DNA from: an uncultured bacterium
GTDB lineage: Bacteria > Cyanobacteriota > Vampirovibrionia > Gastranaerophilales > Gastranaerophilaceae
Reading direction: 5' to 3'
Assembly (NCBI GenBank): GCA_949285255.1
Contig: CASDXV010000005.1
Span: 1 to 64,000, forward strand
Length of the DNA: 64,000 nt
The notes beneath the pieces are model-generated. The model was not told the origin of the DNA, searched no databases, and worked only from the letters and a program-made list of their open reading frames with translations. Within the stretch, counting starts at the first letter, position 1. Every line of letters begins with the position of its first letter. This document shows positions 1-64,000 of the stretch, piece by piece. The position numbers and the translations under genes are program-made.

Positions 1-8
1 TGGGTGAG

Positions 9-857
9 ATGATAGACAGTTTTATATATGAGCATTTAATATATATATTTATAAAAAATAAAAATAAAAAAGAATTTAAACTCGTTTGGCCGGCAAACAT
101 TAAAGATGTGAAAATATATAATCACTTAGAGCAATTAACTCCAAAGTCACAGGTAATACTTGAGCGCGAAGGTAAGGTGGGAATTTTCCCGCTTTTAAGC
201 GAGCAAAAGCTTCTGGGGGCTATTGTTGCGTATAATCCTTTTGATAAATTAAACGAAAACGAGATAAACTACCTTGATGAAATTTCAAAACAAGCCTCAA
301 TCACTATTGAGCGGGCTTCAGAGTATATGAAAGTGCTAAAAGACGCTACACTTGACGCCCTAACGGGCCTTAACAACCGTCATCAGTTTGCGCTTCGCTT
401 AAGGGAAGAAACAGCATTTGCAAAAAGGCAAAACAAGCCCCTATGCTGCATTATGACTGATATTGATTTCTTTAAAAAGGTAAACGATACCTACGGGCAT
501 GCGGTGGGCGATTGTGTGCTTAAAAATGTTGCCCGCATCATAAAAAAAGAACTCCGTGAAAATGATATCCCCTCAAGATACGGCGGAGAAGAGTTTGCAA
601 TACTTCTTCCCTACACAACGCTAGATGAGGCTACTCTTGTAGCGCAGAGGTTAAGAAGTGCAATAGAAAAGAAAAAAATAAATATTGAAGAATATAATAT
701 CGAGGGCGTAAAACAGTTAAGTGTCACAATTTCTGTGGGTGTAAGTTTGTATGATAAAACAATGAAAGACCCCGAGCAGCTCTATCAAAACGCTGATAAG
801 GCGCTGTATGAAGCAAAAGAGGGCGGCAGAAACCAGGTTGTTGTTTTTAAGGCTTAA
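9..857 (+). CDS. GGDEF-domain diguanylate cyclase, 5' end outside the window
   Basis: Makes cyclic di-GMP from two GTP. The visible part starts in what looks like the second half of a GAF domain (about residues 50-105, with the typical LLGAIVAY strand and a long helix). A GGDEF domain follows from about residue 110 to the end. The active-site loop is GGEEF at residues 192-196, a catalytically competent variant. An RxxD motif (REND) lies exactly five residues before it, which is the product-inhibition I-site. The frame is open to the first base of the window, so the ATG at 9 is probably internal and the protein is longer. The stop overlaps the stop of the convergent repressor gene by 4 nt. Likely a soluble GAF-GGDEF signalling enzyme. 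Confidence 0.88.
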   Translation: MIDSFIYEHLIYIFIKNKNKKEFKLVWPANIKDVKIYNHLEQLTPKSQVILEREGKVGIFPLLSEQKLLGAIVAYNPFDKLNENEINYLDEISKQASITIERASEYMKVLKDATLDALTGLNNRHQFALRLREETAFAKRQNKPLCCIMTDIDFFKKVNDTYGHAVGDCVLKNVARIIKKELRENDIPSRYGGEEFAILLPYTTLDEATLVAQRLRSAIEKKKINIEEYNIEGVKQLSVTISVGVSLYDKTMKDPEQLYQNADKALYEAKEGGRNQVVVFKA

Positions 858-1423
858 TTTTCGTATCTGATAATTGAGTGCAAAGCTCCCAATATTTCAA
901 TTTCATCCGTTTTAAAACTATCTATTACTATATCCGTATAGTCCTTGTTGTCTGACTTTAGGATAATTGTACTCATATTGTTTAAAATTCTTTTTATATA
1001 AAGATTGTTTTTAAATTTTATAAGAAAGATTTTCCCGTCTTCAATTTTTTCAAAATTTTTGTTAAATACTGCTATATCACCCTTATTAATATATGGTGAC
1101 ATTGAGTTAGTGCTCACCTTTATTGCAAAAATAGACTCCCTGTCCGTACTTTCTTTTTTTGAAAGACAAATAAAATCTTTTGTTTGCTGCATCTGGTCTT
1201 GATAAATCGGAACTTTTATAAAATCAAAAGACGCGTCTGAATTTAGTTCAACATTGAAATAAGACTCAATTTTTTTTATTTTATCTTCGTCAAGGTCAGA
1301 GTTTTTTGCAAAAAGTTGTGAAACATTTGACCTTGTAGTGTTTATTGCTTTTGCTATGTCACCTTGTGAAATATTTGTATTTTTCAGGCGGCGAAGGGTA
1401 TCTTGGACATCTTTTATATACAT
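854..1423 (-). CDS. LexA/CI-type transcriptional repressor with S24 peptidase domain
   Basis: A 189-aa DNA-binding regulator. Residues 5-55 form an XRE-like helix-turn-helix (ISQGDIAKAINTTRSNVSQL). Residues 75-185 form a LexA-like S24 domain. The nucleophile is Ser107 in STNSMSPYINKGD and the general base is Lys144 in LYIKRIL. Their spacing of 37 residues equals that of E. coli LexA (Ser119/Lys156), so the dyad looks intact. No Ala-Gly or Cys-Gly self-cleavage pair is visible in the linker (about 58-80), so RecA-stimulated autoproteolysis is uncertain. It may respond to another signal, as some phage-type S24 regulators do. It is transcribed away from the giant pilin-like gene, and the shared 230-bp gap has inverted repeats that could be its operators. 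It could be chromosomal or a domesticated phage repressor. Confidence 0.82.
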   Translation of the reverse strand: MYIKDVQDTLRRLKNTNISQGDIAKAINTTRSNVSQLFAKNSDLDEDKIKKIESYFNVELNSDASFDFIKVPIYQDQMQQTKDFICLSKKESTDRESIFAIKVSTNSMSPYINKGDIAVFNKNFEKIEDGKIFLIKFKNNLYIKRILNNMSTIILKSDNKDYTDIVIDSFKTDEIEILGALHSIIRYEN

Positions 1424-1446
1424 AGGTGCTTTCTTGTCTTAATATT

Positions 1447-1485
1447 TATTAAGTTAATACTTGACAAAGGTTAAGTTTTAACTTA
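1447..1485. promoter_or_regulatory. two inverted repeats, candidate repressor operators
   Basis: Two perfect inverted repeats lie between the repressor gene and the pilin-like gene. TATTAA-g-TTAATA is at 1447-1459, and TAAGTT-tt-AACTTA is at 1472-1485. The second fills the spacer of the rightward promoter and touches its -10 box, so a bound dimer would block RNA polymerase. Both share a TTAAGTT-like half-site. Operator function is inferred from position and symmetry only. Confidence 0.5.
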
Positions 1486-1489
1486 TTAT
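1461..1489 (+). promoter_or_regulatory. consensus promoter for the pilin-like gene
   Basis: TTGACA at 1461-1466, a 17-bp spacer, then TATTAT at 1484-1489. This is a near-consensus vegetative promoter pointing at the gene that starts at 1654. Predicted transcription start near 1496 gives an mRNA leader of about 158 nt. Confidence 0.7.
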
Positions 1490-1523
1490 GTAGTTACGAA
1501 TAAAGAATAGTTAAATTATTGGT

Positions 1524-1579
1524 AATTGCACTATAGATACGAAATAGCGCGCTTGTTTGGTGCGTTATTATTTGCAATT
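1524..1579 (+). promoter_or_regulatory. long hairpin in the 5' leader of the pilin-like gene
   Basis: In the predicted leader, AATTGCA (1524-1530) pairs with TGCAATT (1573-1579). Inside it AATAGCGCGC (1543-1552) pairs with GTGCGTTATT (1560-1569) through ten pairs including G-U, leaving a 7-nt loop. There is no following T-run, so it is not a simple terminator. It does not match a riboswitch class that I recognise. Role unknown. Confidence 0.4.
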
Positions 1580-1653
1580 TAATAAACATCATAAGGTGTT
1601 TAGAATAAATAGTAAATAGAATGTTTATTTTTTTTAATTAATCTGGAGTCTGT

Positions 1654-3942
1654 ATGAAAGATACGAATTTTTCGCGAGCTTTTACGCTTGCAGAACTGCT
1701 TACTGCTGTCCTTGTGATATCGGTAATTATGGTGGCGCTTGCGCCTGTTATTACAAAGAGGATGCAGGAGAATATATCTGTAGAAACAGATAGAAAAAAA
1801 GGTGAAGAAATCTGGACAAACCCTGGGACATATACGTTTCAAGCCCCTGTGGGTATTAATATTTTGGAAATCTCAGGCGCCGGTGGCGGTGGCGGAGGCG
1901 CGGGAGCTGTTATGAAAAATTATTCTAAAACATATAGCGGTTCATCCACAAGAACAATCACTGTGCCAAAAGGTGTTTCAAGAGTAACATTCACCCTTGA
2001 AGGCGCCGGCGGTGGAGGCGGCGGAGCTAATGCAAGGATAAATAGCGATACGTGCAAATATCCTTTAACTATTCCCGCCATTGCTGATAGCGGTAAAGAT
2101 TTATGTGTCTCAAATGCAGAAGTAGCCTCCGGTTACAGAGGCTATTTTGATGTAATTAATGTAGGGGTAGAGGGCACAAGAGATACAACCTGTTGGGTTG
2201 CAACGGCGAGTCAAAATACCGCAGGGCATTGTTCAAGTATTTCTTGGCCAAGTGCAAGCCCTTATTTTAAAGGTGGCGGTTGTAAAAAGATGGTGTGCAC
2301 AAGGGCTGGTGCTGATGGTTTTTGTCAGTTATATACTCCCGAATATGTTGGCGAAGATATTAGAAATATAAGATACAGGTTTCTTACTACAGCGGAGTTG
2401 AAAAGGCTTGAAGTGCAGAGCAATTCATCTAATCAGTATAAATGGATATTCGGTAAAGGACTAGACCTTGGTATGCATATGTATAAATATGGGGCTGCTA
2501 CGGGCGGGAAATATACTGCTTCAAATGAAGTCGGTGGTTGTATGGCCCCAAATTCAACAGCTTGTTCCCCGTATAGGTTACATTTGGAAGATGCAGAGGC
2601 AGTTATTATAGATACTAACTATTGGGGTTCGGACCCTAATCAATTAGTTTTTGACACAGAGGGTTTTAGGTACGAAGATGCAACGCAATCGGGCACTGCT
2701 CAAGTACGTTGTGTGCGGGAGTTAAATAATTGGGACCAATACTCAGGCGCTGGCGGTGCTACGGGCGCAAAGCTTACTAAAACCATTAACGTGCAGCCCG
2801 GTGACACTCTTACTTTTGTAACAGGCACAGGCGGTGCAGGAGGAAATAAAGGCGGCGGCACAGGTACTCAGGGCGGCTCAACTTGTGTTGAACATAAAAG
2901 AAACGGAGTAAGATACACTGACCCCGATAACTCTTTAAATAACGGATATTATTGTGCTTATGGCGGATACGGCGGCAGGGGGGCGACAACGAGCGCTAAC
3001 GGTCAGCCAAATTCAACTCTTGCAGCTTGTACTCATACAGACGGCTGTACAAAATCCACAAACGGTTCGGCAGGCGGCTCTGCTCAAGGCGGTAAAGGTG
3101 CAAACGGGCCTGATGGTGCAACGGCAGATACCGGTCAAAATAACACTGCAGGTCTTGGATTTAATGCAACGGATTATACAACAGGCGGCGGCGGCGGTTT
3201 TTGTCAAAGAGGAAACAGAACCCCCTCTAATTGCCAAAAAGGCGGCAAGGGAGCTGACGGCAGATTTACAATTGAATTTGACCAGTATGCGGCAGGCGGC
3301 GGCGGTGGCGCTGCGGGTGCTGCAGGAACGGATAAAAGCGGAAATTATCATCCTATAAAAATGCGTGTCCAAGGTGGCGAAACAATAACATTTACAATAG
3401 GCGCAGGCGGTCTTGGCGGTCAATTTTCAACAGATGGTGAGGATGGGCAGGATACGATTATAGCTAAAAAAAATAACCCCGAGGTCTTTGCCTTTAGAGG
3501 TGGTCTCGGCGGTAAAGCAGGACTTTTTAACGGAACATGCGCTCATGATACTCTTGGCTGCGCTGTGGGCGGCTTAGGAGGTGCAGGCGGCAAATATCCG
3601 AATTATTTAAACACTCCAAATTCTTTTTCTTATCTTAATGCTCCAACAAAAGCAGCTGGTAAACAGGGCTCTCGAGATACAAAAGGCTTCCAAGGCGGCT
3701 CGGGTGGTGCCACAGTAATCGGCGAATATGGCAACTGCGGCGGCTTTGAAGTGAACGCAGATAACGGCTGTTCTAAGTATGATGCAAACGGTAACGGCGG
3801 ACAGAAACACAATCCCATAACAAATCTCCTTGGCGGTGAAGGCGGAGGTGGCGCAGGAACTGATGGTAAAGACGGCGGCTCGGGCGGTTCGGGTGCGCCG
3901 GGGTATATAAGAATCAAGTGGGATGAAGCAAATAATGAGTGA
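1654..3942 (+). CDS. giant glycine-rich prepilin-like surface protein
   Basis: A 762-aa protein with a type IV prepilin N-terminus: a short basic leader, Ala at the cleavage position, FTLAELL with Glu at +5, then a hydrophobic helix (about residues 11-35). It should be processed by prepilin peptidase and enter a pilus or pseudopilus. Beyond residue 65 it has glycine-rich blocks, each following a beta-type phrase such as TVPKGVSRVTFTLEGAGG or VQPGDTLTFVTGTGGAGG. About residues 240-355 are not glycine-rich: RFLTTAELKRL, YWGSD and VRCVRE resemble the lectin-like DUF1566/FISUMP fold. Cysteines are frequent, fitting disulphides outside the membrane. The start has GGAG at 1645-1648. Most pseudopilins are 120-250 aa, so the size is extreme. 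Function unknown; adhesin or surface display is inferred. Confidence 0.8.
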   Translation: MKDTNFSRAFTLAELLTAVLVISVIMVALAPVITKRMQENISVETDRKKGEEIWTNPGTYTFQAPVGINILEISGAGGGGGGAGAVMKNYSKTYSGSSTRTITVPKGVSRVTFTLEGAGGGGGGANARINSDTCKYPLTIPAIADSGKDLCVSNAEVASGYRGYFDVINVGVEGTRDTTCWVATASQNTAGHCSSISWPSASPYFKGGGCKKMVCTRAGADGFCQLYTPEYVGEDIRNIRYRFLTTAELKRLEVQSNSSNQYKWIFGKGLDLGMHMYKYGAATGGKYTASNEVGGCMAPNSTACSPYRLHLEDAEAVIIDTNYWGSDPNQLVFDTEGFRYEDATQSGTAQVRCVRELNNWDQYSGAGGATGAKLTKTINVQPGDTLTFVTGTGGAGGNKGGGTGTQGGSTCVEHKRNGVRYTDPDNSLNNGYYCAYGGYGGRGATTSANGQPNSTLAACTHTDGCTKSTNGSAGGSAQGGKGANGPDGATADTGQNNTAGLGFNATDYTTGGGGGFCQRGNRTPSNCQKGGKGADGRFTIEFDQYAAGGGGGAAGAAGTDKSGNYHPIKMRVQGGETITFTIGAGGLGGQFSTDGEDGQDTIIAKKNNPEVFAFRGGLGGKAGLFNGTCAHDTLGCAVGGLGGAGGKYPNYLNTPNSFSYLNAPTKAAGKQGSRDTKGFQGGSGGATVIGEYGNCGGFEVNADNGCSKYDANGNGGQKHNPITNLLGGEGGGGAGTDGKDGGSGGSGAPGYIRIKWDEANNE

Positions 3943-3976
3943 TAAATTTTAATTTTTTATTTTATTTTCGTATCAA

Positions 3977-4010
3977 GGGGTGCTCTCCAGGTAATGCGCC
4001 CCGTTTTTTT
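3977..4010 (+). terminator. rho-independent terminator after the pilin-like gene
   Basis: GGGGTGC (3977-3983) pairs with GCGCCCC (3996-4002) with one G-U pair, followed by GTTTTTTT. It ends the transcript of the gene that stops at 3942. Confidence 0.85.
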
Positions 4011-4376
4011 GTTTAAAGGGGTTATATATATTAACTGCAAACGCCAAGCTCATCGCTTGCCGTTTTCACTCCGGTGTGGTTTTTGCGCCTGTGCAATCAA
4101 AGATTGCTTCTCTCGTTACGCTTGCGCTCCACTCGAAACGGCGCTCATCGACAGTTGCAAACGCCAAGCTCATCGCTTGCCGTTTTCACTCCGGTGTGTT
4201 TTATTAAGTTTTGTTTCAAAAATAATTTATCGGGTGTTAGAAAATTACTTTTTGAATATAATGGTATGGCAAAATTAATTAGTACTTTTGGATTATTTTT
4301 TTGTATGTAAGGACTTGAAATTATCTTTGTGCTAAGATTTTGTATGTATGGTAGTAAGTATTAAAGGATTTAAAAA
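4011..4376. other. intergenic stretch without a convincing gene
   Basis: This stretch lies between the pilin terminator and the phosphorylase gene. It carries a duplicated 43-bp repeat and a GCAATC-aaa-GATTGC hairpin around 4097-4111. After that comes AT-rich sequence that must contain the phosphorylase promoter; a TTGAAA is at 4315-4320 but its -10 is unclear. Short open frames through the repeats encode the same peptide twice and are taken as repeat artefacts. Confidence 0.6.
4036..4198. repeat. direct repeat of 43 bp, two copies 120 bp apart
   Basis: Positions 4036-4078 and 4156-4198 are identical over 43 bp, beginning TGCAAACGCCAAGCTCATCG and ending CACTCCGGTGTG. Between them, 4137-4152 (GAAACGGCGCTCATCG) resembles a degenerate partial copy. 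The composition is clearly more GC-rich than the flanks. This looks like a dispersed intergenic repeat family rather than coding sequence. Confidence 0.8.
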
Positions 4377-6074
4377 ATGGCTTTACCAAATGTCGCATAT
4401 TTCTCAATGGAAATTGCCCTTGACCAATCATTAGCAACATACTCAGGTGGTTTGGGCTTTTTGGCAGGCGCTCACATGCAATCTGCAGGTTATCTGCAAA
4501 TGCCTATGGTGGGTGTTACTATGTTATGGTCTTTCGGCTACTACGACCAACGTATCAATGAAAACGGCGAAGTTGAAGTAGCTTACATTAGAAAGCACTA
4601 TGACTTTTTAACAGATTTGAATGTTTACACAACAGTTAAAGTTTTTGGCGAAGATGTAAAAGTTAAGGCTTACAGGGTTGAAGGCGACCTGTTTGGTTCA
4701 TGCCCTGTTTATCTTCTAACAACTGATATTGACGGAAACTCTGAATGGGCAAGAAGAATTTCTCACAAACTTTATGACGGAGATGAAAAAATCCGTATCG
4801 CTCAAGAAACAATTCTTGGTATCGGCGGTGTAAGAATTCTTCAAGAGGTTGGCTACAAGTTTGACGTAGTTCATATGAACGAAGGTCATGCTCTTCCTGC
4901 TGCATTTGAACTTTTAAGACAATTTAATGGTGACTTAAATGCGGTTAAGAAAAGAACAGTATTTACAACTCACACACCTGTTGCCGCAGGTAATGAAGTT
5001 CACTGGGTAGATACGCTGATGGAAGGCGGATTCTTCGCAGGCTGCCCGAGAGATAAAGCAATTGAACTTGGCGGAGAAAACTTCTCGCTAACTGTTGCCG
5101 CTCTTAGAATGTCAAGAGTTGCAAACGCAGTTTCTCAGCTTCATGGTCTTGTTGCTAACAAGATGTGGGATTGGGTTCAAGGCAGATGCCCCATCCGCGC
5201 TATTACAAACGCTGTAAACCAACACTACTGGCAAGACCCCAGATTTGCTTCAGCAGAATCTTATCAAGAACTTCTTGATGCTAAGAAAGAAATGAAAAAA
5301 GACTTGTTCCAATACATTTCTGACACTCAAGGTAAGAGATTTGACCCCAATGTTCTTACAATTACTTGGGCAAGAAGATTTGCAGACTATAAACGTGCTT
5401 GGTTAATCTTAATGGATAAACCGCGTATTGAAAAACTTTTGAATGAAAACAAAGTTCAGTTGATTTTTGCAGGTAAATTCCACCCGGATGATACAATGGG
5501 TAAAGAAATGTTCAACAAGATTTTAAAAGAATCTTACAACATGAAAAACGTAGTTGTACTTCCCGGTTACGAACTTGCACTTTCAGCAAGACTTAAAAAA
5601 GGTTCTGACATATGGTTAAATACTCCTCTAAGACCTTTCGAGGCTTCAGGTACTTCAGGTATGTCAGCTAACTTAAACGGTGCACTTCACTTCTCAACAT
5701 ATGACGGTTGGACGGTTGAAGGTACTTTCCCCGGTATTAACGGCTACACTGTTGAATACCCCGGCTTGGATGATGATATTCCTTGGGAAGAACGTCACTG
5801 GAAAGACCATCAGTGCGTAATGAACACCCTTGAAAATGAAATCATCCCGACTTATTACAATAACCCTGACGAGTGGGCAAGACTTATGCGTCAAGCTAAA
5901 AGAACTGCAGAAGCTTACTTTAACTCTGACCGTATGGTTATTGAATACTATAACCGTGTATATAAACCAATTGCTCACGGCGGTTCTCAAGCTGGTCTTG
6001 ATGATGACCAAAGCGAAGCTAAAATTGCAGAAAATCCAAACCTTGATGCTTGGACATTCAGCAATATTAAGTAG
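4377..6074 (+). CDS. alpha-glucan phosphorylase family protein (GT35), PLP lysine replaced
   Basis: A 565-aa protein of the short alpha-glucan phosphorylase group, whose members release glucose-1-phosphate from glycogen or maltodextrins. Family marks: VAYFSMEIALDQSLATYSGG near the N-terminus, FTTHTPVAAGNE, LTITWARRFADYKRA and EASGTSGMSANLNGA. In characterised phosphorylases the last motif carries the lysine that binds pyridoxal phosphate (SGMK or GNMK); here Ser430 takes its place. Either this subgroup holds the cofactor differently or it has another activity. AAGGA (4364-4368) lies 8 nt before the ATG. It stands alone, with terminators on both sides. Family assignment is firm; catalytic activity is not. 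Confidence 0.82.
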   Translation: MALPNVAYFSMEIALDQSLATYSGGLGFLAGAHMQSAGYLQMPMVGVTMLWSFGYYDQRINENGEVEVAYIRKHYDFLTDLNVYTTVKVFGEDVKVKAYRVEGDLFGSCPVYLLTTDIDGNSEWARRISHKLYDGDEKIRIAQETILGIGGVRILQEVGYKFDVVHMNEGHALPAAFELLRQFNGDLNAVKKRTVFTTHTPVAAGNEVHWVDTLMEGGFFAGCPRDKAIELGGENFSLTVAALRMSRVANAVSQLHGLVANKMWDWVQGRCPIRAITNAVNQHYWQDPRFASAESYQELLDAKKEMKKDLFQYISDTQGKRFDPNVLTITWARRFADYKRAWLILMDKPRIEKLLNENKVQLIFAGKFHPDDTMGKEMFNKILKESYNMKNVVVLPGYELALSARLKKGSDIWLNTPLRPFEASGTSGMSANLNGALHFSTYDGWTVEGTFPGINGYTVEYPGLDDDIPWEERHWKDHQCVMNTLENEIIPTYYNNPDEWARLMRQAKRTAEAYFNSDRMVIEYYNRVYKPIAHGGSQAGLDDDQSEAKIAENPNLDAWTFSNIK

Positions 6075-6091
6075 GAATGTAATTTAATAAT

Positions 6092-6125
6092 AAACAGACA
6101 GTGTTGTTGCACTGTCTGTTTTATT
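6092..6125 (+). terminator. rho-independent terminator after the phosphorylase
   Basis: A 12-bp perfect stem (6092-6103 with 6110-6121), loop TTGTTG, followed by a T-rich run. Confidence 0.85.
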
Positions 6126-6171
6126 TTTGTGATAAAATTTTTTTATAATTACTTTAATCAGGAGAGATAAC

Positions 6172-7665
6172 ATGGAATCTACCCAAACAAATAACAGCAC
6201 TATCTCAAGCATTCGAGAGAACAGAATACAAAAGCTTAATGACCTTACAGATAAAGGGATTAACCCGTATCCTTATTCGTATGATAAAAATATTTCAGCT
6301 GCAGAATTGCAGAAAAAATACGCTGATTTGCCTGCAGGAGAAGAAACAAGCGACTCATATAATGTTGCAGGCAGAATTATGGCAATTCGTAACACAGGCA
6401 TGTTTATAGACCTTATGGACCCGTCAGGAAAGATACAGATTTTTTCCCACAAAGAAAATCTTGACCCTGATAAACTTGCAATTGTAAAAATGCTCGATGT
6501 CGGTGATATTGTTGGTTTTTCAGGTGATGTTCGCCGCACGCCAAGAGGCGAGTTGAGCATAAAAGCGCGCGATGTTAAACTTTTATCAAAGTCACTTTTG
6601 CCTTTGCCTGAAAAATTTCATGGCCTAACGGATGTGGAAATTCGCTATCGTCAGCGCTATGTGGATATGATTATGAATCCCGAGGTGCGCGATACTTTTA
6701 GAAAGCGTTCTTTAATTATTCAAAAAATAAGAGAATACCTCTGCAACCAAGGATTTTTAGAAGTTGAAACTCCTATGCTTCATGCTCAAGCCGGCGGTGC
6801 GTCTGCAAGACCTTTTGAAACATATCACAACGCTCTTGATATGCACATGGTTTTAAGAATTGCTCCCGAGCTTCACTTAAAAAGACTCCTTGTCGGCGGT
6901 GTGAGCGAAAAATTGTTTGAGATGAACCGCAACTTTAGAAACGAAGGTATTGATACCCGTCATAACCCTGAGTTTACAATGATTGAGCTATATCAGGCTT
7001 ATGTTGATTATAATGACATGATGGTTCTTTTAGAAAATCTTGTATCAACTGTAGCACAAGAAGTATTGGGTACTATGGTTATTGAATATCAAGGTCAAAA
7101 AATTGACCTGACACCTCCTTGGGATAGAAAAACCATGCTCGGTGCTATAAAAGAATTTACGGGTATTGACTTTAATGAATATTTAACGGTTGATGAAGCT
7201 GCTGCTCAAGCTAAGAAACTCGGTATTGAGGTTGAAGAAAATGACAGCTGGGGCAAAATTTTGGATAAGATTTTTGAAGAAAGAGTTGAGCCAAAGCTTG
7301 TTCAACCTACTCACATTCTTGATTATCCTCGAGATATATCTCCTCTTGCTAAAGTTCATAGAGATAACCCCAGACTCACAGAGCGCTTTGAAACGCGTAT
7401 TAACGGTTGGGAAATCTCTAATGCGTTCTCTGAGCTTACTGACCCGATTGACCAGCGTAACCGCTTTGAAGCACAAGCAAGAGAAAAAGCTATGGGCGAT
7501 GAAGAAGCTTGCGGCATAGATGAGGACTTTATCTGTGCGCTTGAACATGGTATGCCTCCTGCAGGCGGTATGGGTATAGGCATAGATAGGCTAGTAATGC
7601 TACTTACGGACTCACCTTCAATTCGTGATGTAATTGCATTTCCTACAATGCGACCGAGGGCATAA
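6172..7665 (+). CDS. lysS: lysyl-tRNA synthetase, class II
   Basis: Charges tRNA-Lys with lysine in the cytoplasm. At 497 aa it has the usual length. The N-terminal OB-fold anticodon-binding domain spans about residues 60-165 (VAGRIMAIRNTGMFIDLMD). The class II catalytic core follows with motif 2 (FRNEGIDTRHNPEFTMIE) and motif 3 (GIGIDRLVMLLTDSPSIRD). GGAGAG at 6161-6166 sets the ATG at 6172. A TATAAT at 6144-6149 could give a leader of about 16 nt, although its -35 is poor. The gene is monocistronic between two strong terminators. Confidence 0.97.
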   Translation: MESTQTNNSTISSIRENRIQKLNDLTDKGINPYPYSYDKNISAAELQKKYADLPAGEETSDSYNVAGRIMAIRNTGMFIDLMDPSGKIQIFSHKENLDPDKLAIVKMLDVGDIVGFSGDVRRTPRGELSIKARDVKLLSKSLLPLPEKFHGLTDVEIRYRQRYVDMIMNPEVRDTFRKRSLIIQKIREYLCNQGFLEVETPMLHAQAGGASARPFETYHNALDMHMVLRIAPELHLKRLLVGGVSEKLFEMNRNFRNEGIDTRHNPEFTMIELYQAYVDYNDMMVLLENLVSTVAQEVLGTMVIEYQGQKIDLTPPWDRKTMLGAIKEFTGIDFNEYLTVDEAAAQAKKLGIEVEENDSWGKILDKIFEERVEPKLVQPTHILDYPRDISPLAKVHRDNPRLTERFETRINGWEISNAFSELTDPIDQRNRFEAQAREKAMGDEEACGIDEDFICALEHGMPPAGGMGIGIDRLVMLLTDSPSIRDVIAFPTMRPRA

Positions 7666-7686
7666 TTAATATTAAAAAAACTTAAC

Positions 7687-7725
7687 AATTGCGGTTAATT
7701 TTTTGCATTAACCGCAATTTTTTTG
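7687..7725 (+). terminator. rho-independent terminator after lysS
   Basis: A 13-bp perfect stem (7687-7699 with 7707-7719) with a 7-nt loop and a T-run. Confidence 0.88.
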
Positions 7726-7768
7726 CTTGAATGTTTTTATACTGACAGTTACAAGGTTAGGTTGATTT

Positions 7769-9076
7769 ATGACTCAAATTTCTCCTCTTGCACAAAACCC
7801 ATACTCTATGTTTAAAATGCCTCCCGGTATGGATACAAATAAGGCAGTACAAACACCTCAGCAGCCTGTAAATGCAATAGATAATACTAAAGAAGTTGCC
7901 CCTCAAGCGCCTGCTGCTCCTAAAAAAAGTTCTAAAAAGGCTCTGATAGCAGCAGTTGTTGCAGCTGCAGCTATTATTGGAGGTGTAGTATATGGTGTTA
8001 AATCAGGCAAATTAGATATTGAGTCTATAAAAACTAAAATTCCTTATTTTGGCAAAAAATATAAAGAAAAATTAGCCAAAGAGGCAGCAAAAAAAGCAGC
8101 TGAGGAGGCAGCAAAAGAAGCTGCTGAGGAAGCAGCAAAAGAAGCAGCTGAGGAAGCAGCAAAAGAAGCTGCTAAAAATATGAAAAAAACAGATGCAAAT
8201 TTCTTTACAACGGTTTTTGTCTTAGGCCTAATTGCAAAAGGTTTTGCAAAGCATATGGCATCAAAAGAGCCTGATTTAGAAACTGATGCTGCAAAAATCG
8301 CTTTTGAAAATGAGCAATATATGAAAGATGTTGAGCTTCCTCTTGTATATGAAGAGTCTGCTTCGTATAAAGATAACTATTCTCAAAGCATAATTCCTGC
8401 TATTGAGAAGTTAAGCATCCCTATTGATTATATGAAAACTCGCTATGATGCTGCAAAGGAAATTTACCCGAGTTTAGAGAAAAAGAATTCGGTTCTTGTT
8501 TGGCCCGATAGCAATGTTAGGATTAGCCAAGTTGCTTATAACGAATTGGTTGGAAAACTTACATACTATTCCTTTGATATAAACGGCAAGATTAGTGAAA
8601 AATTTATATATTCTGACGGACACCCTATCCAGATAGAAAAATATAAAGATGAAAAGCTTGTTGCAAAAGCGGTGTTTATGAAAAAAGACCCTCTAAGTGA
8701 GCCTTATATGTCGCATTTGTTTAAATATGACCCAAATACCGGCAATATTTCAGGAACGCTCGTACTTAATCCAAACGGTGATACTATAAGCTATCTTGCA
8801 AGAAATAGAGACGGGAAATTAAATAAAGTATTTAATATTGACCCTGAAACAAAAAATATTAAAGCAGTTTGCCTGTCTGATGAAGAAGGTAAAAAATGTA
8901 CAAGAAAATATTTTTACGATGAGACGGGTAACGTCGAAGAAGCGTATTTTGCAAAAACAGAAAATATGCCAAAGCGTGTATATGAGTTTGAAAATGGAAT
9001 AGCAAACGCTGTAAGGTTTTATGGCGATAATTCAAACAATGTATCGGTTAGAGTCCCATTTGAAAAACAAAACTAA
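7769..9076 (+). CDS. hypothetical membrane-anchored protein with Ala/Lys/Glu repeat
   Basis: A 435-aa protein that I do not recognise. A Pro/Gln-rich N-terminus (1-55) leads into one membrane segment (about 58-78, ALIAAVVAAAAIIGGVVYG). A charged stretch and a helical repeat of the unit EEAAKEAA (105-135) follow, and a second, weaker hydrophobic segment is near 145-160. The C-terminal 250 residues look soluble and beta-rich, with short phrases (YSFDINGKISEKFIYSDG, FKYDPNTGNISG) reminiscent of YD/MORN-like beta-hairpin repeats. With no cleavable signal peptide it is probably anchored in the inner membrane, topology unknown. Its stop overlaps the convergent xerD-like gene by 4 nt. Confidence 0.7.
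   Translation: MTQISPLAQNPYSMFKMPPGMDTNKAVQTPQQPVNAIDNTKEVAPQAPAAPKKSSKKALIAAVVAAAAIIGGVVYGVKSGKLDIESIKTKIPYFGKKYKEKLAKEAAKKAAEEAAKEAAEEAAKEAAEEAAKEAAKNMKKTDANFFTTVFVLGLIAKGFAKHMASKEPDLETDAAKIAFENEQYMKDVELPLVYEESASYKDNYSQSIIPAIEKLSIPIDYMKTRYDAAKEIYPSLEKKNSVLVWPDSNVRISQVAYNELVGKLTYYSFDINGKISEKFIYSDGHPIQIEKYKDEKLVAKAVFMKKDPLSEPYMSHLFKYDPNTGNISGTLVLNPNGDTISYLARNRDGKLNKVFNIDPETKNIKAVCLSDEEGKKCTRKYFYDETGNVEEAYFAKTENMPKRVYEFENGIANAVRFYGDNSNNVSVRVPFEKQN
8081..8173 (+). repeat. 24-bp tandem coding repeat (EEAAKEAA)
   Basis: About four imperfect 24-bp units inside the hypothetical gene, alternating GCAGCA/GCTGCT alanine codons with GAA/GAG and AAA. It would form a long alanine-rich helix. Such repeats are prone to copy-number change by slippage. 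Confidence 0.75.
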
Positions 9077-9954
9077 TCGTTATTTATTGCAAAATAAACT
9101 TCTCTAAGACGCTTTTTGCTAATGTGGGTGTAAAGTTGCGTTGTGACAATGCTTGAGTGTCCAAGGAGCTCTTGCACCACTCTTAAATCCGCACCGTTTT
9201 CAAGCAGATGTGTTGCAAAAGAGTGTCTTATAGTATGAGGTGAGATGTCTTTTTCGATTTTTTTACCAAGGTTGTGAATAAATTTATAAACATACTGGCG
9301 GGTAATTTTTGACCCGTCAGGTTTTAAAAAGACGTATTTTTCATATTTTCTGCCGCAAGTAGAGTTAATTAGAGTTATCTCTCTTTCTTTAAGGTAGTTT
9401 TTAAGTGCACTCTTTGCTTTAGAGCCAAAAGGGATAATTCGCTCTTTTGAGCCTTTACCCATGGTTTTTATTATTCCTGTTTTAAGGTCAGTATTTTTTA
9501 TCTCAAGATTAACAAGCTCAGATACCCTTAATCCTGTTGCGTAAAAAAGCTCAAAAAGTGCTTTTTCCATGGTGTTTAAGTGACTTGCAAGGAGTTTTTC
9601 TATCTCTTTTATGCTAATTACTTTTGGAAGTTTTTTGCTTACTTTTGGAGAATTTAGCGCAAGGGCGGGGTTTTTTACAATTTCTTCATTTAGGCAAAGG
9701 TATCTGAAAAAACCTTTTATGGAGGCGATTTTTCTTACAATGCTTGTGGGGTTTATTCCCTCTTTTGCTAAATATCTGTTATAAGAGCTAAGGTGAGTAC
9801 GCTTAACCTCTTTTATATCTTCAATACCTGTAGTGTTGGTTAAATATTCAAAAAAAGCAAAAATATCTCTTCTATATGCCTCAATTGTGTTTTCACTTAA
9901 GGCGCGCTCAACTTCAAGGTAGTTTAGATAGTCTGATATAAGTCCTACAATCAT
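9073..9954 (-). CDS. xerD: XerC/XerD-family tyrosine recombinase
   Basis: A 293-aa site-specific recombinase of Xer length, which normally resolves chromosome dimers at dif before division. The N-terminal SAM-like DNA-binding domain covers 1-90. The catalytic domain has all expected residues: Arg in TGLRVSEL, Lys in GKGSKER, HxxR in SPHTIRHSFATHLL, His in LGHSS and the nucleophile Tyr in TQLYTH. The SPHTIRHSFATHLLENGADL phrase favours XerD over XerC, but with no second Xer in view the paralogue is unsure. It lies just downstream of ftsZ, separated by a terminator, fitting a division and segregation theme. No dif site was recognised in the window. No Shine-Dalgarno is visible; a TAAAAT box ends 6 nt before the ATG. 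Confidence 0.88.
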   Translation of the reverse strand: MIVGLISDYLNYLEVERALSENTIEAYRRDIFAFFEYLTNTTGIEDIKEVKRTHLSSYNRYLAKEGINPTSIVRKIASIKGFFRYLCLNEEIVKNPALALNSPKVSKKLPKVISIKEIEKLLASHLNTMEKALFELFYATGLRVSELVNLEIKNTDLKTGIIKTMGKGSKERIIPFGSKAKSALKNYLKEREITLINSTCGRKYEKYVFLKPDGSKITRQYVYKFIHNLGKKIEKDISPHTIRHSFATHLLENGADLRVVQELLGHSSIVTTQLYTHISKKRLREVYFAINND

Positions 9955-9960
9955 TGTTTA

Positions 9961-9966
9961 ATTTTA
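9961..9966 (-). promoter_or_regulatory. -10-like box immediately upstream of the xerD-type gene
   Basis: TAAAAT on the minus strand ends 6 nt before the start codon at 9954, and no ribosome-binding site lies between. If used, transcription would begin at or next to the A of ATG, giving a leaderless message. No good -35 is visible; that position falls in the terminator stem of ftsZ. Confidence 0.35.
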
Positions 9967-9975
9967 TCATTTAGC

Positions 9976-10010
9976 AAAAAACAACACCTCCTTTTAATTA
10001 AGGAGGTGTT
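9976..10010 (-). terminator. rho-independent terminator after ftsZ
   Basis: On the minus strand an 11-bp perfect stem (10010-10000 with 9993-9983) is followed by GTTTTTT. The stem halves contain CACCTCC and GGAGGTG, but the latter is about 28 nt from the next start codon and is not a ribosome-binding site. Confidence 0.88.
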
Positions 10011-10030
10011 GAAATTATTATTTTAACAGA

Positions 10031-11224
10031 TTACAGTCTGTTTTTAGGGTTTAAAAATTCAGGTATATCAAGCAGACTGCTTGCGGTTGCTTCATGGTTT
10101 TGGTTATCATTTGTATTGGCGTTTGATGAGCTTGTACTGCCTAAATTACCAAATGATAATGCGCTTGAACCGTTTCCTCCAAAGAAACTTGCAGCTGAGA
10201 GTTTAAGGTCATCTTTAGCAGTTACGGTATCGCCGTTTTTAAGTTCAAAACCTGTAGCGATAATTGTTATCATAATTTCGCCTTGAATTCTATCGTCAAT
10301 TACAGAACCAAAGATAACTTCAGCGTCATCTGAAACAGCATCGTGAATTACACTTGCAGCCTCATTAACTTCATGAAGTGTCATATCAGGGCCGCCTGTT
10401 ACGTTCATTATGATGCCTGTTGCGCCGTTGATTGAAGTTTCAAGCAATTTAGAGTTGATTGCAAGTTTTGCAGCTTCCATTGCTCTGCCTTCGCCTGATG
10501 ATTTACCGATACCCATAAGTGCTGAGCCGGATGATTGCATAATTGTCTTAACATCGGCAAAGTCCACGTTGATTAAACCGGGAACGGTAATGATATCTGA
10601 AATACCTTGAACACCGCAGAGAAGAACTTCATCTACTACGCTGAATGCATCTCTCATTGTTGTTCTGCGCTCAACTACTTCTATTAATTTGTCGTTGGGG
10701 ATAACGATTAGAGCGTCAACATTTTCTTTTAGTTTTTCTAAACCTTGAAGAGCTTGTGTCATACGACGTTTGCCCTCAAATTGGAAAGGTTTTGTTACAA
10801 CACCGATTGTAAGTGCGCCAAGTTCTTTAGCGATTTTTGCTACAACAGGAGCAGCACCTGTACCTGTACCGCCGCCCATACCGGCTGTTACAAAGACCAT
10901 ATCAGAACCATCTAGTGCTACAAGTAAGTCTTCCCTTGATTCTTCGGCAGCTTTTTCACCAATTGACGGGTTGCCGCCTGCACCAAGTCCTGATGTAAGC
11001 TTTGCACCGAGTTGAATTTTCTTTGACGCAGCAGACATTTCAAGAACCTGAGCATCAGTGTTCATTGCCCAAAATTCGACTCCTGATAAACCTGCTTTTA
11101 TCATTCGGTTAACAGCATTTCCGCCGCCGCCGCCTACGCCGATTACTTTTATATTCGCTTGAGAAGCGTATCTGTTGTATTCAGAAGCTTGTCTGTCATA
11201 ACTGTCTAATTTGAACTTTTCCAC
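10031..11224 (-). CDS. ftsZ: cell division protein FtsZ
   Basis: A tubulin-like GTPase that forms the cytokinetic ring. The 397-aa protein has the nucleotide-binding [13 protein letters not shown], the tubulin signature [15 protein letters not shown], and the T7/synergy region in the middle. A variable Ser/Asn-rich linker (about 345-380) and a C-terminal peptide ([13 protein letters not shown]) of the DIPxFL type that binds FtsA, SepF or ZipA-like partners complete it. The start is GTG at 11224, with GGGGG 8 nt upstream; no ATG is available in frame. The N-terminal extension before the GTPase core is about 25 residues. It has its own promoter and terminator, so it is not in a dcw cluster here. 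Confidence 0.97.
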
Positions 11225-11259
11225 TTAAATGGCCCCCATTTTTTTCTTTATTTAATTTT

Positions 11260-11288
11260 ACTATATTTTAAAAGCGTTTATATGTAAA
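11260..11288 (-). promoter_or_regulatory. promoter of ftsZ
   Basis: On the minus strand TTTACA (11288-11283), a 17-bp spacer and TATAGT (11265-11260). Each hexamer is one base from consensus. Start near 11253 gives a leader of about 29 nt. Confidence 0.65.
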
Positions 11289-11436
11289 GCTTTCCTGATG
11301 AAATTATCCTCCAATGTTAACATAAATTCAATTAAACTTTACAGAATTTAATTTTTTACCGTTTTTTAATTGTAGAAAAGACAGTTAAAATTTTTCTTAA
11401 TATTTTGAAATATTTTAAAATTAAGATTTTTTGTCA

Positions 11437-11442
11437 TATAAT
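11437..11442 (+). promoter_or_regulatory. TATAAT box 7 nt before the fucose synthase gene
   Basis: A perfect TATAAT lies 7 nt before the ATG at 11450, and there is no Shine-Dalgarno. Transcription would start at or one base before the start codon, suggesting a leaderless mRNA. The -35 is poor. Confidence 0.5.
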
Positions 11443-11449
11443 TTGAGCT

Positions 11450-12385
11450 ATGGAAAAGAAAATTTTTGTTGCAGGACACAAGGGATTAGTAGGCGGAGCA
11501 ATTTTAAGAGAGCTCCAAAAAAAAGGTTATAAAAATTTTGCTCTAAGAACTCATAGCGAATTGGATTTAACCGATAGTAAAGCGGTTGATGAATTCTTTA
11601 GCAAAGAAAAGCCTGACTGGGTATTTTTAGCTGCCGCAAAAGTTGGTGGTATTTATGCCAATAATACCTACCCCGTTGATTTTTTACTTGAAAATTTAAA
11701 AATTCAAAACAATATTTTTGAAAGTTCTTTTAAATATAATGTCAAAAAATTTATGTTTTTAGGTTCATCCTGTATTTATCCAAAAAACGCTCCTCAGCCT
11801 ATTAAAGAGGAATATTTGCTATCTTCAAAACTTGAACCTACAAACGAGCCTTATGCTCTTGCAAAAATCTGCGGTATAAAGCTTGCAAACGCTTATAATC
11901 GTCAATATTCCACTAACTACATAAGTGTTATGCCTTGTAACTTGTATGGTATAGGGGATAATTACCACCCTGAAAACGCTCATGTTGTACCCATGCTTAT
12001 AAGAAGATTCCATGAGGCAAAAATAAGAGGGGATAAAACAGTCACCGCTTGGGGAACGGGCACACCTTTAAGAGAATTTTTATTTTCAGATGATTTAGCA
12101 AGCGCTTGTGTTTATCTTATGGAAAATAAAAACGCCGATGAGATAGGCGAGTTTATAAACATAGGCTCGGGCAAAGAAAAAAGCATTAAAGAAATTGTTG
12201 AGCTTGTCAAAAAAACCGTAGGTTTTGAGGGTGAAGTTGTTTGGGATACAACAAAACCAGACGGTACACCAAGAAAGCTCATGGATGTTTCAAGGATAAA
12301 TTCTCTTGGCTGGAGCAGCAAAGTTGAGCTTGAAGAAGGCTTAAAAATTGCTTATGCCGATTTTTTAGCCCGCTACGGCGCTTAG
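11450..12385 (+). CDS. fcl: GDP-L-fucose synthase
   Basis: Converts GDP-4-keto-6-deoxymannose to GDP-L-fucose, a donor for surface glycans. It is an extended SDR protein of 311 aa, the normal length. It has the NADP-binding GHKGLVG at the N-terminus, the [13 protein letters not shown] phrase typical of this enzyme, the catalytic Ser in LGSSCIYPK and the YxxxK pair in YALAKICG. The partner GDP-mannose 4,6-dehydratase is not in this window. The gene is divergent from ftsZ and stands ahead of glnA, which has its own promoter. The start has no Shine-Dalgarno but sits directly after a TATAAT box. Confidence 0.93.
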
Positions 12386-12408
12386 GTATAAAGATTTTAT
12401 AAACCCCT

Positions 12409-12437
12409 TTGACTAATTGCATAAAAAAGTGGATAAT
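12409..12437 (+). promoter_or_regulatory. promoter of glnA
   Basis: TTGACT (12409-12414), a 17-bp spacer and GATAAT (12432-12437). Predicted start near 12444 gives a leader of about 42 nt before the ATG at 12486. It also shows that a TTG start at 12417 would lie inside the promoter. Confidence 0.7.
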
Positions 12438-12485
12438 AAGCTCATTAATTATTTAGAAGCAGTTAGATTTAAGGAGAGCAAGCCG

Positions 12486-13832
12486 ATGTGTTACATTCCA
12501 GAGCACGGAAAGACTTTAACTAAGGAAGAGATTAAGGATATTATCTGTAAAAATGATATTCATTTTATCAGATTGCAGTTTGTTGATATTAACGGTAATG
12601 TAAAAAATCTCTGTGTCCCGTCATCTCAGATAGATAAAGTTCTGAATAATGAATGTATGCTTGACGGCTCTTCAATTAAGGGTTTTAGAAGCATTGAAAC
12701 TTCAGATATGTTCTTTTATCCTGACCTTGCAACTTTTGCAATTTTGCCTTGGAAACAAGCAGGAAACAGAAATGTAGCAAGGATTATCTGTGATATTTAT
12801 AACGCTGACGGTACACCATTTGAAGGATGCCCCAGATGCAACCTTAAAAGAGTTGTAAAAGAGGCTGCAGATATGGGTTACACGCTAAATGCGGGCCCCG
12901 AGGCAGAGTTTTTCCTATTCAAAAGAGATGAACACGGCAAACCCACGCTTGAAACACATGATGACGGCTACTATTATGATGTAGCGCCAGTGGATAAGGG
13001 CGAAGACATTAGAGCTCAGATGGTTGATGTGCTTCAAAAAATGGGTTTTGAAATTGAAGCCAGCCATCACGAGGCTGCTCGCGGTCAGCATGAAATAGAT
13101 TTTAAATACGCTGATGCTATTACAACGGCTGATAATGTTGTTACATTTAAGTATGCGGTTAAAGCCGTTGCGGATTTGCATAATCTGCATGCTACTTTTA
13201 TGCCAAAACCTGTTTTTGGCGTGAACGGTTCAGGCATGCACTGTAACGTGTCATTGTTTAAAGACGGTAAAAATGCTTTTTACGATAAAAACGCTCCCTA
13301 TGAACTTTCAAGTGAGGCGATGTATACAATAGGTTCTTACCTAAAGCATGTTCAAGAGTTTACGGCAGTTTGTAACCCTCTTGTAAACAGTTACAAGCGT
13401 TTAGTCCCGGGGTATGAAGCGCCTGTTTATCTGGCATGGTCTTTGGCTAACCGTTCTGCTCTTATAAGAGTTCCTGCTAAGCGCGGTAACGCTACTCGTG
13501 TTGAGCTTCGCTCACCTGACCCGAGCTGCAACCCTTATCTTGTTTTTGCAGTACTTTTAACTGCCGCTCTTGAGGGTATAAAAAATAAAATTGAACCTCC
13601 AAAGCAAAGAGAAGAAAATATCTATGAAATGAGCGAAGCTCAAAAGAGAGAAAAAGGAATTTTGGCACTACCCGGCAGCTTGAATGAAGCTCTTTATATG
13701 ATGAAAAAATCTGACCTTGTTAAAAAAGCTCTTGGCGAGCATATATTTAACGAGTTCTTATCATCAAAAGAAAAAGAATGGGATAACTACAGAATAAGAG
13801 TTACCGACTGGGAATTAAGACATTATATGTAA
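12486..13832 (+). CDS. glnA: glutamine synthetase, type I
   Basis: Makes glutamine from glutamate, ammonia and ATP, the main ammonium entry point. The 448-aa protein has the GSI marks: LDGSSIKGF, GPEAEFFLF, the metal/ATP segment HHEAARGQHEIDF, NGSGMHCNVSLF and the substrate loop NRSALIRVPA. The length and the region ENIYEMSEAQKRE match the GSI-alpha class (about 440 aa, without the GSI-beta insert), so control by adenylylation is unlikely. The start at 12486 was chosen because AAGGAG (12471-12476) lies 9 nt before it; an upstream in-frame TTG is inside the promoter. It is followed by a terminator shared with the convergent atp operon. Confidence 0.95.
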   Translation: MCYIPEHGKTLTKEEIKDIICKNDIHFIRLQFVDINGNVKNLCVPSSQIDKVLNNECMLDGSSIKGFRSIETSDMFFYPDLATFAILPWKQAGNRNVARIICDIYNADGTPFEGCPRCNLKRVVKEAADMGYTLNAGPEAEFFLFKRDEHGKPTLETHDDGYYYDVAPVDKGEDIRAQMVDVLQKMGFEIEASHHEAARGQHEIDFKYADAITTADNVVTFKYAVKAVADLHNLHATFMPKPVFGVNGSGMHCNVSLFKDGKNAFYDKNAPYELSSEAMYTIGSYLKHVQEFTAVCNPLVNSYKRLVPGYEAPVYLAWSLANRSALIRVPAKRGNATRVELRSPDPSCNPYLVFAVLLTAALEGIKNKIEPPKQREENIYEMSEAQKREKGILALPGSLNEALYMMKKSDLVKKALGEHIFNEFLSSKEKEWDNYRIRVTDWELRHYM

Positions 13833-13835
13833 ATT

Positions 13836-13860
13836 AAAGCCCCTTTTAAAAGGGGCTTTT
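13836..13860. terminator. bidirectional terminator between glnA and atpG
   Basis: A perfect palindrome, AAAAGCCCC-TTTTAAAA-GGGGCTTTT in effect, flanked by T-runs on both strands. It serves glnA (plus strand) and the atp operon (minus strand). Confidence 0.82.
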
Positions 13861-13866
13861 TAATTT

Positions 13867-14826
13867 CTACTTTAAGGCGTCTGCTCCCGATACAACTTCG
13901 TTTAGCTCTTGAGTGATTTGTGCCTGACGGGCTTTGTTGTAGTCAATAGTAAGTATCCTTATCATCTCCTGAGCGTTATTTGTTGCAGCAGACATAGCCG
14001 TCATTCTTGAAGCAAGCTCTGAGGCTTGAGCTTCCAAAAATGCCTGAAAGATGATGTTTGCTATATACATAGGCACAATTTTTTGCAAAACAGTACATAA
14101 ATCGGGAATAAATTCTGTAAGAGGGTCGATTTTATGTGAGCTTTCCTTATGAACTACATTGTGCTCTTGATCAAACTCTTTTTTATGGAATTCTTTTATC
14201 TCAACAGGCAAAAGTGTCCATTTTTCGACCTTGTAGGTCATCATATTTAAGTATCGTGTTGTAATTAAAACAATTGAATCAATCTCGCCTGATACATATT
14301 GAGCTGCTAAATCCTCGGCCAAAACAAGAGAACTTGCCGAGTCAGGATTGTCCATAATGCTTGAATAAACGCTTTTTATTTCAAAATCAAGGTTTCTTGT
14401 GGCGTTTTTAAGGGCAGCGTAAGCTTTTTGCCCTGCAAGGTAGAGTTTAACCTTTTTGCCCTCAGAAAGGGCTTTTTTTATTTCATTTAGGGTAAATCTT
14501 ACGATATTTGCACTGTATGCGCCTGCAAGCCCCTTGTTGGAGGACATTACAACAAAGCCGACGGTTTTTATCTCTCTTTTTTTAAGCAATTGAGGATAAT
14601 TATCAATCGCGCGCTGTGTTTTTATATCTTCAAGCGGACAATCTGGCAGAGCCTGATAGACTTTTGTGAACATTTTATACAGTTCAAAAGTAAAAGGACG
14701 TGACATTTTTACTGCATTTTCGGCTTTTTTAACCTTAGCTGCAGCAACCATTTTCATTGCACGCGTGATTTTTTGCGTATTTTGAATACTTGTTATTCTG
14801 TCTTTTATGTTACGTAGGTTTGCCAT
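13867..14826 (-). CDS. atpG: ATP synthase gamma subunit
   Basis: Central stalk of F1, coupling rotation to catalysis. The 319-aa protein has the conserved N-terminal helix (LRNIKDRITSIQNTQKITRAMKMVAAAK), SSNKGLAGAYSANI in the core, and the C-terminal helix (ASRMTAMSAATNNAQEMI). It is last in the operon, 1 nt after atpA. The length, somewhat above the 285-290 of E. coli, resembles cyanobacterial gamma; I did not establish whether the redox-regulatory insert is present. Beta and epsilon genes do not follow, as in Cyanobacteria, where they form a separate operon. Confidence 0.96.
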   Translation of the reverse strand: MANLRNIKDRITSIQNTQKITRAMKMVAAAKVKKAENAVKMSRPFTFELYKMFTKVYQALPDCPLEDIKTQRAIDNYPQLLKKREIKTVGFVVMSSNKGLAGAYSANIVRFTLNEIKKALSEGKKVKLYLAGQKAYAALKNATRNLDFEIKSVYSSIMDNPDSASSLVLAEDLAAQYVSGEIDSIVLITTRYLNMMTYKVEKWTLLPVEIKEFHKKEFDQEHNVVHKESSHKIDPLTEFIPDLCTVLQKIVPMYIANIIFQAFLEAQASELASRMTAMSAATNNAQEMIRILTIDYNKARQAQITQELNEVVSGADALK

Positions 14827-14827
14827 T

Positions 14828-16351
14828 TTAATCCTTTTTGAAGATATTTTCCTTAAAGTCTTTCAGTTTGCTTCTCAGGTTTTCTTTGTCGCTATCATCA
14901 AGCGCTGCGCCTTCGTTGAGTTTTTTCTCAAGTTCGCTCATATTAGATACAAAGTATTCAAACCACTGCTCTTTAAAGTCTTGAATATCTTTGTTTTCAA
15001 CATCATCCAAGAACCCTTCGTTTCCTGCAAAAAGTATGGATACTTGTTTTGCAACGCTAAGAGGTTTGTACTGAGGCTGAATAAGTATCTGTGTAAGCTT
15101 TTCACCCTTTAAGAGCTGTGCTCTGGTTGCAGGGTCAAGGTCTGATGCAAACTGTGCAAATGCAGCCAACTCGCGATACTGTGCCAAATCAAGTCTTAGC
15201 TGTCCTGCAACTTGTTTAATACCCTTTGTCTGAGCTGCACCGCCGACACGAGATACCGATATACCTGCGTTAATAGCCGGTCTTTGACCTGAGTTAAACA
15301 AATTTGACTCAAGGAAGATTTGTCCGTCGGTAATTGAAATTACGTTTGTCGGGATGTACGCTGATACGTCACCTGCCTGTGTTTCAATGATTGGAAGTGC
15401 GGTAATTGAACCTCCGCCTAACTCGTCAGAGAGTTTGCAGGCTCTTTCAAGCAATCTTGAGTGCAGATAAAATACATCCCCTGGGTATGCTTCACGTCCC
15501 GGAGGTCTTCTTAAAAGCAAGCTCATCGCACGGTACGCTTGAGCGTGTTTTGTAAGGTCATCATATACAATAAGAACGTGTTTACCTTGTTCTAAAAATT
15601 CTTCTCCGATGGCGCATCCTGCAAACGGTGCGATGTACTGTAGTGGTGCACTTTCATTTGCTGCAGCCGATACAATAATTGAATAATCCATAGCGCCGTG
15701 CTCTTCAAGAGTTTTTGCAAGCTGCGCTACAGTTGATGTTTTCTGACCTATTGCAACATAGATACAAATTACATCTTGACCTTTTTGGTTCAAAATTGTA
15801 TCAAGAGCAATTGCAGTTTTACCTGTTTGCCTGTCGCCGATTATAAGTTCCCTTTGCCCTCTGCCTATAGGAGTTAGAGCATCAATTGCAGTCAGACCCG
15901 TTTGAAGAGGTTGGTGTACTGATTTTCTTGTAATGATACCCGGGGCAACACGCTCAATAGGACGGGTTTTTGTGCTGTCTATATCGCCTTTACCGTCAAT
16001 TGGTTTACCTGTCGGGTCGATAATTCTTCCGATAAGCCCGTCACCTACAGGGATAGAAGCAATTTTGCCGGTTGATTTAACCTGCATACCTTCTTTAATT
16101 TTTGTATATTCACCGAGTATAACTACACCCACGTTATCTTCTTCAAGGTTTAGTGTAATACCAAGCGTTCCTTCTCCGTCTTGAAATTCTACAAGCTCGG
16201 ATGCCATAACATTTTTAAGTCCGTATATACGAGAAATACCATCGCCTATTTCAAGCACCGTGCCTACGTTTGTTACTTCGTTTACGGAGTCGAAATTTTG
16301 GATTTTTTCTCTAATGATAGAACTGATTTCATCCGGTTTAATTGCTACCAT
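14828..16351 (-). CDS. atpA: ATP synthase alpha subunit
   Basis: The non-catalytic nucleotide-binding subunit of F1. The 507-aa protein has a beta-barrel N-domain, Walker [14 protein letters not shown] (about residues 170-182), the hydrophobic Walker B strand ending LIVYDD, and the conserved [20 protein letters not shown] signature near 365. It lies between atpH (11 nt upstream) and atpG (1 nt downstream), so the three are probably co-transcribed and translationally coupled. Confidence 0.98.
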
Positions 16352-16362
16352 ATTTTTTCCTC

Positions 16363-16911
16363 TTATTTTATTATTGCGTTTTTAAATCTGTCTATTTTTC
16401 CTGCAAGAGATGTATCAAAAACATCATCGCCCATTTTGTAAACAAGCCCTGCAAGAATGGAGTTTTTTACATCGTAACTTACGATTATTTCTTTGTTTAA
16501 AACTTGAGCGAGTTTTTCTTTTATTTGATTTTTGTATTCGTCATCTAGCTCAATTGCCGATATTACCTCTACTTTTGAGATATTGTTTAACTTATCAAGC
16601 AGACTGTTGTAGATTTTTACTACATCAAAAATCAAATTGAAACGATTTTTTCTGACAAGGAGTTTTAGAAAATTTCTCATCGTTTCATCCGTGTCTTTTT
16701 CAAAAACACTATTTATTACAGCCTCTTTATCGCCAGCTGAGATAATAGGATTTACAAGGGCTTCATAAAGCTCTTTAGATGACTCAAGGATTATTTTAAT
16801 GTTTTCAAGATTTTGCCAAACAACAGAATTATCAAGCTTGTTTTGTTCATTAAGCTCAAATAATGACTTAGCGTATCTTGTTGCAATAAGTTGGTTTTCA
16901 CTTTTATTCAT
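16363..16911 (-). CDS. atpH: ATP synthase delta subunit
   Basis: A peripheral-stalk protein (OSCP-like) that joins F1 to the b/b' dimer. The 182-aa protein has an N-terminal helical domain starting [14 protein letters not shown] and the conserved C-terminal pattern of this family ([47 protein letters not shown]). Its start overlaps the end of atpF by 8 nt. It diverges in sequence as delta subunits do, but the position in the operon supports the call. Confidence 0.93.
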
Positions 16912-17404
16912 GTTTTAACCTGTCAAGTTCATCTATACTTTTTTTGATAAAGCTCTCGTGATACTCGGGCTTGTTTTCAAGAGTATTTTTCATATGATTT
17001 TTAGCTACTTCTAAAGACGCAAGGGCTGTTTTTTGAGTTAAAGAGAGGGCAATTTTTTTGCTTTCGGATTCAATTGCCTTCTGTGCATTTTCAAAAATGC
17101 CTTTTGCCTGAGTATCAGCGTCTTTTAATATCTTCTCGCCCATAAGTTCGGCACTTTTTTGCGCGTTGTCAAAAATTTCTTTAACTTCCTGAGCGATATT
17201 TTTTACCGTTTCGTTAGCTTCTTTTAGCTTTATTATGGAATTTTCTTTTGCATCATCTGAGGATTCAACTTCTTGTTTGACTTTTTGCCTTGCTGATTCA
17301 ATGAGGTTTCCCACTTTGAAAAATTTAATCGCAAAGATGATTAACCCTAAAAGGATTAAAAAGTTGAAAGCGTTTGATTTTACGATTAGTGTCCAGATTT
17401 CCAT
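16904..17404 (-). CDS. atpF: ATP synthase b subunit
   Basis: The membrane-anchored half of the peripheral stalk. The 166-aa protein has one N-terminal membrane helix (about 9-27, NAFNLLILLGLIIFAIKFF-like) followed by a long charged coiled coil rich in Lys, Glu and Ala, the typical b-subunit layout. It lies 3 nt after b' and overlaps atpH by 8 nt. Together with b' it would form a heterodimer, as in cyanobacteria and chloroplasts. Confidence 0.9.
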   Translation of the reverse strand: MEIWTLIVKSNAFNFLILLGLIIFAIKFFKVGNLIESARQKVKQEVESSDDAKENSIIKLKEANETVKNIAQEVKEIFDNAQKSAELMGEKILKDADTQAKGIFENAQKAIESESKKIALSLTQKTALASLEVAKNHMKNTLENKPEYHESFIKKSIDELDRLKHE

Positions 17405-17407
17405 ATG

Positions 17408-17878
17408 TTATTCTCGCATTATTTTCTCAACAAGGTCATTATCAATATCTGTGATTTTTTCTTGTGTTTCAAAAAATTTATCGCAGATAATTTGCGCAAG
17501 ATTTTTCACTTCACCCTTAAGGGTATTTTTTGCTTCATTGCTTGCGTTGATGTTGTTAAGTCTTTCCTGCTCGATTTTTTCTTTTGCTTGATTTTTCGCA
17601 TCAGATGTTATTTTGTCTTTTTCATCTTTTGCAAGGTTAACCTTTTCATCAACATTTTGCTTAGCTTCAAATCTTGCTTTTGAGAGTTTGTTTTTTCTAT
17701 CCTCAAGGATTGATTTTGTTTTTTCGGAGTTGTTTTTTGCCTCATTATAATTGGCGTCAATATAATTTTTGCGCTTCTTTACGATATCATTTATAGGTTT
17801 GTATAAAATGATATTCATAATGAACACAAAAACTATAAAGCTTACAAATGCAACTATAAATGTGGCATTAAATTCCAT
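17408..17878 (-). CDS. ATP synthase b' subunit
   Basis: The second b-type stalk subunit, 156 aa. A membrane helix spans about 5-25 (ATFIVAFVSFIVFVFIMNIIL), then YKPINDIVKKRKNYIDANYNEA leads into the coiled coil. The Kp-I-x-x-I-v-x-x-R phrase right after the membrane helix is typical of b and b'. It lies directly after atpE, as in the cyanobacterial atp operon, where the gene is often called atpG or atpF2. Two adjacent b-type genes are uncommon outside phototroph-related lineages and a few others. Confidence 0.88.
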   Translation of the reverse strand: MEFNATFIVAFVSFIVFVFIMNIILYKPINDIVKKRKNYIDANYNEAKNNSEKTKSILEDRKNKLSKARFEAKQNVDEKVNLAKDEKDKITSDAKNQAKEKIEQERLNNINASNEAKNTLKGEVKNLAQIICDKFFETQEKITDIDNDLVEKIMRE

Positions 17879-17895
17879 TTTCTAAGCTTGCCTTT

Positions 17896-18141
17896 CTAAC
17901 CTATTAACTGAAGTGCAATAAACAAAGCGTAAATAGCTGTTGCTTCTGCAAGACCAAGACCGATAATGAAGTTGATAAAAGCTTTACCTGCAATTTCAGG
18001 TTGTCTTGCCATAGATTCAAGCATACCTTTTGTAGCTATACCAATACCGATACCGCCGCCAATTGCACCAAAGCCGATTGCAATACCTGCGCCAAGTTTG
18101 CTGAATGCTGCAACTTGTGTTGCTAATTGTTCTACTGCCAT
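17896..18141 (-). CDS. atpE: ATP synthase c subunit (ring)
   Basis: An 81-aa hairpin of two membrane helices joined by the polar loop ARQPE. The ion-binding glutamate is Glu66 in GLAEATAIY. The helix-1 position that holds Gln in sodium-binding rings is Ile here (GIGIGIATKG), and Ala follows the glutamate. This pattern suggests proton rather than sodium coupling. A third hydrophobic element is absent. A glycine-rich helix 1 (GFGAIGGGIGIG) packs the ring. The gene sits between atpB and b'. Confidence 0.97.
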   Translation of the reverse strand: MAVEQLATQVAAFSKLGAGIAIGFGAIGGGIGIGIATKGMLESMARQPEIAGKAFINFIIGLGLAEATAIYALFIALQLIG

Positions 18142-18157
18142 TTTTTTCTCCTTTTAT

Positions 18158-18841
18158 TTATTCTTCTTTATTTACTGCAAGTGCAATGTATGTTGTTGAA
18201 AGCAGAGTGAATACGAGCGCTTGAATTAAGGCAACGAAAATTTCAAATGCCATAAACGGAAGCGGCACAAAGTATGCACACATGCTTGCAAAAGTGAAGA
18301 CCAAAATCTCGCCTGCCAATATGTTGGCAAAAAGTCGCAGTGCAAGTGAAAAAGGTCTTACAAAAAGTTCAAGCAAATCAACAAGGGCAATCATTATACC
18401 GTCAATTTTGAAACTGTGTATAAAGAATTTAAACCCTTTTGCTTTAATACCGTAGAATATATAATAAATCGACACCACAATAGCCATTGCAGCCGTCATA
18501 TTTATATCGTTATTAGGCGAAGCTAATTCCCCTTGATGTAAATGTATTAATCTCCAAGGAAGCTGACCGATTAAATTTGCGGTTAAAATAAACATAAACA
18601 ATGTAAGCAAAAGCGGCAAATGCTTTGCGCCCTCTTTTTCCCCCATATTTGAAGATGTAATGTCTGAAAAATATCCTATGATTTTTTCAAACACCAGCTG
18701 GATTTTAGTAGGTATAAGAGAGAGGTTTCTTGTAGCTATAAAAGATATAACAATAAGCAGTATCATAGTGAACCACATTGTAATAAGTGTGTCCAAGTTG
18801 ACCTGCATTCCAAAAAACTGAGCGTTTAGATGCTCTCCCAT
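18158..18841 (-). CDS. atpB: ATP synthase a subunit
   Basis: The membrane stator that carries protons to and from the c-ring. The 227-aa protein has about five membrane helices. The essential arginine is in the LALRLFANILAGE motif of helix 4, and a late helix reads FVALIQALVFTLLSTTYIALA. The start at 18841 (MGEHLNAQ) is preferred because GTAGGA precedes it by about 8 nt; an upstream in-frame TTG would add 16 residues without support. It is first in the operon; atpI is not seen upstream. A minus-strand TATTAT at 18882-18877 is a possible -10. Confidence 0.95.
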   Translation of the reverse strand: MGEHLNAQFFGMQVNLDTLITMWFTMILLIVISFIATRNLSLIPTKIQLVFEKIIGYFSDITSSNMGEKEGAKHLPLLLTLFMFILTANLIGQLPWRLIHLHQGELASPNNDINMTAAMAIVVSIYYIFYGIKAKGFKFFIHSFKIDGIMIALVDLLELFVRPFSLALRLFANILAGEILVFTFASMCAYFVPLPFMAFEIFVALIQALVFTLLSTTYIALAVNKEE

Positions 18842-19166
18842 AGTTATATTCCTACATTGTATTTGCTTACTGTCCAATAATACACGCAAATAGGGTGTTT
18901 GTTTTGGTCTATTTGGATGAAAAAAACAAAAAAAATGTATTTTATAAAAATCAGGAGGATTGACAAAGTCTTTTGTCCTTATTTTTTCTGTATTTTTTTC
19001 TTAAATTCAATCTTTAGATTTAGAACTTATTATCCACCCTAAATGCCCTAAAATTAAACCTTTCAATTGATGAATAAATCATCTTGGGAGGGTATATTTT
19101 AACTGTGAGGGGATGAAAAATAACCCGTAAAGTGTAAAAAATGATTAGGGATAAGCGGAGGAGAAT
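18842..19166. other. divergent intergenic region between atpB and the response regulator gene
   Basis: 325 bp without a gene. It must hold the promoters of the atp operon (leftward) and of the regulatory/flagellar operon (rightward). A hairpin GACAAA-gtct-TTTGTC (18962-18977) is followed by a T-rich run, but there is no plus-strand gene upstream to terminate. GGAGGAG at 19157-19163 is the ribosome-binding site of the next gene. No clear consensus promoter pair was found. Confidence 0.6.
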
Positions 19167-19877
19167 ATGAGAAGAGCTGATTTTAAAAGGAAATCAAGAG
19201 TTATTGTAGTAGATGACAATTATGACCATGCTTCAGGCATAAGAGAACTTATTAACCTTGAGCAGGATTATGAAGTTATAGCTAACGCAGGCAATGTTAA
19301 TGTTGCAATTTCTCTTATTAAAAAATATCAGCCCGATATTGTTCTGATGGATATTAATATGCCTGAAATTGACGGCATAACTGCAATTTCTGAGATTGAA
19401 AAACTCGGACTAAAAACAAAAATAATTGCACTTACAGGTTACGATGATGCGGATTTAATCTATCGCGCCATGAAAATAGGTGCCAAAGGTTACATTTTAA
19501 AAACTATGGCATCTGCTCAACTCATTCGTGCATTAGATGAAGTTACAATGGGCAAAATCTATCTCCCCTCTGTCCTTTGCTCTAAATTCTTTGAATATTT
19601 CCAAGCTGCACAAAGAAATGAAAAAGCATATAACGCTGCTGATGATGAAGAAAATCTGCTTAATTACCTGACAAATCGTGAAGAAGAAGTTTTGGGACTT
19701 TTAACTGAAGGCATTACTTACAAGGGTGTTGCTCAACAGTTATTCATATCAGAAACAACCGTTAAAACACACGTTAACAACATCTTCCAAAAATTACAGG
19801 TAAATGACAGAACACAAGCCGTACTTTATGCAATAAATAAAGGTTTTGGCGCAAGGAAAAAAGCAAAAATAGCATAA
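19167..19877 (+). CDS. NarL/FixJ-type response regulator
   Basis: A 236-aa two-component regulator. The receiver domain spans 10-130, with the acidic pair VVDDN and the phospho-acceptor Asp62 in LMDINMPEIDG. Thr in IIALTGYDD and Lys in GYILKTMAS complete the active site. The LuxR-type helix-turn-helix is at 168-230 (LTNREEEVLGLL, then ISETTVKTHVNNIFQKLQVNDRTQAV). It has an excellent GGAGGAG ribosome site 3 nt before the ATG. A histidine kinase gene follows 43 nt downstream, and flagellar rod genes follow that, so it probably controls flagellar or related genes. Flagellar operons more often carry an NtrC-type partner, so a NarL-type partner here is notable. Confidence 0.93.
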   Translation: MRRADFKRKSRVIVVDDNYDHASGIRELINLEQDYEVIANAGNVNVAISLIKKYQPDIVLMDINMPEIDGITAISEIEKLGLKTKIIALTGYDDADLIYRAMKIGAKGYILKTMASAQLIRALDEVTMGKIYLPSVLCSKFFEYFQAAQRNEKAYNAADDEENLLNYLTNREEEVLGLLTEGITYKGVAQQLFISETTVKTHVNNIFQKLQVNDRTQAVLYAINKGFGARKKAKIA

Positions 19878-19920
19878 AACTTTTGCTTGGGGCAAAAGGT
19901 TTAAAATGGTGAGTTTATAA

Positions 19921-21159
19921 ATGTATAAAAACAACAAAAAATCCATAAAAGGTTTTCTGGATTCTGAATTTGAAAACAGCGAAGAATATTTTTCAAGAAA
20001 GACCGTTAACGGTCTTCTTCGCAGTTTGCTTGAACCGATTGCCGCAAATAATGCTAAATCACTCATCTTTACAAGGTTTAAAAATACATCTTCAATTGAG
20101 GGAATTATAAAAAGACTTGAATATTGCTCAAATGTCGAGATGTACAGTTTTTTGGATTTTGATGTTGTTTCAAAAGACGACTTAGTTGAGCTCGAGTTTG
20201 TAATTATTACATCGCACAGATATAACGCCGTTTTAATCTGGGATTATTCCGAATCTCAAAACAAAGACGAGACAAGGCTTTTTATAAGAGTTAATTCAAA
20301 AGACATTAACGAAGTTTATGAAACACTAAAAGACAGACTAAGGGCTGATTTTGACGAGAAATTTTACTCGTATCGTCCCGAACGTCGTGAAAATGCTCTT
20401 TTAAACGACGCCGTTTATAATGTTTTAAAGATTTTAAATGAAAATATCAAGGAAAATGATTTTAACTACAAAGAGCAGGAGGTAATAGCCGATAAGCTCC
20501 AAACAAGGGATAAAATCGATGAAATTAACGCAAACATCAGAAGCTGCGCTCATGAAATAAAAAACCAGCTTAGCGTGCTTGATATTTATACAAAAATTCT
20601 TGAAAAACAACTCGGTCAAGATAAAAACTTGGGTCTTATTAAAAAATCAATATCGTTAATAAGACTTCAGCTGGATGATTTAAGGGCAAATGACAACCTT
20701 AATTTTGAGCAAAAAGATTTAAGAGAGGTTGTAAAGTCCTCAATTTCTGTTTTTGAGCATATACTGCCCGAGAGAAACAATAAAATAAAATTTATAGACA
20801 ATGTAAAAGGCAGAGCCCTTGTTTTGATTGATGAGGAGAGATTTTTTGCTGTATTAAACAACATTGTAAAAAACGCAGATGAGTCAACTTCAAACGATGA
20901 AATAGAAATAAAAATTGAGGCTGATGAAAAGTTTGCAAAGATTTTTGTCAAAAACCACGGAGAAAAAATAGCGGATGATATTAAAACAAAGCTCTTCACC
21001 GAAGGTTTTTCAACAAAAAAAGACGGCTGGGGACTGGGGTTAAGTATTTGTAAAAAATATCTTGCCGCTCAGCTGGGCTCAATTTCACTTGTAAAAAGTG
21101 ATGATGATGAAACGGAATTTTTGGTCACAATACCGCTTTTAACAGACGGTATAAACTAA
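19921..21159 (+). CDS. cytoplasmic sensor histidine kinase
   Basis: A 412-aa protein with no membrane segment. The N-terminal 190 residues are a sensory region that I do not recognise. The dimerisation/phosphoacceptor helix has His211 in CAHEIKNQLS, the H-E-x-K-N form of the NtrB/AtoS/FlrB kinases. The ATP-binding domain shows the N box (LNNIVKNADES), a G1-type box, and the G2 box DGWGLGLSICKKYL with FTEGFSTKK before it. The partner is presumably the response regulator 43 nt upstream. flgB follows 13 nt downstream, so the kinase is probably transcribed with the flagellar operon, resembling cytoplasmic FlgS/FlrB kinases that monitor basal-body assembly. That role is inference. Confidence 0.88.
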   Translation: MYKNNKKSIKGFLDSEFENSEEYFSRKTVNGLLRSLLEPIAANNAKSLIFTRFKNTSSIEGIIKRLEYCSNVEMYSFLDFDVVSKDDLVELEFVIITSHRYNAVLIWDYSESQNKDETRLFIRVNSKDINEVYETLKDRLRADFDEKFYSYRPERRENALLNDAVYNVLKILNENIKENDFNYKEQEVIADKLQTRDKIDEINANIRSCAHEIKNQLSVLDIYTKILEKQLGQDKNLGLIKKSISLIRLQLDDLRANDNLNFEQKDLREVVKSSISVFEHILPERNNKIKFIDNVKGRALVLIDEERFFAVLNNIVKNADESTSNDEIEIKIEADEKFAKIFVKNHGEKIADDIKTKLFTEGFSTKKDGWGLGLSICKKYLAAQLGSISLVKSDDDETEFLVTIPLLTDGIN

Positions 21160-21172
21160 AAGAGGTGAGTTT

Positions 21173-21634
21173 ATGGATTTAATAAACAACAGAACACGAG
21201 ATATAGCAGCGCTTGCTTTAAACGGGCTTTATGAGCGCTCAAAAGCAATTTCCGCTAACACGGTTAATGCTACAACTCCCGGGTATCAAAGAAAAGACGT
21301 TGCCTTTGAAGACCAAATTCAACATATGATTGAGCGAGAGGATTTAAAAGAAAAAATTAAAGCCGAAAACTCAAGAAAAATCGTTGAAAATCCCGTTGAG
21401 GCCTTAAAAAAACAAGACCCCGCGCAGATTGCATTTTTAAGAAGTCCGGTGAATAACAACTTCTCTCCTGAGGTTATCGGTGATTATTCAGACCCGATAA
21501 GTGCCGATGGTAACAATGTAAATCTTGAAGCGGAAATGATGGATGAGGCCAAAACCGGTACACAATATACAATTCTTGCAACTTTAATGTCAAGGTCGTA
21601 TCAAAGTTTGCAAAGTGTAATTAAAGGACAATAA
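21173..21634 (+). CDS. flgB: flagellar proximal rod protein FlgB
   Basis: A 153-aa rod subunit at the base of the flagellar driveshaft. The conserved N-terminal helix with LYERSKAISANTVNATTPGYQ is the flagellar rod/hook signature, where the ANT-x-A-TPGY phrase is diagnostic. The C-terminal helix reads TQYTILATLMSRSYQSLQSVI. AGAGGTGAG precedes the ATG. flgC follows after 14 nt. It is slightly longer than E. coli FlgB (138 aa). Confidence 0.95.
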   Translation: MDLINNRTRDIAALALNGLYERSKAISANTVNATTPGYQRKDVAFEDQIQHMIEREDLKEKIKAENSRKIVENPVEALKKQDPAQIAFLRSPVNNNFSPEVIGDYSDPISADGNNVNLEAEMMDEAKTGTQYTILATLMSRSYQSLQSVIKGQ

Positions 21635-21648
21635 AAGAGGTTTAGTAT

Positions 21649-22143
21649 ATGAGTTTTGATATTTTTGACATAGCAGCTTCAGGAATGCACGCGCAGCGCG
21701 TGATGATGGATACTGTTTCATCTAACATTGCCAATGCCAACACCACAAGAAACGCTAAAGGTGAAAGAGAAGTTTACGCAAAAAAAGAAGTTACTTTTAA
21801 AGCGGTTTATAAAAACTCTCTGCGTCCCGCCCTTCCTACAGGCGGAGTTGAGCCTCAAATGGACTTAGAAAACGGCCCTTACCTAAGAGGAAGAGTTGTT
21901 TTTGAAGAGGATGGACTTTCTCAAGGGGTTATGGTAGATAAAATAACGGAATCCGAAAACCCGTACAGAATGGTATATGACCCGACTCACCCCGATGCGG
22001 ATGAAAAAGGTATGGTAACTTTGCCAAATGTAAATGTCGTTGAAGAAATGGTTAATATGGTTAACGCTTCAAAGGCTTATGAGGCAAACGTCACAATAGC
22101 TCAAACAACAAAAACCATGATTCAATCAGCTATGCAAATATAG
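21649..22143 (+). CDS. flgC: flagellar proximal rod protein FlgC
   Basis: A 164-aa rod subunit. The N-terminus FDIAASGMHAQRVMMDTVSSNIANANTT carries the rod-protein signature. The C-terminus has the FlgC hallmark VNVVEEMVNMVNASKAYEANVT, which packs the second coiled-coil helix. A ribosome site AGAGG lies upstream. It is co-transcribed with flgB and fliE; the spacing to fliE is 9 nt. Confidence 0.96.
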   Translation: MSFDIFDIAASGMHAQRVMMDTVSSNIANANTTRNAKGEREVYAKKEVTFKAVYKNSLRPALPTGGVEPQMDLENGPYLRGRVVFEEDGLSQGVMVDKITESENPYRMVYDPTHPDADEKGMVTLPNVNVVEEMVNMVNASKAYEANVTIAQTTKTMIQSAMQI

Positions 22144-22152
22144 GATTAGAAA

Positions 22153-22626
22153 ATGAATTTTGAAATTAACACAAATATAGGTTCAATAGATAGCTATAAT
22201 AAAAGTTTTGATAAAAGCATAAAAAATTTCAACGAACAAATCGATAACGCATCTGATTTTAACGAAGTTTTTAATTCAATGACATCATCAAAACCTGCTA
22301 ACTCAAAAGAACCTCAAAAATTAAAAGGCAGTGTTGAGATGTTTTTAGGAGCGGATGCAATTAATGCGCAAAAAATAGAAAACCTCTCGGACACTGCGCG
22401 TATGGCTCGTGACATAGGGCAAGGGTTTTCTCAAGGCGTTACCAACCTAAGCGGTGTGCAAAAAGAGGCGGAAGATGCTATGGAAACTTTTGCTGCAGGC
22501 GGGGATATAAGCGTTCATGAAGTTATGATTGCATCACAAAAATCATCTCTTGCTATGCAGATGGCAATTCAGTTAAGAAACCAGATGATAAACGCTTATA
22601 GCGAATTTAAAAACTTAAGAGTTTAA
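22153..22626 (+). CDS. fliE: flagellar hook-basal body protein FliE, long form
   Basis: The adaptor between the MS ring (FliF) and the rod. The FliE core is the C-terminal half: DISVHEVMIASQKSSLAMQM then QLRNQMINAYSEFKNLRV, which matches the family end. At 157 aa it is about 50 residues longer than typical FliE (about 100). The extra sequence is an N-terminal low-complexity region rich in Asn, Ser and Asp with no known domain. AGGA lies before the ATG. Confidence 0.9.
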   Translation: MNFEINTNIGSIDSYNKSFDKSIKNFNEQIDNASDFNEVFNSMTSSKPANSKEPQKLKGSVEMFLGADAINAQKIENLSDTARMARDIGQGFSQGVTNLSGVQKEAEDAMETFAAGGDISVHEVMIASQKSSLAMQMAIQLRNQMINAYSEFKNLRV

Positions 22627-22640
22627 AAAACCTTAACAAA

Positions 22641-22669
22641 TTGAATTTAACAGTAAAAAAGTCTAAAAT
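22641..22669 (+). promoter_or_regulatory. internal promoter before fliF
   Basis: TTGAAT (22641-22646), a 17-bp spacer and TAAAAT (22664-22669) in the 84-bp gap between fliE and fliF. It could drive fliF-fliG-fliH-fliI separately from the upstream genes. Confidence 0.5.
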
Positions 22670-22710
22670 ACTATAGTAAACGTATAAAATTAACAGGGAT
22701 ATTTAATAAA

Positions 22711-24429
22711 GTGAACGAACATCTAAAAGCCATGGCTCTTGATATAAAGAAAATCTGGGACAAGTTTGACTTGAACCAGAAATTTATGATAAGCGCCTTA
22801 ATGGTCGTTGCCATGGTCGTTTGCGTTTATTTTATTTTTAAAGCAACTGAGCCAAACTGGTCGGTTTTATATTCTGATTTATCAAAAGATGACGTTGCTG
22901 CAATATCTGAAAGCCTTAAAAAAAGCGGTTATGCTTTTAAATTATCCGATGATAAATCAGCTATCTTAGTTCGCGAACAGGATAAAGAGAATCTCAGAAT
23001 TTTTGTTGCGGAAAATGACCTTATAAAAGACTCATCCCCCGGGTTTGAACTGTTGGATGACTTGCAGCTTGGCTCTACCGATTTTAAAAATAAACTTACA
23101 AAACAAAGAATTTTCCAAGGAGAGCTTACTCGCTCAATAGAAAAAATCACAGGCATTCAAAAAGCGAGAGTTCAACTTGCAGAGCCAGAGCGTTCAGTGT
23201 TTTCTGACAATGATGAAGAACCGAGCGCAAGCGTAATATTGATACTTGAGCCAGGCTACAGGCTAAAACCGGCTCAAATTCTTGCTATTAAAAATCTTGT
23301 GGCATATTCTGTCCCAAGACTTACAAACGACAGAGTATTTTTAACGGACCAATACGGAAATGCGCTTAGTGAGGATGTTTCAAAAAACAATACGGATATG
23401 CAGTCTTACAGGTCAAATTTTGAAAAAGAGGCTGCAAAGAAAATCCAAAGCACTCTTGAAACTATAATGGGCAAAGACAATGTCTCTGTTCAAGTTAGTG
23501 CAGTTATGGATTTTAACTCAACCCGCTCGACTATTGAAAGCTACATCCCTGCTGACGGTTCTCAGGGCGGAGTTATTGTAGGACAGCAAAGTGAAAAAGA
23601 AAGCTATAAAAAACCTCAGCCCATAGTTCTTAAAAAAGATGAAGTTGCACTTGACCCTGATAATCCGCAAGCGCAGCAAAACCCTCAGGCGGCGGGACAA
23701 AATGCTCAAAACCCTCAAACTCAAAATGTTATGACTGTTGTTGAAGAGCAAACAGGGATAAGTGAAGCGGATGAAAATTCTAAAAACGTAACAGATAAAG
23801 TTCGCGGACGTGAATTAAGCTATGAAAAAGAAAAAAATGCCGTAAATTATGCGGTTACAAAAGAGGTAAAACAGGTAGTTTACGCCCCCGGTTCTGTTAC
23901 AAGACTGTCTGTAGCGGTTGCGGTTAATAAGATTTTGACTGATGAAGAAAAAGAAGACATAAAAAATCTTGTAATAGCTGCTGCGGGTATGGATATTGCA
24001 AGAGGGGACGTTGTTAATGTTTCAAGTCTTAAATTTATGGGAATTGATAAGGCAGAACAACTGCAAACTTTAAACGAAGAAAGATATGCAAATATTATGG
24101 AAATGTTGAGTTTTATATTTACTAATGTTGCACCGCTTTTAATAGTTCTGGTGCTTGGTTTAGTAGGTCTATCCACTTTCTCATCAATATTTAAAAAGCC
24201 TGAGCCCCCTAAGCCTCAAATTCAGGAAGAAAATCAATTCAGCGGATTTGACCCTTATCTTATGTTGGGTAATAATGAAAGTCCAGAGGGTGAGTATTTA
24301 GAACAGTTGGATTCTGACGAACCGGCGTTTACTTCAATTGTTGATAAGAAACGCGCTGAGATAACGGATATCATAATGAGCGACCCGCAAGATGCGGCAA
24401 GATTGCTCACATCGTATGTTAAAGAGTAG
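22711..24429 (+). CDS. fliF: flagellar MS-ring protein FliF
   Basis: Forms the membrane MS ring on which the flagellum is built. The 572-aa protein has an N-terminal membrane helix (about 27-47), the secretin-like ring-building motifs (PNWSVLYSDLSKDDVAAISESL, and ITGIQKARVQLAEPERSVF with VFLTDQYGN), and a Gln/Pro/Asn-rich variable middle (about 310-345). The second membrane helix is near 455-480 (VAPLLIVLVLGLVGLSTF). The C-terminal tail that binds FliG follows. The start is GTG at 22711; AGGGA about 12 nt upstream is a weak ribosome site. Confidence 0.96.
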   Translation: MNEHLKAMALDIKKIWDKFDLNQKFMISALMVVAMVVCVYFIFKATEPNWSVLYSDLSKDDVAAISESLKKSGYAFKLSDDKSAILVREQDKENLRIFVAENDLIKDSSPGFELLDDLQLGSTDFKNKLTKQRIFQGELTRSIEKITGIQKARVQLAEPERSVFSDNDEEPSASVILILEPGYRLKPAQILAIKNLVAYSVPRLTNDRVFLTDQYGNALSEDVSKNNTDMQSYRSNFEKEAAKKIQSTLETIMGKDNVSVQVSAVMDFNSTRSTIESYIPADGSQGGVIVGQQSEKESYKKPQPIVLKKDEVALDPDNPQAQQNPQAAGQNAQNPQTQNVMTVVEEQTGISEADENSKNVTDKVRGRELSYEKEKNAVNYAVTKEVKQVVYAPGSVTRLSVAVAVNKILTDEEKEDIKNLVIAAAGMDIARGDVVNVSSLKFMGIDKAEQLQTLNEERYANIMEMLSFIFTNVAPLLIVLVLGLVGLSTFSSIFKKPEPPKPQIQEENQFSGFDPYLMLGNNESPEGEYLEQLDSDEPAFTSIVDKKRAEITDIIMSDPQDAARLLTSYVKE

Positions 24430-24456
24430 AGAAATAAAGAGAAGAATTAAAGAGAA

Positions 24457-25479
24457 ATGCTCCCGATACAAATAGAAGCCATGACACATTCACAAAAGGT
24501 TGCCGCACTAATGATAGTGCTGGGGCCTGCTGCAGCATCCGAGATTATGAAAAACATCACGGATGACGATGTATTAGAGCAAATTACCCTTGATATTGCA
24601 GCTATGAACAAGCTTCCCATTGAAACGCTTGAAGCTATAGTTGAAGAGTTTCATACTATTTTTCAGGCTAATTCTATGCTTGCTTCAGGTGGTATGAACT
24701 ACGCTAAAACACTTCTTGAGAAAGCTTATGGGACTGAGCAGGCAAATAAAATTTTAGACAGATTGGTGACAATTTTAAACTCTAATCCGTTTCAGTTTTT
24801 TAACGATGCTGACCCGATTCAGCTTGCGACATCTTTTCAAAATGAAAATCCGCAGCTTATTGCTCTTATTTTAGCTTATTTAAAACCCGAGCAATCTGCA
24901 AAAGTTTTGAATTGTCTGCCTCCTGCGGTTCAGCATAAAGTGTCGTTAAAAATTGCACAAATGGAGACAACTAATCCCGAGATTATTTCTGAGGTTGAAA
25001 AAATTGTTGAAAGCAAATTTTCTAACGTTGTTATACAGGATTTTTCAAAAGCAGGCGGTACAGAGGCATTAGCAAGTATCTTGAACAGAACAGACCGCGC
25101 AACAGAGAAGAATGTTATCGAAATGTTAGAGGAAGAAACCCCTCAGCTTGCTGAAGATGTCAGAAGTCTTATGTTCGTATTTGAAGATATTGTTAATCTC
25201 GATGACAGAGCAATTCAGAGAATACTTCGCGAAGTTGATACAAAAGACCTTGCACTTTCGCTTAAAGGTACGAGGGATGATGTTAAAGATAAAATTTTGC
25301 GCAACATGTCAGAGCGTGCTCAGGCAATATTGCTTGAAGATATGGAATACATGGGTCCTGTTAGAGCTCGTGAAGTTCAGGAGGTTCAATCAAGAATAGT
25401 TAGTGTTATAAGAACTCTTGAACAAAACGGCGAGCTTGTCATTGTACGCGATGGCGCAGGAGATGAGTTAATTGAGTAG
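24457..25479 (+). CDS. fliG: flagellar motor switch protein FliG
   Basis: A rotor protein that meets the stator and couples torque to FliF and FliM. The 340-aa protein has the N-terminal FliF-binding domain (SQKVAALMIVLGPAAASEIMK), the middle ARM domain with the EHPQ-like segment NENPQLIALILAYLKPEQSA, and the C-terminal domain. The torque helix carries charged residues in DDRAIQRILREVDTKDLALSLKG and MSERAQAILLEDMEYMGPVRAREVQ. Length and order match the family. Its stop is embedded in the fliH start (8-nt overlap). Confidence 0.97.
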   Translation: MLPIQIEAMTHSQKVAALMIVLGPAAASEIMKNITDDDVLEQITLDIAAMNKLPIETLEAIVEEFHTIFQANSMLASGGMNYAKTLLEKAYGTEQANKILDRLVTILNSNPFQFFNDADPIQLATSFQNENPQLIALILAYLKPEQSAKVLNCLPPAVQHKVSLKIAQMETTNPEIISEVEKIVESKFSNVVIQDFSKAGGTEALASILNRTDRATEKNVIEMLEEETPQLAEDVRSLMFVFEDIVNLDDRAIQRILREVDTKDLALSLKGTRDDVKDKILRNMSERAQAILLEDMEYMGPVRAREVQEVQSRIVSVIRTLEQNGELVIVRDGAGDELIE

Positions 25480-26380
25480 AATTAAATCAGATAAAATAAA
25501 CCTTGGAAATTCAATAGTTGTTGATTTTTTCTCTGATGAGACGCAGGAGCCTCAAGAATTTGAGAATAATGAAGAAATTTTGTCAGAACAGCGCTCAAGA
25601 ATAAATCTTATGGAGCAAGAGGCAAAAGATAAGATTGAAAAAATGCTTGATGATGCGAGAAGTAAGGCTCAGCAAATAATTCAAGATGCAGAGTTTACCT
25701 CTCAACAACTAAAAGATGAGGCACAAGTTTGCTTGGATGAAGCTAAAAATAAGGCTCAGGAGATATTAAATAGAGCAAATCAAGAGGCGCAAAGCATAAA
25801 TGAAGCCGCTAATCAGGAAGCTCAAACAATAAGAGAATTAGCGTCCAAAGACGGTGCAAAAGAAGGTTTTGAAGCAGGTTACTCTGACGGTATGGAAAAA
25901 ATTCATCAGGAGCTTATGCAAAAAATCCAAGGTATGGATGAAATAGCGCAAAGTGCTTTTGATGTAAAAAATAAAATATTAAACTCATCAAAACATGAGA
26001 TTGTAGAGCTTGTGCTATTAATTGCTAAAAAGATTTGTATAGATTCAATTGACAAAGAATCTGTAGCTAAAGTTGTCAGCTCGTCTATAAAACTATTAAG
26101 CGATAAAGAAAATATCGAGCTTATTTTAAGTGAAAAATACGCAAGACTTTTAAATGAAATTTTAAACGGTGAAGATATAGAAAATATTGATATTGATAAG
26201 TTAAGGGGTATAAAACTTACTTATAATTCAAAATTTTCTGATGATACTTTAATTGTTCAAACGCCAAAAGAGCGTCTTGACTTGGGTTTTAAGACTCAGC
26301 TTGATAATATTTCAAAAGAGTTTTTGAACCGTTTAAATACGGTAGAAGAACAAACGGATGAGGAAGAGCCTCTTGAGTAG
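25472..26380 (+). CDS. fliH: flagellar export ATPase regulator FliH
   Basis: Binds and restrains the export ATPase FliI and shares its fold pattern with the ATP synthase b and delta subunits. The 302-aa protein has a long Glu/Ala/Gln-rich coiled coil (about 35-135), then a FliH-type C-domain (EIVELVLLIAKKICIDSIDKE, and a late segment with TPKERLDLGFKTQL). The start is TTG at 25472, supported by GGAG 9 nt upstream. The TTG overlaps the fliG stop in the sequence TTGAGTAG. Confidence 0.88.
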   Translation: MSRIKSDKINLGNSIVVDFFSDETQEPQEFENNEEILSEQRSRINLMEQEAKDKIEKMLDDARSKAQQIIQDAEFTSQQLKDEAQVCLDEAKNKAQEILNRANQEAQSINEAANQEAQTIRELASKDGAKEGFEAGYSDGMEKIHQELMQKIQGMDEIAQSAFDVKNKILNSSKHEIVELVLLIAKKICIDSIDKESVAKVVSSSIKLLSDKENIELILSEKYARLLNEILNGEDIENIDIDKLRGIKLTYNSKFSDDTLIVQTPKERLDLGFKTQLDNISKEFLNRLNTVEEQTDEEEPLE

Positions 26381-27686
26381 TTTTGATTTTTCTCCTTATA
26401 AAAAAATACTTGAGGATATGACCCCTGTCGTTAAAATCGGTAAAGTGACAGAAATTATCGGTCTTATTATAGAAGCCGACGGGCCTGATTCATCAATCGG
26501 GGACTTGTGCTATATTACATCGGATGATATGGAGCCAATTTACTGCGAAGTGGTGGGTTTTAGGGAAGATAGAGTTCTTCTTATGCCTCTTGGCTCAATT
26601 GACGGGCTAAAATCGGGAGCAAAAGTTATAAACACGGGCTCTGATATGAAAGTAAAAGTTTCAGATGCGCTCTTAGGGCGTGTTTTAGACGGTTTAGGCA
26701 ACCCGATAGACGGTCTGGGTGATATTGCTGCTGATAAATATTATTCAACATCGGGAAAGATAATTAACCCGCTTAAAAGAAAGCCTATAGATGAGCCCTT
26801 AAGTCTTGGAATAAGAGCGGTTGACGGGTTAATAACAATAGGTAAAGGCCAGAGGATGGGTATATTCGCAGGCTCAGGCGTCGGTAAAAGTACCACACTT
26901 GCAATGATGGCAAAAAATACATCTGCAGATATCAATGTCCTTGCACTAATCGGTGAGCGCGGACGCGAGGTAAGAGAGTTTATTGAGCACACTTTAGGGC
27001 CTGAGGGTATGAAGCGCTCCGTTGTTGTGGTAGCCACTTCAGAGCAGCCGTCTTTGGTTAAAATTAAAGCGGCTTTTGTAGCTTGCGCTATAGCAGAATA
27101 CTTTAGAGACAGAGGAAAAGACGTACTTTTTATGCTCGATAGTGTCACTCGTATTGCCCTTGCGCAAAGAGAGGTAGGGCTTGCGGTAGGAGAACCGCCT
27201 GCTACAAGAGGCTATACCCCCTCTGTTTTTGCTCTTATGCCAAAATTTCTTGAAAGAGCGGGTTGTAACGAGTTTGGTACAATAACGGGACTCTATACGG
27301 TACTTGTAGAGGGTGATGACTTTAACGAGCCAATATCGGATACCGCAAGAAGCATACTTGACGGGCACATTATGTTATCGCGTGCTTTGGCGCACAAAAA
27401 CCATTACCCTGCAATTGATGTTTTGCAAAGTATTTCCCGTGTTATGAACAATGTGGTTGAAAAAGAACATAAAGATGCAGCAGGCAAAATCCGTTCCCTT
27501 CTTGCAAGTTATGCAAAAAATGAAGATTTGATTAATATCGGTGCTTATCAAAGGGGTGCTGACCCGATGACGGATAAGGCAATAGCGTTAATAGAGCGGA
27601 TAAACGCTTATTTAACTCAGTCTGTTGATGATAAGGCAAGTTATGAAGTAAGTGTAAATGAGCTCATAAAATTAGCGCAATCATAG
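26373..27686 (+). CDS. fliI: flagellum-specific export ATPase FliI
   Basis: Powers substrate entry into the flagellar type III export gate. It is an F1-beta-like ATPase. Walker A is GSGVGKSTTLAMMA, the Walker B strand ends in DVLFMLDSVTR, and VGEPPATRGYTPSVFALMPKFLERAG is the FliI/InvC signature (an 18-residue core of it suffices). I prefer TTG at 26373 (437 aa) because it recreates TTGAGTAG, the same start/stop overlap as fliG-fliH, with GAGGAAGAG as ribosome site. An ATG at 26358 would add five residues and overlap fliH by 23 nt. The operon ends here; fliJ and the remaining export genes are elsewhere. Confidence 0.95.
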   Translation: MSSFDFSPYKKILEDMTPVVKIGKVTEIIGLIIEADGPDSSIGDLCYITSDDMEPIYCEVVGFREDRVLLMPLGSIDGLKSGAKVINTGSDMKVKVSDALLGRVLDGLGNPIDGLGDIAADKYYSTSGKIINPLKRKPIDEPLSLGIRAVDGLITIGKGQRMGIFAGSGVGKSTTLAMMAKNTSADINVLALIGERGREVREFIEHTLGPEGMKRSVVVVATSEQPSLVKIKAAFVACAIAEYFRDRGKDVLFMLDSVTRIALAQREVGLAVGEPPATRGYTPSVFALMPKFLERAGCNEFGTITGLYTVLVEGDDFNEPISDTARSILDGHIMLSRALAHKNHYPAIDVLQSISRVMNNVVEKEHKDAAGKIRSLLASYAKNEDLINIGAYQRGADPMTDKAIALIERINAYLTQSVDDKASYEVSVNELIKLAQS

Positions 27687-27704
27687 TAACTGCGCTAATT
27701 TTTA
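27671..27704 (+). terminator. terminator at the end of fliI
   Basis: ATTAGCGCA (27671-27679) pairs with TGCGCTAAT (27691-27699), followed by TTTTTATTT. The stem begins inside the last codons of fliI. Confidence 0.75.
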
Positions 27705-27720
27705 TTTGTTAACCAATGTG

Positions 27721-28791
27721 TTATTCTTCGTTTTGTGTTACGCTCAAGGAGATTCTCTTATCATCCGGATTGAATTTTAATATTACGGTATCTATTTCAT
27801 CACCGACATCAAGTATTGTGCCGTGTTCGTTTTGATACTGCACAAGTTCAGCCTGAGGAAGAAGTGCCTCAACACAAGGATAAACTTCAACAAATGCGCC
27901 AAAGTGTTTTATTCTTGTGATTTTACCTTTTACTTTAGCACCTTCCGTTATTTTACCCTTTGCTTCAACCCACGGGTCTGGCTCAAGGTTTTTAAGGCTC
28001 AATGACACCCTTTGTTTATCAAGGTCAATGCCTATAATTTCTACATCTATTTTTTCACCGACTTTTAAAATGTCACATGGGTGGTCTACCCAGCGCCAAG
28101 AGATTTGCGATAGCGGGAGAAGTCCGTCTATTCCTCCGATATCGATAAACGCACCGAAGTCTGCGATTCTTACAACCTCGCCTTTTACAACGGCTCCTAT
28201 TTCAAGCTGACCGAACACATCTTTTTTAATTTCTTCAAGGTTATCCGTGTATACTTTTCTGTTTGAGAGGATAAAGTTGTTTTGTGACATATCCATGCTC
28301 AAAATCTTGAGTTCAATTTTTTGGTTAATTATATTATCCGGTTCTTTTGACCTTAGGTGGCTTGAGGGTACAAAGCCTCTAACACCCATTACATCAACCA
28401 GTATGCCGCCTTTGACTGCTTGAACTACGGTACCTTCTACAACTTTATCTTGAGCTTTTGCCTCTTCAAGAACTTTCCAGTTGTATGCCATTGCAACTTT
28501 TCTGTAAGATACTGTAAATCTTCCGTCCTCATCTTCTTCTTTAATTATGAGGAACTCATATTCTTTACCTTTTTCGAGGATTTCTTCAATATTATCTTCT
28601 TTATTAAGCTTGGCTTCTTTTTCGGGGCAGATAGCATTAGTCTTTGCGCCAATATCAACAATAGCACCTTCGCTATCGTAAGCGCAGACTGTACCTTTTA
28701 CAAGGTCGCCCTTTTGGAAACTGTATTCATACTTTCTAAGAAGCTCTTCATACTCTTTGTCACTAAGCTGGTTTGATGGGCACATAGTCAA
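27721..28791 (-). CDS. rpsA: 30S ribosomal protein S1 (four S1 domains)
   Basis: An RNA-binding protein that helps the ribosome capture mRNA. The 356-aa protein has four S1 OB-fold repeats, beginning near residues 28, 113, 198 and 284. Repeats 3 and 4 are the best conserved (KGEVVRIADFGAFIDIGGIDG, and KGKITRIKHFGAFVEVY). The size and domain count are close to the short S1 of Cyanobacteria and Gram-positives rather than the six-domain E. coli form. AAGGAG precedes the start. Convergent with the flagellar operon. A general S1-domain RNA-binding protein is the alternative. Confidence 0.88.
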   Translation of the reverse strand: MTMCPSNQLSDKEYEELLRKYEYSFQKGDLVKGTVCAYDSEGAIVDIGAKTNAICPEKEAKLNKEDNIEEILEKGKEYEFLIIKEEDEDGRFTVSYRKVAMAYNWKVLEEAKAQDKVVEGTVVQAVKGGILVDVMGVRGFVPSSHLRSKEPDNIINQKIELKILSMDMSQNNFILSNRKVYTDNLEEIKKDVFGQLEIGAVVKGEVVRIADFGAFIDIGGIDGLLPLSQISWRWVDHPCDILKVGEKIDVEIIGIDLDKQRVSLSLKNLEPDPWVEAKGKITEGAKVKGKITRIKHFGAFVEVYPCVEALLPQAELVQYQNEHGTILDVGDEIDTVILKFNPDDKRISLSVTQNEE

Positions 28792-28888
28792 AAAGTCTCC
28801 TTGTATTCTTATCTATTATGATTATAACAAATTTTTGAAGTTAGTACATAATTTGAGGTTAATATTTCTTAATAAATGGGTCGCATGG

Positions 28889-28990
28889 ATGAGAAAAAAA
28901 TATAAATTTATGATATACATTGTATTTTTGTTACTATATTTAGGGGTATTAGTGTTACAAGTTTCAGGCGGTTTATATGTTGAAAACTGA
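28889..28990 (+). CDS. candidate small single-pass membrane protein
   Basis: A 33-codon frame, too short for routine gene calling. It starts MRKKYKFM, runs through a hydrophobic stretch (IYIVFLLLYLGVLVLQV) and ends GGLYVEN. The positive-then-hydrophobic layout is that of a small inner-membrane protein. It overlaps the start of the WYL regulator by 14 nt, so its translation could be coupled to it. No good ribosome site was found, and AT-rich sequence can give such frames by chance. Confidence 0.3.
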   Translation: MRKKYKFMIYIVFLLLYLGVLVLQVSGGLYVEN

Positions 28991-29894
28991 TAATAATATC
29001 GCTCAAACAGGCGTCAGGATATTATTTGTGCTGCAATTACTTATGAAATCTCCCATTTCAAAAGCGCAAATTATAGAAAAAATAAATGCCGATTCAAATC
29101 TGAAAAATGTTACTCCTGATACCATAACTCTTGATATAAATACTCTTAAGGCTGCAGGTTTTGATATTAAAACGGGAAATAAAGGTAATAATTACTGCTA
29201 TGAGCTAAAATTAAACCCCATTAAAATAAAACTCACAAAAAATGAACTCAGGGCAATTTCTATTGCAAAGAAAGCAATGTTTTATTTTATGGACTTTAGA
29301 TACATTGTTTCAATCTATCAGACATTTGAGAAAATTTCAAAACTTATTGAGTCAAAAGAGTACGCTGAAGAGATTTTAAACTTTGGAAATTTCCTAAAAA
29401 CCGATTTTAATCTTCTAAAAGAGCTTGATGTGCACTGTAAGCACAAAAACGAGATAGTAATTTCTTATAATTCTCCCTCAAAATCTCTAAGACAAATGTG
29501 TGTCAGGTGCCTTGATATTAAATATTCAAAGAAAAACGATAAACTCTATCTTTGGTGCGATTGCAAGGAATACGGCGGGATTGTTTATTTAAGGGCAGAT
29601 AAAATTAAGAAAATCATTAAAATTGCAAAAGTTAATTCTGAGATTAGCCTGCCCGAAAATATTTGTGTCTATAGCATTTTAAGGGCGCAAAATGCACCTT
29701 TAGAGATTGAAGATTATGAAAAAATAATAAAAATTACCCCTGATTATGTTCAAATAAGGGCAAGGTATTTAAACGAGTTTAATTTTATTCAAAGGCTTTT
29801 GTCTTTTGGAGAGAATCTTATTTATGTGAACGACAAGAAGTTAGTTGAGAAGTTAAAAGATATTATAAAAAATGTCAGGGAGATGTACACTTGA
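28977..29894 (+). CDS. WYL-type transcriptional regulator, first of a tandem pair
   Basis: A 305-aa protein. The N-terminal winged helix-turn-helix is at about 10-75 (FVLQLLMKSPISKAQIIEKI, TPDTITLDINTLKAAGFDI), of the DeoR/PafC kind. The middle resembles a WYL module (about 150-215: KNEIVISYNSPS, LYLWCDCKEYGGIVYLRADKI), although the W-Y-L triplet itself is not clear. A C-terminal extension of the WCX type follows. WYL regulators bind ligands such as single-stranded DNA or nucleotides. It overlaps its paralogue by 4 nt, so the two are translated together and may act as a heterodimer, as PafB/PafC do. Targets unknown. Confidence 0.75.
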   Translation: MLKTDNNIAQTGVRILFVLQLLMKSPISKAQIIEKINADSNLKNVTPDTITLDINTLKAAGFDIKTGNKGNNYCYELKLNPIKIKLTKNELRAISIAKKAMFYFMDFRYIVSIYQTFEKISKLIESKEYAEEILNFGNFLKTDFNLLKELDVHCKHKNEIVISYNSPSKSLRQMCVRCLDIKYSKKNDKLYLWCDCKEYGGIVYLRADKIKKIIKIAKVNSEISLPENICVYSILRAQNAPLEIEDYEKIIKITPDYVQIRARYLNEFNFIQRLLSFGENLIYVNDKKLVEKLKDIIKNVREMYT

Positions 29895-30784
29895 GAAAAA
29901 TTGACGCTTCTTACAGAATAATGAAACTTTTTAAAATGTTATATAAGAGTCCTTGTTCCTTGGATGAAATTTGTGATGAATTTTACGGTGAAGACATTAT
30001 ATTAAACCGCGAGACAATTGCAAAGTATTTTAAGACTCTAAGGAGTTTTGGTTGTGTAATAAGAAAAAGAAAAGGTTGCTTTGAACTGGTGAGTGTTCCT
30101 TTTTCTCTTGATTTATCCGATGAAGATTTTTATTTTCTTGCTGCTTTTGAAAACTTGGGTATAAATTTATACGGTGAAAATATAAAAGAAGATTTGAAAA
30201 ATGTTCTTTCAAAGGTGCTTTCTTTAACTGACGGGAGCGGGTATGAAAAATACAGGGGTTATTCAAACGGAGTTGCAAAGATAAACCACATATCTTTACT
30301 CTTTAGAGATAAAATCTCAAAACTTCTAAAATACGGTTACGATAACGCTAAGATTAAGATTTTATACGGTGAGAGAAAAATAAACATCTCTCATATTTCT
30401 TTTAAATACTGTGATAATGCCGTTTTTGTACATGCTTTTAATGAAGATACAAAAAGCTACGAACTTTTGCTTTTAGAAAATATAAAAGAAATATACTCTA
30501 CTCCAAAGAGCTCTCTTGCTTCAAATTTTGCATCAAATACGGTTTTTGAAATAAGAGGCAGGCTGAAAAATTCCTATACGCTCTATGAGGGCGAAAGGGT
30601 GATTAAAGCAGGAGAGGATTTTCTTGTTATAGCAAATAACTTTGAGGATAAAAGCGAACTTTTTAAAAGACTTATAAGGTATGGTTCTTTGTGTAAAATT
30701 ACTTCTCCAAAGGGTGATGTTGAAAAATTTAAAGAAATGCTAAATAAAATGGAAAATAACCTTAAAAATCAAACAGTTAGTTAA
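29891..30784 (+). CDS. WYL-type transcriptional regulator, second of a tandem pair
   Basis: A 297-aa homologue-like protein with the same layout. The winged helix-turn-helix is at 5-65 (MKLFKMLYKSPCSLDEICDEF, LNRETIAKYFKTLRSFGCVI). A WYL-like core spans about 160-215 (KIKILYGERKINISHISF, AVFVHAFNEDTKSYELLLLENI), and a C-terminal arm follows. The start is TTG at 29891, overlapping the previous stop as TTGA. The 3' end overlaps the convergent TPR gene by 8 nt. Sequence identity to the first copy looks low, so the pair is an old duplication or two independent members. Confidence 0.75.
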   Translation: MRKIDASYRIMKLFKMLYKSPCSLDEICDEFYGEDIILNRETIAKYFKTLRSFGCVIRKRKGCFELVSVPFSLDLSDEDFYFLAAFENLGINLYGENIKEDLKNVLSKVLSLTDGSGYEKYRGYSNGVAKINHISLLFRDKISKLLKYGYDNAKIKILYGERKINISHISFKYCDNAVFVHAFNEDTKSYELLLLENIKEIYSTPKSSLASNFASNTVFEIRGRLKNSYTLYEGERVIKAGEDFLVIANNFEDKSELFKRLIRYGSLCKITSPKGDVEKFKEMLNKMENNLKNQTVS

Positions 30785-31505
30785 TTTTTGATTTTTCATA
30801 ACCAAGTATTATGTTTCTTATTTCATAATCATCAGGCTTTGTAGAATATGCGTATCTGTAATACTCAAGTGCAAGTTCGTCATTTCCTGAGCTTTCAAAG
30901 ATTTTTGCTATATTAAAATAAGCATCCGTGCAATTTGGGTCGATATTTATGGCAAGTATATACTCTACAATTGAGTCTTTGTATCTGTTTAAGCACCTTA
31001 AAATATCAGCTTTCATAAAATGTGCTTCCATACTGAGGGGATTTTTTTCTATTGCACTGTTAATATTTGCAAGTGCATCGTTGTATTTTTCTTTGCCTTT
31101 AAAGTTAACGGCAAGCGCCAAATACTCTTCATACGTTGGAGTTATTTTTGCTGCAGCTGCAATTTTTTGAGGATTTAGAGAAATAGAGTATTCTTTTGGT
31201 ATTTTTTCGTATTTTAATTTTTTATCTTTTGGAGTTGAAATTGTGTAGATATTTTTTGAACTAAGCAGATTTAGAGGACGAAAACCTTTGTAGTATGCAA
31301 GGTTTACCTCTTGAGTGTTAATTTCGGGGAGTTTTTTTGTATCAATTGTTTTAGCCGTGGGGATTTGATTTCCTACATCAAGATAAAATTCATAAACAAC
31401 ACCTGCGTTAATTTTTTCATCACAAAATGCTATCTGCGCCTGAGAGGTCAGAAACGCTGCAAATATAGCAATGGCGTATAAAATTTTTTTGTTTGAATTA
31501 TTCAT
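30777..31505 (-). CDS. exported TPR-repeat protein
   Basis: A 242-aa protein with a signal peptide (KKILYAIAIFAAFLTSQAQIAFC, cut near residue 28; a lipobox is not convincing). After a linker of about 90 residues come three TPR motifs (about 125-230: YEEYLALAVNFKGKEKYNDA, AHFMKADILRCLNRYKDSI, AYFNIAKIFESSGNDELALE). TPRs mediate protein contacts, here probably in the periplasm. It is last in the chemosensory operon; the start overlaps the HD gene by 8 nt. A link to motility or pilus assembly is possible but not shown. Confidence 0.8.
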   Translation of the reverse strand: MNNSNKKILYAIAIFAAFLTSQAQIAFCDEKINAGVVYEFYLDVGNQIPTAKTIDTKKLPEINTQEVNLAYYKGFRPLNLLSSKNIYTISTPKDKKLKYEKIPKEYSISLNPQKIAAAAKITPTYEEYLALAVNFKGKEKYNDALANINSAIEKNPLSMEAHFMKADILRCLNRYKDSIVEYILAINIDPNCTDAYFNIAKIFESSGNDELALEYYRYAYSTKPDDYEIRNIILGYEKSKIN

Positions 31506-32109
31506 TTACAAGGCTTATTTTTATCTTAAATACATCCTCAAAAAGAGTTTTTTTCTTGTCAAAAACCCTTTTAATCCCCTTGTCAAACATTATATTTACG
31601 CCTGTTTTTAAAGTCAAAGCTCTAAGGCTAAAATCATATTTAAGGATGATATTTTCAACTGCTTGAAGATGATAATCATCAAGCGCATCAGCAAGTCTTA
31701 TAATTGATGAGATTACAAGTACTTTATTTTTATCTGCTTTTGATAGCGAGCTAAAAAGCTTATGCTTGTTTTCTTTTGGTTTTGAGCCTCTATGATACCT
31801 TATCGAGGCTGCAACTACCTTAAGTTCGTTTTCATCTAAATTCTCTATGCCGTTTTGCAAAATAAGCTTTGCACCTGTTTTGTTATGTGGCTTTAGGGCA
31901 TTTAAGCCTGTAAAAAAATTTCCTATGTCATGTAAAAGTGATGAGCAGGATATTAATTTTTCACTGTTTTTAAAATCTAAAAGAGTGTTTTCGGGAAATA
32001 TTTTTTTTAAATCATTAAATATTTTAAGACTTAAATCTCTAACAAAATAAGCATGTCTTAAGCCTTTTTTTGAAGTAATATAGTTTTTTATATATTCTTC
32101 AACTTTCAT
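31498..32109 (-). CDS. stand-alone HD-domain protein (Ppx/GppA C-terminal type)
   Basis: A 203-aa protein with HD-superfamily metal-site residues: H19 (KKGLRHAYFV), the HD pair in SSLLHDIGNFF, then His in KPHNKTGAKLI and RYHRG, and RLADALDDYHLQAV. This order matches the HD domain at the C-terminus of exopolyphosphatase/GppA proteins, here without the phosphatase part. Possible roles are (p)ppGpp or nucleotide hydrolysis, polyphosphate metabolism or a signalling switch. It overlaps cheA by 4 nt and the TPR gene by 8 nt, so it is in the chemosensory operon. It lacks the GYP motif, so c-di-GMP hydrolysis is not predicted. Confidence 0.75.
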   Translation of the reverse strand: MKVEEYIKNYITSKKGLRHAYFVRDLSLKIFNDLKKIFPENTLLDFKNSEKLISCSSLLHDIGNFFTGLNALKPHNKTGAKLILQNGIENLDENELKVVAASIRYHRGSKPKENKHKLFSSLSKADKNKVLVISSIIRLADALDDYHLQAVENIILKYDFSLRALTLKTGVNIMFDKGIKRVFDKKKTLFEDVFKIKISLVNE

Positions 32110-35100
32110 TTTTGTGCTTTCTTTAAAAAGCCATCAACGCAGCGAACAAAGTGTTCCTGTTCAAATCGGTCTTTTTGAATGTATGCTTGAGAGCCCGCTT
32201 CTTTAAATTTTTTGCCCCATTTGGCTTCAGGCATGGAGGTTAGGACAATTATGGGGATGTTTGCCCACTGGGGCTCTTTTCTTATTTCTTTAACAAATTC
32301 TAATCCGCTCATAACAGGCATTTCGTTATCTGTCACAATAAGGTCAAAGTGTTCTTTGTGCATTTTTGTAAGTGCGTCAGGCGCATTTGTTGCAATCTGA
32401 ACTCTGTAACCGTAGCTTGTTAGGATATTTTTCTGAAGTGTTCTTGTAGTTAGAGAATCATCAACTACAAGAATTTTATGCGAGTAGTTTTCTTTCATTT
32501 TTATAGCTTTATTTGAAGCCACAATTCTTGTGTTCATTTTCTTTGGAATGGTGCTTGAGAAAATATCACCGACATTTAAAATTAGGCAAATTTCACCATT
32601 AGCCAGAGTTGTAATACCTGAAATGTTTTTAACTTTAAACAGCGGAGCTTCCAGTTTTTTATGCAACACCTCTTGGTCGCACACAAGTTTTTCTACAATA
32701 ATACCTATAGTTGTGCTTTCTGATTTTACAATCATAAGAGTGTATTTATTTGCCTGACGGGGTTTATTTTCAAGTTCAAGAATTTGAGAGAGTGTATAAA
32801 CGGGAACTACATCATCATTGTGTACAAAGTAGTTTTTTCCGTCCCTTTCAAAAACATCTGTTGTATCAATTCTAAGCACTGTTTGAATTGATGAAGTGGG
32901 AATGGCATATAGCTGATTTTGTTCGCTTACGATAAAAGTTTTAATGGTAGCCATTGTGGCAGGCAGCTCTATTGTTACCATTGTTCCTTTTTGAAACTCG
33001 CTGAATATATCCACCCTGCCGTTTAACTGCGAAATTTTTGTATGAACTATATCAAGTCCTAAGCCTCTTCCTGAAAGTTCTGTTACTGTATCTCCGGTTG
33101 TAAAGCCGGGGTAGAAAATTAAGTTTACAAGGTGTTCTTCATCTATTTTTTCTATTTCATCAGGTGTTAAAAGACCGCCTTCAAGGGCTTTTTGTTTAAT
33201 TTTTTCTACATCCAGCCCGCGTCCGTCATCTGTGATATTTATTATAATTTTATTTTCTCTGTGCTTAGCGCTTATTGTAATTTTTCCTACAGGGTTTTTC
33301 CCGATAGCTTTTCTTTCCTCAGGCAGTTCTATGCCATGGTCTATTGAGTTTCTTAAAATATGAATAAGAGGGATTTTAATTTCCTCAATGATTTTTTTAT
33401 CTGCTGCAACATCAGCGCCTTCTGTAATAAATTCAATTTGTTTGCCTTTTTCTTTGGCAATATTGTGTACCATGCGAGGAAAAAGGTGAAAGATAGTAGA
33501 TAGAGGTAAGATGCGCATATTTTTTACCATACCTTCAATTTCACTTGTTGCAGAGTTTAATTTAGAGTCGTTTTCCTGCATTTGTTTAAAAAGGTCTGTG
33601 GTTTCTTTTATTAAATAGACCATTTTTTCGGCATGGTAGTTTTGCAGAACCATAAGCTGCTTGTTAAAAGCCGCTATTGCTCTTGGGTCAACAGATGCTC
33701 CAAAAGAGGGGCCCGTAATATATTTTCTGTCAAAATATTTTATATAGTAACCCATTTTATTAAAGCTTTTTTGCCATTCTAAAAGCTCGTTTTGTATGTT
33801 TTTTGCAATACTCAGATGTTCATTTGTTTTAATTCTTGTAACAATAAGGTCGCCGATTTGATTTACAAGTTTATCCAGTTTAAAAGAATCAATCCTAAGG
33901 GTTTTTATATCGCTTGTGTCAATCGTGCTAATCCAATCTTGGTCTGATTTTTCGGTTTTTACAACCTTTTTGTTGGATTTGGGTCTTGCGATATTTAATT
34001 TTGACATTTGCTCAACTATTGTTATTTTTTGCAGCAAAAGTTCTATTTCAAATTTTCTTTCCTCAGGTTTTAAACTCTCGGGTTCAAAGATTTTTCTTGC
34101 GTTTTCGCAAACTTCTTTAATGGCTTCAAGAGTGTCGTTTTCAATATTTTTTGAATTGTTTTGGTACAGATTTAATATTCTAAGGGTAGATTCGAAGATT
34201 TTTTTTATCTCTGTATTTTCAATTTTTGTCAAAACTTGTGAGAGCAGCTCTTTTATATCAGGTAAAAATTCTAGGTTAATCTCAAGCAGGCTGAGTTTTT
34301 CATATATCCTGTCTATTAAGTCTGCGATTATTTTTTTGTCTTCTTTTCTATCTTTTTTTGGACTGTTTTCATCGTTAGACACAAGCAATTCATTTGCAAT
34401 GTTAAAGTAATTTTGTGTTTGTATACCTTTTTCTTTGCAGTAAGCGCTGAAGAATTCCTCAATAGAGTCAATTTTTGAATTCATTTCAAGAATTTCATTT
34501 TCGTTTGGAATTTTATCTCCAAAAGAAGAAATAAATCTGCCTGTATCGGTGATTAAGTCTGAGAGTTCTTTTATATTTAAATCTTTTATTATTACGTTTA
34601 GTTCTGCAAGCGGGGATTTTATTATCTGAATTTCAGAAAAATCGTTATTTTGTCTGGCAGATGAAAAAATGTATATCATCTGAACCATAAGTTCTTCAAT
34701 TTTGTTCAGCTTAGAAAGAAGCTTTTTTACATCTTCCGGACAATTGAAATTTGCAGCACTTTGTTTAATCTCATCCGGCGCACTTGAGGATATTTTTTCA
34801 AGTTTTTCTATATAATCTTGTGTATCTTGGGTTTTATACTCTTGTTTTTGTTCAACAGTTTTATTGATTAAAACCTGAATGTGACTTAATGCTTCTGATA
34901 TTAAATCGGTTATTTCGCTTGTGGTTTCAATTTTTCCGTCTTTTAGACATCCTAAAATATCTTCAATTTTGTGAGCGATTTTTTGAATGCTTTCAAAGCC
35001 CAGCATTCTGGCTGAACCTTTTAGGCTGTGAGCGTCTCTTGCAAGCTGAATTAAGACATCTTGGTTTTTAGGGTCTTTTTCAAGTGCAAACAGGCTTTTA

Positions 35101-35180
35101 TCCATGGACTGCAGAATTTCTCCGCCCTCCTGCTGGAATATATTTAGAATTTCATCCAGTTCATCGTCCAAGAAATCCAT
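32106..35180 (-). CDS. CheA-type hybrid histidine kinase with CheW and receiver domains
   Basis: A 1024-aa chemosensory kinase. The order is: Hpt with phospho-His51 (ARDAHSLKGSARMLGF), a long linker of about 300 residues that replaces the P2 domain, and a dimerisation region (DSFKLDKLVNQIGDL). Then come the ATPase domain (HILRNSIDHGIELPEERKA, DDGRGLD, SGRGLGLDIV), the CheW domain (TIKTFIVSEQNQLYAIP), and a C-terminal receiver (VVDDSLTTRTLQ, acceptor Asp near residue 951 in IVTDNEMP). The fused receiver resembles PilL/ChpA and cyanobacterial PixL-type kinases, which act on pili or phototaxis. It follows the MCP gene by 11 nt. No P2 means no classical CheY docking. Confidence 0.92.
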   Translation of the reverse strand: MDFLDDELDEILNIFQQEGGEILQSMDKSLFALEKDPKNQDVLIQLARDAHSLKGSARMLGFESIQKIAHKIEDILGCLKDGKIETTSEITDLISEALSHIQVLINKTVEQKQEYKTQDTQDYIEKLEKISSSAPDEIKQSAANFNCPEDVKKLLSKLNKIEELMVQMIYIFSSARQNNDFSEIQIIKSPLAELNVIIKDLNIKELSDLITDTGRFISSFGDKIPNENEILEMNSKIDSIEEFFSAYCKEKGIQTQNYFNIANELLVSNDENSPKKDRKEDKKIIADLIDRIYEKLSLLEINLEFLPDIKELLSQVLTKIENTEIKKIFESTLRILNLYQNNSKNIENDTLEAIKEVCENARKIFEPESLKPEERKFEIELLLQKITIVEQMSKLNIARPKSNKKVVKTEKSDQDWISTIDTSDIKTLRIDSFKLDKLVNQIGDLIVTRIKTNEHLSIAKNIQNELLEWQKSFNKMGYYIKYFDRKYITGPSFGASVDPRAIAAFNKQLMVLQNYHAEKMVYLIKETTDLFKQMQENDSKLNSATSEIEGMVKNMRILPLSTIFHLFPRMVHNIAKEKGKQIEFITEGADVAADKKIIEEIKIPLIHILRNSIDHGIELPEERKAIGKNPVGKITISAKHRENKIIINITDDGRGLDVEKIKQKALEGGLLTPDEIEKIDEEHLVNLIFYPGFTTGDTVTELSGRGLGLDIVHTKISQLNGRVDIFSEFQKGTMVTIELPATMATIKTFIVSEQNQLYAIPTSSIQTVLRIDTTDVFERDGKNYFVHNDDVVPVYTLSQILELENKPRQANKYTLMIVKSESTTIGIIVEKLVCDQEVLHKKLEAPLFKVKNISGITTLANGEICLILNVGDIFSSTIPKKMNTRIVASNKAIKMKENYSHKILVVDDSLTTRTLQKNILTSYGYRVQIATNAPDALTKMHKEHFDLIVTDNEMPVMSGLEFVKEIRKEPQWANIPIIVLTSMPEAKWGKKFKEAGSQAYIQKDRFEQEHFVRCVDGFLKKAQK

Positions 35181-35191
35181 ACTTTAGCCTG

Positions 35192-36244
35192 TTATTCCTC
35201 GCTTAAATTTGTTCTGAAGTTTTTAGATAACAATTGAAGATTTTCAACATTTTGGAAATTTTCTTCAGTTGCTCTGTAGTTATTTTCAAGCATAGAATTT
35301 ATTTCAGACACCGCATTTTCCGTTGTTCCTGTGTCATTAGAAATTTTTCTTGATGAGCCTGTCATATCGTTAATGCCTTGAGAAATTTCATTCATAAGCA
35401 ATATTAACTGCTCAATGTTTGAACCTATGTTGTGTGCAAGCTCAATTCCCGATTCAACTTCTTTTGTACCTTCTTCTGTTGCAAGAACGGTTGAGTTTGC
35501 AGTTTGCTGGATATTTGTAATTAACGACGTGATTTTTGTTGTCGCTTGTTTAGATTCATCTGCTAATTTTCTAATCTCACCTGCAACGATTGCAAAACCT
35601 TTACCGTGTTCACCTGCGCGAGCTGCTTCAACTGCGGCATTTAGCGCAAGCAGGTTTGTTTGCTCTGCAATATCTTCAACAAGACCAATGGTTGATGATA
35701 TTGATTGAATAAAGTCTGACAATTCAAGGATTAACTCTGCAATTGTTTGGATTTTATGCCTTATGGTGAACATTTTTTCAATGTTTGCCTTAACTGCGTC
35801 ATACTCTGTATTTGTATAGTTAAGCGAATCAATTGCTTTTTGTTTTGTGTTGTTGATTATGTCGTTTAAATCCGTACTTTGGATTTTTAGATTTTCAACA
35901 AGAAGTTTTATATTTGAAATTTTTGCAAAAGTAAGGTTAATGTTTTCTTTTTGTATAGAAGTTGCTCCCTCAATTTTTTTAGTATTATCAAGAGCTGCTT
36001 CGATGAGTTCATTTATCGCCATACTTGCTCTTTTTTTGAACTGTTTTTTTGTTGCTTCAAAAATAACGACGGTAAGGCAAAATAACAATACAAGAGCGCC
36101 GCCTGTTATTGCACGTGTCATATTGGCAAATTCGACAATAAAAAATAAAAATGCGAAAATTGCAAGAATGATTATTAAATCCACGGTCTGTTTTTTTGCA
36201 AGATAATCGTTTAAACCGTTCTTTTGTTTGATTTCTTTAGACAT
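35192..36244 (-). CDS. methyl-accepting chemotaxis-type receptor without a sensor domain
   Basis: A 350-aa protein. Two closely spaced membrane helices (about 22-62) leave almost no periplasmic part and no HAMP is clear. The remainder is a cytoplasmic four-helix signalling bundle. Its tip is [21 protein letters not shown], the highly conserved receptor hairpin that contacts CheA and CheW, followed by [15 protein letters not shown]. With no extracellular sensor it must sense from inside or the membrane, or take input from another protein. It is first in the operon, followed by the CheA hybrid. No CheR or CheB is nearby. Confidence 0.9.
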
Positions 36245-36269
36245 AAATCCCCTTTTTTTAAAAAATAAT

Positions 36270-36308
36270 GTATAATTTTTATACGTTCAATTATATAAAA
36301 TTTTTATA
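36270..36308. promoter_or_regulatory. two AT-rich inverted repeats at a divergent promoter
   Basis: GTATAA-ttt-TTATAC (36270-36284) and TATAAAA-t-TTTTATA (36294-36308) lie in the 67-bp gap between the MCP gene and the REC/GGDEF gene. Each contains -10-like sequences on both strands. They could be overlapping divergent promoters or binding sites. The ATG at 36312 lacks a Shine-Dalgarno. Confidence 0.4.
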
Positions 36309-36311
36309 CCA

Positions 36312-37706
36312 ATGGCAAAAAAAGTACTCATAATAGACGATAATACGGAAGATGTTAAAAAGACGGCTGCTATCCTTGAAAAAGAGGGCATGACTTGTAT
36401 TCAATCAAACAGTACTTTTGATATTTTAAATATTATTTATACAGAAGTTCCCGACCTTATAATACTTGATATCTTAATGCCCGAACCGGGCGGTTATGAA
36501 TTGTGCCGGATGATTAAATCTGATGACAGTGCAAAAAATATACCTGTCATTATGCATTCTGTTTTAAACAAAAATATTGATAAATTTTGGGCTTATCGCT
36601 CCGGTGCGGATAATTATCTAAATAAAGACTGTCCGCCTGATGAGTTTAGAGATGCCTGTTTAAAAATTATGGAACAGATGCCTGTAAGTCTTGAGGTCAA
36701 GGCAGCGCTTCTGGGACTAAAGTCTTCTAAAACGCCCATTGCTGATACGAATGTAAATTCAAAAGATGACCTTATAAAAGACTTTAACTCTATTAAAGAG
36801 TTGGATGGGGATGTAAATATCCTTGCTATAAAAATATTTAAGGTTATATACAGATATTTTAAATACAGTGTTGCTGCGATGTGTTTTAAGGACAATAAAG
36901 ATATGCAACGTCTTGTGTTCGACGTTTCTGAAAACACATTAGGTTTGGATGTTTTTGAAAGCATAAAAAAGAGAGTAAATGCTCCGTCTGCTGAAATTAG
37001 AGTTCTTCTTAAAAAGGATGAAAAAAATAAAATAGATTCGCTTGAAGATTTTAGTGTTCAATATGAGTATGAAATAAATTCAAATGCTGACAGTGTGGGT
37101 TATTTATGCTTGTATGCCAAAGATAATCTTACATCTTATGAGCTAAAGCTTGCAAATACTATTAAAGACCTTGTAGAGCATATTATGCGCTTAAGGTATT
37201 TTAAAATTTGCAATAAGGACAATCCAAAGGGCGCAAATCCAAGGAAACTCTACACCCAGCTTGATTTTGACAGAATATTAAGTTATGAATACGGTTGGCA
37301 CAAGAGAAACCAATCTCCAATGTGTTTGGCTTTTATGGAGATAGAATCGTTAGAAACGGTAGAAAAACAGTACGGTGGGGAGTATGGAGATATTTTGCTG
37401 GCAAAAGTTTCTAATTTGTTGACAAAATGCTTAAGTGACGGTGATTTTATATACAGAAGCGAAGATGATATTTTTGCCATTTTGATGACAAATTCTGAAC
37501 AAAAAAGGGCGCTTGAGACGCTTGAATATTTAATAGGAAAAATTAAAGACCCGATTTCAAGCAGCATAGATGAAGAAGATATGGAAATTAAAATCGGCGC
37601 TTTAATGTTAAGTGACAGTTATAAGAACCACTATGAATATATTGATGCAATTTATGATGTGTTAGATGAAGCCAGACACAGTGAAGTTGAAATTGTAATT
37701 AGGTAG
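36312..37706 (+). CDS. response regulator with degenerate GGDEF domain
   Basis: A 464-aa protein. The receiver domain spans 1-120 with Asp53 in LIILDILMPEPGG, and the switch Thr is replaced by Ser in IMHSVL. The middle (about 145-300) looks GAF-like. The C-terminus (about 310-464) aligns to the GGDEF fold, but the signature loop reads SEDDI (YRSEDDIFAIL) instead of GG[DE]EF, and the metal-binding region is FMEIESLE. It should therefore lack cyclase activity and serve as a binding or dimer domain. It is divergent from the MCP-cheA operon and 6 nt upstream of the double-CheW gene, so it is the likely receiver of phosphate from the CheA hybrid. Confidence 0.85.
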   Translation: MAKKVLIIDDNTEDVKKTAAILEKEGMTCIQSNSTFDILNIIYTEVPDLIILDILMPEPGGYELCRMIKSDDSAKNIPVIMHSVLNKNIDKFWAYRSGADNYLNKDCPPDEFRDACLKIMEQMPVSLEVKAALLGLKSSKTPIADTNVNSKDDLIKDFNSIKELDGDVNILAIKIFKVIYRYFKYSVAAMCFKDNKDMQRLVFDVSENTLGLDVFESIKKRVNAPSAEIRVLLKKDEKNKIDSLEDFSVQYEYEINSNADSVGYLCLYAKDNLTSYELKLANTIKDLVEHIMRLRYFKICNKDNPKGANPRKLYTQLDFDRILSYEYGWHKRNQSPMCLAFMEIESLETVEKQYGGEYGDILLAKVSNLLTKCLSDGDFIYRSEDDIFAILMTNSEQKRALETLEYLIGKIKDPISSSIDEEDMEIKIGALMLSDSYKNHYEYIDAIYDVLDEARHSEVEIVIR

Positions 37707-37712
37707 GTTGAA

Positions 37713-38756
37713 TTGGATAATTTTGAAAGCAAAATAATAGAAGTTGAACAAAGCACCGGTGTTACGCCCGAGTTTCCTGATAGGGTTTATACAATAGTAA
37801 ATATTGCGGATGATTACTATGCTTTCGATGCAAAAAATGTTCTTGAAATTCTTAAATTTGTTGAGCTATCTCGTCCCGAGCGCCTACCATCTCATATTGC
37901 AGGGCTTTTTGAGTATGATGGTAAGGTTATAAGCATAGTTGATATAAAATCTGTTTTAGATGTTGAAAAAAAGCCCTATGATATAAACTCCATGATTGTT
38001 ATTTTAAAAGTTGAGTCTTATGTCTTTGGAGTAATTGTAAATAAAGTTATTGATATTAAAAGAGTTGAGCTTAAAAATCTTCAGCCAACTCCTTATAATA
38101 CTCAGCATAATTTTATAGAGTGTATTTACGCTGCAAAAGATTATCAATGCAGCGTTTTAAACCTAAATGCGATTAAAAATTGGGTTCTAGAACATGTAGA
38201 TGACAGTGTCGATAGCAGTTCTTTTGACCTTGCAGTGCAAGATGAGCAATCAAGGGAGATTTTACACAGGAGAAGACTTGAATATCTTGAGAAAACAAGT
38301 AAAAATCCTTATAACATGTTAACGGATAAAGACGAGTTTGTTTCGTTTTTTGTCGGTGAGAACAGATATTGCCTTAAGATGAACGATATCAGAGGTTTTT
38401 ATAAGCTGCAAGAAACAAAAATGATAAAAGTTCCCTGCACTCCTGATTTTATACTGGGTTTAGTTAATATCAAAGGCGATTTTATCTGTGTCGTTGATGT
38501 TAAAAATTATTTTCACTCTCAAAATGTGCCATATAGCGGCTCGGGGACAATTATTGTCCTTAACTCCGATGAATTTAAAATAGGAATATTGGCTGATGCC
38601 ATAAGTGATAATATCCAGATAAAACCTGATGAAATAAGCGCTCTTAAAAAACAAGAGGGCAAGAGTGAACTTATGCAGTATGTAAAAGAGGGTGAAATTT
38701 TCCTTATAATAAACGTAAAAGAAATGCTTGCAAATGATAAGTTATTTATCAGATAG
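37713..38756 (+). CDS. double CheW-domain coupling protein
   Basis: A 347-aa protein with two CheW folds in tandem. The first covers about 20-160 (YTIVNIADDYYAFDAKNVLEI, HIAGLFEYDGKVISIVDI) and the second about 205-345 (VSFFVGENRYCLKMNDIRGF, FILGLVNIKGDFICVVDVK). CheW couples receptors to CheA, so a fused pair could bridge two rings or join the receptor to two kinases. The start is TTG at 37713, 6 nt after the REC gene stop. The end overlaps the convergent Maf gene by 15 nt. CheV proteins have one CheW plus a receiver; this is different. Confidence 0.88.
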   Translation: MDNFESKIIEVEQSTGVTPEFPDRVYTIVNIADDYYAFDAKNVLEILKFVELSRPERLPSHIAGLFEYDGKVISIVDIKSVLDVEKKPYDINSMIVILKVESYVFGVIVNKVIDIKRVELKNLQPTPYNTQHNFIECIYAAKDYQCSVLNLNAIKNWVLEHVDDSVDSSSFDLAVQDEQSREILHRRRLEYLEKTSKNPYNMLTDKDEFVSFFVGENRYCLKMNDIRGFYKLQETKMIKVPCTPDFILGLVNIKGDFICVVDVKNYFHSQNVPYSGSGTIIVLNSDEFKIGILADAISDNIQIKPDEISALKKQEGKSELMQYVKEGEIFLIINVKEMLANDKLFIR

Positions 38757-40649
38757 ATACTCCAAGGCCTCTTTTAGTCTATAGTCCAGCCCTTTTAATA
38801 TACTGAGATTTGAAAGCAGAATTTTATTTACCTCAGAGTTGTCTTTTTTTCCTTTTAATTTTTTTAAGTTATCGGAAAATCTGTTTGTATATGATATACA
38901 GAGGAAAAAGACGCTCGGGTAGGTATAGTAATTTTTTGTAAAATCGGATAGTATTTTTACTATTTTTTCTTCAAAATTTTGAGTGTTTTTATTAAAACTT
39001 TTTCTTCTTGCAAATTCTTTTAGGTATTCTTCCTGATATTTAAGCGCAGACGATGCAATGCTTAAAATCCTTGTGTAGAGTGCTTGAGTTTGTTCTTTTG
39101 CTTTGTTTAGTTTTTCTAAATTATAATTTGGTGCTTTGGCTAAAATATCTGTTTTTTCAATGTTTTTTTCTTCTTTTAGCGCTTCATTGAGTTCAATGTT
39201 TTTAAAGCCGTTTATCTGAGCTCCGCCTGTTGATGAGTTTATATATAAAATATCGGGGTTTTCTTTTGCAAACTGTTCAAAATATTTTATAAAAATAGCA
39301 TAACATGCCTGTGTGGGGAGGCTTTCTCCGTTTTGCCCCAAGACGGTATATAGGGTTTTATTCATGCGTTTTATATAGTTTTTAACATATGTTTCACTGT
39401 ATTCTAGGTCAATTTGTTTTGAGCCAAGAAGTTTTTGTTTGTATTTTTCAAAGTCTTTGGCTACAATTTCATATTTATTTGTTTTAGGGTTTAAAACGCA
39501 CTCTAAATCTTCATAGGCGCTGCCTTTGGCGTAGCATTTGCCGTCTTTAAACGCCAGATTTTGCCCGCAGAGAATAATTTTTTTAAAGCCCATAATTTTA
39601 GCACAGGATAGCGCCGTGTAAGATACCGTGCCTATGCTTTTTTGACTCTTTATGTCTATATTTAGCGCTTCTGCAAGCCAGTCGTTTAAGAAGTTATCTT
39701 TTGAGAAAAATAAAAATTTATTTTTGGTTTCAATGTCCCAAAGGTAGGTATTTGAGAAAGGTTCAAAAATAAGATTAATTTTGCTTGTGTCAATCTCTTC
39801 TATTTGACCTCTTGTATCTATTGCCTCTACTACACAGAGAAAATCAGGTGTAATACCGTTTTTGTCAAGAAGCTTTAATGACGGGCCGACTGCAAAAAGT
39901 ACAAATTTGTCACGGTTTTGCTTTATTGTTTCGATATTTTCTTCAAGAGATGGCCCTGCTGAGGCAATAAGGGCACATTTGCCTTTGTAGATATCTTTTA
40001 GTGAACTTACAAGCGGAGTTTTTACAATTTTATTTAGACTGGATAGAGTGTTTAGTGTGGCTGTTGTAGCAATTTTATTCAAAGTATTGATATTTGCCTG
40101 CTTTTCACCCCTTGTTTTTTCGACAAAAGTGTGAGTTTTTTTTATTTCATCACCAAAAAGCTTAAAATAAGACGATAAAAACGATATTGTTATTGTTGTT
40201 TCTTTGTCGGATAAAATATCCGTCCAATCAAGCAGTTTTTGTATATTATTTACTACAAGTACATTTTTCTTTGAGAGGTTTTCGCTAAATTCCAATACCT
40301 CAAAAACACCTCTTAATATATCTGTATTTGGTTCATAGATTATAACTACACCTTTTGATTTTGATATAAATTCATCTGCAAGATAGCCTAAACCCAGCCC
40401 CCATATTATTCTGATTGAGTTTTTATTATTTATGTCTTTAATGCTCTCAACTATTTTTTGCGCCTCTTGTTTAGCGGATGCTATACTGTGAAGAGGGATT
40501 GAATTATATAAAATATTGTACTCTTGATTTTCGTTTTGAACTAACTCAAGATTTGATTTTATATTTTCTATCCTTAAAATTTCATCGGCAAGCTCTTTAT
40601 CATATCGTGAAATAGCTTGAAGATTTGAGTTTAGTACTTTATTTTCCAT
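38742..40649 (-). CDS. Maf-type motility accessory glycosyltransferase (DUF115)
   Basis: A 635-aa protein. The central region (about 210-400) has the DUF115/MptE-like core: CALIASAGPSLEENI, DKNGITPDFLCVVEAID, then SIGTVSYTALSCAKIMGF and ILCGQNLAF. Proteins of this type (Maf of Campylobacter, Aeromonas and others) transfer nonulosonic acids onto flagellin. The N-terminal part carries a second Rossmann-like segment (IIWGLGLGYLADEFI), as Maf proteins do. The C-terminus is helical. No membrane segment. It lies between chemosensory and membrane-protein genes, but is transcribed alone on the minus strand. Flagellins and sugar-synthesis genes are outside the window. Confidence 0.85.
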   Translation of the reverse strand: MENKVLNSNLQAISRYDKELADEILRIENIKSNLELVQNENQEYNILYNSIPLHSIASAKQEAQKIVESIKDINNKNSIRIIWGLGLGYLADEFISKSKGVVIIYEPNTDILRGVFEVLEFSENLSKKNVLVVNNIQKLLDWTDILSDKETTITISFLSSYFKLFGDEIKKTHTFVEKTRGEKQANINTLNKIATTATLNTLSSLNKIVKTPLVSSLKDIYKGKCALIASAGPSLEENIETIKQNRDKFVLFAVGPSLKLLDKNGITPDFLCVVEAIDTRGQIEEIDTSKINLIFEPFSNTYLWDIETKNKFLFFSKDNFLNDWLAEALNIDIKSQKSIGTVSYTALSCAKIMGFKKIILCGQNLAFKDGKCYAKGSAYEDLECVLNPKTNKYEIVAKDFEKYKQKLLGSKQIDLEYSETYVKNYIKRMNKTLYTVLGQNGESLPTQACYAIFIKYFEQFAKENPDILYINSSTGGAQINGFKNIELNEALKEEKNIEKTDILAKAPNYNLEKLNKAKEQTQALYTRILSIASSALKYQEEYLKEFARRKSFNKNTQNFEEKIVKILSDFTKNYYTYPSVFFLCISYTNRFSDNLKKLKGKKDNSEVNKILLSNLSILKGLDYRLKEALEYLSDK

Positions 40650-40679
40650 AATTGTTATGTTACCATTAAGGGGGTAGAT

Positions 40680-41294
40680 ATGGCAAACTTCACAAGAGTT
40701 AAAAAAATATTTTTGTTTGCTGTGCTTTTTTTGTTTGGCGCAGTTTTTGCCTTTTTGAGTCCTTGTTTAGCTAATGAAAACGTTATAACAAAAGAAAATC
40801 AAAAATATCAGGAAATTTATGAAAAACTTCCCGAGGCTGATTTTTCTTATATTTTTAATCTTGACCCCTATCAAACGGAAGAATACACAAAGTATATGTA
40901 CGCTCCATACCCGCTTTTTAGAACGGCAATACGTTTTGTGTTTAAAAGTACGGTAATTGAGCCGGGGTATTATCTTCTAACTCCAAGGGAAAAAGACGGT
41001 AAGTCTTATGTTCTTTTCAAGACAAACGGAAAGGTAAAATATATTATCCCTGTTTATGAAAAAGACCTTGTAGAGCCTGCGTTCTACGCCAGATATGTGC
41101 CTGAGAGAAAGCTTACATGGTGGCAGGGAGTGTGTCAAAAAACAAGAAACACCATGGGAAGATTATTTTCAAAGCAAACACAAAGAACACCTCCGCCAAA
41201 ATCGTACATTGATGTAAACGAGCTTGGGACTGATTATTGGCAGGTAATACTATATTATGGTGCAACTAAGTATTATATGATTTTTATGCGATAA
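40680..41294 (+). CDS. exported hypothetical protein
   Basis: A 204-aa protein with a signal peptide (LFAVLFLFGAVFAFLSPCLA, cut near residue 31). The mature part is rich in Tyr, Lys and Pro (YGATKYYMIFM at the end, LYPLFRTAIRFVFKSTVIEPG-like core) and has no further membrane segment. I do not recognise a domain. AAGGGGG precedes the ATG. The gene is divergent from the Maf gene with a 30-nt gap and is followed closely by another exported protein, so the two may form an operon with lspA and the genes after it. Confidence 0.72.
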   Translation: MANFTRVKKIFLFAVLFLFGAVFAFLSPCLANENVITKENQKYQEIYEKLPEADFSYIFNLDPYQTEEYTKYMYAPYPLFRTAIRFVFKSTVIEPGYYLLTPREKDGKSYVLFKTNGKVKYIIPVYEKDLVEPAFYARYVPERKLTWWQGVCQKTRNTMGRLFSKQTQRTPPPKSYIDVNELGTDYWQVILYYGATKYYMIFMR

Positions 41295-41326
41295 TAAATG
41301 TGATTTTATATCATAAGGAAGAGAAG

Positions 41327-42316
41327 ATGAAAAATATACTCACAATTTTAATGATTTTATCAATGCTAAGCTCAAATGCCCTTGCTTTTTCTTTGTTTAG
41401 TAAAGATGAAGATGAAAATAAAGGCACTATAAAAACTTATCTTTCTAAAAAAAGTGAAGAGCGTGAAATTGCCTCTAAGAAAAGAAAAGATATAAAAGAG
41501 ATTAAAAAACTCCTAAAGCAGCTTGTTGAGTATTCAAATGAACACAATGTAGAAAAAGTCACAACTCTTTATGATAAAAACTACAGGAGTTTTGACGGAT
41601 TTAAATATGAAACATTTACAAAAATGCTAAAAGAAACTTTTGAAGTTTATGAAAATCTTGCATATAAAAGCTCTGTTAAAGACATAATACTGTATGAAGA
41701 TAAAGCGGTTGTTAATCTTGTTGATACTACAACTGCAACTCTAAGCAGCAAAAATGACGATAAAAAACAACAACTTTCACTGCCCGATATTAATACAGGG
41801 TACCTTAGAGGCGAGTGTAATTATGCTATTTATCTGCAAAAAATAAATAATGAATGGAAAATAACGGGCGATAATGTAATTTCTGAAGTAACATCAATTA
41901 AGTACGGAAGCGCAAAAGAATATCCTATGGAATTTAGCGCTCCTTTAACCGTTCCATATGACAGTGAGTACTGTTTAACCCTTAAAATGAAACAAAAAAA
42001 GGGAGACAAGGTTGTAGCATCATTGGGTAAAGAAGAAATTTTATACCCAAGCGCCGAGCCTAAAGATGTATTTAGAAAACTCCCTAAAGACGGCATTTTA
42101 GAGCGTGTAGTTCGTTCTAACAAAAACGGCTTTAACGAGTATGCTATAGCATCTGTCGGCATTACAAAAATGGATGTAGCGCAAGATTTTAGTATTATTG
42201 AATTTAAAATGACAGGTCTTGCGTTTTTAATGCAAAGAGTAAATCTCTACCAAGATATTAATCCTACTCGCGAGGTTAAGGAAGAAAAGAAAGAAAATGC
42301 TGAAAATAAAGGATAA
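41327..42316 (+). CDS. exported hypothetical protein, possible NTF2-like core
   Basis: A 329-aa protein with a signal peptide (MKNILTILMILSMLSSNALA). The start at 41327 is chosen because AAGGAA lies 6 nt before it and the signal peptide follows at once; an in-frame GTG at 41300 would put nine charged residues ahead. Residues 45-175 (IKKLLKQLVEYSNEHNVEKV, LYDKNYRSFDGFKYE, CNYAIYLQKINNEWKITGD) have the pattern of a SnoaL/NTF2-like domain, which usually binds a small ligand or partner. The C-terminus is Lys/Glu-rich. The 3' end overlaps lspA by 20 nt. Confidence 0.7.
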   Translation: MKNILTILMILSMLSSNALAFSLFSKDEDENKGTIKTYLSKKSEEREIASKKRKDIKEIKKLLKQLVEYSNEHNVEKVTTLYDKNYRSFDGFKYETFTKMLKETFEVYENLAYKSSVKDIILYEDKAVVNLVDTTTATLSSKNDDKKQQLSLPDINTGYLRGECNYAIYLQKINNEWKITGDNVISEVTSIKYGSAKEYPMEFSAPLTVPYDSEYCLTLKMKQKKGDKVVASLGKEEILYPSAEPKDVFRKLPKDGILERVVRSNKNGFNEYAIASVGITKMDVAQDFSIIEFKMTGLAFLMQRVNLYQDINPTREVKEEKKENAENKG

Positions 42317-42800
42317 AAGAGCTTTTATATTTTACATTATAGCAGTTGTTATGCTCTGGCAGCTGGGTGTAACCATAAGAGAATTATGTATAGATTCATA
42401 TGCTCAAATAAGCACATACAATAGCTCTATAGCCTCTTTTATCTATGCAAAAAACACAGGCGGGGCGTTTTCTTTGTTTGAGGGGCATCCTTATCTTCTT
42501 GCACTTTTTGCACTTATAGTTTTAGGTGCACTTGTTTTATATGTTTATAAAAGAGTTACATTTGAGGATAAATACAAAATCCTTGCTCTGGTTTTTTTCA
42601 GCTCTGGTATTTTGGGTAATTTGTACGAGAGATTTACCCTTGGTTATGTAATTGACTACATTAAGCTTAATTTTGTTAATTTTGCCGTTTTTAACATGTT
42701 TGATGTTATGATATGTACTTCGGTTTTGATTTTTATATTTATGGTCTTATATGAGGATATAGCTTCTCTGAGGGCAAAAAATGCAAAAGATAACCCTTAG
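42297..42800 (+). CDS. lspA: lipoprotein signal peptidase
   Basis: Removes signal peptides from prolipoproteins in the inner membrane. The 167-aa protein has four membrane helices and the family boxes AKNTGGAFSLF, LGNLYERFTLGYVIDYI and FAVFNMFDV. The catalytic aspartates are Asp120 (VID) and Asp136 (MFD). Box III reads NMFD where NIADs is usual, a mild divergence. Overlaps of 20 nt with the genes on both sides show tight translational coupling; rluD-type synthase downstream is the same neighbour as in many bacteria. Confidence 0.92.
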   Translation: MLKIKDKRAFIFYIIAVVMLWQLGVTIRELCIDSYAQISTYNSSIASFIYAKNTGGAFSLFEGHPYLLALFALIVLGALVLYVYKRVTFEDKYKILALVFFSSGILGNLYERFTLGYVIDYIKLNFVNFAVFNMFDVMICTSVLIFIFMVLYEDIASLRAKNAKDNP

Positions 42801-43722
42801 TTCAGATAGTGCCTCAAAAAGACTCGATGCCTTTTTGGCTCAAACCTTAAATACATCAAGAAAAAATATCCTAAAAGCGCTTGAGGGAGGAAAAATTCTT
42901 GTTGATAATTCAATAAAAAAAGCCTCCTATAAGCTAAAAGGCAGCGAGGTTATACTATATGACCCCGATATTTTAAAAGAAGAAATTATTGAACTTGAAC
43001 CCTGGGATACAAAGCTTGATATTAAATATGAAGATGATGAGCTGCTTGTAATTAACAAACCAAAGGGCATGCTCACTCACCCGAGCGCTTATCAGAGGGA
43101 AAACACTCTTGTAAATGCTCTTTTATACCATTGTAACGGTAAACTTTCTAATTCCGATGAACCCTTAAGGCAAGGTATAGTGCACAGGCTTGATAAGGAT
43201 ACGGCAGGTTTAATGCTTGCGGCTAAGACTGATTTTGCAGCCGAGTCCTTAAGAAATCAAATAAGAAATAAAACCGCAAAGAGAAAGTACCTTGCTATAG
43301 CGCTTGGTGAATTTAGTGAAAAAGAGGGCGTAATAGATAAGCCCCTTGTGCATTACATGGATAATACCGTAAAAATGCAAATAGCGCCTGATAATATGGG
43401 CAAGGAAGCAATTACTCATTACAGAGTGTTAGAACAATTCATAGGCGCTGCTCTTGTTGAACTTGAACTTAAAACAGGAAGAACTCACCAGATAAGAGCG
43501 CATTTAAAGTCCATAAACCACCCTGTTTTTGGTGATGATTTATACGGAGCTAAGGGCGCTACAATTGAAAAATACAGAGGAATAAAAACGCAAGGGCAAG
43601 TTTTGCAGTCATATTATCTTAGCTTTACACATCCGAAGAATAATGAGATAATGACGTTTGAACTTAAACCCGATGATTGGGACAGGGATTTAGTCAGAGT
43701 TTTAAAAATAATGAGAGGTTAA
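42781..43722 (+). CDS. rluD: RluA/RluD-family rRNA pseudouridine synthase
   Basis: Makes pseudouridine in 23S rRNA. The 313-aa protein has an N-terminal S4 RNA-binding domain (about 10-75), then the catalytic domain. Its signature HRLDKDTAGLML carries the essential Asp, and LELKTGRTHQIRAHLKSINHPVFGD is the second family motif. Length and domains fit RluD. The exact target uridines cannot be told from sequence. It overlaps lspA by 20 nt. Confidence 0.9.
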   Translation: MQKITLSSDSASKRLDAFLAQTLNTSRKNILKALEGGKILVDNSIKKASYKLKGSEVILYDPDILKEEIIELEPWDTKLDIKYEDDELLVINKPKGMLTHPSAYQRENTLVNALLYHCNGKLSNSDEPLRQGIVHRLDKDTAGLMLAAKTDFAAESLRNQIRNKTAKRKYLAIALGEFSEKEGVIDKPLVHYMDNTVKMQIAPDNMGKEAITHYRVLEQFIGAALVELELKTGRTHQIRAHLKSINHPVFGDDLYGAKGATIEKYRGIKTQGQVLQSYYLSFTHPKNNEIMTFELKPDDWDRDLVRVLKIMRG

Positions 43723-43724
43723 AT

Positions 43725-44060
43725 ATGAAAAGTTTAGGTTTATTTTTGGCTTTTATAATTACTGCGGCATTTGTTTATCTTTTTGGATACAATAATTCGC
43801 TTATCGGTATAAACATAGGCGATACACACTATACAATATATTTATTTGTTTATTCTTCTTTTGCATTTGTATTTGGTGTAGCAGTAGGTGCGCTTTTAAT
43901 GTTAAGAGGCATATTTGATGCTTCCGATAATTATAAAAAACTTAAAAGGCAATACGAAAAAACCTCAATCGGCGCTGATGATTCGGATTTAAGAGTGAAA
44001 ACTCTTGAAAACAAAATTCAAACTCTTGAAGAAGCACTTAAAAAAGCACTTGAAAAGTAG
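43725..44060 (+). CDS. LapA-domain small membrane protein
   Basis: A 111-aa protein with two membrane helices (about 4-21 and 40-62) separated by a short NNSLIGINIGDTHYTI loop, then a cytoplasmic coiled coil (about 75-111). This is the layout of LapA (lipopolysaccharide assembly protein A domain, DUF1049). Function in this lineage is unknown. The start at 43725 has AGAGG 6 nt upstream and follows the rluD stop by 2 nt; an earlier in-frame start overlaps rluD. It ends 1 nt before the convergent trkH. Confidence 0.78.
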   Translation: MKSLGLFLAFIITAAFVYLFGYNNSLIGINIGDTHYTIYLFVYSSFAFVFGVAVGALLMLRGIFDASDNYKKLKRQYEKTSIGADDSDLRVKTLENKIQTLEEALKKALEK

Positions 44061-44061
44061 T

Positions 44062-45519
44062 TTATTTTGAATCCCACATATCTTTATGCAATAGGGCTAA
44101 AAAGGGTATTAATTCAAGTCTGCCTATCAACATATTAAAAATAAATATCCATTTTGTTGTATCACAAAGGTTTAAAAAGCTTGCCATAGGGCCGATTTTT
44201 GCACTTAAACCGGGGCCGATGTTACCAAGTGTTGTAATTGAGCCCGATAGTGCAAGTGCGGGGTTTTTTTCAAGAAGCGCTACAACAAAAGAACTGAGCG
44301 CAAAAATAAAGAAATAAAATACGCAAAATGCCATCATTTGAGAGCCTATGTCGCTTGAAATTGCCCTGCCTTCAAGCCTTATAGGATACACTGCGTTAGG
44401 GTGGATGATTTTTGCAACTTCTCTTTTTATGTATTTAAAAAGAAATATCCATCTTATCATTTTTATGCCGCCTGCGGTTGATGCCGCGCAGCCGCCTGTA
44501 AACATAGCGGCAAAGAGCATAATTTTGGCGTCAGGCGACCATTTTATGAAGTCAACCGAGGCAAAACCTGTTGATGTCATAAGACTTATGGTCTGAAAAG
44601 CCCCGTCTATAAGGCGGTTTAGAAAATTACCTTCTTGAGTGGAGTATAAAAACAAAGCTATTGTTATACTGAAAAATACCGTCACACCAAGATATGTAAG
44701 AAATTCTTCACTTTTTATAAAGGCATCCCATTTGTGTTGTATAAAAGCTTTGTACTGCAAAATAAAGTTTGCACCTGACAAAAACATAAAAAATGCCACA
44801 ACTATAACAACTTTTTGATTGTGATAACCCATGATACTTTCGGGATTTGGTGATAAACCACCCGTGGATACGGTGGATAATGTAGTACATAAGGCATTAT
44901 AAAAATCCATACCTAAAAATTTTAAAATAATAATTTGTACTATCGTAAGCCCAAGATATATCCCCCATAGCCAGCTTGCGGTGTGGCGAATGCGTGGGGT
45001 GACCTTTTCTTCAACAGGCCCCGGAGATTCTGCCGAGAACATTTGCCTGCCTGCTACGGCAAATTTAGGTAGTACTGCAATAAATAACACAACAATTCCC
45101 ATACCGCCCAACCACTGTGTCATCGAGCGATATATAAAAAAAGTCTTAGGGTAAATTGAATAATCTTGAAGTATGGTAGCACCTGTTGTTGTAATACCTG
45201 AGACTGACTCAAATATGGCATCAACTAAGCTTATATTGTAGAAAAGATATGGTATAGCACAAACTATTGCAAAAAACACCCATGAAAAAAACACTCCGCT
45301 TAGCGCTTCTGGTTTTTTTATACTGTCTATATCTTTTTCTGTTGCCTTGGGCAGCGTAAACAAAAATCCTAAGGCAATAGATACAAAAGAAGCACAAATA
45401 AAGGGCAGAGTGTGTGATGCTTCTTTGTATAAAATTGCAAAAACTACCGGTGTAAGTAATACTATGCCAATATATCTTAAATTTGAACCTATAATATTTG
45501 AAACGATATTATATCTCAT
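44062..45519 (-). CDS. trkH: potassium uptake protein TrkH
   Basis: The pore subunit of the Trk potassium system. The 485-aa protein has the four pseudo-repeats of the SKT family. Each has a selectivity-filter loop: SGITTTGATIL, TVSTGGLSP, MTSTGFASVDF and TLGNIGPGL. There are about ten hydrophobic segments. Length and the conserved MTQWLGGMGIVVLFIAVLP phrase support TrkH over KtrB. Its start overlaps the trkA stop by 1 nt, so the two are coupled. Confidence 0.95.
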   Translation of the reverse strand: MRYNIVSNIIGSNLRYIGIVLLTPVVFAILYKEASHTLPFICASFVSIALGFLFTLPKATEKDIDSIKKPEALSGVFFSWVFFAIVCAIPYLFYNISLVDAIFESVSGITTTGATILQDYSIYPKTFFIYRSMTQWLGGMGIVVLFIAVLPKFAVAGRQMFSAESPGPVEEKVTPRIRHTASWLWGIYLGLTIVQIIILKFLGMDFYNALCTTLSTVSTGGLSPNPESIMGYHNQKVVIVVAFFMFLSGANFILQYKAFIQHKWDAFIKSEEFLTYLGVTVFFSITIALFLYSTQEGNFLNRLIDGAFQTISLMTSTGFASVDFIKWSPDAKIMLFAAMFTGGCAASTAGGIKMIRWIFLFKYIKREVAKIIHPNAVYPIRLEGRAISSDIGSQMMAFCVFYFFIFALSSFVVALLEKNPALALSGSITTLGNIGPGLSAKIGPMASFLNLCDTTKWIFIFNMLIGRLELIPFLALLHKDMWDSK

Positions 45520-46856
45520 TATCTAAAGAAGTCCTTAATAGCTGCGACATCTTGTGATTTTGTAAATATCAAAAGATTATCGCCCGATTTTATAAGTGTT
45601 TGACCTTTTGGAATAATTACTTTTCCTGCTCTTTCAATTATGGCTATAACGGCTCTTGAGGGCAATTTTAAATTCATAAGAGCAGTGCTTTCAAAATCTT
45701 CTCTTATTTTTAGTTCAAGAATTTCAGCTAAACCTCTCTCAACCGTTGCTAAAATTCCCGCGTGGGATTCTATTATGCGGTTTTTAATTTCATTAACCGA
45801 AGCTTCTCTTGGAGATATCGCAACGTCTACCCCCACTTTTTCAAAAAGCGTTGCCGTAGCTATCTGTCCCACTCTTGTAATTGCTCTTTTAACGCCTAAC
45901 TGTTTTACAAGCAGAGAACACAAGAGGTTTTTTTCATCGTTATTTGTAACACATACCGCAACGTCACTGTTTCCGATATCTTCCTGCTCCAATAGTTCAA
46001 GATTTGTACCGTCACCGTTTAAAACGAGGGTTTTTTTAAGATTTTGCGATAAAAATTCACATCTTTTGTAGTTATTTTCAATGATTTTTATTCTTAATTT
46101 TGTGCTTTCAAGGCTTTTAGCCAGCTCGTAACCGACCGAGCCGCCGCCTATAATTGCAACATCTCTTAAGTTGTTTTCTTCAATAAAGAATTGTCCTGCG
46201 GTGTTATCAAGCGCATCGGGTGTACCCATAAATATTGCTTTATCACCTACCATAAACTCGCTGTCGCCGTTTGGTATAAAGAGTTCTTCCTCTCTTACAA
46301 TGCCTACAACGAGTGTTTCCTCGTTAAAAGAGCATTCTTTAAGTTTTTTATTTTTAAGAGTGGAATTTTCTTTTATTCTGTACTCAAGCAACTTGGCGCG
46401 TCCGTTTGAAAAGTACTCGACATCCACTGCATCAGGTACTGTTATTATCCTTAAAATTTCATGTGTTAAGAGTCTTTCGGGCCAAATGACGTTGTCAATA
46501 TAGAGCGCGTAGTTTTTGTTGTGCTCTTCACGTATAGCTCTTAGAGAATCCCTGCATTCTTTCTTTGAAACAAAACAAACAGTCGTAGCGCTTGAGAGTT
46601 GTTTTGCCATTAAACAGGCGACAATATTACCTTCGTCTATGTTTGTGCAGGCAATAAAGACATCACAGTTTTTAATGTCTGCTTCATGCAGGATGTTTAT
46701 ATTTGAAGCATCGGCGCAGATTACCGTTAAATCCAGATTGTTAAACTTTTCAAGACTTTTTGCATCGGGGTCAATTACAATGATGTCATGGTCTTCAAAA
46801 AACTCTGTGGCTATGATTGAGCCTGTTTCATTTGCGCCGTAAATTATTATTTTCAT
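45519..46856 (-). CDS. trkA: potassium uptake regulatory protein TrkA
   Basis: The cytoplasmic NAD(H)-binding gate of TrkH. The 445-aa protein has two RCK/TrkA-N domains (about 1-120 and 228-345), each followed by a TrkA-C domain. The first nucleotide motif is GANETG, degenerate at its first position; the second is the classical GGGSVG. It is the first gene of the trkA-trkH operon on the minus strand and divergent from gyrB. Confidence 0.94.
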   Translation of the reverse strand: MKIIIYGANETGSIIATEFFEDHDIIVIDPDAKSLEKFNNLDLTVICADASNINILHEADIKNCDVFIACTNIDEGNIVACLMAKQLSSATTVCFVSKKECRDSLRAIREEHNKNYALYIDNVIWPERLLTHEILRIITVPDAVDVEYFSNGRAKLLEYRIKENSTLKNKKLKECSFNEETLVVGIVREEELFIPNGDSEFMVGDKAIFMGTPDALDNTAGQFFIEENNLRDVAIIGGGSVGYELAKSLESTKLRIKIIENNYKRCEFLSQNLKKTLVLNGDGTNLELLEQEDIGNSDVAVCVTNNDEKNLLCSLLVKQLGVKRAITRVGQIATATLFEKVGVDVAISPREASVNEIKNRIIESHAGILATVERGLAEILELKIREDFESTALMNLKLPSRAVIAIIERAGKVIIPKGQTLIKSGDNLLIFTKSQDVAAIKDFFR

Positions 46857-46903
46857 ATGTATAATTATTAGCTAAACATTTTTAATTTCAAGTGTTTAAA
46901 AAT

Positions 46904-49415
<2,512 letters not shown>

Positions 49416-49419
49416 AGTG

Positions 49420-50424
49420 CTATTCTAAAACTCCCATTTCGGTGAGTTTTTGGCACTTTTCTTCATCATTCATTGCCCTTAAATAAAAGCTCATGGGCAT
49501 ACTGCCTAAAAGCTGAGTATAAAATTCATAACCGTCTCTTGAGAATTTTTTATTATTATTCTTAAGGGCGGTTATGTATTTATCAATAATTGCTATTGTG
49601 TTTTCAAATGCTCTGTTTTGTTCTTCGCTTGTTGTCGGAGTACCGTCATATTGGCTCATGTAAGTTTTGAGATATTCTATATTACTTAATGCCCAAAGTG
49701 CATTTCCCAAGTCATTTACATATCCTGCTGATGCTTTTTCAAGGTCTATAACATTAATATGTCCTTCTTTATCATCCAGCATAAAATTATTAGGGTTATA
49801 ATAGTCAAATTTGTATCCTAATTCACCAAGTTCACATAGGTCTTTTACCACTTTGTCATAAGCTTCTTGGGGCATATTGGCAAGTATTTGTATACTTCTT
49901 GCGTAGTGGTCTTTTCTTTCTCTTGATTCATAAGGTGTTTCACCTGCCCTAAGTGAACCGTCTTCATGGTAGATGGCGCTTGCAGGGGGATTAGCGTTAG
50001 TTATCCCTTGTTGTTTTTTCAAGACTTCTATCATAGGCATTGAATTATTATCGCTGTTAAGTACTGCAATGCATTGTCCAAAGTTGCCTTTAAGCTTTTT
50101 GTCTTCAGTATCATATATTTTGTATTCAGATAAGTTTATATTTTCTAAATCTCCTCGACGACTTGAGACTCTTAAAACAAACTCGTCATTTCCATCTATT
50201 TTATACACGGAATTAGAAAATCCTTTTCCAAGCAGATTGTCTTGACAAAAAAGCTCTTCGGGGTTACTTTGCATAAAATCATTTTCTTTTGCCCATTTTA
50301 TAAAACTATTTTCAGACGTGCTTTTTACAAAGCAATCGCACTCCATTGGTTTTAGTGCAGGTTTTTGTGCTTGAAGATTATATTTTGGTGTAATTTGTCC
50401 TAAAAAATTAATTCCGCTAATCAT
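49420..50424 (-). CDS. hypothetical protein with kinase-like fold
   Basis: A 334-aa protein without named homologues known to me. Motifs fit a eukaryotic-like/aminoglycoside kinase fold: a nucleotide loop LLGKGFSNSVYKI (residues 64-76), a catalytic loop Asp207-x4-Asn212 (FDYYNPNNFML), and a metal-binding IDLE at 226-229. The usual Val-x-Lys lysine is Arg85 (FVLRVS), so it could be a weak kinase or pseudokinase. The N-terminal 60 residues (MISGINFLGQ, Pro/Lys-rich) are unstructured, perhaps a secretion or targeting region. The rest is helical. It is convergent with gyrB and divergent from comM. Substrate unknown. Confidence 0.68.
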   Translation of the reverse strand: MISGINFLGQITPKYNLQAQKPALKPMECDCFVKSTSENSFIKWAKENDFMQSNPEELFCQDNLLGKGFSNSVYKIDGNDEFVLRVSSRRGDLENINLSEYKIYDTEDKKLKGNFGQCIAVLNSDNNSMPMIEVLKKQQGITNANPPASAIYHEDGSLRAGETPYESRERKDHYARSIQILANMPQEAYDKVVKDLCELGELGYKFDYYNPNNFMLDDKEGHINVIDLEKASAGYVNDLGNALWALSNIEYLKTYMSQYDGTPTTSEEQNRAFENTIAIIDKYITALKNNNKKFSRDGYEFYTQLLGSMPMSFYLRAMNDEEKCQKLTEMGVLE

Positions 50425-50520
50425 TTTCTATCCCTTTCTGTTTTATTTAAGTAAAAACAGTATAAAAATTGACTTTTATATTAAATTTGTAACAAAAAAT
50501 TAATAAACAAAGTATTGTGA

Positions 50521-50526
50521 TATAAT
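50521..50526 (+). promoter_or_regulatory. TATAAT box 6 nt before comM
   Basis: A perfect TATAAT ends 6 nt before the ATG at 50533, and no Shine-Dalgarno is present. The transcription start would fall on the start codon, which suggests a leaderless mRNA. Confidence 0.5.
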
Positions 50527-50532
50527 TTTAAA

Positions 50533-52056
50533 ATGGTAGTAAAAATCACAACTGCAACGCTTATAGGGCTTGAGGCGTATAAAATAGACGTTGAGGTAGA
50601 TATTCTAAATTCTCTTCCTCAAGTTGCAATAATAGGGCTTGGAGATACTGCAATAAGCGAGGCAAAAGAGCGCCTGCGCCTTGCTATTAAAAACTCTTCT
50701 TACGATTTTCCTCAGACAAAAGTTGTCATAAACCTTGCCCCTGCCGATTTAAAAAAGGAAGGCACAAGTTATGACCTTGCAATGGCGGTTGGGATTTTGG
50801 CTAAAGAAAATATTATAAAAAATATCCCCGATAACACAGCTTTTTTGGGTGAGCTCTCACTTGACGGTTCAATACGCCCTGTTAGCGGTATTTTGCCAAT
50901 AGTGTGCTCATTAGCTGATTTAGGTATAAAAAAAGTCATTTTGCCTTATCAAAACCTAAAAGAAGCCAGTTTTGTAGAGGGTGTTGAGTCTTTGGGGGCA
51001 AAGAATTTAAACGAGCTTGTAAGTTTTTTAAACAACGAGGGCAATTTACATACCCTTTCTCAAAAGGTTGATGATTTTTTATCTGTTGAAGACAATTTTG
51101 AGATTGATTTTAAACATGTTAAAGGGCAAAAAAATGCAAAATACGCTCTTGAAATTGCAGCCTCAGGGGCGCACAATGTCCTTATGTGCGGAGTCCCAGG
51201 CTCCGGTAAAACCATGCTTTCAAAAGCTTTTGTGTCGATTTTGCCCCCGCTTGAGAAAAGTGAAGCTATAGAGCTTACAAAAATTTACTCTGCTTCAGGT
51301 CTGCTTGATTATGATAAACCGCTTATCTCAATGCGTCCGTTTCGCTCTCCTCACCACAGTGCTTCAGCTGTCGGGATAATAGGCGGCGGCACAAAAGTGC
51401 GCGCGGGTGAGATAACATTAGCGCACAGGGGAGTGTTATTTTTAGATGAGATGGTAGAGTTCCCCCGTCAGGTGCTTGAAGTTTTAAGGCAGCCTCTTGA
51501 GGACGGGTTTGTGACGATTTCTCGCGCGTCAGGAAGTGTAAGGTATCCTGCTAATTTTATTTTGCTTGCCGCTATGAATCCTTGCCCCTGCGGGTTTTTA
51601 GGTGATCCGAAGAAACACTGTTCCTGCAGCGATTTTCAAATAAAGCGTTACCGTTCGCGCCTTTCAGGGCCGCTATTAGATAGAATTGACCTTCAAATAG
51701 AAGTTGCAAGATTGAGCGAAGATGAACTTATAAATATAAAAGAAGATGCTGAGAGTTCTTATGAAATAAGAAAAAGAGTGATTGCCGCAAGAAAAAATCA
51801 AATTGAAAGATACAAAAATGACGGTATTTTAACAAACTCTGAACTGTGCGCAAAGCTTGTTAAAAAGTACTGTAAGATTGATAGCGAGTCAGAAAAAATG
51901 CTAAAATTTGCCATATCAAAATTTAACCTCTCGGCAAGAGCCTATGAGAGAATTTTAAAAATTTCACGCACAATAGCCGATATAGAAAACAGTGAAAATA
52001 TTGGCTCAAGCCATATTGCAAAAGCACTGCAGTTTAGAGGCATTAGCGAAGTATAA
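50533..52056 (+). CDS. comM: ComM/YifB-type magnesium chelatase-like ATPase
   Basis: A AAA+ helicase that drives branch migration during natural transformation. The 507-aa protein has an N-terminal Lon-protease-like S5 domain (about 1-175), Walker A GVPGSGKTMLSKAF (about residue 220), the Mg-chelatase signature FRSPHHSASAVGIIGGG, Walker B GVLFLDEM, and a zinc-ribbon-like MNPCPCGFLGDPKKHCSC. The C-terminal helical domain ends NIGSSHIAKALQFR. Whole and typical in length. Other transformation genes are not nearby; the giant prepilin-like gene could be related only loosely. Confidence 0.93.
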   Translation: MVVKITTATLIGLEAYKIDVEVDILNSLPQVAIIGLGDTAISEAKERLRLAIKNSSYDFPQTKVVINLAPADLKKEGTSYDLAMAVGILAKENIIKNIPDNTAFLGELSLDGSIRPVSGILPIVCSLADLGIKKVILPYQNLKEASFVEGVESLGAKNLNELVSFLNNEGNLHTLSQKVDDFLSVEDNFEIDFKHVKGQKNAKYALEIAASGAHNVLMCGVPGSGKTMLSKAFVSILPPLEKSEAIELTKIYSASGLLDYDKPLISMRPFRSPHHSASAVGIIGGGTKVRAGEITLAHRGVLFLDEMVEFPRQVLEVLRQPLEDGFVTISRASGSVRYPANFILLAAMNPCPCGFLGDPKKHCSCSDFQIKRYRSRLSGPLLDRIDLQIEVARLSEDELINIKEDAESSYEIRKRVIAARKNQIERYKNDGILTNSELCAKLVKKYCKIDSESEKMLKFAISKFNLSARAYERILKISRTIADIENSENIGSSHIAKALQFRGISEV

Positions 52057-52074
52057 ACTGCCCGCTTGGCTAAA

Positions 52075-52103
52075 TTGAATTTTATTTTGCTAACAGATAT
52101 AAT
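52075..52103 (+). promoter_or_regulatory. promoter of the thioredoxin-ccdA pair
   Basis: TTGAAT (52075-52080), a 17-bp spacer and a perfect TATAAT (52098-52103). Start near 52110 leaves a leader of about 20 nt with AGAGG as ribosome site. Confidence 0.65.
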
Positions 52104-52130
52104 TTAGGGGTATTTTATAAGAGGTTAAAT

Positions 52131-52526
52131 ATGAAAAATTGGATTATAGTTTTATTAATTTTTGCAATACCTTTGGGCTTATACGCTTATCTTGAGTCAA
52201 ATGCGCTTGATGCTCGCGCAAAAGAAGAAGTAAGTGTACAAAACGGTAAAGCAAAGGTTATTAAGTTCTACTCTCCTATGTGCTCAGATTGCAAAAAAGT
52301 TTCAAAAGAGATGGTGGGTGTAGTAGAGGATTATAAAGACGCCGTTACTTTTGAAGAAGTTAACGTGTCAGAGCAAACTGATAAAAATAAGGCTTTAATT
52401 AAAAAATATAAAATAACTCTTGTACCTACGCTTATTTTTGAAACAAAAGACGGAAAGACATTTAAAAAAGTCGAAGGTTTTATTGAAGATGATGAAATTG
52501 AGAGCAATATCGTAAACATCAAGTAG
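52131..52526 (+). CDS. membrane-anchored thioredoxin-like protein
   Basis: A 131-aa protein with an N-terminal membrane anchor (about 3-22, WIIVLLIFAIPLGLYAYL) and a thioredoxin fold on the outside. Its redox motif is CSDC in FYSPMCSDCKK, and cis-Pro is in VPTLIF. The motif differs from the WCGPC of thioredoxin. The next gene (8 nt on) is ccdA, which passes electrons across the membrane to such proteins. The pair would reduce disulphides in exported proteins or support cytochrome c assembly. Confidence 0.88.
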   Translation: MKNWIIVLLIFAIPLGLYAYLESNALDARAKEEVSVQNGKAKVIKFYSPMCSDCKKVSKEMVGVVEDYKDAVTFEEVNVSEQTDKNKALIKKYKITLVPTLIFETKDGKTFKKVEGFIEDDEIESNIVNIK

Positions 52527-52534
52527 GTAAAAAA

Positions 52535-53251
52535 ATGGAAGCTTTTGTTGCTAATTTAACAACGTATATAAAGACGCAGGAATTTTCCTATCTTTTTCTT
52601 TTAATTTCATTTTTGGGAGGTGTCATTGCGTCTTTGTCGCCCTGCTCGTTATCTGTTTTACCTATTGTTGTAGGTTATGTTGGCGGATACAGTGAAGAGT
52701 CGGGTTTTAAGACGTTTTTACAACTGCTTTCTTTTGTTGTAGGTTTATCTTTTGTACTTACAATAGTCGGTGTCATTTGCGCTCTTGGCGGTAGAGCTTT
52801 TGTGTCAATAGGAGGGGCGTATTGGGTAATAATTATAGCGTCTGTTATTTTGCTCTTTGGTTTAAATCTGACAGGGCTTATAGAGTTTAATTTTCCCGTC
52901 ATAGTAAAGAAAATGCCAAAGGGTGACGCGCATAGTTTATTTATTTACCCTTTTATTTTAGGCTCGCTATTTGCGCTTGCCGCGACACCTTGCTCAACTC
53001 CTATTCTTGTCGGCATTATGAGTTTTGCATCTCTTAGCGCAAACCTTGTATATGCTGCTTTTATGCTGTTTATGTTTTCTTTGGGTCAGGGAGTTATTAT
53101 AGTCCTTGCGGGGGTATTTACTTCGTTTGTTAAAAAAGCCCGTCTGTTTTCAAATGTTTCGGAAATATTTATGAAGATAATGGGCGTTATTCTTGTCATT
53201 TGCGCGTTTATTATTTATTTAAGCGTATTTTCTAAGTTTTTGAATAATTAA
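52535..53251 (+). CDS. ccdA: CcdA-family thiol-disulphide transporter
   Basis: A 238-aa inner-membrane protein with six predicted helices that carries reducing power from thioredoxin in the cytoplasm to the outer face. The two redox cysteines are in LSPCSLSVLP (about residue 36) and ATPCSTPILVG (about 152). The Pro-Cys phrase in both helices is the family mark. It is co-transcribed with the membrane thioredoxin. Cytochrome c genes are not nearby, so reduction of exported proteins is the likelier use. Confidence 0.92.
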   Translation: MEAFVANLTTYIKTQEFSYLFLLISFLGGVIASLSPCSLSVLPIVVGYVGGYSEESGFKTFLQLLSFVVGLSFVLTIVGVICALGGRAFVSIGGAYWVIIIASVILLFGLNLTGLIEFNFPVIVKKMPKGDAHSLFIYPFILGSLFALAATPCSTPILVGIMSFASLSANLVYAAFMLFMFSLGQGVIIVLAGVFTSFVKKARLFSNVSEIFMKIMGVILVICAFIIYLSVFSKFLNN

Positions 53252-53272
53252 TTTTTTGTTAATAATTCCTCC

Positions 53273-53326
53273 ATGCAAAGAAAAAAATTATATGATTTAC
53301 TCATAAAGTTGAAAAAAGGAGGATAA
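53273..53326 (+). promoter_or_regulatory. short leader frame overlapping the groES ribosome site
   Basis: A 17-codon frame (ATG 53273, stop 53324-53326) runs through the groES ribosome site GGAGGA (53318-53323) and ends 4 nt before its ATG. Its own start follows TCCTCC (53267-53272), which is complementary to the groES ribosome site. Either translation of this frame or folding could set groES expression. No CIRCE operator (TTAGCACTC inverted repeat) is present. Functional use is a guess. Confidence 0.3.
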
Positions 53327-53330
53327 TACC

Positions 53331-53621
53331 ATGACAACAATTAAACCGTTGGCAGACAAAATTGTAATTAAGGTTATCGATGATGTAGAAAAAACATCAG
53401 GCGGTATTTTTATACCCGACAGTGCAAAAGAAAAACCCCAAAAAGGTGAAGTAATTGCAGTTGGCCCCGGTAAATTCACCGACAACGGAACAAGAGAGGA
53501 AATGGATGTTAAAGTTGCAGATAAAGTTTTATTTGCAAAATATTCAGGTACAGACGTAAAAATCGATGAAGTTGAGTATAAAATTCTCTCTGTAAAAGAC
53601 GTATTGGCAATTATTGAGTAA
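53331..53621 (+). CDS. groES: co-chaperonin GroES
   Basis: The 10-kDa lid of the GroEL cage; 96 aa, standard length. The N-terminal beta-strand is [15 protein letters not shown]; the mobile loop is [22 protein letters not shown]. The downstream phrase [30 protein letters not shown] is typical. GGAGGA lies 7 nt before the ATG. groEL follows after 96 nt that hold a hairpin. Confidence 0.98.
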
Positions 53622-53637
53622 CTCTGTACAGAGTGAA

Positions 53638-53668
53638 GTCTTGAGCTTTCGCAAAGAAAGCAAAAGAC
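53638..53668 (+). promoter_or_regulatory. intercistronic hairpin between groES and groEL
   Basis: GTCTT-ga-GCTTTC-gcaaa-GAAAGC-aa-AAGAC: an 11-bp stem with a small internal loop. A perfect palindrome ACTCTGTACAGAGT lies just before it (53621-53634). There is no T-run, so termination is unlikely. A role in mRNA processing or stability is possible, as known for some groESL operons. Confidence 0.5.
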
Positions 53669-53714
53669 GAAACTGTTGGTAATTTTAACCGAATGATAAT
53701 ATAAGGAGATATAA

Positions 53715-55364
<1,650 letters not shown>

Positions 55365-55426
55365 TTTTTGTACGCAGCTTGTGCTGCGTTAAAAATTACG
55401 AATGACCCAAAAGTGTGTGAATTTTT

Positions 55427-55460
55427 GACCCGACATAATTATGTCGGGTCTTTTGTATAT
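55427..55460 (+). terminator. rho-independent terminator after groEL
   Basis: GACCCGACAT (55427-55436) and ATGTCGGGTC (55441-55450) form a perfect 10-bp stem with loop AATT, followed by TTTTGTATATTTT. A weaker stem, ACGCAGC/GCTGCGT (55372-55389), comes before it and lacks a good T-run. Confidence 0.88.
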
Positions 55461-55478
55461 TTTTTTTTGAAAAAACTA

Positions 55479-55507
55479 TTGACAAGTTTTTTTTGTTATG
55501 ATACAAT
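55479..55507 (+). promoter_or_regulatory. near-perfect extended -10 promoter
   Basis: TTGACA (55479-55484), a 17-bp spacer and TACAAT (55502-55507), with TG one base before the -10. It is the strongest promoter by sequence in this window. Transcription should begin near 55514. Confidence 0.8.
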
Positions 55508-55513
55508 ATTAAA

Positions 55514-55620
55514 AATTTAAAAATTGTGCGGTTAGCTTAATTGACCATAGGTTACTTGTGGCTCACATCGTTCCTTTAGGGGTTCGGCGTGGTCTGTTTG
55601 TGTGAAATCGAGGTAAGAGA
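55514..55620 (+). promoter_or_regulatory. long 5' leader of the hypothetical gene, possibly structured
   Basis: About 107 nt between the predicted start site and the ATG. It is richer in G and C than other gaps. GACCA (around 55543) and TGGTC (around 55590) can pair to enclose a smaller hairpin, and repeated CACA/TGTG segments allow alternatives. It ends in GAGGT (55610-55614), 6 nt before the start. It matches no tRNA, SRP RNA or riboswitch that I recognise. Confidence 0.35.
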
Positions 55621-56238
55621 ATGAGAACACAACCAATAAATAGTGCTGAGAAAAAAAACACAAATGTAATCGCTGCCGGTATAGGCGGTGCGGCTGTAGC
55701 TGGCGTTGCGACGCGTTTTATACCGCTAACGCATAATGAGCACCTTGATGCTTTTACAAAAACCGTGAGAACCGAGATTAAAAATCACGTAAATGAAGCT
55801 AAGGGCAAGGAATTTGACGCTATTGTTCAAGAGTTTTCAAAAAATCAAACCTTTAAAAATGCAGGCGACGCTTTTGTTAAAAGCAAAGATGCTATTTTAA
55901 AAGGCGCTGATGATAAAATAGCTGACGCTATAAAAGATTTAGATGATGTTTCTAAAGTGACTTTTAAGACTTGCGCAAAGAGAGTATCAGACGTTGGTCA
56001 AATGACAGAAGCAGTTTTAAATCATAATGTTATAAAACAAGCTAAAAAATCAAGGCCCGCTTTATATTTTGCTGCTTTAGCAGGTGCTGCGTCTATGACT
56101 ATGGCTGTTTTATCTAATGCAATTCACGCTAAAAAAGTTCAAGACCAAACAGTTGCAATTAACTATGATAAAGAAGGCATGATAATTGACGCACCTGACA
56201 GTTTAGCGCTTGCGATTATACTTGATGAAACAGTTTAA
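55621..56238 (+). CDS. hypothetical membrane-associated protein
   Basis: A 205-aa protein that I do not recognise. A hydrophobic segment is near 16-34 (VIAAGIGGAAVAGVATRFI) and another near 146-168 (ALYFAALAGAASMTMAVLSNA). Between them lies a charged helical region of about 110 residues rich in Lys, Asp and Ala (FDAIVQEFSKNQTFKNAGDA, GADDKIADAIKDLDD), so the chain could form a membrane-tethered helical bundle. GAGGT sets the start. The very strong promoter, long leader and private terminator suggest an abundant protein. Confidence 0.72.
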   Translation: MRTQPINSAEKKNTNVIAAGIGGAAVAGVATRFIPLTHNEHLDAFTKTVRTEIKNHVNEAKGKEFDAIVQEFSKNQTFKNAGDAFVKSKDAILKGADDKIADAIKDLDDVSKVTFKTCAKRVSDVGQMTEAVLNHNVIKQAKKSRPALYFAALAGAASMTMAVLSNAIHAKKVQDQTVAINYDKEGMIIDAPDSLALAIILDETV

Positions 56239-56253
56239 AATAAGAGTTTAAAA

Positions 56254-56284
56254 AAATCCCTCTCGTTTGAGAGGGATTTTTGTT
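56254..56284. terminator. bidirectional terminator between the hypothetical gene and thrC
   Basis: AAATCCCTCTC (56254-56264), loop GTTT, GAGAGGGATTT (56269-56279). It has A- and T-runs on both sides, so it can end both convergent transcripts. Confidence 0.85.
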
Positions 56285-56292
56285 TGTGTTTT

Positions 56293-57345
56293 TTATAAAC
56301 CCATTAATTTTACTATGTCTTTAATATCGCTTGTTGTTTTTTCAACAGGTGATTTAGCGTATTTAATAGCGCAATCAGGGTCTTTTAGGCCGTTACCTGT
56401 TAAGATACAAACAATTTTTGATTTTGGTTTAATTGTATCTTTAAGTTTAATAAGTCCTGCTACAGGAGCGCAGCTTGCAGGTTCAGCCAGTACCCCCTCG
56501 GTTGAGGCTAAAAGATTGTAAGCTTCGATTATTTTTTCATCGCTTACCATATCAATTGTGCCTTTTGACTCGTCACGCGCTGCCTCTGCTTGTTTCCAGC
56601 TTGCGGGGTTACCGATTCTTATGGCGGTTGCAATAGTTTGAGGGGCATCAATTTTATGTCCTTTAACAATTGCTGCTGAGCCTTCTGCTTGAATACCCAT
56701 CATTTTTGGCAGTTGTTTAGATTTGCCAAGGTTAAAGAATTCCTTATAACCTTTCCAATAAGCTGTTATGTTGCCTGCATTACCAACGGGAATAAAGTGA
56801 TAATCAGGTGCATCGCCAAGTGCTTCGACAATTTCAAAAGCACCAGTTTTTTGGCCCTCTATTCTGTATGGGTTAACAGAATTTACAAGGGTTATGGGAT
56901 AATTTTTTGAAATTTCACGAACGGCGTCAAGTGCGTTATCGAAGTTACCGTTAATTGCTATAACTCTTGCACCGTACATCATAGCTTGCGACAATTTACC
57001 AAGTGCAATATACCCGTCAGGTATTAAAACATAAGTCTTAAGCCCTGCCTTTGCACCGTACGCTGCAGCAGCAGCTGAAGTGTTACCTGTAGAAGCGCAA
57101 ATGATAGCATGAGAGCCTTCTTCTTTTGCTTTTGTGACGGCCATTGTCATACCGCGGTCTTTAAAACTTCCTGTCGGGTTTGAGCCTTCGTATTTAAGGT
57201 ATATTTCACAGTCAAGCTCAAGTTTGCGAGCAAGATTGTCTGCTTTTATAAGAGGGGTGTTGCCCTCGCATAGTGTAATAATTTCCGTACTGTCGCTTAC
57301 GGGCAGATACTCTCTGTACTTGTCGATTAATCCGTTGTATCTCAT
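56293..57345 (-). CDS. thrC: threonine synthase
   Basis: Converts O-phosphohomoserine to threonine with pyridoxal phosphate. The 350-aa protein has the cofactor lysine in [16 protein letters not shown] (near residue 60), the phosphate-binding [16 protein letters not shown], and a glycine-rich loop [17 protein letters not shown]. The length matches the short (class II-like bacterial/archaeal) threonine synthases. It follows hom with no gap, so the two make a threonine-branch operon. Homoserine kinase (thrB) is not here. Confidence 0.95.
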
Positions 57346-58599
57346 CTACATTACCCTTATTAAATTATTAATTATAATTGAATCTTTTTTAAGCTGTTCT
57401 ATAGCGTTTTGAATGTCACGTTCGGAGCATTCTTCAGTTATTACAATAATATGTGCTGTGCCGTTTGGCTCTGTGCCTTTTTGTAATACGCTTGAGAGGT
57501 TTATTTTATTGTTACCGCAAACAGTTCCTATGACACCTATTGTACCCATGGCATTTTGCGCTGTGATTGAAATATAGTAGCTGTTTTTAGTATCCAATAT
57601 ATCTTTTTGCACTGCTTTTTCTTTGTGGTGGCAGCGAGTCATAGGAAGAATATTTTCGCATTTTCCATACTCTGCTTTTATTGCAAGAATATCACCTACA
57701 ACAGAGCTTGCAGTCGGGAACTCTCCTGCACCGGGGCCTGTGAACATAACTTGTCCTACAGGGTGCCCCTCAAGCATTACCGCATTTAGTGCGTTATTTA
57801 TGCCTGATATAATATTTTCTTTTTTAACAAGCATAGGATGAACCCTGACATCAAGCTCATCATCCGAGCTTTGAGCAAGTGCAATGAGTTTAATTTTATA
57901 ACCCAGTTCATTTGCATATTTAATGTCTTCTGCTGAGATATTTGTAATACCTTCGCGATAGATTTTAGAGATATCAATTCTTTTATGAAATACAATGTTA
58001 GCTAATGTCGCTATTTTATACATTGTATCAAAGCCCTCAACATCTCCTGTTGGGTCAGCTTCAGCGTATCCGAGCCCTTGAGCGTCTTTTAGGCACTCTT
58101 GATAAGAGATATTTTTCTCTTCCATTTTGGTTAAAATGTAGTTAGTTGTGCCGTTTAGAATACCTGCAACTTTTTTAAATTTATTTCCTTGAAGAGTTGT
58201 TTTAATAGGCATAATAATAGGAATACCGCCTGCAACAGCTGCTTCGTATAAAATTGCCACATTGTATTTGTTGGCAAGGTCAAACAACTCTGCCCCGTGC
58301 TTTGCAAGAAGTTCTTTGTTAGCGGTTACAATGTGTTTTTTGTTTACAATTGCCGTTTTTAAAAGTTCAAAAGCAGGGTCAACTCCGCCTGCAACTTCAA
58401 CAACCACATTTATTTCGGGGTCATTTACAATTTTAAAAGGGTCGTCTGTAATTTCTTGAACTTCGACGTCTCTTTTTTTGTTGATGTTTCTAACAGCGGC
58501 ACTTTTTATTTCAATTTCGGGAAAGTTCTTAAGAGTTTTTACAACTCCCGAACCTACAGTGCCAAGCCCGATTAATCCGATTATCAATTTATTTTCCAT
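57346..58599 (-). CDS. hom: homoserine dehydrogenase
   Basis: Reduces aspartate semialdehyde to homoserine. The 417-aa protein has the NAD(P) motif GLIGLGTVGSGVVKTL at the N-terminus, the catalytic signature AGILNGTTNYILTKM and EADPTGDVEGFDTMYKIA. A C-terminal ACT domain (about 340-417, SYYISITAQNAMGTIGVIG) typically binds threonine for feedback inhibition. It is first in the hom-thrC operon; the stop touches the thrC start. Confidence 0.96.
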   Translation of the reverse strand: MENKLIIGLIGLGTVGSGVVKTLKNFPEIEIKSAAVRNINKKRDVEVQEITDDPFKIVNDPEINVVVEVAGGVDPAFELLKTAIVNKKHIVTANKELLAKHGAELFDLANKYNVAILYEAAVAGGIPIIMPIKTTLQGNKFKKVAGILNGTTNYILTKMEEKNISYQECLKDAQGLGYAEADPTGDVEGFDTMYKIATLANIVFHKRIDISKIYREGITNISAEDIKYANELGYKIKLIALAQSSDDELDVRVHPMLVKKENIISGINNALNAVMLEGHPVGQVMFTGPGAGEFPTASSVVGDILAIKAEYGKCENILPMTRCHHKEKAVQKDILDTKNSYYISITAQNAMGTIGVIGTVCGNNKINLSSVLQKGTEPNGTAHIIVITEECSERDIQNAIEQLKKDSIIINNLIRVM

Positions 58600-58660
58600 A
58601 AGAAAATAATACTAAATAAATTTTAAAATGCAAAAATTTTATTTTGGAGGTATTATTTTT

Positions 58661-58687
58661 ATGCAAAGTAATTTAAAAGAGGATTAA
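58661..58687 (+). promoter_or_regulatory. eight-codon leader frame before gltX
   Basis: ATG at 58661 opens an 8-codon frame (MQSNLKED) that stops 2 nt before the gltX ATG. A strong GGAGGT (58646-58651) lies 9 nt before it, better than the gltX site AGAGG (58677-58682), which sits inside the frame. Re-initiation or leader-peptide control of a tRNA synthetase is possible. One Glu codon (GAG) is present. Confidence 0.4.
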
Positions 58688-58689
58688 TC

Positions 58690-60129
58690 ATGTCAGACAA
58701 AATAAGAGTTAGGATTGCACCGTCTCCAAGCGGAAATTTGCACATCGGTACGGCAAGAACCGCGTTGTTTAATTTTTTATATGCTAAAAAAACAGGCGGC
58801 GAGTTTGTTTTAAGAATTGAAGATACAGACTTAGACAGAAGTTCTGAAGCTTTTAAACAAAATATTTTTGATTCGCTAAAAGCGCTCGGTCTTAACTGGG
58901 ATGAAGGCCCTGATGTCGGCGGAAACTATGGCCCTTATTGTCAATCTGAAAGGTTTGATATTTATCCTAAATATGCTCAAATGCTTATTGACAAAGGTTA
59001 TGCGTACGAGTGTTTTTGTACAAATGAAGAACTTGAAGCAGAAAAAGAAGAAGCTATTAAAAATCATAACGCATATGTTTATTCAAGAAAATGCCTTAAT
59101 TTGACGCAAGAGCAAAAAGATGAACTTCGTGCTAAAGGCATTAAACCCTCTATTCGCTTTAAGGTTGAGCATAAAGAGCTTATTTTTAACGACCTTGTAA
59201 AAGGGGAGCTAAAGTTTGATACAAGTTTGATTGGCGACTTTGTAATTATGAAATCTAACGGCACTCCGACTTATAACTTTGCGGTTGTAATTGATGATAT
59301 GCTGATGAATATTACAGATATCATAAGGGGTGAAGACCATATTTCAAACACTCCTAAACAAATTTTAATCTATGAGGCGCTGGGCGCTAAAGTTCCAAGA
59401 TTTGGACACTTGGGTATGATACTTGCACCTGATAGAACTAAACTTTCTAAACGCCACGGCGCAACTGCTGTAAGCGACTTTGTAAAACAGGGTTATTTAA
59501 CAGATGCACTTATTAACTTTGTTGCACTTTTAGGCTGGTCACCATCAGATGGTGTTGAGATAAAAACAGTTGATGAAATAGCGGCTGACTTTAGAATCCA
59601 TGAAGTTTCAAGTTCAAATTCCGTTTTTGAATACGATAAATTAAACTGGATGAACGGTCAGTATATTAAGAAAATGGAAATACCAAAACTAACAGATATG
59701 ATTTTGCCGTTTTTGGCTGATTATGATACTTCAAAATATTCAAGAGAAAAGCTTGAAAAAATTGTTGAAATCACTCGCGAACCGCTTACTGTTTTATCTG
59801 AAATTAAACACGATGCAAGTTATTTCTTTGAAGAAGATATAAACCTTGATGAAGTAAGAGAGGTTGTGGATAAAGATTCATCAAAAGAGGTTATTAAATA
59901 TACTATTGATACGCTTAATGATTGGAACTTTGATGATGAGGAAGATATTCATAACAAGCTTGGTGATTTAAGGGCTTACTTTAAAGAAAATAAAGGTCTT
60001 AAACCAAAAGACACCATGTGGGCGCTGCGTGCTGCTCTTACAGGCAGAACAAGAGGTGCTGATATGGCGCAAACGGTTTGGATTTTAGGAAAAGATAGAG
60101 TAGAAAAACGTCTAAAGGCTGCTCTATAG
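58690..60129 (+). CDS. gltX: glutamyl-tRNA synthetase
   Basis: Charges tRNA-Glu. The 479-aa class I synthetase has the HIGH-type motif in PSPSGNLHIGTARTALF and the KMSKS-type motif in KLSKRHG. A CxC pair is in YECFCTNEE, as in the zinc-related region of bacterial GltX. The helical anticodon-binding C-terminal domain (about 330-479) is complete. In organisms without GlnRS this enzyme also misacylates tRNA-Gln for later amidation, but that cannot be decided here. A short leader frame precedes it. Confidence 0.97.
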   Translation: MSDKIRVRIAPSPSGNLHIGTARTALFNFLYAKKTGGEFVLRIEDTDLDRSSEAFKQNIFDSLKALGLNWDEGPDVGGNYGPYCQSERFDIYPKYAQMLIDKGYAYECFCTNEELEAEKEEAIKNHNAYVYSRKCLNLTQEQKDELRAKGIKPSIRFKVEHKELIFNDLVKGELKFDTSLIGDFVIMKSNGTPTYNFAVVIDDMLMNITDIIRGEDHISNTPKQILIYEALGAKVPRFGHLGMILAPDRTKLSKRHGATAVSDFVKQGYLTDALINFVALLGWSPSDGVEIKTVDEIAADFRIHEVSSSNSVFEYDKLNWMNGQYIKKMEIPKLTDMILPFLADYDTSKYSREKLEKIVEITREPLTVLSEIKHDASYFFEEDINLDEVREVVDKDSSKEVIKYTIDTLNDWNFDDEEDIHNKLGDLRAYFKENKGLKPKDTMWALRAALTGRTRGADMAQTVWILGKDRVEKRLKAAL

Positions 60130-60147
60130 AGTATAAAATATTTTAAA

Positions 60148-60176
60148 AAACGCCCTTTAGTAAGGGCGTTTTTTTA
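60148..60176 (+). terminator. rho-independent terminator after gltX
   Basis: AAACGCCCTT (60148-60157), loop TAGT, AAGGGCGTTT (60162-60171), then more T. The A-run on the other side lets it also serve the convergent HTH gene, whose stop codon is at 60174-60176. Confidence 0.88.
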
Positions 60177-60608
60177 TGAAATTTGAAACGGACATTTGGA
60201 GCATTTAGCCTTTGGGTGAAGCATAAGGTTATCTTCAAGGTCATACATTTTTGCAATTCTTGTTATCAGCCTTTCGCCGCATATAGGACAGTATAGTGCT
60301 GCTTTAGAGAATTCCCCGTTAGTTAGTATCTGCTCTTTTATCTCCTCTATTTCTTTGACACTGCCAAGAGTGAAGCTTTCTCCTTTTTCATATCTTTTAA
60401 TGTCGCATAAGCCAACTTTAAGACCTTTGGAGAGCTTCTGTCTTACCGTAGTTGAAAGAAATGTCTCTATACCTGATTCAATAGAGCCTATTTCACCTAA
60501 AGTAAGGTTGCACTTTTTTGCAAGTCCTATTTGTGATAGCCCCAGTTTTTCTCTCTCTGTGCTTACAAACTGAGCCAGAGAGTCATATTGTTTTTGTTCT
60601 TTATGCAT
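60174..60608 (-). CDS. XRE-type HTH protein with C-terminal zinc ribbon
   Basis: A 144-aa protein. An XRE helix-turn-helix spans about 10-65 (LAQFVSTEREKLGLSQIGLAKKC, LTLGEIGSIESGI). The C-terminus has four cysteines in CPICG and CSKC (about residues 105-140), a rubredoxin-like zinc knuckle. The combination resembles small regulators or ribosome/sigma-associated factors; I do not know its role. It is the third gene of the secD-secF operon, overlapping secF by 8 nt. Confidence 0.75.
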   Translation of the reverse strand: MHKEQKQYDSLAQFVSTEREKLGLSQIGLAKKCNLTLGEIGSIESGIETFLSTTVRQKLSKGLKVGLCDIKRYEKGESFTLGSVKEIEEIKEQILTNGEFSKAALYCPICGERLITRIAKMYDLEDNLMLHPKAKCSKCPFQIS

Positions 60609-61578
60609 TTGCTTTTTTTGCTTTTATTTCTTTATCCCATGCAAGAAGTACAGAGGCAAAGAAAATACTTGAGTATGTACCTGCTATGATACCCAATATC
60701 ATAGCCAAAATAAAGTCTTTGGTTGTTGAGCCGCCGAAAAAATAAAGTGCGCTCAGTGTTAAAAGCGTTGTAAGAGAAGTGTTTAAACTTCTTGCAAGAG
60801 TTTGGTTAACGCTTGCGTTAATAATCTCGCCGCTTGTGTATTTTTTAGCCAAAAATCTGTTGTTTTCTCTTATTCTGTCAAATACAACAATAGTGTCGTG
60901 AACAGAGAAACCTACAACGGTTAAAATTGCAGTAATAAATAAGCTATCTACCTGAACATTGTATAAAATTCCAAGTATTGCAAATACGCCCACAACAAAA
61001 AGAGCGTCGTGGAAAAGGGCTGCAAGAGCAATTATTGCGTAGTCTGCCTGAAATCTGAATGAAATATAAATAACAATTCCTAAAAATGCAAGCAAAAGCG
61101 CTGCAAGAGAGTTTTTAAGAAGTTCTTTACCTAAAGTAGGCCCGACTGATGTTGTTGAAATAAGCTGGGGCGCTTGAGTGTTTTGGGCAAGAACCATAGT
61201 GATTTTATCTATTTGGTTGTTATTTTTTTCACCCATAAAACGAGTTTTTATGGAGATTATGTTTTTTATGTTTTTGTCAGCGCTTGAATTGCTTATATTT
61301 TGAATGATAGGGTTGTTTACACCGTTATTTTCAAGCTCTGTTCTTATTTTGCTTATCTGCTCCGGTGTAACCGAGTTATTTACGCCGTATTGCAAAATTG
61401 TACCGCCCGTAAAGTCGATACCGAGTTTAACAGGAGAGTGATTTGGTTGAGTAAACATCAGATAAAACATTGCCAAAATACAGGGTATAAGAATTACAAT
61501 GCTTATTAAAAGGTAGTGCCATCTGTGTTTTACAACATCAATCAGATAACTGCTTTTTATTAAATTGGGATTAGCCAT
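60601..61578 (-). CDS. secF: protein translocase subunit SecF
   Basis: Partner of SecD in the proton-driven step of protein export. The 325-aa protein has an N-terminal membrane helix, the family motif LGIDFTGGTIL, a periplasmic domain and five more helices. VGFSVHDTIVVFDRIREN is the family signature in the fourth helix region and contains the essential Asp. It follows secD by 29 nt and overlaps the HTH gene. Confidence 0.97.
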   Translation of the reverse strand: MANPNLIKSSYLIDVVKHRWHYLLISIVILIPCILAMFYLMFTQPNHSPVKLGIDFTGGTILQYGVNNSVTPEQISKIRTELENNGVNNPIIQNISNSSADKNIKNIISIKTRFMGEKNNNQIDKITMVLAQNTQAPQLISTTSVGPTLGKELLKNSLAALLLAFLGIVIYISFRFQADYAIIALAALFHDALFVVGVFAILGILYNVQVDSLFITAILTVVGFSVHDTIVVFDRIRENNRFLAKKYTSGEIINASVNQTLARSLNTSLTTLLTLSALYFFGGSTTKDFILAMILGIIAGTYSSIFFASVLLAWDKEIKAKKANA

Positions 61579-61607
61579 TTTATATTTCTCCTATTATAAA
61601 ATCTTTA

Positions 61608-62921
61608 TTAATCAAGAACGCCGAATTTTGCTTTTTCTTTCTTTGTTTCGGTCGCACTATAGGCGTCTTGTATGTCTTCTGCTCTAAGACCAAACAGGGC
61701 AGGGTGTTTAAGTTCGCCCGTACCGAATACAAGGTGCATGAAGTTCTTTGTAACGGTAATAGCACTGAACATACTGACTAAAACACCTATTGCAAGCGTA
61801 AGCGCAAAACCTTTTACAACACCTGTTCCAAGTGCGTATAAGATGGCACAGGTGATAATTGTTGTCATATTTGAGTCAAAAATACTTGTAAAAGCTCTTT
61901 CAAAGCCCGAGTTAATCGCTGTAAACAGCGACCTGCCCGACCTTAACTCTTCTTTTGTACGCTCAAATATCAAGATATTAGCGTCAACCGCCATACCTAT
62001 TGATAGGATAAAACCTGCAATACCTGCAAGAGTGAGTGTTACAGGGATAATCTTAAATATTGCAAAAACTATAATACTGTAGATTAAAAGTGCAATACAA
62101 GATATAACGCCGGGGGCTCTGTAGTAAACAATCATAAATATCATAACAAGAGCAAGACCTATTGCACCCGCTACTTTACTTTTTTGAATACTGTCAGCGC
62201 CTAAAGTCGGGCCTACGGAGTTTTCTTCGATAATATTTGCTCCGACAGGAAGAGCACCGGCGTTTAGTAGGTCAACCATGTTTTTAACTTCCTGATATTC
62301 AAAACCGCCGTCCCCGCCTGTAATTTGAGCATGACCGCCTGTGATTTCTTCATTTACGCGAGGTGCTGATTTAAGTTCGCCGTTAAAGAAAATTGCCATT
62401 TGCTGACCTACTAAGTCTCTTGTCAGGTGAGCAAATTTCTTTGCACCTTCTTGATTAAATTCAATTGATACAATCCACTCTCCGCTTCCGGGAGCTGAAC
62501 CTACAAGTGCTTTTTTAAGGTCTTTACCCGTAAGACCAGTGCTTTCCCAGATTATATCGCCTTCTTGTGTTACTCCTTTAGGGCGTTTAAATTCAAGTTC
62601 CGCAGTTTCACCCAAGAATTCTTTTGCCTTTGCGGTGTCTGAGATATTTGGAATTTCAATCATCAATCTTTTATCACCGATTTTTTGAACTGTTGTTTCG
62701 CCTACGCCAAGGGCATTGACCCTGTTTTCAATAGCGTATTGAAGTGAGTCCATAATCTCGGGGGTGATTTTTTTAATAGTGCTTGAAGTTTGTGCTTCAA
62801 GTGTTAATCTTGAACCGCCAACAAGGTCAAGACCAAGAGTTGTGGGCTTTTTAAAAATTACAATCGTGCAAGTTATTGCTATTAAAACAATCGTCCAAAA
62901 AAGAATGATTTTATTTTTCAT
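61608..62921 (-). CDS. secD: protein translocase subunit SecD
   Basis: With SecF it uses the proton gradient to pull exported proteins across the membrane. The 437-aa protein has an N-terminal helix, GLDLVGGSRLTLEA, and a P1 periplasmic domain of the short type (E. coli SecD is 615 aa and has a longer one). Five C-terminal helices follow with GMAVDANILIFERTKEELRSG, which holds the proton-relay Asp. Short SecD is common in Gram-positives and Cyanobacteria. An AAGGA-like site lies upstream of the start. Confidence 0.97.
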   Translation of the reverse strand: MKNKIILFWTIVLIAITCTIVIFKKPTTLGLDLVGGSRLTLEAQTSSTIKKITPEIMDSLQYAIENRVNALGVGETTVQKIGDKRLMIEIPNISDTAKAKEFLGETAELEFKRPKGVTQEGDIIWESTGLTGKDLKKALVGSAPGSGEWIVSIEFNQEGAKKFAHLTRDLVGQQMAIFFNGELKSAPRVNEEITGGHAQITGGDGGFEYQEVKNMVDLLNAGALPVGANIIEENSVGPTLGADSIQKSKVAGAIGLALVMIFMIVYYRAPGVISCIALLIYSIIVFAIFKIIPVTLTLAGIAGFILSIGMAVDANILIFERTKEELRSGRSLFTAINSGFERAFTSIFDSNMTTIITCAILYALGTGVVKGFALTLAIGVLVSMFSAITVTKNFMHLVFGTGELKHPALFGLRAEDIQDAYSATETKKEKAKFGVLD

Positions 62922-62941
62922 TTCTCTAATATCCTTATAAG

Positions 62942-62957
62942 AATTTACATGTAAATT
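62942..62957. promoter_or_regulatory. 16-bp perfect palindrome upstream of secD
   Basis: AATTTACATGTAAATT is self-complementary over all 16 bases and ends 20 bp from the secD start. It could be a regulator site or part of the leader. No other copy was noticed in the window. Confidence 0.4.
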
Positions 62958-63027
62958 TTAACAAAAAAATAAAAAAGAGCCTAATTAATTTACAAATATA
63001 GCCCATTTGGGTATGTTTGTTTGTCAT

Positions 63028-63051
63028 AAAAAAAGCCGCTTAATTTGCGGC
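63028..63051 (-). terminator. terminator pointing toward secD
   Basis: On the minus strand GCCGC (63051-63047) pairs with GCGGC (63039-63035), loop of 7, followed at once by seven T residues (63034-63028). It is also usable on the plus strand, where GTTTTT follows. On the minus strand it implies a transcript coming from 63060-63400. Confidence 0.7.
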
Positions 63052-63059
63052 GTTTTTCC

Positions 63060-63404
63060 TCTTTTAAAGTCCAGTAGCATTACTGCCTTTTAAAATCTTT
63101 TTTTGTTGTTAATAATCTCTTTCACATTCCTCTTTAATTTCTACGATACAACGACCGTAATACTTGCCACCACTCCTTTCGTAATGCTTGGCTTAATTCC
63201 TTTGACACAACTATCAAATACCAAAATAGGCGCATGGGCAATATTAAAAATATTAATTTTTTTTTACAATCAACCATGCCCCCCAAAAACAATAGGGAAA
63301 ATTAAAATTTACAAACTTAATGAAGAAAAATTTACTTGCAAAGTCCAAAAAAGCATGACTAACAAATGCTATAGAGTTTTTAAATATTTGTTACTTTTAT
63401 TTTC
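63060..63404. other. intergenic stretch with a possible small minus-strand transcript
   Basis: The rest of the 0.5-kb gap between secD and the AMIN gene. No standard gene. On the minus strand a 33-codon frame at 63235-63134 starts MRLFWYLIVV and ends WWQVLRSLYRRN. Downstream sequence is purine-rich up to the terminator at 63051-63028. On the plus strand a longer frame begins only at a TTG and is not convincing. A small RNA, a small peptide gene or a remnant are all possible. Confidence 0.35.
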
Positions 63405-63434
63405 TTGTCCCTATTTGTGTCTTAGTGTTATTAT
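63405..63434 (+). promoter_or_regulatory. possible promoter of the AMIN-domain gene
   Basis: TTGTCC (63405-63410), an 18-bp spacer and TATTAT (63429-63434). Start near 63441 leaves a very short leader; GAGGAG (63442-63447) would be at its beginning. Confidence 0.4.
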
Positions 63435-63449
63435 TAATTATGAGGAGTT

Positions 63450-64000
63450 ATGAGTAAGTTAATCAAATTCATACTGGCTTTGATATTGTTTTTTTGCGCT
63501 ACGTTTGGTACGCAAGCTGCTCCTGTTATAAAAATCACGGGTCTTGAGTTTGATAATTCGGATAATATGCTGATTATTCAGTCTGTAGGAACAATATTTC
63601 CTAAAACCCAGCAAACTCCCGAAGACAATGAAAAAAGCGCAAGAACACCGGAAAATGTCATTACCAAATGTTTTCTGACAAACCCTGATAGAGTTTTTGT
63701 CGATATTACAAATGCAGTTTTAGCGGGTAGTGCTAAAACTTATAATCTCAAAAACTCAAAAATCGACACGGTTAAAATATCTCAATTTTCAACCTCTCCA
63801 AACACTGTAAGGATTGTTTTTGAATACAATAAAAAATTTAACCCCGAGGATTTTTCAATTTACGCAAACGACAGACAAATAATGATTTTATTGTCAAAAA
63901 CTTTGCTTAGCAGTGAAAAATATAAAACAATCTACAACAACATGACATCAGGCGAGAGAAAGGCTGATATTTTTGAGGCTGCAACATATTCAAGTGAAAC
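63450..64000 (+). CDS. exported AMIN-domain protein, 3' end outside the window
   Basis: 183 codons are visible. A signal peptide (KFILALILFFCATFGTQA, cut near residue 23) is followed by an AMIN domain: KITGLEFDNSDNMLIIQS, then NPDRVFVDITNAVL, KISQFSTSPNTVRIVFEY and a final IMILLSK. AMIN domains bind peptidoglycan or target amidases and secretins to the cell wall or poles. Whether an amidase or a pilus secretin (PilQ) follows cannot be told. Cyanobacteria have many AMIN proteins. GAGGAG lies 2 nt before the ATG, which is close; ATGAGTAAG is still the best start because the signal peptide follows directly. Confidence 0.85.
   Translation, partial: MSKLIKFILALILFFCATFGTQAAPVIKITGLEFDNSDNMLIIQSVGTIFPKTQQTPEDNEKSARTPENVITKCFLTNPDRVFVDITNAVLAGSAKTYNLKNSKIDTVKISQFSTSPNTVRIVFEYNKKFNPEDFSIYANDRQIMILLSKTLLSSEKYKTIYNNMTSGERKADIFEAATYSSE

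Follow-up and report, generated by a model that had tools for sequence, protein, structure and literature searches.

A compact, probably methylation-independent chemosensory array of the Gastranaerophilales and a possible shift of its output from c-di-GMP to the flagellar switch

Organisation and conservation of the array locus

The window, i.e. the whole stretch of 64,000 nucleotides analysed here, belongs to a Galligastranaerophilus-like bacterium within the Gastranaerophilales, an order of non-photosynthetic relatives of cyanobacteria. Its genome (1.6 Mb, 43 contigs) is 92% complete, and all of the genomes compared are metagenome-assembled. Domain searches of the window agreed with the open reading frames and domains described in the initial annotation, and the genes are real. 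A minus-strand operon of three to four genes, coding for a methyl-accepting chemotaxis protein (MCP), a hybrid CheA, an HD protein and a TPR protein, faces two plus-strand genes that form an operon and code for a REC-GGDEF protein and a double-CheW protein. The array and its neighbours comprise the following features:

21649..27686, plus strand: flagellar operon region with a rod protein gene, fliE, fliF, fliG, a gene in the fliH position and fliI, separated from the array by about 4.5 kb, a linkage conserved in the genus
30777..31505, minus strand: TPR protein that begins with a hydrophobic, signal-like segment; its gene closes the operon, overlaps the HD gene, lies just outside the range given in the initial annotation and was recognised only in the window's genus
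31498..32109, minus strand: HD phosphohydrolase of the Ppx/GppA domain III type; accessory, in some genera only
32106..35180, minus strand: hybrid CheA with domain matches to Hpt, H-kinase_dim, HATPase, CheW and a C-terminal REC
35192..36244, minus strand: sensor-less MCP with two predicted transmembrane segments and a signalling tip; sole MCP of the genome
36312..37706, plus strand: REC / GAF-like / degenerate GGDEF protein (pseudo-cyclase), divergent from the kinase operon
37713..38756, plus strand: double-CheW coupling protein; sole CheW protein of the genome outside CheA
38742..40649, minus strand: MptE-like / PseD-like flagellin-modification protein adjoining the array, with the linkage conserved in the genus

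The interval that separates the array from the flagellar operon (28977-30784, plus strand) encodes two consecutive regulator-like proteins of 305 and 297 aa, conserved in the genus and without a Pfam match.

The initial annotation had proposed, as its own test, a search for the same neighbourhood in related genomes. At the 13 loci examined in the genus, the entire neighbourhood is preserved along with the flanking flagellar operon, one contig covering it incompletely. Other families of the order share the arrangement of the core, in which MCP-CheA is set opposite REC-GGDEF and CheW-CheW, and such conservation is far beyond chance. The class-wide sample comprised 289 genomes and included 89 members of the order with the kinase; within the family, array, cyclase or flagella have often been lost. 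The HD gene occurs in several families and is missing from others. Its metal ligands (H18, H59-D60 and D140) and the RYH105 motif are invariant in eight orthologues. The HD protein was rejected as a cyclase partner, since its presence does not track the cyclase; its role as an extra output, suggested in the initial annotation, is putative.

Adaptation enzymes and receivers elsewhere in the genome

Genome-wide, one CheA, one MCP and one double-CheW protein were found, and CheW domains are confined to CheA and the double-CheW gene. A family search for CheB gave no match in this genome and none in the 15 members of the genus, several of which are 99% complete; the same search gave CheB matches in nine relatives at the order or family level. 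The only protein with a CheR fold (on contig C10) scores 96 bits, compared with about 200 for true CheR in relatives, lacks a CheR_N match and is located among metabolic genes, unlinked to the array. It is sporadic in the genus, being present in 6/15 genomes and absent from 9/15. At locus L133, this divergent methyltransferase gene occupies positions 6849-7604 (minus strand). Judged from these sequences, a hidden CheB or CheR was rejected as the adaptation enzyme of the array.

Among the 21 receiver matches in the genome, two free-standing ones are of note. The 119-aa single-domain receiver on contig C25 adjoins its own histidine kinase and was set aside as a cheY of the array, while the 199-aa receiver is encoded behind fliM-fliN. 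The statement that there is no free cheY thus holds at the locus, but the genome does contain a candidate output receiver next to the switch genes. Likewise, the suggested search of the remaining genome confirmed a single compact array with neither CheB nor a real cheR, although a divergent, unlinked CheR-fold protein and free receivers do exist.

Beyond the order, the class survey placed the nearest hybrid CheA in family f8 of the same class (loci L184, L185 and L186), where the cluster reads CheW, CheR-TPR, CheW, MCP, CheA-REC, CheB and further receivers; a REC-Hpt protein is also present. The occurrence of this hybrid CheA in a full Wsp-type cluster suggests that the adaptation enzymes were likely lost within the Gastranaerophilales; alternatively, they may have been gained in f8. 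Plasmid-borne relatives were of little use as class references, as the best matches are 26-39% identical and stand in mixed contexts.

The chemoreceptor

The two predicted membrane helices of the array MCP are separated by a very short loop, so that it has no sensor domain and almost no periplasmic part. Its dN/dS is 0.062 where measurable within the genus. A CheR/CheB-binding pentapeptide was not found. A scan with a strict methylation consensus, which finds four sites in Tar and two in Tap of E. coli but may miss unusual sites, gave 0 sites in the array MCP, and 14/14 orthologues across the order are equally site-free. At the fetched array loci, 52 of the 53 MCP matches lack a strict site, and the remaining one has a single site. 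In relatives that carry CheR and CheB, at least one site is carried by 26 of the 29 further MCP rows (among which are some fragments of one and the same gene), while the array MCP orthologue of the same genomes is site-free in 5/5. The absence of sites even in these relatives suggests that methylation independence is a feature of the array throughout the order and not merely the outcome of recent gene loss. The array is very probably methylation-independent and Wsp-like in the origin of its function.

The hybrid kinase

CheA contains a single Hpt domain, and the domain search found no P2 (CheY-binding) domain. A long span separates H-kinase_dim (425) from HATPase (602). The phosphotransfer residues of Hpt (H50) and of the C-terminal receiver (D907, D950 and K1002) are invariant, and the kinase, Hpt and receiver residues are unchanged in 14 orthologues spread over the order. 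The alignments bear out the earlier description of a hybrid CheA with an intact receiver. The dN/dS of the kinase is 0.044 where measurable within the genus. Several array kinases of genus g37 (e.g. G229, G230 and G232), from genomes without FliM, align to the model no further than about position 900 of 1036, which would fit a loss of the C-terminal receiver.

The REC-GGDEF protein

In the window protein, the active-site motif is degenerate (SEDDI in place of GG[DE]E[FYLI]), and the RxxD I-site has been lost along with it (SDGD), while the phosphorylatable Asp and the Lys of the receiver are kept. The dead cyclase with an intact receiver had been correctly recognised from the single sequence. 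Its status as part of the design of the system did not survive comparison with relatives: all 19 orthologues examined beyond the window's genus and a second one possess GGEE and an Rx[TS]D I-site, and both motifs are gone in all 19 orthologues inside these two genera, each of which retains the receiver Asp and Lys. On these alignments, the dead cyclase is a derived state of two genera, and the ancestral system probably made c-di-GMP. The opposite decay is seen at locus L182 (7347-8825, plus strand), where an orthologue with intact GGEE has its receiver Asp replaced.

The suggestion that the dead GGDEF domain may bind c-di-GMP is unlikely to hold for the usual site, given the loss of the I-site. 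The domain nevertheless seems to be kept under selection, as its dN/dS is 0.058, a value from one unsaturated pair, most pairs being saturated; within the genus it carries the conserved motif GDFIYR.[ED][DE][DN]. Further cyclases with intact GGDEF motifs are encoded elsewhere in the genome, which suggests that c-di-GMP is probably present in the cell. The predicted structure of the window protein comprises a receiver, a GAF-like middle domain, so labelled from the order of helices and strands in the model, and a GGDEF-type fold, with best matches to PleD, WspR (3bre, 3i5a) and DgcR. The pTM of the model is 0.40 and the placement of the domains relative to each other is uncertain.

Link to the flagellar switch

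The receiver behind fliM-fliN is confined to the window's genus and the second genus with a dead cyclase, and its gene was placed as follows:

G000:C1 52094-52669, minus strand: fliM-linked receiver of the window's genome, directly behind fliM-fliN
L135:6862-7461, minus strand: fliM-linked receiver gene, in a fliM-fliN-receiver operon

It is present in 15/15 genomes of the window's genus and 5/5 of the second genus, and in 0/25 of the other flagellate genomes examined, in some of which the fliM flanks are short (1.2-4 kb). The phospho-site residues are conserved in the alignment, and an N-terminal helical extension of about 75 aa precedes the receiver. The predicted model shows an ordinary receiver fold and uncertain N-terminal helices, for which no structural match was found. 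The N-terminal CheY-binding motif of FliM, LSQxEIDxLL (PMC5677366), is absent from the window's family in all genomes sampled and kept in most other families.

A clade uniting the two dead-cyclase genera, beside non-flagellate genera with a live cyclase, was recovered with modest support (83/88), so the coincidence of dead cyclase and fliM-linked receiver may go back to a single event.

In the class sample, the kinase is present in 67/68 FliM-bearing genomes of the order. That it tracks FliM, that pilus ATPases do not track the kinase, and that the array adjoins flagellar genes in the genus together support a link to the motor. However, FliM is missing from 22 of the 89 kinase-bearing genomes of the order, so the array does not serve flagella alone in every genome; of the FliM-less ones, some (L177, L178 and L181) keep an active-motif cyclase. 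In the flagellate genera g6, g40 and g41, neither a REC-GGDEF gene at the locus nor a fliM-linked receiver was found, and another link between array and flagella must exist there.

In genome G016, in which no FliM was found, a FliI/T3SS-type ATPase, which matches FliI of the window at about 450 bits, adjoins the array (L117 5338-6684, plus strand). A 450-aa protein beside the array in the same genome was considered as a replacement output and rejected, as it is a TPR protein.

Proposed function and alternative explanations

The MCP, anchored in the membrane, would sense a membrane or cytoplasmic cue and control the single hybrid kinase CheA-CheW-REC, to which the double-CheW protein would tie it. 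In the ancestor and in most relatives, CheA would phosphorylate the divergently encoded REC-GAF-GGDEF protein, resulting in the synthesis of c-di-GMP. In the two genera, the cyclase and its I-site are dead with the receiver kept phosphorylatable, and a receiver with a helical N-terminal extension has been added directly behind fliM-fliN. The array may now signal to the flagellar switch through this receiver, by a presumed phosphotransfer from CheA and a presumed action on the motor. The pseudo-cyclase and the CheA receiver could then serve as competing phosphate acceptors that set the size and duration of the signal instead of methylation; CheA receivers are known to serve as phosphate sinks in Helicobacter pylori (discussed in PMC10782961).

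Such rewiring is supported by the coincidence, in the same two genera, of a dead cyclase with a live receiver and the fliM-linked receiver. We hold with about even confidence that this is a methylation-independent Wsp-like array which lost adaptation early and whose output would later have passed from c-di-GMP to the flagellar switch. The fuller version is more tentative: an array without methylation adaptation by design, which may have exchanged c-di-GMP synthesis for direct control of the flagellar switch through inactivation of its cyclase and recruitment of a new receiver into the fliM-fliN operon, any adaptation being phosphate competition among three receivers.

Another explanation leaves the output with the pseudo-cyclase itself, the phosphorylated protein acting as a protein- or ligand-binding effector on the motor, the pili or another cyclase, with the fliM-linked receiver served by other kinases. 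The strong conservation of the degenerate domain in the genus, with purifying selection in the one measurable pair, would fit such a role, as would the divergent transcription of the gene from the kinase, the retained receiver, and the probable presence of c-di-GMP made by the other cyclases; in addition, two FliM-less genomes of genus g35 have lost this gene too. However, the known ligand sites are gone with the active site and the I-site, and the restriction of the fliM-linked receiver to exactly two genera would be left unexplained; we regard this explanation as rather unlikely. Control chiefly of type IV pili, as in PilL/ChpA and the cyanobacterial Pix/Pil systems, is suggested by the architecture of the kinase: a C-terminal REC without P2 is typical of Tfp-class kinases, and a long region between H-kinase_dim and HATPase is a trait of cyanobacterial Tfp CheA (PMC10782961). 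All genomes encode pilus-type ATPases, the kinase also occurs in genomes without FliM, and two order-level relatives have a T2SSE/PilT-like gene at a distance of about 9 kb from it. Pilus/secretion ATPases, however, occur in 39/39 relatives with or without the kinase, the kinase is almost never lost among flagellate genomes, one Hpt was found in CheA, and no PatA-, PilG- or PilH-like gene lies at the locus. A pilus output as the main role was rejected because these ATPases do not follow the kinase, and we consider it improbable.

The dead cyclase and the missing parts could also be losses without a new function, the array being a remnant of reductive decay. The small genomes (1.6 Mb), the frequent losses of array, cyclase or flagella in the family and the converse state in the L182 genus, with an intact cyclase and a lost receiver Asp, would agree with decay. 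Against it stand the conservation of kinase, MCP, double CheW and receiver in the genus, the low dN/dS of kinase and MCP, the invariant catalytic residues and the synteny that is stable in the genus, so that decay is highly improbable.

Chemosensory arrays are the textbook case of adaptation via receptor methylation. A conserved, order-wide family built from a single receptor, kinase and coupling protein, from which the methylation parts are missing and whose receptor is free of methylation sites, offers a natural minimal array for asking how such systems function without methylation memory, and the genera with a live cyclase, set against those with a dead cyclase and a switch-linked receiver, provide a testable case of output rewiring. 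No description of this array was found in the literature searched, and published accounts of these bacteria mention only the presence of chemotaxis and flagellar genes (PMC5877343, PMC4451040).

Comparison with known chemosensory systems

The array shares with F-class flagellar chemotaxis its co-occurrence with flagella, its linkage to flagellar genes in the genus and a receiver encoded with the switch genes, but it lacks CheR/CheB, a P2 domain, an MCP with the methylation consensus, the CheY-docking peptide of FliM and a recognisable cheY at the locus. Caulobacter, too, combines a chemosensory system with CheY-like proteins that act on the switch, the Cle proteins, which are motor-binding c-di-GMP effectors (PMC5677366). 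Unlike these, the fliM-linked receiver keeps its phospho-site residues, and the C-terminal arginine-rich c-di-GMP peptide is not seen in its alignment.

The CheA-CheW-REC hybrid is shared with the cyanobacterial Pix/Pil systems of the Tfp class (PMC5812497). These employ PatA-type and CheY-type receivers and sensor-bearing MCPs, in contrast to the cyclase-type receiver, sensor-less MCP and double CheW of the array, and the Tfp class in general (Pil/Chp, Pix) would be expected to have multiple Hpt domains, compared with one here, and PilG/PilH or PatA-type receivers, which were not found at the locus. The initial annotation had described the systems with related hybrid kinases as using CheR/CheB-type adaptation or several receivers. 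The use of CheR/CheB is not general, as no CheR or CheB match was obtained in the control cyanobacterium Synechococcus elongatus, in which CheW and MCP matches were found.

PilL/ChpA and PixL had been named as the related systems, and they do share the hybrid kinase; the closest known analogue, however, is the Wsp system, which had not been named. A kinship of the kinase to WspE is suggested indirectly by its nearest class-level relative, which stands in the Wsp-type cluster of f8; given its long dimerisation region, a trait of cyanobacterial Tfp-class kinases, its formal class assignment is provisional. The f8 cluster shares CheW, MCP and CheA-REC in one operon but differs in having CheR-TPR, CheB and separate receivers, and no REC-GGDEF protein was recognised there. 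Wsp itself consists of WspA-B-C-D-E-F-R (PMC8552884). Common to it and the array are an MCP, a WspE-like CheA-REC hybrid, two CheW units, fused here in one chain instead of the separate WspB and WspD, and a WspR-like REC-GGDEF protein, with active motifs in relatives and dead in the window; the two WspR structures are among the best matches of its model. The array differs in the absence of WspC (CheR-TPR) and WspF (CheB), in an MCP without methylation sites or sensor domain, in the GAF-like domain between REC and GGDEF, in the HD phosphohydrolase of some genera and in its divergent promoters. Judging from gene content and motifs, the system outside the two genera would work like WspA/E/R without WspC/WspF. 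An exchange of output in Wsp-type systems has a precedent in the WspH variant of Burkholderia, in which the output is cyclase-less and the signalling core is retained (PMC8552884).
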